Assembly (NCBI GenBank): GCA_013399855.1
Contig: VXAY01001260.1
Location: forward strand, 981 to 64,980
Source of the DNA: Oxyruncus cristatus
Taxonomy: Eukaryota; Chordata; Aves; Passeriformes; Cotingidae
DNA length: 64,000 bases
Reading direction: 5' to 3'
How positions within the stretch are numbered: the stretch's first letter is position 1; each line of letters begins with the position of its first letter. The translations under genes and the position numbers were made by a program. Positions 1 to 64,000 of the stretch are shown one piece after another. The notes under the pieces were generated by a model. The model was not told where the DNA came from, did not search any database, and saw only the letters and a program-made list of their open reading frames with translations.

Positions 1-147
1 TCTTAATTTTGGAGCCCCCGAGCCCCAGGTTTGCAGCCCCCCCGGCCCGCTTTGTCTTTGGGCTCGGAGCACGGCGTCGGCAAGTTGTGCCGGAGTGGCT
101 CTGCAGGCAGACCCGAGCGGTCGCCGGCCCTGTTTAGGCAGACAAAG
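1..147 (+). other. KCTD15: Putative 5' exon of KCTD15, non-coding in this model
   Basis: A consensus splice donor (acaaag/gtaatt) follows base 147 inside the CpG island, just upstream of the first recognisable coding exon at 4395. The exon contains no ATG in any frame, so it would be pure leader with no upstream ORF. Its frame is open from base 7 to 147. It would join in phase 0 to the codons E-G-R-S that precede the MSRL methionine. Human KCTD15 has a longer N-terminus starting MPHRKERPSG; I found no match to it here. The boundary is inferred from the donor only, and another donor in the island is possible. Confidence 0.45.
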
Positions 148-460
148 GTAATTGCCCGGTCTGTGGCTGTGCCCCTCCGGCGGCGCGGGGGCCGCAGACG
201 CTGCCCTGGAGTCACGGGAGCGCCGCGGGAACTTCTGGCCCGCAGTGCCGGGGATGGGGCGGTCGGGGGGCTACACTGGGGGGTTTTACCCCTCGTGGGT
301 CTGCTGGTACAGAAAATGCAGGTCCCTGGGGAGGGAGAGCGGCTTCCCCGAGGATGCAGCCCGGCTGTGCCGGGGGGGGGTGCAGCCGGGCCCGGGTCCT
401 GCGGCCCGACCCGCCCCCGCCCCGGCTCCCCGGGAGAGCAGCTCCATGGCAGGTCCGTAA
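1..460. promoter_or_regulatory. KCTD15: CpG island at the 5' end of KCTD15
   Basis: The first 460 bases are strongly GC-rich with frequent CpG, for example around 75-125, 175-245 and 400-435. From about 500 the sequence switches abruptly to AT-rich DNA. This is the usual signature of a CpG-island promoter and first exon of a developmental gene. The island is cut by the window edge, so the transcription start may lie upstream. I see no TATA box. Confidence 0.6.
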
Positions 461-3400
461 ACCTGCCGCTTTCATTTCACGTCTTAAATGTGCATGAAGG
501 AATTAAACTGCACGAGTGAATAACAGCATTAGTTTCAATTAATTTTTATCCTGGCAACAATAAACTTTAGAAACAAAGCGCTTTTACATCCTTAATTAGT
601 CTTGCTTCCCATCTGTAGTCTTTTAAGTGCCTGCTCCTTGATTTAACTTTGTCCCTCCTTCAGAGCCGCCTCCTTTTTTATTCTTTTCCCTTTTTTCTCG
701 TTCCCCCTTCCAGACTGCTGCCTGTTTCTTTCCTGCAACCTTTCACCTCCCTTGTCCCTATCTGTCTGCTCTGCTCTGTGCAGTTTATTTCTCCTGTATT
801 TTCCCAACGTCAACAGCAGTATTGGTTACCATGGCCCCAAGCTATGTGCAGAGGTGGGAAAGCTTCATCCGCCCAAAAGTTCTTACACTTTTGAAGTCTT
901 TCTTTTAGTAGGATCTGAAATGTATCATCTAGAGTGTGTATTAAATGAACAGTATTCCTGAAGGCTTTAGAGCAAGAAAGGCAACACCCTGGAAAATTCT
1001 GCAGTCTTTCAGCATTCTCTGCCCTAGGGTTATAGCCCTGGGCACGGAGCTGAATGGAGCTCTTACAACTGCCTTCTGTTTACCTTTTATGGTTAAAATA
1101 ACAGCTTAGCAAAGAAGCAACTTCATGGAGAAACGATTCAGTGAAATCATCTCAAGCTGTAGCAGCATAGCTAGTTTAATCACCCCTAGAGAGCTGAACA
1201 ACTGTGAGCACAATGGGACACAAAATCATTTTGTGTGTAAATGAGCATGGCATTGTGATTATTTCACTTTGCATGGGCAAATAGTTTTTACAAGCAGTAC
1301 TTATGCAGTTAGCTTAGAAAGGCAGAAAAAGATAAGCTGGCTCTGAAAGATCTTGGTGTGTAATGTTTGAAAAACTAAATATTCACATAATTTGGGAATC
1401 AGGCTCTATTGATTTTGCCTTCAGCAGGTTCCTGTGTTACTTATTAGAGCAGGGTTATTGCCTGTGCCACTAGTTGGGATGCTGTATCCTGTTGTAGGCA
1501 ACTAAAGAGCAAGGATTATTTTACATGGTTTAATAAATGAAGTTTGTTAGTGTTTCTGCAATATTTACCCTTAAGGTTTTAATTTTCACATCCATATTAG
1601 AAAATATGTGCATAAAGACTTTCACTGGATAAATACGTTTAGGATTTTGCTTTGTGCATAAAATAAGTACATTACTCAGTGTGATGAATTTTAGCTGCAT
1701 TTTACATTAAGAAGAGGAAGGAGTGATTAGAAGTAGGGTTACGGTACCTTAAGAAATACGGGGTATTTATATTTTTTTTTTGAGCTACAGGAGTGTTCTC
1801 AGTGCCCTTTATGTAGTGCTTAGCAATTGTGCCCCTTGATAATTTGCTCATACGGAAATGATCGAATTCCACAACTTTAATAAAAATCTAGGATTCATTT
1901 TTTTAATACGAATCCTCTCCAACCAGGGGAAAAGCCAGTGGTTTAATTTCCCTTTTCCTCCTCTCCCCCAAAAAGCCAGTGGCACCCTCAATAAGTATGA
2001 AAAGCCATAAAAGTTTGAGAACTATTTTAGCTTTCCAGTGATTTTCTATAATTAAGTGTTTTTTCAACACATGCTCTAGCTGAGAAATGCCAAAAGCAGA
2101 GGATTGTTCAAAAGGTCCCTCCAGTGAATAGTATAAATTAAATATCTACTGTGTGAGTATGGCCTCACTGAGAATCTCAGTTTTTACAGATCAAGGAATT
2201 TACTGGTATACTAACATTAAACAAAATCCTAAGATAGCAGCAGTGTTTAAATATGCACAAATAGATTCATATCACTTGATCTTTAGCTATCTGTGCATAT
2301 TTTAAAATTGAAGTCTGTGTTTCAAGACAAATGGTTAAATGTAAGACACGTTTACAGAGGACTGGAAGTCCTTTGATTTCATTTGGAAATCGTAACAAGG
2401 GGTGCAGATGAGCCCTAATTAGACTCTTGTTTAGTGAAACTGCATGAGATTTATTTCTAAGGCAGCCTTGTACCATGCGAGGTCTGTACCTTTATCATTA
2501 GTGATAATGGTTGGGGTCTGAACAAAGACAGGGTTGACGTTCAGCCTGGATCTTCTGACCCTTTCATTTAAGTGAAGGAGTAGAGACTGAACATGAGTTT
2601 ACAGTGCTCTTTGGTAAGAAAAAAACCAGCAACCTTTATCTGTGTTGGCAGACAGATGAGGCACCCACAGATTAGTAAACGCGTCGTTAAAATACTGTAG
2701 GTACTTACAGACTAAGTTGTTTTGAAAACTTAGTTCTTTTATTTATACTAAATGACATATTTACTGAAGATTGGCCACAACAGGCTCTTGTGGGAAACAA
2801 GAAAGAACGTCTTCAGTCATGAAAGGATTCAGTCACTTTCCTTGAAGGTGGTGCTGTAGTAAAAATGTTAATGCCCAATTTCGCATCGGCTGACACAGAA
2901 GTCCTAGGACAGAGTTGGTACTTGCTTCGTGTTCAGTGCAGATGTCCGTCCAGCCTCCGAAGAGAAAAGGATGTGGATTCATAATGGGGTGATGTATTTC
3001 TGTGCTGTAGATGCAAGAAATTCTTAGGAGCTAACCAAGATGAAATACAGTAAATGGAGATGTTGTGATGACTTTGTGAAGCCGTTCAGATGTATTACGA
3101 TTTTTTTCCGGAGCTTGGAAATTATTTTACAAAGAATGTTGCTAATTGTGTGTTCATTGAGTGGCACAGCCAGGCAAAATACTAAGAGAAAGGCGAGACC
3201 AGTTTCAGATTTCTAAGAAACATTGTCAAAGTAATGTGGGAGAAATGGGAATTCACTTTGCAGTGCTGCATGTAAAGTGCTTGTCAGATGTAGGGAAGAG
3301 CCTGGGTGCTTGGTAGCATGCTTGAATTACAAAATACCAAGAAAATTAGATTATATTCAGAAATGTCTTCAACTATAATGTTTTGCATATGTTGCTTTCC

Positions 3401-4394
3401 CCATAAGGGGGAGAATGGATGGACATTTTCCTAAACTTTTCTGAAAGGGTTTTTTTTCCATTTGACATGTGCCGTCTGCACCGATTGAACTGAAATCAGC
3501 TTTGAGACTCACGCTTCATGCGGAATAAGCTGTGCTTTTCTTACAGAGGAGAATTGAGGAATTTTCTTTTGCTATGGTTGTCCTGTTCATTTTTAAGACG
3601 TTTCAGTATTTTTGGATTTGATTTTGCTGAAGATTTTGGGACTCAATTCAGTAATTTCACTAATTTTCCAATATTTTTAAGGCAGGAAACATTAGGCGGT
3701 GGATTGTTGAATTTATAATTTCACATGCTGCTTTGTATAGTACTTTCTAACGTATCTTGTCATGAAAACATAGGTCAGTTTATATATCTTTCTGTTTTCA
3801 CTGCTTCCAGGCATTAATTCTTTCAGTTTGAAAGCTTATTAGTTGTTTAGGTCTAATATTAAGGCTTAACTGAAAATTATCCATTTATTTCACAATTATT
3901 GAAAATAAACCAGAAAATTGATCTTAGTTTGATGTGAAATTTACTGCATGTATAAACTAAATGCCTTAGGTACTGAGGAAGTCACTAATTTAGAGGTGTC
4001 TTGTTACTGCGACAAACTTGCAAAAACCCCCTGAATCCCAATTCACAAATTGGTTATTCGTTTGTCAGGGGATATTTCACATCTAACACGTAAGCCCGCG
4101 ACCTTTAATTAGAATTTTGCAGTTTGTTTTATGCCCCTTGAGGCTGACACCTTGAAAAATTTTTTTTTTTTCTTGATTTCTTATTGCTAATAAGCATCTT
4201 TCTCTTCCCCTCTGGTACTTAGGAGAAAATGATGCAAATACACTTAATTACAGTGGTGGCAATAATTTGTTAGCTGAATATGTGATCAGGCAGATGCAAA
4301 AATGATCTGATTAGATCTGTGATCACAGATGGAAAGAAAGGTAACACACTGCTACATTTAAGAGAAACTGTTCTGTTTTGCCTCCCCGTCGCAG
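148..4394 (+). other. KCTD15: KCTD15 intron 1
   Basis: This 4.2 kb AT-rich stretch lies between the putative leader exon and coding exon 1. It ends in a pyrimidine tract and CAG (ctccccgtcgcag/gag). I see no convincing exon in it. Segment 520-610, just after the CpG island, is AT-rich with TTAATTAG and AACAAAG motifs of the homeodomain and SOX type, so it may be a conserved element. A nested inverted repeat lies at 4028-4071. Otherwise only short A or T runs are seen. Confidence 0.45.
4028..4071. repeat. Nested inverted repeat in intron 1
   Basis: Outer arms CCCCTGA (4028-4034) and TCAGGGG (4065-4071) enclose inner arms CCAATT (4038-4043) and AATTGG (4048-4053) around CACA. All arms pair perfectly. 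It could be a relic of a small palindromic transposon or a structured RNA element. Function is unknown. Confidence 0.5.
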
Positions 4395-4570
4395 GAGGGA
4401 AGAAGCATGTCCCGTCTGTCTCTAACACGGTCCCCGGTTTCTCCTCTGGCTGCTCAAGGAATTCCTCTCCCAGCTCAACTCACCAAGTCGAACGCTCCCG
4501 TGCACATCGATGTAGGAGGACACATGTACACCAGCAGCCTGGCTACCTTGACCAAGTACCCAGACTCCAG
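4395..4570 (+). CDS. KCTD15: KCTD15 first coding exon (ATG at 4407)
   Basis: The acceptor ...cccgtcgcag/gag ends at 4394 and the donor cagactccag/gtaagg starts at 4571. The exon carries 12 leader bases (in-frame E-G-R-S), then codons 1-54 and two bases of codon 55. It covers the serine/proline-rich N-terminus and the first beta strand of the BTB fold ([20 protein letters not shown]). Human KCTD15 has EGGN before the same methionine, so the upstream codons look like a remnant of a longer N-terminus used by other isoforms. Confidence 0.93.
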
Positions 4571-7500
4571 GTAAGGCCCTGGTGTTGCCAGGCTCCCTGC
4601 CCGTCTCCGTTCGCTGCGCGGAAGGAGGCAGGTACCTGGGAGGAATATTTCAGTGCGAAGTACGATTTATTATATATTCACCACTTATGCATAATTCAGT
4701 TTCCGATTTATACAGTAACTTCACTGGGGTTCTACGGAAAAAAAAGCCTGTAAAATTTATGTATTATTTAGAGAGTCTATTCATTTTCTCTCTCAATGTC
4801 TCCTGCGCTCTGCTGATGCGTTTGAAGCACCTGTTGGTGTGCCGCCCTAGATTATTTCCAACTGCACCAGGCGACTTCTTGCTTTTGGATGTAGGGGGGA
4901 AGAAAGTTGGGTTTTAATTCCTTAAGAAGAAAGAACGGTTCTGCTGCCGTGGGACTAATGGATGCTTCTGTGGGCCAGTCCAAATCCTGACCTCACTGGG
5001 AGCTGTGTGCCTCAGTGTCAGCAGTTGTTCTTTGGGCAGGGACTGGCTGACCTTCTCTGGCTGCTGCAGCTGCAGGCTGGATTGAATCCTTGCATGCTCA
5101 AAGGTGCCTGCTTTGTGCTGGGCAGGTTGGTGACATGTCTGGAGAGATTTATATAGATCTGGCCAGCATTCTCTCCGAGCACACTGCAGACATGCCAGAT
5201 TATGAATAGATGTGGCATGAGATGATGTTTGTGTATGACATAGAGTCTCCTTATTGTTTGTGTGGCTCCCAGTCCTGCAGGGCACTGGGCACCATGAGGG
5301 ATGGGGCACCCAGAGGGAGGGGTGAGGCAGTGTCAGGCCTGTGACAGTAGTGTGGAAGGGAACGCTGTTAAGGGTTAAAGAACATTCATTGGAGCGGTAT
5401 ATTAAGATGTACCTGATTTTGATTCAGTTATGGTCACTAAACCAGTGCGGGTTTTTGTCATTCAGACAATTCAGAGGGTGCCTCTTACATGTCAAGGTGG
5501 GCATGTCCAGTGTCAGGGTGCCCAGCATACTGTTGACTCCAAAGCAAACCAAAGCCCAGGTCAGCAGGTTTGGTTGCCAGAGGTTTTGTCGTGCATGGCC
5601 AGAATTCCGTAAATGATAGATTTTTAATTTTTTTTTTTTTTTTGACATGACAACCAATGTAAAGCTATAGTTTCATTTGAAGATTTTTCCTTTAAAAGAA
5701 CTAAGGGGTTTTGCAGATTTGGCAGGTTCCCAAGCAATAAATGACATTTCTGGAGACACCTTGAAATGCCTCTGATGTCATAAAGCATGTGGCTGTGATT
5801 TCATTCGAAGAAAAGGGAGCTGCTGAAATTCTCTATTGAAAAAAAGGCCAATTATTAGAGTACCTGTATTTTATTGGCAGACCAAAACAATATGATTTTT
5901 CTGGACAGTGTCTGTTTAATGATGTCTATGTGGTACGATTTTAATGATAGGGAAGAATTCTGCTCAGTGGGGAGAGATTATAATGGAGAAACTGGCAAAT
6001 GCTTCATAGTATTAAAAAATACAGAGAAGATTCACCAGTTGTAATAGAGTGGCACATCTGTTTCCACATTTTAAAGTATCGCTGCTGACACTATTTTTAA
6101 AATATGCCCCATGTCAAACTTACTTAATAAAAGCTTCAGTTATGGAAGCTTTGGGAGAATATACATAAATTCACAGATTTTGTTTCAAGAGAACAGAGTA
6201 CTGCACCAAATTTTTTTGCTTGTTTGATAAATAACAAAAGCATATTTCTTCAGATTTTGTACTTTGTTTAAACTGAAAGTACAAAACTATGGCTGACCAG
6301 ATCTCACGTGCTGCCTGATGTTTTGCTGTGTGCTGTCTTTTGTTTGTATTGCTATGTTATCTCATGAGGCTTGAAGGCTTTTTTAGCTGCTCAAACTTCA
6401 GCTCTCACTGAAGTAAGAGCTTCCAGGATGAGACTCCTCACCAGCATCCCAAGTAGGACATACTGCTACATACATTATGAAGCCGGATGAAGGCTACACC
6501 ATAATTTACTGTATTTTCCTTTTTTTAATATATATTTATATATTAATTGTTCCTCTTCAGCACTGCATGGTAGACTTGGTTGTTACCCCCCACTGAATCT
6601 GGCCTGCTCTCATTCCTGGTTAAGGCAAAGTACTTGCAGTTATTCCAGGGGGAATGGTGGGAGCTCCTCATGGTGCTTCCCTGCCCTGTTGCGCATCTTC
6701 CGCACAGCACAGACTGTCTTTGCAGTGATCTGGCTGGGAGAGGATTCCCGGGTCTCTCACAGGTGCAGGAGAAGGGAGATAGCTTTTCTGAGCAAAACTT
6801 CTGGAAATAATGCCAGGGGATGGTTAGCTCATGCTCAGAGGTAACACGCATGGCCACACAGAGAGGCATGGCCATACTCATCCACTCGCAGAGCTTTCTG
6901 CATTGTTTTGGACAGCACAATAAACTCTTGGGTTGAGCACCAGTTTAAAAGCTTCAAATCCAAGAAATCACACAGATCTGTAGATCATATTTCAGCAGAA
7001 GATGTAAGCATATGCTGCAATGCTTTACTAAGTCTTAGCTGAAGTCACATAAAATAGGTTGGGCTCACTGGAATTGAAAGCCGTGGGAACAAACTTCCTG
7101 TTTGTTTGTGTTACAATCCCTGTTGCTTTCTCCGTGCTCCCAAATCCTAAATACGCTTTTAGCTTGTAGGCTTTTTCGCTGGTAATGTACATGGATGTGA
7201 GCTTGTGTATAAATACAGCCTAGGTGTGCATGCACAGAAACACCACAGTGCTGATGGAGACAGAAAAAAATAAATCATCAAACTGTGTTTATACTTCCTT
7301 TGTGTCTTGAGGAGGTCCAGTCCTGTTTGGTCCTGAACAAGCTCAGTCCACATTGACTTCAGTGAGAGGGAAGAGCTCCCAGCCGCTGGCCAGATCAGGC
7401 CCAGCAGGAGCAAGTATAGATATGACCAGTTCCTGCCCATACCTGCTCTCCAGTCACCCCTCTGGTATGATATAAATTACACCTGACAGCAGGCAGCGTG

Positions 7501-10500
7501 ATACATTTCTTATTGTAAGCTGTTAGGGTTGACTGTGCTCTGCCCTCTGAGCTGGCTCTTCCCAGGTTAGGTACCTGGTTGGCTCTAATTTGGGGAGAAA
7601 AAGGACTCACTTCTGGAAGTTTTACTCAAGTGAGTGAATGGCTGTTAATGTGAAGCCAGAGGCCAAATTTTGCATTTCAGTGATCCCAGAGTTGTTTCAG
7701 AGCAACTTTGACAAAGTCTTTGATGTTGTTTGTATTAGTGCAGCTGCTGTGACCAGAGCATTTGTCCATTGATTAAATTTGCATAAGTAAAGGGTGCCAG
7801 ATTAGGCATTAAAGGGGGTAGCCGTCCTCTTTCCAGTAAATTTTTATGGCCTACATAAATTCTCTCATCTAAAAAAGGAGAGAACCTGAGCAGTGCGCAA
7901 CTGGCGTGACAAAGGAGAAGGGGGTTAAACAGCCACTGTCAAAGGTGGTGTCTGTACCTCTCACACTCACCTTATGCACTACATACCTTTCAGTTGGCTT
8001 TTTGAATGAAACAGCATACAAAAAAAAAATCTGGTCTTTCGGAGGGTGAAAGGCAAGGGAGATGAGAAACTTAAAAATGAAATTGTGATCAACAACAACG
8101 TAGTGTCAGTGGTCACCCGAATTACCTCAGAAATAATATTATTCCCTCTTCGTATAGATACCTGGGGCCACTTTCCATGCATACCCAGAATTACCATCAA
8201 AGTTGACAAGCTTTGGAGGTACAAGGATGTTGGCTTACCTGGATCTGACTAAGGCTCATTTTCAGTTTGTTTTCAGCAAGTTCTCCTACTGAAACTCCCC
8301 AACTCTTGTAGTTCTGAGGTACAGGTAAAAAAGAAAAAAAAACCCTGTTGAATTCTAGTGACTCTTACTATCAGCATCTTCTTTCTAAAGTAACTGGCTA
8401 AGTAGACAAATTATTCATCTTTGATAGCATTTCCTGTAGAAATTCCATTCGTGTTTTCACCCAGAGGACCTCTAAAGCAGCCCCTTCACACATTGACACT
8501 TGAATGTGTATTTATATGACAGATTGTAAGGGCTGCAAAACCTCTAGCACATCTATAAAGTGAGTTGCAAATTGTATTTATCCAAGGGAGTGAGACAGTT
8601 CTTACATTTGGAAAGCAAACCTGCACCAGAAGTCCGAGCTCCTAACGGGCAGTCAGGAATACCCAAGGGCATTGCCAGAGCCTCCAGTGTTACTCCCACT
8701 GAACTCAGTGGCAGATGTCTCATTGCCTTCCAGTGGAAAAGAAGCTCCAAATCCCTGTATACCACAGCAACCCCCAGCTTCTTGATGCCACTGGAAATTT
8801 TGATATCACCTTGAATTTTTGCTAGAAAGCAGAACAAGATTTTTCATCAGAAGCCTGTCCCTTTTGCAGCCCTGAATAGTGTTTTTAACTCAGAGAGTTG
8901 CTGTGAGCTCTCTCTGAGTTGTTCCACCATACGAGGTAAATATATTTACCTTCCATTCTTGATAATTCCTATTTTTGTATAACCCTCTATTGAAGATATG
9001 TTCATGTGTTTGTAATGGAGTTACAAAAGCTCGTGCTTTCTGTGGCGTTACTGGTGGCAAAAGCGAACAGGAATAATTTCCCATGAAGCGACACTGTCCA
9101 GGTGGGAAGAGTGGGCGGGCACAGACCCCAGAGAGCCTCCCCTGATGGTTTGTGGCACACTGTGCTTGGGACCTCTCTGCTCCCAGCCTTTCCCCTTCAG
9201 GACAGCAGAGCTTCTTGGCCCCGTGGCCAAGCTGTGAGTTGTAACACAGTGCACCGCAGCTCTCGGGGCACCTGGGCTCTACACCCCTCTCTCTGGAGGC
9301 TGTGTCCTCCAGGGAAAACCAGCACAGGCTTTATTAATTCTTTCAGAACCTAATGACCTCTCTACAAGACAGGAGAGTTTTCCAGGCATATCCTTGCCTC
9401 ACTTTCCTCTGAACCCATGGACTTTCTCGGTGATTTGCCAAGGAATCCCCTAAGCATGTGTCTTCTCTGAATGTTTCCTGTCAAAACACACCGGCTTTCA
9501 TGTATAGACCCACCCTCAGACAAGGTCTCCTGCCAAGTACGACCCTCTGTTTCTATCTACTCTCTAGATATCTGTGGTTTTTAATTCCTCTGCCTTTTCC
9601 TCTGGCACCTGCATCTCTCTGGTCACTGGAGCTCAGGACTGGCACCCGAGATCTGCTTCTCCCCGTTGTCTGCAGCCACACCAGGCTGGACTGAGTTCAG
9701 GGGAATTCTCTGCTCCAAGTTTTTGAATGCCTCTGTTGTCCCTGACAGAACATGATTGTTGACCCTATACAGCTGGATGCAGTGATTTCATAGCTCAGAC
9801 ACCTGCCAAGGTCTACAAGACAGATTTTTCCACATCATCCTTTACGTGAAGGGCTTCGTAGTGGGTCCCGCTCTGCGTTTCCTGGGAGGGAGCAGGGAAA
9901 TTCTCAATTTGAATATGTTTAGGATATATAATTCTCCAGACTCAGCATAGCTGATAACATCTCACATTTCTTGCTCATGTATGGTCAGTTCACTCTTACA
10001 ATAATTTATTTGCTAATTTCCCATCAGATCTGTGTATTACCAATGTTATTGCCTGAAGACAATGACCAATTAGCAAATTTTGTCACTTATCCCATGCTAG
10101 CAGTTAGGGTGCAAATCAGTCATTAAACAGGGACAGGTTAAATGGGGTGAAGACCAGATTTGTTCTTAGCCAGAGGTTGTTGGTGGCTGTGAAAGCACAG
10201 CCCATTTGAGGGCAGGATCCTGACGTGGAGCAGAAGAGGTGTTGGTTCTCCTGGGACAACACGGCCTCCTGCCAGCCCTGAGCTGCTGCAGTCCTGCACC
10301 ACTGCAGCATCAGTCACATTCCTCCTCCCTGAGGTGTCTCCCAGACCTCTCCATGCCACCGTCATTCCGTCTGCTCACCCACCCAACAGCTGTACAGTGT
10401 CTTGTCCCTCTTCAATCCTCTCTCATCCCTGCACACCCACTAAACGACTGTTTGCAGCCCAGTGAAGGGCGCAGGCACGTTTCACACTTTTTAAAGCCAC

Positions 10501-13500
10501 CACTCCTCCCTCCGAGGTCAGTTGTCGAGCGCCCTGTTTGTGGGGTGACACGAGGCTCTGGCAGTCCCAGGCTGTGACCTGGTGTGTGTTACCCAAAGGC
10601 AGTTTCAGAGCCAGAGCCAGCACCCCACGTTCCAGCAAAGCGCTACAAACTGCTGCAGCGCAAAGCTCATTAATTTTAATGGCTGCTGTGAACTTAACCC
10701 GTACACAGACTTTTAAGCAAAACACCTGAAGAGGCAGGACAGAGTGTTTTCCCTGCACGTTACAAATGCTGCGAGAGGCAGGTTGTGGGCAGGGTGCAGG
10801 AGTGTAAGGGCACTGCCCAGCAGTGTGGCAGCTCTGCAGCCTGGGGTGAGCCTGCCAGGGCTGCCCGGGGCTCTGCCACCCTGCCAGGCAGTCGGGTGGG
10901 TGCTGCAGATGAGAGCAAGTAAAGGAGCCAAAACCCAGAGGTTTTGGTATATGCAGTGCCTTTTCTAAATTAACGTGTGAGTTCTCATGGAGATTAACAT
11001 GATTTTCGGTTTCATATCATGCATCTGAGATTTAGAGATAAATCTTTTGAGTTTTTCTTATTTGGTTGTTCACTGGGCAAATCTCCCTTTTGTTTCTAAG
11101 GGAATTTTGACCAGCAGAACCCTTAGGATAGAAACCCTTTTAGAAGGGCCTTTCCCCTTCCCATCCTCTGTCTCCCCCCAGTCTGCCTGTGGACGTTGCA
11201 CTCACTAAAGCAGGAGCTGGAGCAGGGAAGGGGCTCTCATTGCCAGGCTGCTGTATTAGATGGTATAAACTGAACCAATCTTCCCCCTTCTGCAAAGCCA
11301 GTTCCATACAGGTGCTACATGGCCAAGGTCACACCAGTCCTTGCAGCGCTGTGATAAGCTGCGGGGGAAGGTGTGAAGTGTTCCTTCCTAGGGCGTTGTG
11401 TCCTGCAGAAACGTGTGCTGTGCTCAGACACATCCAGCACAGCCCCCGGGCAGTGCAGGGAGCTGAGGACCTGCCTCCTCCTGCAGGCTGACCAGGGCTG
11501 CCACCGCAGGAGTTGCACCAGTCCCAGTGCCAGAGGAGGGGCACGTGGCTTGACCTCTGTGTAAAATAAAAGTAAACTGTAATAGGGGTGTAATTACAGC
11601 TGGGAATGATGCTGCTGGATACCCTGTCTCTAGCTGACACTAGGTGGAAAAAGTCCTGAATTCAGTGTCTGTCAGAGCCGTGGAAGGAGCACAGTGTGAT
11701 AGATTTCCCTGTGTCAGTGGGGCTGTTGTGGCAAAGCTGGAGTGGTGGTTTTGGTGGTAAAGGAGAATAGTCCCCCTAACCCTTCATTCCAATGACTTAA
11801 GGAGATGGGAGGGAAGAAATTTATATGGAAACTGACTCTTCAGACCTGTCTATGTCTGCGTGCCCAGGATCTCCTACTAACTGGCATGTAGGGAGCCACA
11901 GCACAGCTGAGCTGTCTGCTGTGATAAAGGTGTTTACTCCTTACTGGACTTGATAACCACTGCCTTGCCCAGCACAATCACAGCCTGGGAAGTGCCTGCA
12001 GGCTCTGGAGAGGAAAGCCTCTGGGAGTGCAGATCTTACTGTAATTGGGTGCTGAGATTGGGCCCTGTCGATGAATGAATTATTTGTGTGTTTGCTTGGA
12101 ATAATTGATGAAATGTTAAAGAAAATACTGCCTAGCTGGTCTCTGATGAACGCTTTTTCAGAAATTTATTTTTTCTCTGTATACATTTACAGCCTGGGTT
12201 GTTTGCAGTTCCAGGCATAAGTGGGTATTATGGCATCTAGGAAGGGGCAGACCAAGCCAGTCGTGTGGAGGACCAGGTAGCAAATCAGCACTCATCTGAC
12301 TTAGAGAAATAACAGTATGGCTGCAGTGCTGTGCCTGGCACAGGCTGTTCAAAACCACTGAATTTTGAGAAAATTGCACAGTCCTACCCAGGTTATTTGC
12401 CTCAGCTAGTCAAAAGGAAGAGCAGGCATCTCCATGCAGCTTGTGCAGCCTGGCTGGGGTCAGGAGGGATGTCACTTGTGGCCTCTGAGAGCAGCCCAGA
12501 GATGAACATTGAATGGTGTCTCCAGTACCTTCTGAGCAAACCCCAGCTGACCTTGCCTTGTTTTCTGCTCTTCCCTTTCATCTTCTACAGTGATAACATG
12601 ACTGTAGCTGAATTACACTTCGCACATCAGTAATTCTTAGTAATTCTCACCCTTCCTGCTTACAACAGGTTGAAAAGTAGTCTGGTTTCTTAAAACTCAC
12701 AAAGAGAGTCTAGCAGACAAGAAGACCAAAATTTCAACTTTTGTTTTTCATTTAGCACTCTATAGCAGTTTCTGAGGTTAGATGGTGAAGTACTTAGTGA
12801 TTTCTGTCATTGCTACTTTTGCTTATCACTCACCTGCAAGGGCACTTTGGTACCAGCAGCACAATTAAAGTAGTTTTCAGCAGTCATTTTCAGGACAGTA
12901 AGATGAAAAGCATTAGGAGCATATTTTGAGAAATCACTCCCATGGGATGCTGTGGATGTAAACTGTCTCCTCCTTTTATGTGCTGTGAGTGGACGCCCTT
13001 TGCTGCTGAAGAGTGTGGTGTAAAGTATCATAAAGATGCTGCACTGTGAAGTTCAGCATCTTTACTCTTAAAGAAAAGGGGAATCTCCTTTATTGATTGC
13101 TTCTTTCTGTGTTGTGCATGCAGCTCCCTCGTGGCGTGGAGAGGAGTTATGTGAAAGATGCGGATTCGGTAGCTTTGTGCTGGAAATCGTGTCCTGAGGT
13201 CACAGCAAACCATACCCGTGGAGCACACGAGGTGTTGTTACCCCTTCACATTTGGTCTTTCAACACACGTCACTGGTGTTTGTCTTTTGATTTATAAACT
13301 TCTGATTTACAGAGGCCCTGCAATGGCAAGTAGGGGCAGATATTCCCCTGGTCTGCTTAGGGGGATATTTCATGAACTACTTAGGAAGTTTATAAAACAG
13401 ACTCCCTAGATTATGAAGCAAGGGGGTATCTGTTTTGTAAGGAGCATGTTATGAAATGAATTTGTCTCTAGGCCTAACTTAATTATTTTAATGATCCCAC

Positions 13501-16500
13501 TGGTGGTTGTCGTAGGTGTCGTTCTATGTGTATATTGTGACCTACATGCTTGTGATCATTTATGAAATCTAAAGATTTAAAAATACATTGGACCTTATTA
13601 ATTCATTGCCTCCTTTCCCTGAAATAAATGGAGGTGTTTTGGGTATTGGTACATTGGGCCAAATCTCTCTTCCAGTGAAGTCAGTGAGAGCTTTACTGTA
13701 AGCTTAAATGGAAATAAAATAAGCCCTGTTCTTCTAGAAAACAGGCCTAATAATAAATCGGGCCAAAATAATCCTTACTGTAACCGTCTTGTCCTCTGTG
13801 GATCCTCTGTGGAGTTAAACCAGGGATGAGTACTGATGTCATGGGTAGAGAGGAGTTACAAGAACCTGAGTATTGCAGTAAGATGCTTCTGCTGAGTGTC
13901 CACAGTGCTTGTCTCAAAAACATGTGAAAGTGCAAAACCAACAGTCAAACGAAGACAAAGTGTCGTGCCCTTACCAGTGCATGCGCAGACCTTTCCTGGC
14001 CAGAGTGTCTTCTCAAAGAGGTGACTCTGCTGGTTTTCAAGGAGTTGGTCTGAATTTGTACCTGTGTAACTGAAATCAGAATTCGTCTATTCATGGGTTA
14101 ATGAAATCTTTAAGAACAAAGTGCATATTTAAATAGAAGAAATATGCTGGCATGCAAACACAGGATTCATAATGTGAAAGCGTAAGGGAAGCAAGATCTC
14201 TGGAGCACAGAGTAACAAGCTGGTGTGGAGGATGCCAGGCTGAAGCTGACTCAGGCCATGCCCTGTGCTGTGATAGCCCCATGGACTTTGCCACGTTTTT
14301 GTTATGTGAAATGTAAGTTGATGAACATACCTGGGCCTTGCATACATCAGCTTGTTCCCTTGTGCTCTGCTGACACTAGATCTGGTGACTGGAACAGGTA
14401 AGTGTTGCCAGTCACTCTCATCACTGGTACAACTCCATTGGTACAGAATTACACCGGGCTGGTGGCTTTTCTAACCCAAACTGATAGCTGGGAGAAGCTG
14501 CATAGCTGGAATTCAGCTCCAGAGTAAAAAACTCGTATCTCTGTCCACCAGACTGCCCTACTCCTTCACCTCAGCTGCTGTGATGAGCATGTACTTCAAT
14601 CTTTTGATGCTTAAAAATGAAATACACCTGCAAAAATTTTAGAGGGGTTTGTTTTTGCCTGACTTGCTCTCACTTCAAATTCTGCCAGGCAGGACAGCAA
14701 TGAGCTTCACAAGTGTGCATGACTGTGTTCCTTCCTGGTACCGTGGCTGTGACAACTGTCAGAGCTGGGCACCAGGACAGAGGGGCAGAGCAGAGGTGTT
14801 CAGTGTTCACCTGTACTCTGTTAAATTAACTCTGCAGCAGTATGGTGTGTGTTCAAAGGCTAAAATTGCTGCTTTTTTATCTGCTGAGGACCGCATAGAG
14901 CAAACCCTGAAAGGAGTGCTGCTGGTGGATGCTGGGAAGCTCTGACGCAGCATTTGCACCGTTACTCTTGGTCAGACTCAGAAGGGATCAGTTGGCAAGC
15001 ACTGGAAACTGAGATTTGCACCATAAAGCTGAAACGCTGAAGGAATCCCAGTCCAAAGGGCAGGCTCCTGCTCCGCCTCTCTCCTAATGGAGTGCAGATG
15101 CTCCCAGTGCTGCAGGTAATCCGTTTAGATCTGGTAGACGCTTTTGCAGCAGCAAATCTCTCTCTTGAGAAAGTGGACAATGAAAACCGGGGACTCTTCG
15201 GTGTCATACTGTGTTAGGCCAGCAATTTGTACCAGTGTGATTTACACCAAAGGCTGCAGCTCTGGCGTTTGGGGAGCGTGGTGTTCCTTCGGGCAGAGCG
15301 CTGCCTAAATTCTGCCCTTGCAAAACTCACGTACAGTGTCACAGACAAATCTGACTAGCGGAACTCCGAGGGAACCAGTACATGACAACAGAGAAGGTGG
15401 GTCCTCTGCTTGTGCCAGGGTTGTCTGGGAGGGTACAAGAGCTGAATTTGGGCCAGTAGTACATAATACTGCTGGTGAATGAGAAAAAAAATTCAATGAC
15501 CTCTTCTTAATCTTATGGAGGGGGAAGAATAAAGCTTGGAGTTGTGACTTGTTTCAAACATACTTTCTCTTCCTTTCACATCCAGTTGCATTCTGTTTGC
15601 AGGGTTTAAAACGGTGGCCTGTTTCTGCTTTCAGTTAAATCAGAGGATGTTTTGCCCTTGACTTTACTGGTCCCACAATCAAACCCATGACCATAGTATT
15701 GTATTTAAGAATGAATCTCTTACAGTCACATAAAAAGCCAGGTTCAGCTTTCAGTAGCTCATCAGAATTCAAGAGTTAACAGTTCACTTATGGTTTTGAA
15801 GTTTTTGCCGAACTTAATTGTGTAGGGCAGGTATCACCTGTGCAGCAGGTGTATTGCTGTTTCCTTCCCAGGTATGAATTCCCTCTCCATAGACCCTAGG
15901 CAGGGGTTCCTGCTTTTCTTGGGAACTTGACCACGGAGATGGGCTCTTCCCAGCAGACAAGTTGGTGGGTCACCTCCTGTCTGTCCCTGCTCTCTGGCTG
16001 CAGTAACCTGCTGGGAATTCCTCTTCGCTTCTGCCTTTCCTCTGCCAATGGCTCAGGCTCACCAGCAAAAACTGTTACACAAGTCTTCCTCCTTGGTGTG
16101 GCTCTGGGGGCTTTGGTGGTTGTTTTCCCTTCAAAATAGCTTTTTTAACAAGTCATTCTTGATGTTGTTCTTCAGTTTCTTTAAGTGAAGAGCCAGGAAA
16201 AAATACGTTGGTTACAGCTTAATCACATGTAAGAATAAACAGGAGGATAAACATTATCCATATATCATTTGAAGCCTGATGATGATAATATGGAGAGAGA
16301 GAGAGCTGGATGTAACTTCCCAGTCACATACATGCTTGTAGAGAAATAAGACCAGGTACAGTCTGCCTGTAACTCCCTGCGATGTCTTTGCACCAGAGCG
16401 GGTGGTGGTGTGAGCTGTGTTCATGGTGTACAGCAGTAAAATGCAGCAGTGTTACACTGACTGAGCAAAACTGGTGGTTTACTCACCAGAGGATTGGCTG

Positions 16501-19500
16501 CAGGAAAAATAAAAAGAGCAAGGATGTAAGACAAGCTGTGTTCTTTCAACAGCAGAAGAGCTTTACCAGTTTAGCTAATCAGTGTCCCAGGCGAATGCCC
16601 AAGCTGCGTGGGCAGCTGCTTTTAAGCAAAAAGACAGTTTGTCACTACCCAGAGAGGCTGGTATCGTTACTGTTCGCAGCAGTGGGGAGTGTCCTGCTGC
16701 AGCAGAGGCCATTGTGGGCACCAAGGGTCACCTGGTGTTCCTGCTCCACACAGAGGGTGCAGAGCTGCAGAGTCCCAGGCAGTCTGTGCCTGGGAAATTC
16801 TTCCTGTTATTCTGGAAGTAAGGAAAAAGATAATAGGAAAAGACTGCTCAGCTTTTGTATGTCTGGGATCAGAAGTAAGGGGCTGTGGCTCAAGCAGATT
16901 AAACGTTCTAGCTGTTAACGTGAGCACTGTGCACCAAGGTGAATGTGTTACCTGTCACCATGTATGCTTTCGAAAAGGTTGTGCAGCCCTTGCATCTCCA
17001 TCCCTCCTTCTCCTACTCTGTGCTGAAACATCCTGGTTTCACAGCACCCACACATGCAAAAGATGTGGAGGGCCAGACTTGCACCCTGAAAGAGAAATAA
17101 GTTACATCTGAAACTTTCCTTCCTTCACCAAGTCCCAGTGGGAGTTTCGCTCTTGAGTTCAATGAGCGAGGATTTAGCGCATTTATATTATAATATAACC
17201 AGTGTCTGCATGTTTTCAACCTCCCAGCATGCCCAGTTGTAAAAGGGTGATGGTAGTGGAGGTAATGTCCAGATTTAGTCTGATTTTAAAATCTTAATAA
17301 AAATACTGAGTTACCTTCCACTTGAAGTTACAGAAAGCAAGTGAACAGCAAAGGAGCTGGTGTTTGGGGCAGCCCTGCTCTCATCAGGGCCCCTGTACCA
17401 TGATTTAGGGGAAAGGGATGGTTAAAGGAATAGCAAGAAAAGACTTGTATAGGCAGGAATGTTTTGTTTGAATTGTGCATCTTCTCATGTATTAACAACT
17501 TAATTCTCTTGAGTGCCCACAACTCCCACAGAGTTTGAACTGAAATGCAGTTCTTGCAGGATTGGGACCTTTGGAAATCCAGGGAACACTTGGGAAACTA
17601 AGAAGCTAGTGTAGGATTTTGTTTTAAAATAAACAATTTTTGTTCTGGGTTGGTTTTCATGACCCAAATGTAGTGTAAACTCTGTGTTGAGAAAACATGA
17701 GAGGCCCAGAACCCTCACAGGGCTCAAATCAGAGCAGCAGGAACAATGGCATAATAGAAACAGGACACAATTTAAATTTGTATTAATGTTTTTAATCTTC
17801 ACCAACTATTTAGGCAAAAGTTGAGTTAGAATGAAGTAAAAAGCAGAAGAAGAGCAAAAGTAACCTGAAATTAATACTGGAATAAGAAACCCCAGTAGTA
17901 CTGGAAACCCAGCTAACAAGTGTTAAGTCCACAAAATAAAATAAAGAGAGGAGTTCCCAAATAGATGGGTATTACCTACTTCTGTGCAGTTACCTGGACC
18001 TTGGGCATATTTCACTGAAAGAATAATATTCAGCTCCCGCTGTTAACACATTCTGTGTTTTGAAGGTTCATAGTACATTGTAATATGATTTGGTTACTTT
18101 TATTAAAAATATGCAAGTCAGCCAGACTCTGCTCTGCTCACTCTCTCCCAGTAGTTACTGCTTGTAGGGAACAGGGGTGGCAGAACTGGCCTGTCTTGAC
18201 CTACAGTAGCAGCAGCTCTGCCTGCACTGGGCTGCCGTGGATCACACCCCTGCCATGGCCAAGGCCCCTGTTCTGGTCCTGGATACTCCAGAGCAGCTCA
18301 GTCAGTCCAGTTGATTGAAACTGTGCAGTTAAGCATCCAAAATCATGGGAGGCTGTTTGTCACTGTCCCTGGTACAGGGGATGAACAAGCCTCATCAGTG
18401 GCAGGCGGGGAACTTCTAATGGCGAAGTGGAAATTGTACCTTGTTAAGCACAGCAAATGCATTACATGACTGATGAGTTAAATAGATGTCGTGCATGCTG
18501 ATGTGTGCAGTTGGAGGAGTGCTGTTGTCTGTGGATGTGTCTGCTGTCCCTACCTATGGATGTGCTTATATGCCAAACACAGTGAAAGGATTTGTAATAC
18601 AGCAATTAACATACTAGAAACTGTTTGTTTAGTGAAGTTTTTTTATAGCTGTTAAAACAACACACTAAAATAGGCAGACACTTGAATAAGGCAAAATAGA
18701 ATCATTGGCCTGATGAAGGGCTGGATTCTGGCACTGATCCTCCTGGTTAAGCAGGACTCTGCTCCTGTTGACCGCCCACGAGACAAGTGGCAGAAACAGG
18801 TCCCCAGGGAGAAACACACTGCTGATGAATTTGGGATGAGTGACCAGTGCTGATGGGCTTAATCCCACTATCCCGATAGGTGGAGGGCTTGGGGTTAAAT
18901 TAACCCTTGTAAACTTGGTGGGAATGAAAAACCTGGAAAGAGAGGTTTAAGGGAGCCTCAATTCCCTTAGTAGGTGGTGTGCTCATTGTAATTGTTTGAC
19001 CACTCCTCCTCCTCCTTCCTGTTGGGATGCTTGGCTGAACAGATGCAGGGCCAGAGTGGTTCTTGACTACCATGAGAATTTTTCATGCAGGAAAAGACAC
19101 AGGCCTCTCTCTACCTGGGATTAGTGTTTCCACTTCATTGTCTTACCTGCTAATGTATGTCTAGGTGATACTGCTTCTACAAATTTAAAAAATAACTGTA
19201 ATGTATCAAAATAGGAATACGCATATATTTCCAGGAAATTATGTATCAAATGTATCATCTGTCAAAGTGTCTTAAGTGTGGAGATAGGTTGTTAACAACA
19301 GGCATCTCTCATCCTTACCATGAATGCTTTGTGGTATTTCAAAAATAATGGGTAGTTTCCACTTCAGTGGATTTTATTTCCTGTTGCTTCAGTGGACTTT
19401 AATTGATAGTAACAGAGAACAGAAAACAAAATTGTCCATGCCTTTATTTTAACTACAAAATCCATTACATACCTAATTTTGCTTTTTAGTGATGTTACAA

Positions 19501-22500
19501 TAAGAAGAAAATAAATCTTTCCAGAACTTCCTAAGAATGATTCTGCATGGTAGATTATCATGTTCTTTATGGATTATTGACTTTTAAAAATACATGTTGA
19601 TACTATATAGACTATCTCTGATCTGTTACAAAAATAGATATTCTAGCCTGAACAGCAAAATATGAAGTATTAAATCTAGGTAATAGATCCTGCAGTTCCT
19701 TCAGGTGCTTAATAGTTAATGAGTGTAATATCCTTGAAAAGCACGGCAAAGTGAGCATATGGCTCAAAAAACTCCTATGGCATTCCAGGATCAGCACTTC
19801 AAGGCAGGAGCAGGAGATTATAGGAACTGGAGATGGATGAACATGTAATCAGTGAGTTACCTCCTCCACCCTTCTGCTGAGATTGGACTGTGCTCCTTGA
19901 TGCTCTTGTTAAAAACTGAGAGGGCCATTTGGGGGTTACAGGCTTTGGTATCTCTGGTGCTCACAGGTCAGTTTTGTGCTTGAGCATCTGTGGTGGCTCA
20001 CTGGTGCCATGGGGATTGAAAGCCCTGTGCCGGGCCTGGCAGTGCCTGTAGGACACGGGTACCTGAGGCTGCCCGGGTGCCCTGCTCTGGTCGGAGTGGT
20101 GGGAGGAGGAGCTGGTGGTCAGGGAGCTGAGCGAGTGCAGAGCTGTGCCCTGCCTAACACTGCAGGCTGGACACCTGCCCTCTTGGGACTGGAGGCCAGT
20201 ACCTGATCTGTGCTTACTTTTGCCAGAAACCCCTTTTGGGGCACCCCTCTGTGCCTTCAGGCACACGTGGCTGCTTGGATTCCACAGTTTGCAGAGCAGC
20301 AGTTTACACCCTGAGTTTGAGACTCAGACTCTCACACATGCACAATTTTCTGTACAAATGAAAGATTTAAAAGGTGCTTAAAACAAAATTCTCCCCAGCC
20401 CAAACACCCTCCAAGCCAGGCATACTCCTGAAGCAGTCTGAGGTGATCGAGATGTTATCTTTGATTAAAGTGGAAACCGTGGCAGAGCTGTGAGGGTGAA
20501 GCCTCTCAGGGTTTCTGCAGTGTAGGGCAGCTGGGTCGTGAGGACCCACACTACAGCCAGGGCCTCCCCAGTGCTTGCTTCCCTCCGCTGGAGAAGGGCT
20601 TAAAATCGCTGCTCAGATAGCAGGGTGGGAGGCTGTGGTATAACCATACAACAGAGCTTTCTTTATGGACTGTCACACTAATCATAGCTGAAGTTTTAAA
20701 CTGAGGCAGATCAGAAAACCTAGTGCAGCCTGATGAATCCTTTAGCCACGTTCCTTGCTGTTCAGGGCGTGAGGGAGCAGAGACAATGCTTCAACACCTC
20801 TCTCTCATAACTACTGTCTGGCCAGAAGGCAGAAGACACCCATTTGCTGGGTTACCTCTGTTCTCTGGCTAGCCCTGCCTGCTTTTCAGGCAGGCTGGGT
20901 GTTTTAATGTATCTCCCTGGGGAAAGCAGCTGCAGGTGCTCTCCCCGTTATGGTTTGCTGTGCTCAGAACTAGTGCACAAACCCAATCAGTTTTATAGAA
21001 ATAATGGAAATAGGAAAAACACTGCTGGGAAGGTCTGGCAGCACTGTCCACTGCCCACCCAGCCTGTGTTGCTGTGGGTGGGATGTGGCAGTGCCCGCAG
21101 AGAGCTGGCTTCTGGCACACCGGTGGTGGGTAGGGCACAGCCACTTCAGAGGCTCTCCACTGTTCCTTCCCAGCAGTTACTTTCCTGTGATGGGACAAGC
21201 AGCAGACTTCTGACAGACAGAGCTATGTAACCAGCAGTGCCAGATACGCTGTAAGGCCTCTCAAGCACCTCTGCTCCAATTCATGGCATTTTTTCTCTTC
21301 CAAGCAGATAACAGTATCTATCCTACCCACCTTGAGCAAGTATTTAAGAGATAAGCAGCACTGTTTATGCTCAGCAGCAATGACTGGACTCTGCTCACAC
21401 ACCTGGGAGCTTTGTTAACATGTCCTGTGGGGCAGTTTCAGGTGATGCTCAGTGTCCTGCCTCCAAACAACCCTCTTCTTGCTCTCTGTGGCGTTTCCCA
21501 CAGCCATCACCTCCTCGTCCAGCTGCGCAGCCAGGCACAGCAGCCAAGTCCAGCTGACAGCTGTGTGAGGCACAGGGAGAGCTGTAGAGCTCACGTTGGC
21601 TGTGCTGTGTGTTTGTGCTGGGAGCAGGAGGGCACACAGAGGAGGCAGGGACAGCACGGGGCACTGAGGGCAGCACAGGCCCAGACTCTTGCAGGATCCA
21701 CAGACAGGCAGTTCTCTCTTCTTCCCTTCTCCTCCCATAGAATTAGGAGACACGTTTTAATGACAGTTTGCTGAAATGTTCACTCCCTGCTGATTTGACA
21801 TTGGGCAGAAAAAGTGTCTACAAAATCAATTTTTAATAAATGTAAACAACTAAATTATGAATGACAAAAATATCACTGAACAGTTAAATATTAATCACAT
21901 AATTACTTAAATTAATACTTTTCGTGCAATATTGTGATAGAGAGCTCTACTTCCATGGCGTTGCTGCGCTGGCTGGGCCAGCGTGGAGGGGAGGACAGGA
22001 CCACAGTGTCCCTCCCAGCAGGGGGACCCACGACAGGGACTTGGGGACAGAGCAATCTCATGGTGCTTGTCTCAGTCCCAGTTGCTGGTTGTCCCACAGG
22101 TCTCCCAATACTGGGTGCTCCTCTTAAGACCTGTGGAACCAGATTTATTAAGAAAGAACTTCTGTTTTCCGTTCAAAATCAAACTGTCAAGAAAATGGCT
22201 AAACTGGCCCCAAACCAGAAAGTAACCCCCTCCACCCCAAAAACTTTCCAGTCCCAAAGTGCCATTAAACTCCCCGACAGCAGTGTGTGACGTGCAGAGC
22301 CATAGCTGTGCTCAGGGATGGTGTTGGGAAGACCAAGGGTCCTCCAGATAGAGCAGTGGGTGCCAAAAGCCCTGGCTGCTCCTGAAATGGAGTTGGGAGG
22401 GTTTAAGAAAAAGATGGTGTGTCATGAGCTGTGCTGTAGGGGCTGACATTACTGCCCTGTGGGCCCCCTCTGTGCTCCCACCTCAACAGGTGCTGGAGGG

Positions 22501-25500
22501 AGCTTGTGGGGTGGAAAATTGGTCACCAGGATTGTGGGGAGTGGGCAGCAGCAGCCATCTATAGGTACTTGCAGGCAGCACTCTGCTTTCTCTGCCCAAG
22601 AAACTAAGAAAAGAATTTACTGGCACTCTTGTCCTTGTGGGTTGGCTGGCTGTGTTGTTTGTTTTTAATCTAATAAAAGGAGATCTTAATATCATAGTAA
22701 AATCGGTACAAAGCTAGAAACTCACCCCTCGGCGTTTTGGCGAAACATTATTGAAAATGTAAAAGCCTTTAGCAGAAACAACAGAGGCACAAAGAAACAG
22801 TGGAAATAGGATCAACAGGTTGTGTTCTGGATATTGGGAAAAGTAGGGAAGTGCATCCAGCCAGGGCTCGAGGTGCCAGGGAGACCAGCTAGGCTGGGGG
22901 CTGGACACCAGCCCCACTGGCTCTGCGCCCTGGGGACATGATGCACTTGGGACCCTTGCAGGGTCAGGGTGGGCAGCATTGCAGAGCAGAGCACTGCCGG
23001 TGTCCAGGCAGTTGGGAAGAGCGCAGTGCCAGCAGGGCAGGAGCAACTGAGGAGGAAGAACAGGCAGCTGGGAAGATCTGTGCACGGGGCAGATGGTGTG
23101 AGCATGGCGGGACCCGGCCGGGGAGGTGGAGGCAGTGGAAAGGCACACTTGCCATCCTTAGGCTGCTAGAATTGATCCTGGCTCGGTCTGCTCCCTGTAT
23201 GGCAGTTAAGTATTGTGCACAAATTCTAAGAGTGTTTCCAAAGTAGAAAGTGAAGCATCTCTTGCAAAAAGGTAGGAATACTGAAGAAGTCTTCGTTGCT
23301 CAGACTGACCCTTTGCTGTGGGATCCCAGTGCAGCTTTATTCTTCTCTTTGTATTCCTGTGCCTCCCACCTCTTCACAAGCATCACTGGAAGCACTATTC
23401 CTGTGTGCCACAAGCAAGTGCCTCCTGAGAATGCCATTACCTAGTTTGTCCACCAGTACAGTACTGGTCACCATGACAGCTCATAAAAACAACCATTTTT
23501 GGGATGACTTTTGCCCAGTCTGAGCTGCAGCCAGTCCCCACGACGAACTCATGGCACTGGAAGGAGCAGCTTCCTGAGGCTTCCAGCCAGCCCAGTACCT
23601 GATTTCTGATCATCAACAAATTTGGACAGTGCCAAACCATTCCCGTCCCTTTCACTTGCTGGCTGTCTGACGGCCTGGGTGGATTTTGCTTCCATGATTC
23701 TTGTGGAGCTGCTCCAGGTCACTGTGCTGTTTTCCATAGCATCACACATGATGAGTAACTGTGTCAAGCCAGCTCTCCATTTGAAGCTGCCGTTTGAGTT
23801 CACTTGGTGCTCCCACAGTGTTGCATTTTCCGATGGACTTTTCCAGGTATGGTTTGTACTGGTGAGAAGGGAGAAGCAGGAGTGCTTTCCACATGCAGCA
23901 TTACAACATGCTGCAGTGCAGTTGGTTCTTGGAACATAGCAGCCCCCTAAAACGTCAAATAAATCCTTAAACTATTCATCACTCTGTTTTTGGGGTGGCA
24001 GTTAAGTCTTTCAACACTCTGCGAGTTTCTTTCCCCAGCAGTAATTTCGCTGGTGAAGAAATACAGCTCAGGGCACTCCACAAAGGCCTCAAAATTCATG
24101 TTTTGTTTTCATTACCAAAAAAATGCTCCACTACATTAAAGAGTGGCCCATTAAAACTTTGTACCCTGTCTTCTCTGTGCCCTGTCGTTGTTGGCAAACC
24201 CTCCCCCATGCGCGTGCAGAGCCCAGCAGCAGCTTCTGCAGATTCACAGAGAGAGGGGACCCGGGTTCAGCCACAGCCCAGCTTGTTTAGGTGTAAGACC
24301 TCAAAACTTCCAATAGCCGGGCAGATTTACTCAGTAAATATGGGTATTGAACCTTAAGCTACCAGTGCTTCGTCCGCTTGCAGTCTGTCCCAGCACAGCA
24401 CACCGGCTCTGGTGCGTGTCCAAGGAAATGCATTAACTGTCTGGTTCCTGGAATAAAATGTAACACTGTACAAAGCAATAGCTTTAACTGTCTCAGGCAA
24501 ATGGCCGTAAAACAACAATGAAAAAGAAAACAGTGACTTACTAGTCTTACTGAACTTTGGGATTTTATGAATTAAATGTTGCCACGTGAACTAGACGGTG
24601 TTCTCTGATACCATAGAAACGCCGGAGGTTGGAGAAAGAATTGAACCTGTTATAATTAGGCTTTAGGGGAGCATTTGGTTGCTCTCACAAGTAATTTGGA
24701 GTAGCTGAACGCTGACACAGTCATGAGAGAAGGCAGTGAAACCTGGAGACTGTGCTTAAGAGGGCAGAAAGTTTTTTAGCACAATTCCTTGGGGACTTAC
24801 TAAGTCCAGTTTTGTTTAATATTTCCACAGTTTATTTAGCTGTAAATGGCACATTAATTAAATTCACAAGTATATTAGGAAGTTAGAGGATCAGAGCGAG
24901 GTGCGGCTGTGGAGAGCGCATCTCACCATGTCGCGTGAACCAGGACCCAGACCAAGTGATGCAGGGCACAGCCAGAAGCACCAGCACTGCAGAGGATGGT
25001 GGGGAATCAAACCTGCCCCTTCCCATCGCTGGGATGGGCACTGGAGTCACTTCCATCCACTCCCCACCCTGCTGGGCCAGAAAGCTTGGGGCGGGGTTAT
25101 GGTGCTGGAAGGAGGGAGGCAGCAGGGCTGTGGCTGCAGCATTCATCAGCAGTGCTGGACATTGCCTTTGGCAGGGTTTGATAAGCTTGTTTTCCAGGGC
25201 AGGGGAAAGCCGTGCCCTGGTCTCAGCGAGGGATGTGGGGGGATTTCATGGCTGATTTGAAGGGGCGGCTCGATGGTGAAATCCAGGCGGCTGCGGGATG
25301 GTCTCTCTGGGAAATGGAGGAGTCCTCACTGGCAGGATTATTTAAGACTCGACTTTGAAAGACGAGACACTCTGCAGTTGGGAACAATGCTGCACTGTCA
25401 GAGAGATGGACTCAATTACTTAATAGATCTTTGCTGTCTGTCTCCTGCGATTTCCCTTTCAAGAACATATATTCAGCTGGGTTATTTCTCATGGGAAGAC

Positions 25501-28500
25501 AAAGCGTTGTGAGAGAAGCCAGGCATTTGGAGGGGAGCGGCGGGAGGAGCGGCAGCCAGGCAGATGACTGGTTTGCTCTCTGTGGAGCACGCTCCTCAGG
25601 ACGGGGAAAATGCTGCAGTGATGTAGCTGGTGTGGTCCTTTGGTCCTGTAACCAGCTGATCCCTCCATCTCACAGGTCTCGCTTCCTCTTCTTTGCTCAC
25701 AAAAGATTTGCCACTTGGCTCCCCTGCTGCCAGGCTCTGATCCCCAGGACTGCTGGCGGTGGCACTGTGTTCCCACAGGCAGTGCTGCACATGCTGCACA
25801 GGCCATTGGTTCTGTTTTGTCAAAACGTTCCACGTTGGATGGACACTGCCAGGTCCACACAGCTCATCTCAGTGCACGGGCAGCCTCCCCTCTAGCACGG
25901 GAAGGCTCTCATGGCACTGGATCCAGTGGCAGCCAAGCTGGAGGAAAAGCTCATCTCCAAGTGACCACTTGGTGCCTCATCAGGACGTGGTGAACAGGGA
26001 TGTGTAATGGAGCCAGTGATTCCTGTTCTCACCAAAATCACTCTGCCAGCCACGGGGTGAGCGTTTCATGGGCACTTTCCTCGTTGGGGTCACGGCCTCA
26101 TTGACAGCCCTGACTGAGGGCAGCAGAGCTCAGTGCCAGGGCAGCTGCAGGCTCCCATGCTGGTGTGTCTGTATGGGCACACGTGTGTGTGAGCATGTGG
26201 GGGCACACACATGCCCAGGGCATCCATCTCTGTGCGCTTGTTTGTCACCAAATTAAGATACTGTGTTACCTTATGCACACGGAATTGATGCACCTAAATT
26301 GGCTGGATGTTTTTAAGCCCCAGGGCTGTAATGAGATTTCGTCTCTTTTGCCCATTTCTTTTTCTCTTCTTTTTTTTCAGAATAAGTCGTCTGTTTAATG
26401 GCACAGAGCCTATTGTCTTGGACAGTTTAAAACAACACTATTTCATTGATCGAGATGGAGAAATTTTCAGATATATATTAAGCTTCCTAAGGACATCTAA
26501 GCTACTGCTCCCAGATGACTTTAAGGTAAGGAAAGCTATAGTCTGCAATCTATTTTTTCCTCCCATTCTGTCATTTGTTTTGGTGCGGGTTGGTTTGTGT
26601 GCTTGACCTAAACACACTTAACTAAATGTTGCTGTTTATTTGTTAGGATTTTTATACTTGTGTGTTACACCAGGGATGCTGTTAGTTAATAAATGGACCA
26701 GTGGTTGTCATGGATACCATAAAAAGTTAAACGATGAAGCTTATGGCTAAATCAGTTTTTCTAAACTAATTGTATTTTCTCACATTTTTAGCTTATTTAT
26801 CAGGGTATAACGACAATTAAGAAACAGCATCAGCAACTAGCACTTACCAGGGTTTAATGCTCTGAAACTGAAAGGAATGTTTTAAATTTGATACTTAGAG
26901 GACTTGAACTGTATAAATCTTTTTCTTGTTGATATAAAAAGGAAACACCCTTAAACAAGCCCATAAGGATTTGTGTTAGATATAACCAATGCAGATACTT
27001 TGATTTCAGGAAGTAATCTGTTCACAGTTTGTGAATGTCAAAATATTCTTGGGAGATGGAATGGACTGAGGGTTTTTAAGGAGCAGTGCATGTTTTCTAT
27101 GAAGTAGTGGCGCTGGTTGTTGCTTTGCAGGCCCTGATTGTTTAAAGGCTCTCCTCTTAGCCTTGTTTGTTTGGCTTCACACTTACGAAACTTCCAACAT
27201 TGTCACCCTTATGTATGAAAATTGGAAGACAAAAGTGTGCAAACTGTAGATGACAAGATTAAACAAAAGCATTTACTCCAGGATGAAATTCTGAATAAAT
27301 TGGGATGGCAGAAGGGGGTGTGCTCAGTTGGAAGAGCAGAGCATTGCTGGAAAGGAAAGTTCCTGCGCTCTGCGACGCGATTTCACTTTGTTGTGTTGGG
27401 TGGGCAAGATCACTTGGCCAGTTATGACTGAGCCAGTCCAGAGTTACGGTTGTGGTGGTGGCTGTAGCTTTGGAGTACAGCTGATCTTCGGGCTGCAACT
27501 GCTCCTCAGCCATTCCTGCCTGAGTTACGAGGATAATCATGTTTGACCCCGTCTGCAGTTGGTGTTGAGGACACGCGCTGCATGGTGGGAGCACACGTCT
27601 CTTCTCGAGGCAGGAGGAAGGTTTGGCACCCATGGGAAGTTTTGGAGCTCCAGCCCAGAAGGGCTGTCCTGAGCACTGGTCTTCCAGGCGGGTCAGGGAG
27701 GCTGCCCTGGGGGTTGGGGTGCTGTGAGACAGGGTGAGAGCCAGAGCACCGAACGGTGAGTGTGAGAAAGCTCTTCACAGAGAAGTGAGAGGAAACACGT
27801 GGGTAGCAGTGAAGCTAAAGACCAGACCAGTCCTGGGGGTTGTGAGATGGATCAAGTAAAGGGGGGTGGGCAGACAAGTGGGGCAGGTGCCAGACAGGTG
27901 GTTTAGCAGCAACGTTGCAAACAATCTAGTGGGACAAGAAGGTGTCCCACTAGAAGAGCGCATAGAAGAGGTGCAGTTCGAGCTGATCATGGCCTCAACC
28001 AGCATCCAGATTTCAGAGGTGCTCTGCAACAAAACCAGGATTCAGCAAGAGCCTGGAGGGGAAAGTGCCAGTGGATGCCAAGGACTTGTCTGCACAGCAA
28101 GCCTCTGGCAGGGCTGGGAGAGACTCAGGAGAGCCGGCGCTGTGCCCGGGCTCAGGCCGTTGTTCCAGACCATCTCTTTGCATAGGGTTAACTGTATTTT
28201 ATTTAGTTCCTCCCTGGGAGAGCTTTAGAGCAAACCCCAGGCTAATGAGGGCTCAAGAACAAAGCAAAGCATTGCTAGGTAGGGAGTAGCTAAATAAAAA
28301 TGCATAGAAGAATGCACTGTAAAGCTATATTAAAACTGCATTGTAAACGGATTTGACTTCACAGAAATCGTGTAATTTTACCAGCATGATTAAAGTGACA
28401 GAAGACAATAATCAAAGGCAGCAAATGGAATCACTCGGTGTTTCTAAATGCAAAACTCTATTTAAGGTATAAAACCTGACAGGTTTTCCAGTGAGACTTG

Positions 28501-31500
28501 CATTAAATGTTCTTTATGTCAAACAAAGCATTATCAAGTGGTTTGAATATTTATTAGTTTTTACCCCTTAATTTAATCAAGCAGTTTATTAGCCTCAAGG
28601 TTTAGCCAAGTTGCTTTTCAACTTGAATTGCTGCTCAGATGGTTATTTTGGAAAGTTTGGAATGTTAGTACCACACCAGCGTTATTGTGTTTGCTGTTTC
28701 AGTGTTGTTTTCAGACTAAGTTAACACTGAAATGCAAGGAAAGTGGGGTATGTGTTCTGAGGCTAGTGATTCTTTATTATCAAGTCTGAGTGGTGTGTTT
28801 ACAGTGAATATTAATTACACTTCCAGCTACTACTCAGACAGAACTTGAAAGTGTCTCCCAGGTCTTCCTGCTGCAAGAAGCTCTCTTATAGTTCGGACAG
28901 TTTTCCTGGGTTTGGGGGATTTTAAGCCACATGAAACGTGTTGAAGAATTGCTGTGAGTGGTTTGGCTGAGTTCTGCTCTGCAGCCAAGCGAGGTGATGG
29001 TGAGCAGCCCCTTACAGCTCCCTCCTCCTGCACTGTTCAGTGTCCTGTGCGTAGGACCACAACGTCCTGGAGCAGAGTGTGGAGCCAGCACCCCCTGGGT
29101 CTCCCACGCTGCTGGGTTAGGGGGTGGCTGGCACAGGAACTGCTCCTCCTCTGGTACCCAGATATTCTGTGCCTTGATCTCCACCCTGCCATCAGAGGTG
29201 TTTCCCCAGGACGTTTATGAGCAGCACGCGTCTCCTTCACGTCGTGCCAAACCAGGACCTGTTGTACCTACTTGTTTGAGACTCACTCCCTGCTCAGAGA
29301 GCATCAAACAAAAACAAACGTAGACGATGTGTATGTAGTTACTCCATCTTAAAGAGGGGAGGAGCACAAATGCACAGGACATGTGAGTTTTATATGGATT
29401 ACAGAGGTCACCAGGAGACAAGGCCACCACTGATTTATTAATACAGTTACAAACTTAGTGTGCTTTCATCTAATTTTAAGTCTTCTCAGACTGACCTTAG
29501 TAAATGGTGCAGTTGTCATCACAGAAGTGAGCAACTTTCTCTCGTAGCCAGGAGTCAGATCTTCACAGCACTAAAAATATAAAAGAAACATTGAGTCAGG
29601 ATGACAGTTTGTTGTTTCATGTAATAAAGAATAACAAGTGAAAAATAGGCAGAAAGAGCCATTTCAGCCTGTTCAGGTGTCAACATTAGGTACAAAAAAA
29701 TACAAGATGTCTTTGGTACTGAGAGAGCAGCATCAGGTTCATGGGAGACACAGTGTCTTGGTTTCTGTTGGGTATCTCTGCTTGTAGTTGGCAGATCTGT
29801 GCTGACCCACTGCACTGACATCAAAACAGCAGCACAACCAGCCTCGAGGTCCCACCTCCCAGCTCCTCCCCAGGAAGATGCCACCCTTGTGATAGATGAC
29901 TGCAGAATTTAGCCAATGTGAAATCCACCAGAAAAAAAGACTTCTATCCAACAATAAGCAGAAAGTTATTTTGTGAAAGGAAAAGGCTGCATCTTTGAAA
30001 GATCTGGTTATCCTTCCTGTTAGATCTCAGTGTTAGCCAGAAGTTGTGGATGGAGAAAGGCTGTGTGCATCCCACCTGCCTCTCTGCTCCCTTTTGCAGG
30101 TGACCTGGCAGAACTTTCCCACTAGTTCCCACCACAGCCACAAGAAGTTGAAGCTCATGATAGCCATGAAGGCTTTTTGTTGCACTTTACAGAAAAATTA
30201 GAGGCTGTACTATCTCCCCATTCAGTCTATCCAAGAGCACCCTGCTTGTGAGCAGGGACCATTACTGGCAGTGGGAATCACCTTCGGAGTAAAGGGATTT
30301 TCCTCAGCTAAAGAGAAGCAGCTCCTTTAGCTCTCATAGGCAGTGCTTGAATCTGGGCTGTACTGCCACAAGGTACACTGCTGTTAAAAAGCTGGGAAGG
30401 CAGGGAAGCAATCCTTAGAAGAAATGGGAGAGGTATTAGTCCTGCAGGACAAGGAACTCCTGGATACTGAGCAGAACCTGCTGCGGATGCTGCCTGCTGC
30501 CCAGCAACACTGCAGCGATGCCAGGGCTGGAGCCTCCGTCAGACAGAGGGTGCAGTATCCGTGTGCAGTGCCCCAGAAGCTGTGCCAGCCTGCTCTGAGG
30601 CTGAGAGAGGTTCTCAGCCTATGAGGTTCATTCACTCAATGAATCCCTGAGTACTTTGCCACTGTAGCTACTCCTGTGCCTGGTTCAGGGAAATGTGCCT
30701 CTCTTGCATAGGTCCAGGAAAACTCATGTCTGCATCTGCCTTTGGTAACTTATCAAAACTAACAGCATGGAAATGTTTGCTTGCAGTTCCTGTGGCACCT
30801 TCCTGGCAAGATCCCTTGTGGGTTGAACTCTTCTACTTCATATTTCATGCTAAACTTTTGCAAATCATCAGGGTAGGATTTTATATCTACAGCGCAAGGG
30901 TGGACCTACCCTATGTCAGTATTACCTGGGCATCCTGAGCATTCAGTGCAGATAATCCAGAGTTGGGCATCGCTTCCAGCCCTGCCACAGACACACAGCT
31001 CTCCAAACAATGTATAAAACATGAAGGAAAAGATTGTGGGCTTGGCGGTGCGTTGAGTGTGAGACCCTGCCCAAGCACAGGCTTTAGAGAACTGGACCCC
31101 CATGCTGTGAGCCACTCATTCTTTCTTCTTTCTTCCTGGTTTGGGGAAATCCTCTTCCCTCCCTAAAAGCACTGCCAGATTACTTCGGGATGCCCCAGTC
31201 CCAGAGTGCAGAAAAGCCCAGAAGAGGAGCAGAGCAGGCCAGGCTGTGCTGCTGGTGCCTGGCTGTGCTGCAGGCAGCACGTGGAGTGGGGGTCACACAG
31301 GGTGTCCCTTCCTAGCACTGTCACTAGTGGACAGCAGTGAATATCTCTTGCTTATAGAAGACTCTTTTTATCCCCTCTACTTGTTACAAGCACAACAAAT
31401 TCCTTTTATTGCCACTGCCTGACAAGAGGTGCCCAGATTCCCTAAGGCTGAACGGGTACTTTGCCCCTTGGCACCAGCACACCTCAGTTCCCAGTGTCCA

Positions 31501-34500
31501 TTACAGACCCTTCTTCCAGGTGCTCAATCCAAGTGTGGAATAGACATGGAATGAGAGTCAGTTATGTTGGAAACTAACCCAAACACCTTGGCTTAACCCA
31601 GGCAGTTATGACCGGGTCACCTTGCCCTACAGAGCATGTGATGCTCCAGCACAGCCCCGATTTCCACACAGCCACCTCAAGTGTGGCTGTGTCATTCCGG
31701 GAACAGTAGTGGAAGAGCTGTTTCATTTGAAACCAGATTGTCTTCTGACAAAATGAAACGAGAATATAAAATTCATCCTGTTTATTTTAGGGCAAATGAC
31801 AAGTAGCAGGAGTCACTAAGGAGCTGCATTCCGTGCGGTGGGCTAAGAGCTGGCTGTGGGGGAGGTCGAGGTGGTGTGATCCTGGTTTTGTTTGTTTTGT
31901 GGCAGAACTGTTTTGGCCTGGGGGTGCAGCCCATCGAACTCCTGTGATTCAGGATACTGTCAGGCTAGTGCAAAGCCCAGTGAAGGCAGCCAAAGCCTCT
32001 CGTGAATGTAATGGGCCTTGCATCCAGCCTCAGGAGCACTGCTCTCTGCTTCCACAAATGAAGGACTTGTTTTTCTACCACTGTACCATCTCTTCTAGGT
32101 TTTACTGTGGAGTTTTCTTAGCACATTTCTTAGCACAAGGCTTGATTGCCCTTACAAATAGTACCTTATTTTATAGTGACCATGAACCCAGATATTCTAA
32201 AACTAGTTTTGCAGGACCTACTGAAAACAGTGGATGATTTTCCATTGCCTTCAGTAAGCACTGGGTGCTCCTCTTCCCTCTACAGCATTTCATTTTTCCT
32301 TAGCATTGCATGTTTTCCTTTGCTTGAAGAAGAGATCCATGGCACCAGCAGATGCCAAGTGAACGTTTAGTAGGGCACTGCAGACACCTCTGTAGTGAAC
32401 GTAGTTGGGTGGTGGACTGTGCTGATTCAGTGTCCTGCACAAAGATTTCAGGAAATTTGGGACAGGTTGTTTTTTTTTTTAATTTAGGCCACTAACCGCT
32501 GTAGGTTTAAACTGATCCTCTGCTCAGTATCCAGGGAACTTCACTGGTTGACAGACCAAAGCAGTAATGGTTCAGCAGAGAGTGCTGGTTTTGGGGAAGG
32601 TTGAGAATACCTTCCCTCAGGGGACGAGGCTTTGGGGCTGATGCTCTCTTACCTGGTAGTGCAGCCAGTCTCCAGCTCTTTGCCTGGCCTGTTCCCAACG
32701 CTGGTTGTTTGCAGCATGCCTTCTGTACGATTTCTTCTGTAATCTTCCCGTTGTTTTTCATCTTCAAGCTGTGTCCCGTCCCGTGAGCGTGTTTGTTGCC
32801 CTCATTTCTTCCCACTTGCTCTTATCCCTCTTCCTCTCTGCTCTGGTCTTTTTTCCCTCCCTTAGCAGTGTGTGCATTGTCCCAGCCTTAACAGATATCA
32901 AAGAGATGTAAAGCATTGGATGTCCCTTTTGTAAGGCGATAACCTTGCTGCTGTCACTGTGAATATTCATACGTCTCCAGGCTGCAGGCAGCCCTGGGGT
33001 GAGGGAGCACCTCAGCTAACGGTGGTGGGTCTGTGGTGCCAAATTTGAACAGAGCTAACTGCTTTGGTTCAGTAATACCCTGCAGCAGCAGATTTCACAG
33101 GTTAATTCCAAACCACTATGAAGAGTCGCACCTTTTTGTGCTGCGTGTTCACTTGATTCCCCCTCCTCCCTGAGCCCCCAGGCAGCAGCACACCCGTTAT
33201 TTTTCATGGAATTTGAGTGCCCATGTCTTGATTATTCCTTGCCATACCATTCTTCAAAGTCCAAATGATTCCAGTCATTTCACTCTTGTGACTTTTTTGT
33301 TTCATTTCATTGGTGTAGAACTGGCCTTTGTTCCAGGTGTTCCAGATTACTCCACAAAAGGCAGGTAGTATCTTACCCGGGGTGCAGCAGTTGCATCTTT
33401 AAAGAGGTGCAAGAGCCAGGAAAGCAAACAGCAGGTCTTTGCAGGGAGGAGACGGTGCTCTTGTTGCTCCTCTTCCCCTCAGGAGGCTGAAGGAGGTGGT
33501 GGGCCCAGTGTAAGCAGAGTGCTAAAGGGGGCTTCTCCCTCTCTTTCTTCTCTGGCTTGGCCTGGTGGGCACTGCTGCCTCCTCGGGCTGAGGGGTGCTG
33601 ACACCCTTTGCCTCCACGTACTCTCACATATCTCAGCTGAGATGGAAAGATGCGTGAGAAAGGGTGTGCATCTGGTGAGGATGTGCAGCAGATATCTCAA
33701 TCACTGAACTGGGAACTGGATCAAACTGGGAATTTGAATTGCCCGAAGCCGAAGTGAGGTGTTGGACAAATGGCAGGGAAGAACAGCTTCCTTTAAGCTG
33801 TTGGAGTGCACAGCTGAGCTCCCAGCCAGCGGGATGGTCACTCCCTCCATATAATTTACCAGGCTCCAAAGTGTGCTTTAAATACATGAATAGTCATGAA
33901 ATGCAGGGAGCAGCTGAGCTGCTGTAGCTGAATTTCAGCCTCAGCAAAGACAGGTGAGAAGTGAAGCTGAACTGACATCTCCATCTCGTAACGTGTGTGA
34001 GAGGCGACAGCGAAGCCTGCGATCTGTTGTAAGATCAGAAATATCTGAGGCCAAGAGTGAAGATTAGGGCTTGGAACATCTTCTCTTACATCAGTAGGCT
34101 TTGTTTATTGCAACCAGCTATTTTGATTTCTTAATCCAAGACTAAAGCCTTCTGGCATTGAGCTTGTGGGATAATAAATGAAAGGATAATTCAGTGCAAT
34201 GGGAACTTCATGGTCAGCTCAAATAGATTCAACACTAACACCATGTGGTTTTCTGTGTAGGTGTAAGATGAAGACAAAGTATGTGGATACCTGTTGCCTT
34301 TGCGCTCTTGCTGACAGTACATAAGCCTAAGTAGGTCAAACAGGAACAATACTCATTTTTAAAAGAGAACTATAAGCATTTCTAGTTTCTCTCTCTCCCT
34401 CTCTTTTCTTTTTTTTTTTTTCTCCCAGGACTTTAATCTTTTATATGAAGAAGCAAAGTATTACCAGCTGCAGCCAATGATTAAGGAACTTGAGCGATGG

Positions 34501-37500
34501 AAACAAGAGAAAGAACAAAGGAAACATTTCCAGCCTTGTGACTGCTTGGTTGTAAGAGTGACTCCAGATCTGGGGGAGAGAATTGCATTGAGTGGGGAGA
34601 AGGCTTTAATAGAAGAGATCTTCCCAGAGACTGGGGATGTCATGTGCAACTCCGTAAACGCAGGCTGGAACCAGGACCCAACCCACGTTATCAGGTTTCC
34701 CTTGAACGGATACTGCCGGTTGAACTCAGTGCAGGTAATGAATGGCCTTTTGGTGCTGGCTCATCCATTTGCTGGGGTGGTTTTTTTTATCATGTCTTGT
34801 TCAATTATATGCAAATTATTTGCTTCTGCCCAATTACTTTCAGTGCTTATACTGCAAGGAGACATTTTCTGCCTGGTGAGATCACAGTCTTTCAGGTTTT
34901 TCCTAAGTCTAAGCAGAAAAATAGATTTAGATTTTGTGTATGTTAGTGCCATGCTGGTCTCATAATGGTGTTATACTGATAAATGCTAATTTTTTCATCA
35001 ATGTATAGCCTTCAGCAGTTTTTTTTTTTCCTCCAAAGTGCCTGCAGGAAGAAAGAGAGAGTTCCAAAAACTACAAAAAAAAATCTCCACACCATTTTAT
35101 AGAAAATGCAACAATGTGTAAATGCATAATTTATGTCTCACTCATAATTAAATGATGGTGCCTGCGGGATGGACTTAAAAAAATTGATCTCTGCACTTTT
35201 TTTTTTTTCAAAAGGATGTTCTATAAAAATTGCCCAGAGTATTTTAAACAAAATGTATTTCATTTTATGCTCAGAGTTTTGACATTAGGTTTAAAATTAA
35301 ACATATGAAACAAAAGAAGATAACTGGACAGATAGGTGGATGGCAGCAGAAATAAATACGTGGCCTGTGTTTAGGCAGCTGCCTTAGGGACAAGCAGTGC
35401 CATTTCACAGGGATCATCACCACAGCAGCCAGAGCTCTGTGGTGTGGCTGTCCTGGGGCTGTAGAGAGGAACAGGGGTGATGATGCCATTAACTTGTGCC
35501 TTAATTAACAAGGGCAAGACAGAGCTCTTAGTTTGTGTCTGCCTTTGGAACAAGCTGCAAATACTTGTGTTAGGGAAAGGGAAATCAACCTACAGGGGAA
35601 TTTTTCCAAACATGCCATCCCCTGCAGGTGGGCTGTGGCTGCAGGTGTGAACAGGGCTGTGGGAAATGCCTTTGTGGTCTTGATAAACTCCCCTGTGGGC
35701 AAATACTGGCAGAAGAGCCCATGGCCTAGCCTGGCCATAGTGGGAGGGAGGTACAACAGCCAGGGAGGACAAGAACCTAGAGGTCCTGCTTACCTGTGTG
35801 GTTATTACGCATCAGCTGAGGGGCCCTCCACCTCCCAGGCTGCAAGGTGAAAACATTTTCAGGAAACCTGCAGTTAGCTGAATATGTAAAGATGGATGGA
35901 GTCCTTTTAACATCCTGAATATGATGGTGAATCCCCCTCCATGGGGCAGCATTCCCTGGTGCGCCGTGCAGTGACAGAGTGTTGTCTGAAACCATCCTAA
36001 ACCCAGCTGGTTTGGATGATTTTTGGTTCAGACTCCCAAGTGGTGTATTTGGTTGAACGTGAGCAGTCTGTGGTTAATTCTGCACAGTCCTTAGCAGTTT
36101 GTTTGGCAAGGTTTGGAGTGGGCTGCCCCGAAAGCAGCAGGTGGTGAGAGGCAACGGAACAGGGGCGAGTTCGTCCCCGTGCTGGGGGGAGGAGGGAGCA
36201 GCTGCAGTTCAGCTCAGGTAGGTGGAGAGGGAAGAGCATTTGTGTCTGAGCCACGCTGTCCGTGTGATCCAGTTAGATGCAGACAAGGAATCAGAATAAC
36301 TGAAACAACAAAGGGTCCCCGTGAGCCACTCACCAGCACAGCACTGCCAGCGGCCTGGCAAAGCACTGGATGCCCACACGGCTTAGCGTGGCCCTCTTTT
36401 ATCCACAGCAGTGTAACGAGTAGGGTACGTGTGCTTGTAGTAAAAGCTGTACGCTAATTACTGTTTCATTTGAATGTTTTGAATTCAGTCAAAATTCAGT
36501 CAGAATCAAAGAGTTCATGCTGTAAAAAAAAAAAAAAAAATCTCTGTCAAAGAGTCTACAGTTTAAGTAATACTACTAAATTACATCATTTTACTAAATT
36601 GCATCATTTTACTATATAATTAATAGAAAGTGTTTTCAAACACTTTCTGGAAAACTATACATTTCTGAGACCAAAGGCTGATGAAATCAGCAGCTAATTA
36701 TCATTGGCTCTGATGAACTCTGGTCAGTGCACAGGCGCTGCTCTTCCCCTTCCCAGGATTTTTTTTTCAAAACAATATTAAGTCAGAAGTTGGAAACACA
36801 GTGAAGCAAACTACAGACTTAATGGAGATGGGTGGTGGGTGGAAGAGCACAATTGCTTCCAGAGACTCCCAGAGAGCAACACAGGAAGCCTGTCTGCTGT
36901 TTGCTATGTCTCTTCTGTCTCCCTGTGCCCTGCTGAATGTATTTGGTAGCAGAGTTGCAATCTTTATACATTTTTTTTAATATATTTTAAGAATATTTTC
37001 ATTAATTGCTTTGTATCAAGAACTGTGCATATAGAACAAAGAATGTCAACACTGAATAGGTAGTGGTAGGCAAAAAAATACAGTAACTCTTAATTTTACA
37101 CCCATTTGTAATTATATAAAGGTATAGAGGTTTTTTCAACTTCTTGAAACAGATTCTGGTGAGAATCATGAGTTTACCTTAGAGAAAATTCTGTGATGCT
37201 TGTGTATGTTGAACATTGAGTCTTATAATTAAGAATGTGTTTGTTAGTATTCTGCAAAATTTACATGACGTGAAGTAAGGGAAAGGATCATGTTTCCATT
37301 TGGAAAACCTTCCAGCAAAATCAGATACACTTGGAATATTGTGAGACAGCGTATATGAAATCCTAGCACAAATCCTTTGTTTGTTACTGTGTGTCCCCCA
37401 TACCCAGGAGAGTCACAGCTGAGACTCACTTCTGGCATATTCTCTTTGGAGATTTTCAGGAAGGTGGCTCTGATTTGATTCAGAGATGGTTACTCTTTCC

Positions 37501-40396
37501 CCTGTCCATATCTTACTTTCAGAAGAAGTCATGTGCATCGAGTCAAATTCTCCAAGTGGAATTTAAACCTGTTCATGTTCAAAATGCTGCTCAGTCTCGT
37601 GCACGTGCCAGTGTGTACAAACCAGTGCTCAGCACCCAGGGAAGTCCTGCAGGAGCCTTGCTCTTAGACCTGAGCTCAGCCTCATCCAAGTGACACCTAA
37701 AACTCTGCAATATTTAAACATTCTCTGCATTGTTTACAGGATTTGGCCTGTTTTGTTTCTTGCTGAGAAAATGGAGGGTGCCCAGGTTTTTACCCCTAGA
37801 TTATGGCCTGCAGTGTGGTCCTTCCAGCTCATACCGAGCACAAACGCATCGCTTTGTTCGGCGTGCGGTGCTCTGCGGTGTAACGTCTACCTGGACTGCG
37901 TGTTTGCAGAGAGCAGGCTCAGTGAAAAAGAATCCTATGTTAACATGCAGCCTTCCATAGCTTTGGTCTGAGGCAAGCCAAGGGCACCCCCGTGCTTGTT
38001 TTGTCTTACAAGCAAATTGATTTTTAAAAGTTTTTAGCGAGGATTTTGAAGTCCCGTCTCTCTCAGAAATCTTAGCTGTCAATCCTCTGTTCCACTCTCC
38101 AGTTCAGTGGGAGAAGCCTCCTTTCCCGTGGCTGGGTTGTCTCTCATCTTCATCTTGCCAGGGCTAGGAGCAGTGATACATAATACACTCAAAATACACT
38201 CCAGCCTGTGAAACAGCAGCCTGCTAATGTCTTATTCCTCCTTCCCTCTCAGACTCCTCCTGCCTTCCTCTCCGAGGAGGAACAAGTGTCAGTGTCCGTG
38301 TCCGCACCCCGTTTCTGTCCTACAGGCCTCACACAGCCCAGACAAATAGGGGAGATGAAAGCTTTCTCTCTCTGTTTTTTAAATGTGTTTTGATAACCCA
38401 CTCTCCTGCCCCTTCTTTTCATCTCTCCCAGTTCATTATTCTTCCATACTCTGGTGTGTTTTTTTGATCTTTCAGTTCTACAACTTTTTTACCGTGTAGA
38501 GTATGTAAAAATCAGGGCAAAAGTCAGGGAGATTTGGCAGATGTGACTTTCTGAGAACGTTAAGTCCCCGTGTCCCAAGGCCAGGCAGAGCTCCTCAGGC
38601 AAGTTGATTTCCAGCACACTCGGCATGGCTCAGGCAGAGCTGTGCTGGAGCAGCCTCTTTCCTTTGCCCATCCTTAGCAGGCAGGGGAGCAAAAGTAAAA
38701 TGTTTTAGTAACCACTGAAAACCCAAACCCTGGGTTGGGTGCAGATGGGTACCACAGGTGGCCTCTAAGGAGGGATTGAACAGATTAAAGCCAGCAAATG
38801 CTGCTGCCGTGGTTTGCACTGCACTGCCACACCTCCTCGGACACAGCTGTTCTTCTGAAATCATGTTTCTGGAAAAAACAAAGCCAACATTCAGGCAAAA
38901 GAAATGGTGCACTAAGGAGTGCACTGTGGCCTCACGTGGGTCTGTGTGTGAGGGTGAGGGCAGTGGTCTGGTGTACAGTCTCCAAAGTCAGTGTAACTGC
39001 TGATGTGCTCAGGGGGCCAGTGGAACTGAAAAAGAAATTAAATTCTTTCTTCAACCTATGCCCATGAAAGTAGGCTGAAGGTGGGTATATTGCTTAGACA
39101 CTTCTCTAGGTTGAGTGAACAAGTGGCTTGGTGCCTGTTGCTGTGGGTGGCTGTCACATGGGGATGCTGGTGTGGCCGAGGCCATCAGGTTCAGGAGACC
39201 ACCAGTTCACTTCCCACGGGCTGCAGCCATGGAAGCAGTACCTTGGGTGAGGCCCTTAGAGAACAGCACAAGTGCTGCCCCTGACAGCATTTATCACACA
39301 GAACACCACAGGAACCACTTTTCCAGGCTGCTGCCCTGGACTCAGGAAGCACCACGGCGTCTCCTCTGGTGGGTCCTGCGCTGCAGATCTGCCAAAGGTG
39401 GATCTGGCATCTGCTCTCACCTAACTCTGGGAAAAGCCTGTGTGCGTCCTGCTCTGCAGGGAAACCGAATATCAACACGCTCACGCATGTGAAAACACGG
39501 CCCCGATCACACTGCCAAGATCAGCATGTCCTGGGGTAATGTGCTGTGTGACAGTCGCAGAAATTAAAGTTGCCTCTGGGTTCCTTAAATTCATGCATCT
39601 AAATTGCACCAACTTTTCTTTAAGAGGAGAAAGAAAAAAAAAAACATATTTGGGCAATACAGATTAACCTCTTTCTTGGGCCAGAACATTTCCCTGTTGT
39701 CCACGTCTTGGCTCTGTGTCCCATCCCTGCCATGCTTTGCTACCAGCAGCCCTCCCTTCCGGGGAGGGAAAACAGCTGCCATTGCCACGAAGATCTGGTG
39801 GATGTGTCATTCAGGCTCCTGATACATTTTCATCTGCTAAGGAAGAGCGTTTCAGCCCCTCTCTGTAAGACTGTTCATATTACTAATGAATAATGGGCAC
39901 TTTTTATTACAACTTAAACCTGATGTTGCTTTCTGTAAGCAGTAAGAGAGAGCATCAATATCACCGCAGTCCAGTATTTTACTATATAATGTACTAAGCT
40001 GCTCTGCAGAGTGCTTATTTCTTTGATTAATTTTTGTTTTCTACAGAGGTTTGCTGAGAGCGAGACTTTAATCACAGTATAGTCATTTAACAATAAGTTA
40101 TAGAATTATAGCTGAATAATATTCATTCACAATGAGGACTGGAAAGACTAAATCCATCATTTAGATCTGGTGCTTCCGACTGCTTTTATCACTAAAATTT
40201 GCTAAATATTAATCTGATTTTTTCCCCCCCCACATTGCAGGTGCTCGAAAGATTATTTCAGAAGGGATTTAACGTGGCAGCTTCCTGTGGTGGTGGGGTG
40301 GATTCCTCTCAGTTCAGTGAATACGTGCTGTGTCGCGAAGACAGACGACCACAACCCACCCCAACAATCAGAATAAAACAGGAGCCTCTGGACTAG
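4407..40396 (+). CDS. KCTD15: KCTD15, BTB/T1-domain transcriptional regulator (join of 4407-4570, 26381-26525, 34429-34734, 40241-40396)
   Basis: The four segments total 771 bases and encode 256 residues plus stop, with GT-AG introns and continuous phase. Residues about 31-133 form the BTB/T1 domain, starting [14 protein letters not shown]. Residues about 140-240 form the conserved C-terminal domain shared by KCTD1 and KCTD15. The protein ends IKQEPLD, where IKQE (250-253, lysine 251) fits the SUMO consensus; SUMOylation of this C-terminal lysine in KCTD15 is known. KCTD15 is assigned over KCTD1 by [45 protein letters not shown] and [12 protein letters not shown]. From the literature, KCTD15 represses AP-2alpha activity and Wnt signalling and limits neural crest formation; it acts as an oligomer. 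The ATG at 4407 has A at -3 and is the first ATG in the model. Human KCTD15 carries about 26 more N-terminal residues, not found here. TPT-IRI is one residue shorter than human TPTAVRI. Confidence 0.96.
7347..7402. repeat. Fragment of ancient palindromic repeat
   Basis: Contains ACATTGACTTCAGTGAGAG followed by CAGATCAGGCCCAGCAGG. This resembles the TTGACTTCAATGGGAG and GATCAGGCCC segments of an old MITE-like palindromic family I know from sauropsid genomes. The family name is uncertain from memory. Confidence 0.45.
8684..8714. repeat. Fragment of ancient palindromic repeat
   Basis: Reads CCAGTGTTACTCCCACTGAA then CTCAGTGGCAG, resembling the family core GAGTTACTCCATTGAAGTCAATGG. Short and decayed. 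Confidence 0.4.
10008..10078. repeat. 11-bp inverted repeat within a conserved-looking block
   Basis: ATTTGCTAATT (10008-10018) and its exact reverse complement AATTAGCAAAT (10068-10078) are separated by 49 bases. The arms resemble POU/homeodomain sites (ATTTGC and TAATT). It may be a paired-site enhancer core inside KCTD15 intron 2. The function is inferred. Confidence 0.4.
13656..13702. repeat. Fragment of ancient palindromic repeat
   Basis: GGGCCAAATCTCTCTTCCAG followed by TGAAGTCAGTGAGAG matches the family start GGGCCAAATTCTG and the core GAAGTCAATGG. Confidence 0.5.
13807..13831. repeat. Fragment of ancient palindromic repeat
   Basis: TGTGGAGTTAAACCAGGGAT followed by GAGT resembles the segment ATGGAGTTACACCAGGGATGA of the same family. 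It lies about 100 bases from the preceding fragment and may be the other half of that copy. Confidence 0.45.
14049..14084. repeat. Fragment of ancient palindromic repeat
   Basis: TCTGAATTTGTACCTGTGTA followed by ACTGAAATCAGAATTC resembles the family end ACCAGTGTAACTGAGATCAGAATTTGG. It also forms an imperfect palindrome (GAATTTG...CAGAATTC). Confidence 0.5.
14422..14462. repeat. Fragment of ancient palindromic repeat
   Basis: ACTGGTACAACTCCATTGG followed by GAATTACACCGGGCTGG resembles the family segments AACTCCATTGA and AGTTACACCAGGG. Confidence 0.4.
15213..15248. repeat. Fragment of ancient palindromic repeat
   Basis: GGCCAGCAATTTGTACCAG followed by TGTGATTTACACC resembles the family's GGCCAAATT and CCAGTGTAAATTTACACC segments. 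Confidence 0.4.
15304..15340. repeat. Fragment of ancient palindromic repeat
   Basis: CCTAAATTCTGCCCTTGCAA followed by AACTCACGTACAGTG resembles GGCCAAATTCTGCCCTCAGTTACAC. It may be part of the same old insertion as 15213-15248. Confidence 0.45.
17134..17178. repeat. Fragment of ancient palindromic repeat
   Basis: CCCAGTGGGAGTTTCGCTC followed by TTGAGTTCAATGAGCGAGGA is close to the family segment TGGGAGTTTTGCCATTGACTTCAATGGGAGCAGGAT written as two halves. It is the clearest copy in the window. Confidence 0.55.
26381..26525 (+). CDS. KCTD15: KCTD15 second coding exon
   Basis: Acceptor tttttttcag/aataag and donor gactttaag/gtaagg bound a 145-base exon encoding the last base of codon 55 and residues 56-103. 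It carries the middle of the BTB/T1 domain: [20 protein letters not shown], then [20 protein letters not shown], then LLLPDDFK. The FNGTEP, GEIFRY and [11 protein letters not shown] variants are those of KCTD15 (KCTD1 has FDGTEP, GQMFRY and [11 protein letters not shown]). Retention of intron 3 would add 26 residues and then stop, truncating the BTB fold. Confidence 0.97.
26526..34428 (+). other. KCTD15: KCTD15 intron 3 (7.9 kb)
   Basis: Phase 0 intron, ending in a long CT/T tract (34389-34428). I saw no exon or RNA gene. Segment 28290-28660 looks like a conserved non-coding element and is listed separately. A tRNA-like A-box segment at 27311-27335 lacks the rest of a tRNA. The rest is unremarkable mixed sequence with T runs (for example 32470-32480). 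Confidence 0.6.
28290..28660. promoter_or_regulatory. Candidate conserved non-coding element in intron 3
   Basis: This AT-rich, non-repetitive block contains several developmental-type motifs: AATCAAAGG (TCF/LEF-like, near 28411), a TTAATTTAATC run near 28569-28581 and multiple ATTA cores. It stands out from the GC-richer flanks. The regulatory role is inferred from composition alone. Confidence 0.25.
34429..34734 (+). CDS. KCTD15: KCTD15 third coding exon
   Basis: Acceptor tttttctcccag/gacttt and donor tcagtgcag/gtaatg bound 306 bases, residues 104-205, phase 0 at both ends. It encodes the end of the BTB domain ([16 protein letters not shown]), a charged helix-rich linker ([16 protein letters not shown]) and most of the C-terminal domain ([56 protein letters not shown]). 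The linker differs from human by several conservative changes; the rest is nearly invariant. The frame stays open 76 codons into intron 4, so intron retention would give a hydrophobic alternative tail. Confidence 0.97.
36575..36610. repeat. 18-bp tandem duplication
   Basis: Two direct copies of ACTAAATTRCATCATTTT (36575-36592 and 36593-36610) differ at one base. A recent small duplication is the simplest reading. Confidence 0.7.
36626..36647. repeat. 22-bp palindrome
   Basis: GAAAGTGTTT / TC / AAACACTTTC has perfect 10-bp arms with a 2-base spacer. It could bind a symmetric dimeric regulator, or be chance. Confidence 0.6.
40241..40396 (+). CDS. KCTD15: KCTD15 last coding exon
   Basis: Acceptor cacattgcag/gtgctc starts residue 206, and TAG at 40394-40396 ends the protein after residue 256. 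It encodes [34 protein letters not shown] and the tail [16 protein letters not shown]. The [11 protein letters not shown] block is common to KCTD1 and KCTD15; the [12 protein letters not shown] tail marks KCTD15. IKQE (250-253) is a SUMO consensus motif. Confidence 0.97.
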
Positions 40397-40687
40397 ACCC
40401 TCCCTGTACCCCCTTTGTAACCGTAGAAGTGTTTAATAGTCCCTTATGTGAAACACTAAGGATTTGCAAAACAGTATTAGCAAACAGACTTGGACTTGAT
40501 GTTGCCAATTAGTGGTATTCTGAAACTACCTGTCACGTAGCCAGCCACGAGATGCATTTGAGAAACCAGTCGTCCGTTTTGCACGGTGAAGTTCCCCGAG
40601 CACGCTCGGCGCAGCAGGTCTCCGGGATGGACTTGGGGCTCAACAGCACTGCTGTGGAACAGGCAAAGCTTCGTAAATCCCTCACCC

Positions 40688-40707
40688 TGGACTGGACTGG
40701 ACTGGAC
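40688..40707. repeat. (TGGAC)4 microsatellite in the 3' UTR
   Basis: Four perfect copies of TGGAC, followed by another T. Likely polymorphic in length. Confidence 0.8.
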
Positions 40708-41132
40708 TTCTGCAAAGACCAGTTAAAGCAGTGGGATGGATCAGCAGGAGCAGCGGTTCTGCCGGCCTGCCCAAGGACACCCCAGTGCTGTGACACGTGG
40801 ACGTCGGTGAGAGGAAGATGGAGCGCTGAAAACTGCACTGAGCCTCTTCCCTGACTGCCACACCTCCATATCAGACGTGCTTTACACCTCCAGGCACCAC
40901 GGGGCACCTCTGTGATTGTACTCACCCACACTAGCAAATGGCTTATTTTTATACTACATTTCCAACTGGAGTCTCTCTCTGTGGACAGGATCCAGAATCA
41001 GAAAAGGACCGATTTATAGTCAACTGGTGCTCAGTACTAAAAACCCCACACAAACCAAACAAAAAAAGGCACAAAAAGTTAGACAAGGCCGATTATGGCA
41101 ATATTTGCAACAGTAGGGATCTGGAAGCACAA

Positions 41133-41138
41133 AATAAA
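41133..41138 (+). terminator. KCTD15: Possible proximal poly(A) signal of KCTD15
   Basis: Canonical AATAAA 737 bases after the stop codon. Use is inferred. Confidence 0.35.
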
Positions 41139-42152
41139 ATGCCATCCACCATCACACAAGGGTCACATAGCCGACGAGGAGCTGTAGCTCCCTTAAAGCC
41201 AGTCTTGTTTTGACACAGAAAAGTTTTGCATCATCCAAGAAACGTGGTTCTGCCAAGCAAGCTCCGCCACCCCTTGTTAATCATTTACTAACCATGTTAA
41301 AAGCCCACAATTAGGAGGAAAGTTTAAGAATTTTGGACAGGCCTAACTCTTTATGGGTCTGGAATTCTTGCAAAGAGCTGTTAAAACCCTGTACTGCCAC
41401 TGCCGGATGAAAGCAGGCCGCCTTTGGTTTAAATTGTTTTATTGTTTTAAATTATTATTAAAATATTAATTCTGTAGCCGCCCTCTATCTGTGTAACTTT
41501 CTCTGTAACAAAGTCAGGGGTCTGCAGAAGGGTCCTGCTACTGCCAGGAATTGGCATCGACTCACAGGGCTTCCTAACTCAGGAGACAGCACCATGTTTG
41601 CAGGTGCGAGGTTATAAATAGCATTCTGCTAAATCCTGTTTATTGCTGTTTAGCATGATTGGGTCCTCAATAACTAATTCATGTGTTAATCACAATTTAG
41701 TTTCTCCCACATTAATTTATAGAATACTGTTGTAGATGCTGAATCTTAATTAAAACTCTTTTTAGATGCCTACATACGGCCGTATAGAACAAGGGAGAGT
41801 ATTAAGTGGTCAGCAGTTCTTCAATGCCAATTGATTGCGATCGGGCAAAATTTAAAAAGTCACATTTAAGACCAATATTTTCAAAAGCGATGAGCTGTAC
41901 TGACTATCCAAGGAACAATCTAGGCAGGGGTCTAATTTTTGGAAAAGGGCTGGATACCTGTCCATGGAAAATCAGACCTCTGCAGGTTTTCTCACCTTGG
42001 TCACCCAACTCAGAAATCTCTAATGGCAATCCTGGCCGGTTGGCCTGCTACCTTAGCAGAACAGTTGAGCAAATCTGTCTACTTTAAGAGTTGTAAAGTT
42101 ATTTTATTTTGTGGTTTTATACTTGTACGACATTCTGAAGTCGCTAGGCATT

Positions 42153-42172
42153 GCCATATTTGAATATATGGC
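42153..42172 (+). other. Potential 3' UTR hairpin
   Basis: GCCATAT (42153-42159) pairs with ATATGGC (42166-42172) across a 6-base loop. It lies in the AT-rich distal 3' UTR and could be a structural RNA element. Confidence 0.35.
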
Positions 42173-42297
42173 ACAACATTCACCTTTGTATGTAAGATAC
42201 CTGTAGAATTGTATATTATACATTTAATATTGTAAAGAACTTAACGTATAATTGTCATGTATTTGTGTATGCACATTTCTTATACAGTACTTCATGC

Positions 42298-42303
42298 CAT
42301 AAA
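42298..42303 (+). terminator. KCTD15: Possible distal poly(A) signal of KCTD15 (CATAAA)
   Basis: A variant signal at the end of the long AT-rich 3' UTR stretch; composition changes soon after. Confidence 0.35.
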
Positions 42304-42325
42304 CATTTCTGTAAAGTAAACGAAC

Positions 42326-43619
42326 AAAAATAAGCACGTAGGGTGGAACACTCACTGTATCTCCCATGTTGTTTGAAAGAGGTGAGAATTTTTGATTGCG
42401 TCTTCTCCAGCGTTTAGCTCCATTCAGCTTGATGTAGCCATGTCTCACAGAAAGAAGAAAAAAAGTCCTTTTATTTATTACTTTCATACATCGAGTTACC
42501 GTTCAGTCCAAAGTATCCTTAACTAATCTGTTCAGGTTCCTGTTTTTCCTGAATCCACCCTGCCCCCCTGACCAGGGTGAGCGGCACTCGAAGCTCTGGC
42601 AGCGCATCCCCTCCGGTTCTTACCTCAGCCAGGGAGGAAAGGGGACCCCTCCCGGGGACATCTGCTCACAAGGGCCCAATCCTGCCCCCGCTGCTCGGGC
42701 CAGGCCTGCCCAGCTCCGCGGGGCTCTCTGCCCGCAGGACCAGGCGCCGAGCACCCGTGGGCAGCTCTCGGGGGGCACCAAGTGGGATGATGCCTCTGGA
42801 GACGTGTCGGACATTGGAAGTATTAGCGGTTGGGTTTTCCTCAGTTTGGTGTTTACCGTACTTCTTTTATGGCTCAGTGAAGCAGCTCCGGTACTTGGGG
42901 CAGCTTTGCTGAGGTGGCACTGGAAAGGGTTCCAGGCTGCGCCAGCCAAGTTAAATGTGAACTTGAGATGGAAAGTTTGAACCATGACATCACAGCATTG
43001 ACTGCAAAATAGCACTAAGGCAAGGAAGACATGTGGAAACAATCACTTTCTTAGAAGAAAAATGCCTTTAAAAAAAAAAAAAAAAGTTAAGCTAGGACAC
43101 GTTCTTTTAGTTAGTAACTTCAGGTCACTTATTTAAAGATTGTTACAGTTTCATTTATATCTTTTTTACTTATTTCCCTGTATTTTTAGGCAGCAATATC
43201 AACGAAAACTGATTTGAATTTTTACTTCTGGCCTTAAACCATAGTAACATAGCTTAATGAAGAACATTGCTCAGCTTGGCTGAGAGAGGTTTTAAAGTGC
43301 CACAGCCACTCCAGCGAGGCCCTGTGTGCAGCCAGCAGATGTTTTTGCTGCGGAGGCCAAGAAGCGTAGCCTGGTTTTTCGCCTAATTCGATTGAACTAA
43401 ACTGCTCTGATTCGCTGTTGCCGAGCACTGACCCCGTGGCCCGACAAACATGAGCCCTCCCGAGCACTTTCTGTGCAGGGCTTGTCTCAGCCCCGCGCTC
43501 CCAGCGCAGACAGAAAGGGAAGGGGAATGTTCTGTTGTGCTTATTGGACTCATCGCCCCCCAGAAAGCGACTGCTGAGTGCGTCCATTCTCTGGACTAAT
43601 GGCACCGAGGTTTGTTGAC
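42326..43619. other. Tail-to-tail intergenic interval with a CpG patch
   Basis: This lies between the estimated 3' end of KCTD15 and the candidate 3' end of the minus-strand TAF4-like gene. It contains the CpG patch at 42550-42790, an A-run at 43070-43085, and a second, weaker CpG-containing stretch at 43365-43560. No coding exon was recognised. Confidence 0.4.
42550..42790. promoter_or_regulatory. Isolated CpG-rich patch
   Basis: About 240 bases of high GC with many CpG (for example AGCGGCACTCG, GCTCCGCGGGG, GGCGCCGAGCACCCG), set in AT-rich DNA about 250 bases beyond the KCTD15 3' end. It may be an orphan CpG island, such as the promoter of an unannotated antisense or non-coding transcript. 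There is no coding evidence. Confidence 0.4.
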
Positions 43620-45388
43620 AATTTTATTAGATGTTTCACAAAGGATAAGAATCAGCACAACAAAACATTGAAGTATTTGGGTTTTAATATTTCTTTGTGG
43701 GTATTCTGTTAATATTTTAATGCAAAAATGTTTTCTGACCAGTGCTTAAGAACTACAAGACAATGTGAAATTCATGTTTGATAAATTAATACTGTATGTC
43801 ACTCGATGTGTTACTTTAGTAAATTGTTTTATTTCTTTACAAAATAAGTACAAATAAGGGAGTATGTTTTCACACAAATTGGGGTATTTACGAGTATGTA
43901 CAGAAATCATCAAAATAACGTAACTCTAATAAACACAAGGCCTTTATAAACAATATGTACAAATTATCAATACATTTAAAACATAACTTTACACTTCCTG
44001 GCCTTAAATACCTTATGAATAATCTTTTGGCTAAATAGCAGCAGTATAAATTTTCTTCTGCTTTTCATAAACCTTAAAAAATAATTAAAACCTTTGTTTT
44101 TAAAACTATTGGACAAATAGTTCTATTTGTGCTTTTGCTATGGTTTCCCATCAAAAAAAAAAAAAAAGTATTGCCTCAAAAAAGTGGCAAGCATAACATA
44201 GTAAAAATGGAAAAGATAAATAAGCAAATGTCTCCCTTCCTTGGTGACTGGTAACACTGTTAAAGTCTGAAATGTTGTGCCCACCTGCCTGTGACTGCTC
44301 CTCTCCGATCCCCATTTAAAAGACCCACACTGACCTCGCTCGGCTTTGGTGTGGGCCCAGAATTCCACTTCAGCAAAGCATTTTAAAAGCATTCCTCCCA
44401 CCTTCTAGCTACTTAGAACTAGTCCTTAGGCTTAAAGCCTGTTCTTGAGCCTCCCTGGACTGGAATCCAAGGCATCGCCACCCCTGGTGGCACCGGGATT
44501 CTCACCAGTCCCTGAGTGGAACTGGCCCCCAAAAACCTTTAGAGTGACTTTAAAAATCCATATAGAATACTCTAAAAATCTTCACTGAACAATACTCTCT
44601 TTTAAAACCACCATTAAACCATACTCTTTGCAATAAATAAATTAACATCTTTTAGAAAATAAAACCCAACTTTGAATCATGTTACTAACCAGCTGCTACA
44701 AATGCACAAAAGGTCGAAGGGGTTTAAAAAACAGCTGGAAGCTAGTCAAGGTAACTCAGCTGAGACCCAAGCACACGGACTTCATACACTTAGGATTTGG
44801 TTCAGCAAATGGCTCAGCAAATGAGCTGTGCAGTAAAAGCAAAAATCCCAAATATATAGAATTTGTGAGAGTGTGCTAGTCTCTTGGCTGTGCAAAAAAC
44901 TGCCGTTATACCTAAGCTAAAACAACACCAGGTATCACCATGGTTAGTGTGGGACAGCGCCAGTAAACGAAGAAGAAAAGCCCAGCACCGCCAGTGAACG
45001 CACAGAACACCAGCCTTGGGCCCAGTCCTGTGACCTGTCCAGTCCTGGCCGGGAGATGGTTTAGGTGAGCCATTGCAGCAGCCTTGCATTTGTGTAACTT
45101 CAACACCAGCTACTTCAGCCTTACCTAAAATGGCCAGATGGAGCAAGACTTGGATGTTGGTTATATCTGTGGAGTTTACATTTTAAAACGTTTTGCACTT
45201 TTTTTTTTTTGTAGTTTTTGTATTTTTTTTTTTTTTTACATAAAGGAAATTTATTGCATGTGTCTGACAATTTTACAAAACAAAATTACTGGAACATTGA
45301 CTTCTGAAAAAAATCGAAGGCACATTAAAATGACAGCTTTCAATGCAAGTTGAGCTTCTGTATGGAGCAATCAGTACAACTGTTGGCT
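43620..45388 (-). other. Candidate 3' UTR of the TAF4-like gene
   Basis: Read on the minus strand, this follows the TAA of the TAF4-like exon. AATAAA on the minus strand occurs at 45388-45393 (overlapping the stop), 45250-45255, 43828-43833 and 43623-43628. The second is 13 bases from a genomic A15 run (T15 at 45223-45237 on plus). The stretch 43620-44160 is AT-rich and resembles a long distal 3' UTR. Which signal is used cannot be decided from sequence. Confidence 0.35.
45250..45255 (-). terminator. Probable proximal poly(A) signal of the TAF4-like gene
   Basis: Minus-strand AATAAA 133 bases downstream of the TAA, followed 13 bases later by a long A tract. Position is good for a short 3' UTR. 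The A tract could also indicate an old retroposition event. Confidence 0.4.
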
Positions 45389-45556
45389 TTATTTAAGCAG
45401 AGCTCGATAGAGCAGGAGAGAATGGCTCATTTCTCGTTCCTGTTCCATGTAGAAGATGAAGTCCCTGAGGTTTACACGTGTTATTTTCTGTCGTGGATAC
45501 TGCCTGGGGGAAGCAGTGCCCAGGCCAGCCTGACTCCCACCAGACACACCGAGACC
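45389..45556 (-). CDS. Terminal coding exon of a TAF4/TAF4B-like TFIID subunit
   Basis: On the minus strand a good acceptor (ttttctttgcag/ggtctc) opens an exon of 55 codons plus TAA in phase 0. Its C-terminal part reads RQKITRVNLRDFIFYMEQER then EMSHSLLLYRALLK. This matches the extreme C-terminus of the TAF4 family, which is part of the conserved TAF4 C-terminal domain that pairs with TAF12 in TFIID. ITRVNLRD and SHSLLLY are as in TAF4; MEQEREM and ALLK are as in TAF4B. The preceding glycine/serine-rich stretch (GLGVSGGSQAGLGTASPRQY) also fits TAF4. There is no stop or frameshift. I found no upstream exon (for example the expected TALAAIGPRKKR block) between 45.6 and 64 kb. Either the last intron is longer than 18 kb, or this is a relic. 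The gene is convergent with KCTD15. Confidence 0.8.
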   Translation of the reverse strand, partial: GLGVSGGSQAGLGTASPRQYPRQKITRVNLRDFIFYMEQEREMSHSLLLYRALLK

Positions 45557-48500
45557 CTGCAAAGAAAACACGGCAAACTTGTAAGTCCTGCAGCAGTGAA
45601 GAGTCCCCTCATACTCAGGTTTACAGCTACTGACTGCTGGATTCTTTTAAACATCTTCAGAGGATTATTGAGCCTCACTCTCAAAATTACATTACATGTG
45701 ATTTTTCTATTATCATTTTTCTTCCTACTGAGTTTTCACGAAATTAACCCGAGTAAAGAGTTCCAGTGCAAACACGTGAGACAACACCTTGTTCACTTCC
45801 AACTCGGGACACATCTGTCCTGTTCTCCTGCTACGGTCGTGTTCCCCGTAGACATATTTGACCAGTTTAAATTCAGGAGCCTTTTGAGGACCAAGCTATT
45901 AGCAGCAGATAAAACCATGTGTGCACCATCCTCCTGCACATCCGAGGACTGGAAACAGGTGAGTGGCATATTGAGCTGTTGCTACTCTGCAGGTGCAGGT
46001 CCCACAAGGGACCCCAGTTCTCTCCTCTGGGTCTGCTGAAGAAAAGGGCTCGGTGTGGGGAGGTTCTCAACTCGAGCAGACAACCAAAAATTCAATAAAA
46101 AGCTCACAAAGACTTGGACATCGTGTGATGACAAAGACAAACATTAGTATACTTGGTTTCTACAGCTATGTGAAATAATTATATATTTTTTTAATCAGTA
46201 TATAGGTAGTGAATTACTGAATACCTCATCCTGGCTTTGTATAAAGAGAGAAAATTCCCAAACTGGGCCCTGAGGATGCTGTGATCTGAACATTTAGAAA
46301 TGGAAAGGACCTAATTACAGCCTCTGCAGTCTCACAGAGTTTAAACTGAAACCTGGTGCACACACACAGTTCTTTTTTCATCTCTAGGAGTCCATTGTTT
46401 TCATTAATTCCAGTTGGTTTGTAGCAAAATAAACTGTTCTAACTTAGAAAAATAAGTTTTAATCTCGAAAAAGATTTAAGCTATTTTTCAGACCTCTACG
46501 ACATCTGGTAAAATTTTCAGCACTTCTAATATCCCCAAATTTACTTCATGCTGCTCAAACCTACCTTTCTTTCCCCAGGAAATACTTATTCTAGGATCTT
46601 GACTCCAGCCATTAAGAATAGAGTGAAGGGTAATTTTACTACTGGAAGGTTGTAGGGGAAGCGTGTGTGGTCTGCTGAGAGCAAGACATGGCACCCTTGT
46701 GTACCACAGTCAGTCAGACTCCTTGCAGAACTGCACCATCCATGTTATTTCTCCTATACCTGCTTATTAAATTACAGCAGTGGGGCAGATCCTGCTCTCC
46801 TGTAACCACAAACACAAAAGGCTTAGTGGAGTGCAGTGAAGGTGGCTCCGCTTGCAGGGAGTAGCGGGAGAAGCCCCCAGTCTTTGAGCACTGTGAGCAT
46901 TTGAGCTGAGGGATTCTGTCCTCCCGTGTGGAGTAGTTTGTGTTAATTAATTGATTGAGCACCGAACCTCCCTGCTCACAGGAAAGCAGCTGCAGGGGCT
47001 GCTCATCCCTGCTGGAGCCAGACACATGCCCAGTGCATAATCCATGTGTTTAGTGGTGCTCCGAGTTCAGCTTTTACACCAAAACACTGCATTCCTGGAA
47101 GAAACAGGATCATTTAAACCCTTAACTCACCGTCTTCCACAAGCTGGAGCAATATGGAACCTTCACCTGCCTCCCAGCTGCCCTCTGACCACACACCCAC
47201 TTTGCCAGGGCTGTGCCCACTCTTTCTAACCCTTCAAGAAACCACTGTGTATGTATTTATTTTAAATCAAGCTGACTCAAAAATATTTTTGCGTCTTCTC
47301 TGTTCCCCACATGGTGCATCTCTCCCCTGCCCACAGTACTACTTATTTCAGGTTCATCCTGACTACAGGACCTGGACAGTGACAAACACACTTGCAAGAA
47401 ATGTGGCCACCTTAATCTCATTAGAAAGCAGTGTCCACAGCATTCTGGACTAGAAGCATCCCACACACACTTACCAAATAGTGTGGTAGGCTAGAGAAAA
47501 GCTAAATAATTTTCCAAATTTTTCTTCATATGAAACTATTTCTTGAGTCAGTTGAGTTACATTTACAGCAAGTAACTGCTCTCTATTTGGACTGAGTAGC
47601 TGGAATTAAGATGTGCCAAGTCACGTTCATTGCTTTGATCACTTGAGATACCGAACTGTTACATAAGAAGAACACAACCCAACGTGCCATCAAGCTGTGC
47701 ATATTGGTAACCAAACCCACGAGCCCATCAGCTACCTGATCATGTTCTGGAGTTGTTTTACAAGATGGAAAAAATCGTAACAATTATTTTAGAAATACAG
47801 AAGCACATCTGTAAGCTGACAGAACACTTATTTATATCTGTCAATATATAATATTGACATATATCATGTCAATCACTAAATTAAAGACCAATTTGTTTAG
47901 TACTGCATGGCACCCAAAATTACTCTGCAGATGCTATATATAAAAAAAAGGAGACTACTAAATGCCACATTTAAATGTATACATGAATTCAAATATAGCT
48001 GAAAATCACGGCCAAGAATAGTGAAATTGAAGTAATTCAGAATTTTCTCAAGAAAAGTCACACATTTTTTATCAGCATGAGAGACTTTTCATTAACCCAA
48101 ACAAACCCTGTGTTGTCTGTATCTATGGCAACTAATCAGAGTTCCACAGATAAAAGCGCTAAGAGAAGAATAAATGGTTGTAAATTGTTTACATCCTCTG
48201 TTTCCTGGCCTGCCACACCCAAGCTGTTCCCAAATCCCACACACACAATTATACATCAATACTAGTTTTTGTATCAGTGAGCTTCTAGTTACAATTTTAG
48301 GAAAACTGAAGACATTGCAGCCATTAAAAACCGCATTTAATTCATATATGAACTCTCTGCCTCTTCATTTTGAGACTGCTCACACACAGGAGTTATGGTG
48401 ACTTCCTGTCCCCTTCCATCCCAGCCTCTCCCACTGCCTCCTCTCCCTTGCTCCTTCAATCCTTCAATTCTGGGACCACAGCAAGTGAGTGGTGACTGCC

Positions 48501-51500
48501 TTGAACTTGGCAGCTGCAAATCCCACAGCAGAGCAAGGAAAGCAGCAGAGAGCAACCAAATCATCTTGTGCTCCACCCGATCCTCACAGGCCTCCAGGGA
48601 GGTGGGTGCAAGGGCCTTTCCCAAGACTGCCCCCCAACTCTTGCTCTCACCAGGACCGAAGAGAAGATCAATCCATGGCAAATCAAATACAGGAGTTTGC
48701 ACCATGGTGCCATGCTCTCCATTAACCTCTAACCCAAGACCTTCCGAAACAGCCGTCTGGCCACTTCAACAGGCTTTAATGCTCTTCAGCACTCCAACAG
48801 CTGATGGGTAGACAGCTCACAATATTTTAAATGAGAGTGTTGGACTGTCAAGCTTAATTCAACTTTTGGAAGCTACTACCTAGCTTGAAATTATGGCTTG
48901 AGAAGAATTAGAGTTATTACTGGTACAGTATAAACATTTTGAAGCAATTCTGAATTTATGTCAGATATGACACAAGATTTGGGCCACCCTTCTCAGCCTG
49001 TTTGCTATTTTCATGATTTTCCTCTGAGAAAACTCATGCTGTTGGCAAAGAGAAATCTAAACAGTTCAGAATAAAACACTGACCAAAGACTTGGTAGATC
49101 ACTAGGTAATATACACCACTGCCACAGAAACACGCTCTCTCAGCGGCAGGGCAGATGTTAAAGCAAATTCTGTGCACAGAGAAGCCAGTGAAGCCTCATT
49201 TCTGACAGCTGTTCCACAGTTCTCTGGTGCTACTTGACCGTTGACCACGGTCAACGTGGCTCCTTTACAGGCTGTTCATCACCTCTTATCTCTCCAGAAA
49301 TACTCGAGTCTGCTGCCCTTCCCCAATCACAAATTCCTCCTGCCTCCCAAGCCTTCTCCCGTCTCAAACTGTCTGCGAATTCCTTCATGGATGGCTCTTC
49401 TCCCATCCTCTCATACGGGTGGGTCCTTCAGGGTGACCCTCCAGGCTCAGGGGCTCCTCAGCCACCCAGGAACGTGTGGCCCCAAGCCAGACGTACCCCA
49501 GAGCTCACAGTGCAGTTCCTCTCTGGTAAGCTCAGCATGTCTCTCTCTCCTGTAGCCAAGCCAACAGTTCACATGGAAGCTGTAGGGACTTAAAATCTCA
49601 AGCTCCTTCCTACCTCTGTCCCCCTTCTGCTGGGCCCCACCACTCCATTTGATCCATATTTCCCAAAAGGTTTAAAGGCTACTGGGAAAGAGGACTCGGA
49701 CAGACACACCTCTTCCAAAATGTTCATGGGCAAACTCCCCCACTGCTCAGAAAGTAGAAGTGTCTTTGAGCATTAAATTACAATAATTGGAACAGCAGGT
49801 GGATGGAAATGAAACCAGGTAACTCCATAAAGTGTGCTGTTCCCTGCTTGAGATAGAAGCGTTTTCATATAAGAAAGCACATGTAATACAAAATCTCCAT
49901 TTATTTTTATAACAACGATTTCTACTGTTGAACAATTAAATCATTTATTTCCCCAAACCTGTGTACCTTCAGCTTTGAATTACAGAGCCGTGGAAATACA
50001 GTACGATATTCTTGTCAGGGAACAGAAAGATAAGGGCAAATAGAAGATTGCATTTAATATTTTATCCCTCCTTCCTTCACCAGAAAACAATTCAGTGCTG
50101 ACATCTCTCCTTTGAACAGAGTCTTGATCTGCAGCTGTTGCTTCTCTGAGAGCCACAGACAAGGCAATAATGATAAAAGATCCGCTGGGTTTCTTCCCAG
50201 GCTACACGGCACATCCTTGTGGCAGACCTGTCTGAGAGTGGGAATCACAGGGCAGCAATTCAAAGCCCGGCTATCTATGGAGTAAAATACATCAGGAATT
50301 CCGCCTCTCCAAGCTCCGTGCACTGCAGAGGAGTGGGAAGATAAGGTATCTATTAGTCTGCTCTGATGAATGAGAGGTCTTGAATCACAAGAAACATTCT
50401 GGAGATATTCTGCAGCAATTATGTTTACTTGCATAAAATGCTATTAGATCTTTGGCTGAGAGGCACATGAAAAACAGGTATAATATTATGTATGATTAGC
50501 TGTCCCACGTAAATTAGGGTTTAATTCAACACCTACTGAGGCTAATAGTAATGATTTCACTGAAACATCCTTAAATTAGGATGCCCCTAAAGTACAGAAA
50601 AGTAATAACTGTTCGTCAGCACCTCAAAGCCTAACAACACTATATGAAATATAATTATATCTATAAAAATACCGTGCATCTTCATATGCACAACATGGTG
50701 GCTTTACAAGTGTCTAGAAAGATTCATCACCAAAAGCTATCATTTAGGCCTTCAGACCAGCAGCATTTACAGGGAGCATTGGATCCCATTCTCCCTTCGG
50801 AAGCTGGTTATTTTCACTCGCCAACATTTTTTACCCTGTACTATTTTAGTGCAACTGTTCCTACAGACTCTGTTTTGGCACTTGTTCACTTGCTACACCC
50901 TTCTGGATGCAAATGCATCTCCTTTCCCCTGGGCACATAAACACACACCTCACCCTGCAGACAAACATCAGAAAAACTGATTTGCACAAGTACTTACAAG
51001 TACTTCAAATACCAACACAATTGCAACATTTCAAAGACAGCATGCAGTAATTTTGAAATTAAGAAATAATAAGGGGAAGGTAAATCATACCAAGTCATGG
51101 ATACAGTGAAAATTTTTTCTTCAGATGTGATCACTTCAGTTTATAATTACCTGATGTTATTTGAACCCAAAGAAATGGGCTGCCATTACAAGCAGAACAC
51201 TTTTTATGTGCCTGCTCTTTGCCTTTATTACACTAAGGCAAGTAACATATGCAAGTATGATAATAAAAAAACCTGCTTTGTAAAGCAGCATCACACCAAA
51301 ATCTTCCAGATGAGGGAACTGGGCATTTATTCCAACCTGATCACTTATTCCTCCCTCTAAGACAGCATTTCTCCCCCAGCTGAATGAGAGCAGGGGCAAA
51401 AAGCAGACTATGAGGCATTTCAGGAAGAAACTAGTTGGGGAGAATCTGCCCCAATGGAAATAAATAATGAAATGAAGTGTAAGGCAGCTATGGGCTATGA

Positions 51501-54500
51501 CATCTGCCTGCTCAAGAGAGATGGGTGTTCAGCTGCCCAGTCCTCAGTAGGGCAGGAACCAGACTGCAACTAATTTCCACTTCTTAATCAGTGTGTCCAT
51601 GCAGTGTCTGAACAAACACTGCATGGATGTGAGCAAGAGAAACTTGAGTTTTTCCTGCACAGAGATACAGCTCTGCATTCTGCAGAGACCTTTAACCTCT
51701 CCAAGATCTTTTGGTATCCCTCACTCCCCACTTGGTATCTGATAAAAACACACTGCTTTGCGTCCTCTGACTTCTTGCAACACACTCACGACTTGCTGGT
51801 GGCGCAAGTTCTGGGTCTTTTAATTTCCTTTGTTCCTGGACCTGCTCTTCAGAGAAGCTATAGGGCCTGCCAACATCTTTATCCACAAACATCTCACACC
51901 TATCGCAATCCACTGCCTTACTTGGACTTAAAAGCAATGACAATTTTACCTGATTAAGAATTCTCAAGTTCGGGCTGCATTCTTCCCGTGGTAATTATAA
52001 GTGGAATATTCTATTTATCCTGTTTCCATCATACATGTGTATTTTCATTTTGCTTGGAATGTTCCTCCTCCCATGCTTTCCAAATGTTTAATCAAGTGCT
52101 GCTCCCTTTGAAATACTAATCCTGCCAAATTTTTTTATTGTTATTTTTCAAGCATTGTGGTGCTTTTCCCTTCTCATCTTTCAGTATTAGCATAGGGGTT
52201 TGTTTCTTGTTTTGTTTTGTGTTGTTCTGTTGAGGGTTTTTTTAAGGACTTGCTTGTCTTACTCCAGCCTAGTCACGCTGTACATCCCTACGTTCTCTCT
52301 CACTAGGAGTCAAGAAATGTCAACCCAACTTTGGGAGCAGCCCTACAGTCCAGCTTGCAGGACTCTCATTTTCCTTGAGACATATTTGATTCCCATCTGA
52401 ATTTTCTGTAATATCTTTGATATTAGTTTGAAACTATCTCAGTTTTACATAGTGGGTGGCCATTTCTTCTCTAACCTGTATGACTGTGACTTTCATTAAA
52501 TCAGAAACTTAAAATAATTAAAATATTCTTGATATCCATCAATCTCTAGACACATATCACTGTAAAATTTAATTGTTTAAATATCTAATTAAAAGATACA
52601 TAATTGCTATCCAGTAAAGGCTGGTTTTTGGTCTTTCTCTTACTGAACACACAATGAGCAGAACAACTGTAGGGGACTAGATTCATTTATAGCTGTTTTT
52701 GATGAAGAAAAAGTCAGCACTAGCAGGTGCTGTATGTCACCTGTTCCAGGGCAGACCCAGGTATCACACAGCTGTTTCACATACTGCCAGTGCTCCTGAG
52801 GGAGGGGGGAGGAGCAGGAGACAGAGAGAGAAGTATCCAAATCTTAAATACAAAATCACTTTCTCAACTTTGAGAGCATGAATTGCCCTCATTCATCTCG
52901 ACTGACTTTCAGTTCTAAAGCCTAATTATGATGTATAACACTCAAACTTTATAAGAATTGTGTCTGAAACTGCTGGCCATCTTGCTCACTCCCCGCAGCT
53001 GTGCAAGTGCCTTTGTGCCCCACTTGCCAAGCAAAGGGCAAAAATACCCCCAGATTTACCAGCCCTGCAGGACTTCATTCCTGAGTGGAATTTGCTCGTG
53101 GATTACTCCCTCTCTATGAACAGTGATATAAACCTTTCCCTGTAATTACCTCTCCTCCTCTGTGGATTGAGGGTAGTGCAGGGCCCTCCCCTGTACACCC
53201 AGCCCATTACACAAACCAAAACAAAGCAGGCAATGTGGTTATCTCTGGATTGAGTGGCAATAAAATTAAGCCCTAAATGCTAATACCTTCAGCTTGCAGG
53301 ATAAACACATTGTCAGAACACAGTCCAGTGTACAGGAAACAAGACATTACCATTTGTAAATAAAAGGTGGAAGACAGCTAACACTCTATTACTGCAAATA
53401 TCATGGAATATAATTAAGGCTGGTGCGTTTCAGACATTACGGAGAGCTGACAGAGTTCAGCAGGGAGAAGAAGGCAAATCATTCAGCCATTCAGTTCTTG
53501 ATTTTGTACCATTTCTGTTTCTTACACCTAAGTCCCACTCTCGACTCTTTTTAAGTTAGAGGTTTTTCTTGTTCAGAAAATACTTTAAAAACTTAGGTTG
53601 GCACACATAACTCTTGGAAGATTGGCTCCAGAAAGGGAACATGGTGGGTTTTCTTCCCTGCAGACATCAGTAAGCTCACAGGAGCGCCCATCCCCTGTGC
53701 TCTCCATTTCCCCTTCTACAGCTCAAAGACAATGCCTTGGTCACCAGTGCTGTTCATCATGCTGGGCTCCTTCTCAAGTCCTTTTCTGGTCCCCTTCCTC
53801 TCTGTCTCCCACACCAGGATCACTTCTCCAGGACTCACAGCAGACACACACCTGGTGACCTGCAGGGCACCTTTCATTGCTCTGCATTACCCTGCACTAA
53901 CCTCAGCGGCTGCTGAACTCACATCCCTGTTCTTAAAAAAACAACAAACCCCAAACTGCTTCGTACTGCCCTCTAACCTCTCAATGTCAATCCAGGTTTT
54001 TCTTTTCTCTCCAAGCCTTGAGTAACAAGGAGATCAGTTTAATTTATAAACACTATCTTTAGTGACAATTTAAACTTTGCTCTGCTCTTTAGAAACCCTC
54101 TTAATCCTCTCTTACTTCACAAATTCCCAAATCCTTACCTTCCTCCAGCCCATTTCACCACAAAGCAAACAACCAATCTTTTAAAGACACTTACATGCAA
54201 CACAGCCAACAACAAAGAATAAACCTTGAATTTCAAGCTAAGCTATTTGAAAAAAAACCCCAAACTTATTTGCTTTTGGTAAAGTTAACCCTTTCACACA
54301 CTCACAATTATCCCAGATCCACCTCACTGTATAAACAGTGGGATTAAATGCACGACAAAAACTTTGCAGAAGATCCTTTAACCAACTATATTCTGCTGTA
54401 ACAAAGTGATTGAGCAATCCATACCAGTATCTAAAAAGAATAAATGTCTTCAGTCTCAGAGATGATCATGGAACAGACAGAGTGATGTAGAAAAACACTT

Positions 54501-57500
54501 TTTTCAGACCTTAAAGCTCTACCCTTGCTTATCTCCAACTTCTCATTTTTACCATCCTAATAAGTTTAGACACCACTCAGACTACCTCAAGAAAAGAAGC
54601 CTTAACAAGTAATATCACAACTGCCACCACCCTTCCTTCATTAGAAACACCTTGATATATATAGTTATTACTTATTGAAAATAAATTAGAAACAAGATAG
54701 TCAAAATCAAATATTCCATTATGAACAATTTTAATTAAAACAGACACTAAAATATATTATAGAAGTAAGTCTAAGACAGACAGAAAATCACCTAATACCA
54801 TGAATCAGCTTATAGACACCGAGGGGGTTTTTTGTCCTGAGAAGAAAGAAAAAAAAAAAAAACCACAAACCAAAACTGACAAGTCTCTCATATCAAATTA
54901 CTCCCAAAACAAACCAAACATGAATATTTTATTAAAAGAGAAGGTTGTAATTACAAAAAGAAAAACCTTTACCGAAGTACTGCCCAAAACCAGAGGCTCA
55001 TGATGGGATACGTCTGGCTAAGTTAAACAAAAGGCAGTGGAGTGCAGTACATGCCCCCTCTTTGGAAGGAGCTGGCACAGCCAATCATCAGCAATGTGAG
55101 AACCCCACCAGATGATGGAAGAGGGCAACCAAGCAGACACACACCGACCTCCACACGCACCCAGAGGAGGATTACTGCCTTAATTAGAGAGGCGAGGGCA
55201 GAAACAACGGGGAATTCCGAGTGTGCTCCATAGCATGGAATGGTGCTACTGGCCTATTTTTACCATTGGCAATGGGAGGGGAGGCACAGCAGCTCTAGTA
55301 GGAGCAAGTGCATTATGATACAACACAACATGAGCATTATAAAATGCGAGATGAATCTCGAGCCCAGAGGCTCTTTAGCACCACTCCAAATCACAACTCT
55401 CTGCCTTCATTTTTCTTCTTTGCTACCATTCCACTTCTCTCAGTACTTCTGACTCGATTAACCCTTTTTTCTCTTTCTTATCTTTTACCTTCCTATTTTC
55501 ACAGCATCACATCAGATTCTTTAAAAAGCATCTGAGCACTAACAGCAGAGATTATAGATCAGCAGTCAGGTTTTTCTGACATACTCTAAGCCAGGGAAAC
55601 TCCAGTTCTTTCCAGTGAGAAATTTATCACTTCATTGGCACCTCAGTAAGACAGCATGCTCTTTTGAAAATCTGGCCCCTGATTAAAAGTTACAAAAATC
55701 ATAAATCAAATTGTAACCTGTTTTCAATGGTCTGAATTCAACTGCTGTGAATTTGTTTTTTTCTTCAAATACTTTCCCCAGAAATTCAAGTCTAACGAGC
55801 CTGAAACAGATTTCCTGCAATACAAGCTTCCTGGGAATTTGGAAAGATGCAGTTGTGTGCCATGCCTGATTTTTGGTATCCCTTCCTGGAATGGCAAGTT
55901 CTGGTGTTCAGTTTAACCAATTCCATCTTTCACGCTAACCTGGCCTGAAATGATGAAATCAATTTTCCAAGAGCTTTTTTGGTCTTTCTGAAAGGCTGTG
56001 CTGGGACCCCTGATCCCTCCCCACAGCCCACACAATGTGCTACCTGAGCGCGGGCACAGCAACATATGGTACAGTAGGTTATAACCATTTTACCATCTGC
56101 TCTCTCTGAACTCTAACCTCGATAATCCCGTATCAGCTTTTCCCCTTAACTGCCACAGTTCTTAGATCTTGGCTTCTACTTACCCTTCTAAAATTAAACT
56201 GCAGCAAAACACATGGCCAGATTATCTGCTGCTCTGCAGAAGCCTCCACTCCTCCCCAGGTGACTTCACTTGGCCAGGGCCTTAAACAAATGATGCCTTC
56301 AGAGCTACAGACCTTCCTTTTTTCAGTGAGTAACCAGAACATTCTTTATTCTGCAAAAATATTGCTCAAGATCCTGTCATATCCTTTACATACCCATTTA
56401 CAAAGTAGTTTGTTTCTATTACACCCTTATTTAGGGCAGCACCTTCAGTGGAACCACAGAGGAGTCCATAACTTTCCAGGAGCAAACTGCAGGTTTTTAG
56501 CAACATTCCCCACAGTGCCTGACTCTGTCAAACCACCTCCCACTATGGGCCTAATTTGGTTTTTCCACTAACAGCCCCATTAGTACAACCCCTGACCATT
56601 TTGCTACTCTGTGTTTCCATAAAACCCAAACAGTGGCATCGCATTGAAAAATAAAATGTTAATTTTATGGTAATAAAGATAAGTTCTATCCAAAGTTCAG
56701 AAAACTGGACAGATTTTGTAAACTGAGAGAGCACTTTTGAAACTTTTATTATTAAATTTGTTGGTTTTGTGTTTTGTTTGAGCTTTGCTTTTTTGTTCTG
56801 GTTTGGGTGTTTTATTCTCTACTTTGTTTTGCTTGCATCTCATGACATCAAGCTCTGTTTCATATAGAGGTTGGAGTTTGAAAGTCTAAGCTTTAATTCT
56901 AGCTAGAACAGCTCATCTAGTGGACTGCCTTCAAATTTGAAGTCTGCCTCATTTACAAAAACTCAAAAAATAGCGACACAGTAATTAAAATCCATGAAAG
57001 ACTGTGGCTTTGGTATAATTTATACATACCCATGCGAAACTACTACATACACACAGACATGGAAAACATAGAGATATTTTTAATAAATACCAATCACAGC
57101 CACAGGAATATACACATTCTCTGTTTTTTATTATAGCACTTGACAATACCAGTTCTTATGGAGGAGGAAATTGAAGAAGGAATCAAATACAGTTATCACC
57201 AATTACTATTTTACAATATCTAGATTCAACTCAAAATATTAAATCATAACAGCTCAGTAAACTTCTCTGACTCATTATCAACTGAACCAGACTGTAATGC
57301 CTACACAATGAAAACTACATTTGTAGAAGAATAGCATTGTAAAATGATTCAAGTTTTAAAATCAGTATAATGCCTTCTCATTAAAAGTATGCATTTCTTC
57401 TCCGTTTTGAAATTCCACATCATGTCTACACACATTGCTTCCTTTTGGATTCCCGTTTAGTATCTGAACAAAAGAGGAATTCGATTTTTCGAATGTGTGA

Positions 57501-57900
57501 AGAAATCAGTTCATGAGACATAATTTTGCTTTTTCACACATGAGCAGTTTAAATATGTTATTCAATGTTATCTTGAGGCACAAACATAAGGCATGTAGGT
57601 TAGAGAAGTCAAAACTACATACCAGACTGCTACCTCAAATGTTTTTCAAAACAGGCAGCTGAAGAATATCATGAAAACTATGGTTTAATTAAAGACTATT
57701 GAATTTAGTTGTAATCTGGGTCCTATTACACAAGTAGTATACAGTAACTATACAAATATACAGAGTCCCTAAATATACATATGAAATTCCATACATGTTT
57801 TCCAGCTACACAAATGATCTATATTCCACAGCTCTACTTGGGGAAAGAGAGTAGTACTTTGGTTTTTTTGGAGTTTATGCTGAAACAGCCTCTTCCTGCC
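45557..57900. other. Long AT-rich non-coding stretch (intron of the TAF4-like gene or intergenic)
   Basis: No exon with both splice context and recognisable protein similarity was found on either strand. Segments 48390-48720 and 49230-49600 are GC-richer and hold open frames without recognisable domains. Short elements include an inverted repeat at 47839-47859, an A-run at 54849-54861, and TG/T-rich patches at 52198-52250 and 56757-56835. If the TAF4-like gene is intact, this is part of its last intron. Confidence 0.45.
47839..47859. repeat. 21-bp palindrome
   Basis: TGTCAATAT / ATA / ATATTGACA has perfect 9-bp arms. A third, partial copy (CATGTCAA) follows at about 47866-47873. Confidence 0.55.
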
Positions 57901-59040
57901 CTATACAATGCAAGAGAAGTAAGACCTTTAATGGTTAATAACTATGGTTCACCCTTCACTTTTCCCCTCCAAATACAGGAGGACATCAGCTCTGCCCTCC
58001 CCCCTCAATTCTCTTTTGCATTCGAAGTATTTCTATCTCTGCATAAAAATGACTTTTTTATTATGCAGTTTCACAGACTATCCTAGGTGGCACCCCAGGA
58101 GCATAATCCTGATTCACAGAACAAAACCATCTAATTACTCCAGCTGCATAATTCATTGGCCCACAAACAGAGGTTGGCCAACCCATGATCTTATCTGGCA
58201 GACTCCAGGAGCATGTGTGGGAATCCCTACGGGAGGAACACCGGGCAGGGCTGGAGGTCAAGCGCTCACTGGGACGACTTGGGCTGGCCAAGGGGAAGGA
58301 GGACAAAGGAGACACCGTGCAGCCTGGAACTTGGGCACTGCAGGCAGTTCCTCCTTCCTTTGGTCGCTCAGTCAGTCTGCAGGTGAATCATTTAAGGAGA
58401 GGTTTGTCCCCGAGCCGTGGATCCTCCACGGCCACGCTGCGATGAGCCACACGTGTAACTCAACTGCAGTAGTAAAGAGCAGGAGGAAACACTTGCATTG
58501 GCACTACTGTAACTATATACTACAGATCTCCTCCAACCTCACTGAGAGGCAAGAGTGTCATTTGAAAATCACACATTGCTCAGATGACAAGAGCAAAACA
58601 CACTTATCGGGTATTCCTTACTTTGCATCTGTTTTTCCTACCCCGCTGATGAAAAGCTCTGTGCGTTCACAGTATTCTGGCAAACCTCCCAACAGAAACC
58701 TCTCAGACACCGTCTATAGAGAATTTCTGCAGGTCCTTTTATTATTGCTTGTTTGTTTTAATTTACCGGAGTTGCTTTCAAGTTCCATCCCCCCTTTGAA
58801 AAACATCACCCCGTTCGTTGGCATGATCACATACCTGCGATTCTCTAAATGACAGATAGAGATGAGCCCTGGACCACTCTTGGTGCCAGTTAGCAAAACA
58901 CCTGACAGTCTCCCATGAATTCCCAATGTAAAGAATGGATATTTAAAAGAACTATGAATTGGGTTCTAACGTGGAACATTTTACCACATAATAAAGACTA
59001 AGCCAGAAAACATTTCAATTCTCAGTAATGTTTTCATCCT
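57901..59040. other. Non-coding stretch with an unexplained 302-codon open frame
   Basis: A plus-strand frame from ATG 57944 to 58852 is open for 302 codons, unusually long for this window. The product has no recognisable domain or signal peptide and shifts composition from lysine/serine-rich to glycine-rich and back. The central part (58200-58440) is locally GC-rich, which favours long chance frames. I treat it as probably not a gene. Confidence 0.3.
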
Positions 59041-59075
59041 GCATTATAACAAACATGAGTGGCAGAGAGACTTGT

Positions 59076-59200
59076 CAGCCCAGTGGTTAGGGCACTATTC
59101 ATCTTCCATCTCCCAGATCTGGGCTGCAACTACTCGGCAATAGACTCACTTTCTCACTAGAAATGTCATCTCGGAGCTGAGAAACCTTCTTGACAAATAT
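59076..59200 (+). mobile_element. Old tRNA-derived SINE-like fragment
   Basis: CAGCCCAGTGGTTAGGGCAC resembles the A-box head (GGCCTAGTGGTTAGGGCAC) of sauropsid and MIR-type tRNA-derived SINEs. ATCTCCCAGATCTGGGCTG after it resembles their decayed B-box region. The body is too diverged to delimit, and the ends are approximate. Confidence 0.4.
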
Positions 59201-60482
59201 GTTTTTGAAACAGATGTATTTTTGCTAAACATTTTATCTTTGACAAAAATGTATTTTGACAGAGAAAGTTTCATAGCAAATTTTTTTTCACCAGCTCTAA
59301 TAACAAGTTAGACTTCTAGGGCCTAAGTGGGGAAAGCTGCTCAGACTATGCCTTGCTGATTGAGGTAAGGCCTCCCTGGCAGGAGCAATGACCATCGCTG
59401 TAACTGCCCTGATGGACATACAGGTCAATTCTCCATTGCTCTGTCCTGATTTTCCAGTGTTTACCCTCAAACAATGAGCCACAGGTCCCCTCTCGCCGTG
59501 GCATTCAGAGCAAGGCTATGAATGGGACCCAAACCTGCCTCACCCTCCTCAGCTGGTCTTCACAGCTTTGTCTGAATGACTCCTTCGCGTACTTAAGTAG
59601 TAATTAACAACAGAAATGTTTAGGATAAACAGTAAAGACAGAGCATTTGAAAAAAGAGTTAACAGATGTCCTTAACATTGCTGCTGGCCTAATAACGTTG
59701 CTGCAGTAATTCATTTGATGTGGAGTTTATTTAGCTGCTGCAAACATACAGGGTTATAATAATCATAAGCAGGTTGCATTAAGCACAATGGGTGTGTAAG
59801 ATAGTGTTAAAAATAATTCCAGAAACTGTATGCCTTAAAGACATTAGATGTGCAGTGTCTTCTACAAGCTGACTGTGAAAAGCTAGCCAGAAAGCATCTT
59901 TCAGACTTTAAAAAAAATTTACTAAAAAGAAATATAAAACCCAAGACTTCTTTTACAGATAATTTTGCCTATAGTTTGGGATGGCAAACATTGAATTCAA
60001 ACATCAAATCCTGGCATACTCCAGTAAGCTATCGGCACAGCAGTGCTGCCTTTTTTCCTTTGAAAAATGAAAGAATTAAATTCAAAACAAACAACTTCAA
60101 TTTAACACCAAACTACAGGATAACCAATCTTAAAAATGTCAAATTGTAATGGATCTTAATACCCATATAAAACACAAAAATAGTGGCATTGTTCCTTGGT
60201 AATGCATAGCAACCTTACAGAATTTCAGTGAAGGAGAAAGAAGGGAAAAACACCTTATTACTTCTAACTCCTGCGAGCCATTTTGGTCTCCAAAGGTTTT
60301 AGACTGCCTGAGGCCATGTGTCTGCAGTGTTTCGGGAAATGACTTGCCTTCGCACGAACACTGCTATGTTCTGCAGCACTGCTGCCCCCCAGCATCCCCG
60401 CTCAATTTCTAGTTAACTCTTCCTTACCTGCATCAGCCTTTTCCCCCTTTTTTTTGCAGCAAGATTTCAGAAAGGTTCTGCT

Positions 60483-60545
60483 TAAAAAAAAAAAAACAAC
60501 AACAAAAAAAAACCAAACCGCCACAAAAACGCGAACCAAAAACCC
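60483..60545. repeat. A-rich low-complexity tract
   Basis: Runs of A interrupted by C (AAAAACAACAACAAAAA type) across about 60 bases. Confidence 0.7.
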
Positions 60546-62245
60546 CTCTGCTTTTTCTGCCAAGTTTGCTCAGAAACAAGCACGACCAGAATTTACCTCT
60601 ATAAATCTTTGAGAGAAAAAGGAAATCAATTTGAAACTAAAATATTTGGAAACGCAACTAGTTTAGCTAACAATCATCGTGGAGCTTTGAAGTTCGATAC
60701 TGCTCAAATGTTTGTCTGTTTTGCCTCAGTTAACAAACAGTTAGAAAACAAAAAACCATCAACACCCGCATAGAAAACAACGGCACTACTAAAATCCTTC
60801 ACTTATCACTGTATTTAGATTTTTAATTACACTCCCAGCACCACATTAGAGGCTGCGATTAAGTCCCTGGGTAAGGCCTCAAAACTATTCACCAATTTGT
60901 CTTAGCGGCAGTGTATTAAAAGTAGCAGGAAATAAACCATCTAACACAGAGAAAGATTGAATCCTTCGTATAACGTACTGAATGCACTTGGCAGAGCCGT
61001 TTTGTGTTTCCCTCTATTTTCTGTAAGGATACACAGCTACATACTGCAAGCTATACTGCTTGATAGCTTCCTTAAAAATCTCCAGAAAATTCGTAGCCAA
61101 GGTCACTGCTGACTGACTCCAAATATGACAGTGGATGAGGCTACTCAAATATTCTGTTCATCTCAGAGGTTGAGTAAGCAGCTCTAACTAAGAGGAAAAT
61201 CGATATAATACTTCACAGTGAGGAAGAAAATGGAAAATAGTTTAGCAGTTAAGTGGTTAATGCAATTCCTAAGTGTTCAGCAATCATTGCAATTTAGTGC
61301 CATTTCGATTATTACACAATAAACAGACCATGTTGTCTGGAAGCAAATTTTTATGAGTATAGCTGAAGGGGTTGCAACTTATTTAGCTGCTGAAACTCTA
61401 AGGGAAAGAACATTTCTGAATGCTAACACTACAGATCAGAAATATACAGGTACACTGGAAAGGTTATTTTTAGGTCACTACTATGGTAACTAACCACACT
61501 GACCTTTAAAATTAGTATGCAGTTCAAGAAAAATGAAGTTCAGTAAAATGTTCTTTAAACAGGATAATTTTAATAAACAATATTGCCCATCCTTACAGCA
61601 GAATTCTGTCACTTTTTACAGCTGTGAATTCTACTTTTATATAATAATATAATGTACAAGAATATCGTGATGCAGAACTGATTAGGAAAGAAATGTAAAC
61701 AGCCAGAAAACTGATTAAACTATCATTAATTTATGTTTAAAGAATTAAAAAAATAATAACAGCTATATTTATTTCTGCAGAATAAAACTGCTAGCTGGAG
61801 AAGGGCAGTTTTTCATATTATGTAAAGTCCAGGAAATATTTAGAACAGCCACAGTCAAAATCATCTTACTTTGTCTCATTTTGAAATGACAGAATTTTAA
61901 GTGGATTTTAAAAGCAAACCCAGTTCCGCAATTTATAAATTCAAAGACAAGAAGGTGAGAATTATGTTCAGGGCAGATGAGAGAAACAGCACGAGATGAA
62001 GAGTCTATGGTTGATGGCAGCAGGGACTCAGTAAAGGAAACAGCATTTCGAACAAAAGTACTCTCTGAATCCAAAATACTGATGATTAACTGGACAAAAC
62101 TTCAATTACAATCATGGTTTTAAGAAATAATATATTATGAGCCAGTCCATTAGATAAGAAATGGAAATCAAATTTTTGGCTGGTTATAAATGTGTTCAAC
62201 AAAACCACCAGCACAGAGAACACACTAACAAGTAGTAGATGCTGT

Positions 62246-62267
62246 TAAGTTGGCAAGAGCCAACTTA
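62246..62267. repeat. Perfect 9-bp hairpin with 4-base loop
   Basis: TAAGTTGGC (62246-62254), loop AAGA, GCCAACTTA (62259-62267). A compact stable hairpin without a U-tract. Function unknown. Confidence 0.6.
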
Positions 62268-62395
62268 CCCCATCAACTCAGTGATCAAATAGACAACACA
62301 GTCGTTTAATTTTATTTTGTCTCAGCCACATTTGAGACAGCTTATAATGTTATGTCAAATGGCTGACAGTAAACCAGATACATAAATAGAAATTA

Positions 62396-62438
62396 TTATA
62401 TATACACACACATATATGTCTGTATGTGCATATATACA
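62396..62438. repeat. Degenerate AT/CA microsatellite
   Basis: Imperfect TATATA, CACACA and TATG runs, low complexity. Confidence 0.7.
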
Positions 62439-64000
62439 GGGAGAGACATACACAAGCATTTTAGTCTAGGCCACACTGTAGACCTTTTTCAATATGTGGC
62501 TCTCCCAGAAGAATATATAAAAATTACCTTTAAAAAGGGAAAATGATACCTGCATTTTTTCAAGACTCAATATGCTTGTGAGTAACATTGCCTTGAAGTG
62601 AGTTTTAAATGCCTGGATCACAACTGCTGTGAAAAAGGGAAAAAAAAAAATCTCTACACTAGTGGAATTCTGGGCCACCCGTGTTCCTGCGTTCCTGGAA
62701 TTCCATGTTACACCTACACCTCTTTGTTGGTGCCAGGTAGGAGAGGTGGGTGCTGGTCAATTAGTAACTACATCCACCTTCAAGGCCCATCTGGAAATGA
62801 GCACAATTACAATATTCACTGTAAAAAGACACAGCAAGGGACAGGCACAATTACCAGTCTAACAATACCAGCAACAAAAAACAACCAAAAAAAGAGCAAA
62901 GGATGGATGGCAAGTACTAACACCCTCCTTTCCCTCCCAGGGATCTCATGCAGCCGTGGGAGCGAGTTGGTCACTTCCCAGGGCCACCCAGGGAGCACCA
63001 ACTCTCCAGTGGATCCAAACCTGTGCTGAGGACCGTGGACACAGCAGGAGACCTGATCCTACACACACACAGAGAGTCAATTTTCCAGGTTAGAAATCCC
63101 ACTGAGAAAGCCCAGAGCTCTACACCTCATCTGTCCATGCTTCCAACTGGGCACCCAGGGCACGCTGATTTCTGTCCACTGGTGCTCAAGCAGCTACACC
63201 AGCAGCCATACTCTTTTTCCCCGCCCTGCCAATTAATATTTACAACAGCATTTCTGTTAAAAAAACCCCCAACTTAGGTGTATTAAAAAACCCCAACATG
63301 GCAACAGGGTCTAGTTTCCGAAATGTGAAGCAAAATCTTAAACTTGGCTTCTCTGAAAATTGAAGGTTCGGCCTCCACCCCTACCTTTCCATGGAGTAAT
63401 TTTGCTGGTAGTAAATAACCAAAATTTTCATTTTTTGAGAGCCAAGCAAGACTCTGAGCGTTCTTCTTGACATCTTTTCAGCCAAGACTACTTATAGCTG
63501 TTGGCCACTGAAGAGCTTATCTAAGGAATGGGAGGTTGTAAGTGTGCCAGCCAGATGAGAGTCCTAAGCAGGCAGGGACACAACAGGTAGTATGCCTGGA
63601 CAGAAAAAAATTCCCCAATATTATTTTCTCATGAGGAAAGACATTCATTTGCTGTACAATCTCCAAATGGATGTTAAAATAAATGCAGGTTCTGACAGGT
63701 TATTTTTCATTTTGCTTGACTGGTGTTTACACAAACAAATCCAAATTTCAGTTAAAACAAACAAACAAAAATGCTCATGTAAGTACTAATTTGGAAAGTA
63801 AGGTTTCACCAAGATTACATTTTCCAGCCTGACATAAGAGAAACGTGAAGCAGAAATAATTACTGTCTGAGACTAGGAAAAACATTGGTGATTAACTACA
63901 CAGATTTAGCTTTAAAATACAGATTTCTCTGCAATACCATGGCCACATACAAGTATCCAGCTTTAAAAAGAAACTGCTAATTCAAAGGAGACCAGGGAAG

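Follow-up and report, generated by a model that had tools for sequence, protein, structure and literature searches.

A third TAF4 gene adjoining KCTD15 in Oxyruncus cristatus, most likely an ohnolog of TAF4 and TAF4B

We identified a 55-codon exon next to KCTD15 in the genome of Oxyruncus cristatus which we take, with high confidence, to be the 3'-terminal exon of a third TAF4 gene. The readable parts of this gene are intact, and it is most likely an ohnolog from the early vertebrate duplications that has been kept in birds, turtles, salamander and ray-finned fish; we infer for it a role as an alternative TAF4. The textbook picture, which is based on mammals, has two TAF4 genes only. The window, that is, the whole stretch of 64,000 nucleotides analysed here, corresponds to positions 981-64980 of contig C360, and the genome searched comprises 1,037,108,819 bases in 2279 contigs. 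Features within the window are collected in Table 1.

The exon translates into 55 residues followed by a TAA stop, GLGVSGGSQAGLGTASPRQYPRQKITRVNLRDFIFYMEQEREMSHSLLLYRALLK, and closes with the conserved C-terminal end RQYPRQKITRVNLRDFIFYMEQEREMSHSLLLYRALLK. It matches the Pfam TAF4 profile PF05236 over positions 223-262 of 262 (E = 6.2e-10) with 39.7 bits, above the curated cut-off of 33 bits, and it also matches human TAF4 chains in the PDB (E = 3.5e-14 and 3.7e-14). Given these two kinds of match, the likeness to TAF4 is not due to chance, and the C-terminus is of the TAF4 family as the first-pass annotation had recognised. The acceptor, TTTTCTTTGCAG/GGTCTC, is good and joins the exon in phase 0 to ...GGE. 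Translation and splice border agree with the earlier description of a minus-strand exon with an intact acceptor and no disruption. All 55 residues recur unchanged at the ends of the "TFIID subunit 4-like" proteins of Neopelma, Pseudopipra and Empidonax. The suboscine passerines Neopelma (Pipridae) and Empidonax (Tyrannidae) are among the best protein matches. Searches of the window with human TAF4 probes, motif patterns and three full-length bird proteins found no further TAF4 exons.

Table 1. Features of the window, with positions counted from its first nucleotide
Feature	Position	Strand	Basis
KCTD15 coding exon	4389..4574 (borders of match)	+	human KCTD15 probe
KCTD15 coding exon	26379..26525	+	human KCTD15 probe
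KCTD15 coding exon	34420..34752 (borders of match)	+	human KCTD15 probe
KCTD15 last coding exon, ~5 kb from TAF4-type stop codon	40229..40393	+	human KCTD15 probe
AATAAA polyadenylation signal, 136 nt past stop codon	45250..45255	-	sequence
Terminal coding exon, third TAF4 gene, 55 codons + TAA	45389..45556	-	translation, PF05236, PDB, protein matches, splice border
Splice acceptor region (polypyrimidine tract + AG) of terminal exon	45557..45572	-	sequence
Last intron, portion within window (~43 kb in all)	45557..64000	-	penultimate exon beyond window, ~88717-88842

The simplest alternative is that this exon is just the bird's own TAF4 or TAF4B, displaced or mis-recognised, as its C-terminal end has motifs in common with both and some bird database entries bear the plain name "subunit 4". 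However, both genes were found elsewhere in the same genome. All 15 genome matches to PF05236 fall on three loci (five on contig C289, five on C1880, three on C1519 and two on C360), as do all 25 matches of a TAF4B protein search on these same contigs, and each of the three TAF4-type loci has its own TAFH exons. In the core, the C289 gene shares 95.5% identity with human TAF4 and the C1880 gene 79.0% with human TAF4B, which identifies them as the TAF4 and TAF4B of Oxyruncus, whereas the third gene shares 72.6% with this TAF4 and 65.9% with this TAF4B. The three loci and these core identities together lead to the conclusion that the gene in the window is neither TAF4 nor TAF4B of Oxyruncus, in line with what had been proposed from the exon alone. 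Identity with the bird's own TAF4 or TAF4B is refuted by the presence of three loci in one genome, and the unrooted tree described below, which parts all three groups, leaves that reading with next to no probability.

The third gene is nonetheless built much like its siblings. TAF4 (TFIID subunit 4, TAFII135) resembles it in its TAFH and TAF4 domains, its exon borders and its conserved C-terminal end, but falls in a separate tree group and has a different end motif (LIFCLENERE..LLLYKAFLK against FIFYMEQERE..LLLYRALLK in the third gene). TAF4B (TAFII105) has the layout and similar exon borders in common with the third gene but likewise falls in a separate tree group, and it reads KKRP where the third gene and TAF4 of Oxyruncus read KKRK. 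The C-terminus had at first been described as a mixture of TAF4 and TAF4B; it need not be one, as it belongs to a group of its own.

The rest of the gene bears on a second alternative, namely that the exon is a relic, whether it stands alone or belongs to a retrocopy or a decaying pseudogene. This could be argued from the single exon within the window, from the division of the gene between two contigs and from the unread state of most of its first exon. Yet mapping the Empidonax protein P0024 by tblastn onto retrieved stretches of C360 and C1519 gave 14 more exons with open frames. The penultimate exon lies at C360:89697-89822 (window coordinate ~88717-88842), ~43 kb upstream of the terminal exon and close to the end of the contig at 91,940. 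Contig C1519 carries 11 minus-strand exons between 23109 and 80582, and two additional ones at ~93808-94020 (upper border uncertain) and 97550-97696. The upstream TAF4 exons that the first-pass annotation had proposed to look for beyond 64 kb were thus found, giving a total of 15 coding exons in the correct order on one strand, 13 on C1519 and 2 on C360, and the two contigs meet inside one intron of the third TAF4 gene.

No exon segment holds a stop in this mapping. For 13 of the 15 exons the borders were inspected by eye, comprising 12 internal donors (11 GT, 1 GC) and 13 acceptors, all AG; among the 14 additional exons, good splice sites were seen in all 12 of those checked. The GC donor (CAG/GCAAGT) belongs to the internal exon C1519:78917-79144 (locus L021). 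Segment borders are concordant among the three loci, as far as tblastn segments show. The genome match to PF05236 over the penultimate exon, C360:89715-89903, does hold two stops, but both lie beyond the exon borders and, since none lies within them, we take the match to run on into the intron. A 7.2-kb N gap (C1519:97702-104918) starts within the first exon and leaves residues 1-280 unread; the 26 bases displayed ahead of it have a G+C content of 85%. A processed pseudogene or retrocopy was rejected, as the gene is neither intronless nor frame-disrupted in its readable exons (residues 1-280 apart). With a core 98.5% identical to that of Empidonax and long orthologous proteins in many birds, the relic reading is hardly credible.

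The domain content of the gene is that of the TAF4 family. Its TAFH (PF07531) exons were placed by tblastn with P0024 at C1519:77912-78037 and 76213-76308, and a genome profile search found parts of its PF05236 domain spread over C1519 and C360. For the orthologue P0023, sequence matches were obtained to solved structures of the human TAFH domain (2p6v, E = 3.6e-32) and of the TAF4 histone-fold chain (1h3o, E = 8.6e-19). The overall layout is that of TAF4, with a low-complexity N-terminus (seen in relatives) followed by TAFH, a histone-fold region and, at the C-terminus, the conserved end.

We searched for relatives of this gene with matches scored on the terminal exon, which gave 297 proteins. 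Of these, 120 were listed, four of them with no species label; the labelled rows comprise birds and turtles, the salamander Ambystoma, sturgeon/paddlefish and teleosts, and none is from a mammal, crocodile, lizard or frog. The relatives include long or full-length proteins in birds, turtles, axolotl and ray-finned fish, many of them named "TFIID subunit 4-like", and PF07531 is present in most of the orthologues listed. (With the 55-residue piece as query, a plain search gave 19 short entries only, full-length relatives being excluded by length.) The core of the Oxyruncus gene is 91.0% identical to that of Pelodiscus, 84.6% to Polyodon, 83.7% to Danio and 81.0% to Ambystoma. The gene is not peculiar to this lineage, since birds, turtles, a salamander and ray-finned fish all have it, many of their copies being annotated automatically.

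For comparison, 120 of the 1120 proteins in a broad TAF4/TAF4B collection were listed, and those shown with names come from mammals, almost all under the name TAF4B; human TAF4 was therefore taken from the PDB alignments and the bird TAF4 and TAF4B from the Oxyruncus genome itself. From the proteins listed, 17 of 120 of the third type and 4 of 120 from the TAF4/TAF4B search were chosen; one of the 17, the emu protein P0042, was then dropped, as no histone-fold start motif was found in it. The resulting tree is unrooted, with 24 rows and 344 columns; just two rows represent TAF4, and none comes from an invertebrate, lamprey or shark. It contains a third group of 17 rows (100/100), a TAF4B group of 5 rows (100/99) and a TAF4 group of 2 rows (100/99), each recovered in 100% of 200 bootstrap trees. 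The third group of this unrooted tree holds the gene of the window together with birds, turtles, axolotl and five ray-finned fish, so that fish and tetrapods stand together in a tree without outgroup rows, and the third gene lies outside both the TAF4 group of two rows and the TAF4B group. The exon thus belongs neither to the only TAF4 or TAF4B of the species, which has three loci, nor to either of those groups in the tree. The inner branch among the three groups is 0.005 long and, with the tree unrooted, their splitting order is not fixed.

Names in the databases vary. The RefSeq/GenBank bird and turtle proteins called "transcription initiation factor TFIID subunit 4-like" are automatically predicted orthologues of the third gene, and that name is silent on its status as a separate old paralogue. 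All five fish rows of the third group (Polyodon, Danio aesculapii, Megalops, Myripristis and Anguilla) are called "TAF4 factor", "subunit 4", "subunit 4-like" or "hypothetical", some of them as if they were TAF4. These five fish proteins are P0085, P0088, P0101, P0113 and P0128; some bear the plain name "subunit 4", so that a confusion of paralogues may lie concealed among proteins named as fish TAF4.

Since the tree is unrooted, has few TAF4 rows and lacks outgroups, the age of the third gene is inferred mainly from its neighbours. KCTD15 (plus strand, matches from ~4389 to 40393) and the third TAF4 gene (minus strand) stand tail-to-tail with their ends ~5 kb apart, which together with the three loci and the separate tree group (100/100) bears out the first-pass proposal of a third TAF4 paralogue adjoining KCTD15. 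TAF4B (C1880, plus strand, match end 384201) similarly stands tail-to-tail with a KCTD1-type gene (413446-447090, minus strand). On the other side, an LSM14 gene at C1519:112149 (plus strand) stands head-to-head with the third gene (minus strand), and TAF4 (C289, plus strand) has an LSM14 gene in the same relation at 1653406-1653525 (minus strand). No KCTD15-like match was found on C289, the contig of TAF4, among the 20 matches listed, and no LSM14 match on C1880, that of TAF4B, among the 3 listed. The third gene therefore shares one flank with each sibling in like orientation, the pattern left by duplicated ancestral blocks. Because the KCTD flank is shared with TAF4B and the LSM14 flank with TAF4, in matching orientation, we read the third gene as a probable 2R ohnolog. 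These flanks fit the human maps, with KCTD15-LSM14A on chromosome 19, TAF4B-KCTD1 on chromosome 18 and TAF4-LSM14B on chromosome 20; chromosome 19 would presumably be where mammals lost the third TAF4 copy. A third LSM14-domain match, at C297:133323-133454 (profile 1-43), lies outside both TAF4 neighbourhoods and may represent either a first exon out of place or a further LSM14 gene.

These neighbours also bear on whether the third gene could be a later duplicate of TAF4, for instance one specific to sauropsids. Birds and turtles are the most similar entries among the 120 of 297 relatives listed and the tree is unrooted, both of which would suit such an origin. However, proteins of paddlefish, Danio, tarpon, squirrelfish and eel lie in the third group at 100/100, and a later local copy of TAF4 leaves unexplained why one flank family is common with TAF4 and the other with TAF4B. 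We therefore consider a later duplication very unlikely and an early vertebrate ohnolog the best explanation.

As to function, TAF4/TAF4B is a core subunit of TFIID present in two copies per complex (PMC11423858). By homology, the third protein would replace TAF4 or TAF4B within TFIID, its histone fold may pair with TAF12 inside the complex and its TAFH domain may contact activators. When compared with its own TAF4, the third gene is identical at 59/85 positions in TAFH, 44/58 in the first histone-fold exon, 21/44 in the second, 35/42 in the DDEWY..AAK stretch, and 1/11 in the linker and 28/38 in the conserved end of the last exon. With identity as low as 21/44 in the second histone-fold exon, the proposed pairing with TAF12 rests on homology. 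Further, 17 residues are fixed throughout the 17 third-group rows but occur in none of the 7 TAF4/TAF4B rows; of these, 8 are in the 85-residue TAFH stretch and 4 in the 44-residue second histone-fold exon. A clustering of these residues in TAFH was considered and rejected, as their density in the second histone-fold exon is about equal.

It is possible, if rather doubtful, that the third gene is a true ohnolog yet redundant with TAF4 and without a distinct role. The stretches that remain close to its own TAF4 (DDEWY..AAK and the conserved end of the last exon) would favour this, as would the mammals, in which no third TAF4 gene is known. Against redundancy, the gene has been retained across birds, turtles and fish, and its TAFH domain and second histone-fold exon have drifted away from those of TAF4, although this drift is no proof of a separate role. 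TAF4B, a gonad-enriched variant of the ubiquitous TAF4 (PMC7010400), may serve by analogy as a precedent for a division of labour among TAF4 copies. More speculatively, this TAF4 might be the centre of a third type of TFIID in most jawed vertebrates other than mammals, one that has activators, promoters or cell types of its own; mammals would then be exceptional in having lost it. With a third old paralogue in birds, turtles and fish, the composition of TFIID in these animals is not deducible from mammals, and some results on fish "TAF4" may concern a gene that mammals do not have.

Our literature search, which did not cover the most relevant review, found no published description of a third vertebrate TAF4 and no match for the word "TAF4x". 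The 2019 review by Antonova et al. may list an extra TAF4 paralogue under that name. In passages of two papers, the vertebrate TAF4 members named are TAF4 (TAF4A) and TAF4B only (PMC7010400, PMC11423858). The third TAF4 gene is already present in databases under automatic names and is neither lineage-specific nor unannotated. Among its entries, P0089, P0096 and P0127 (485, 1025 and 457 residues) are on contigs of 2088, 3817 and 1408 bases; these look like spliced transcripts, fish-like by their sequence, and are the sole hint of third-gene expression. The short entries P0017-P0020, which end in ..FCLEQDRSTARSLLLYKALLK or similar, might be true fish TAF4.
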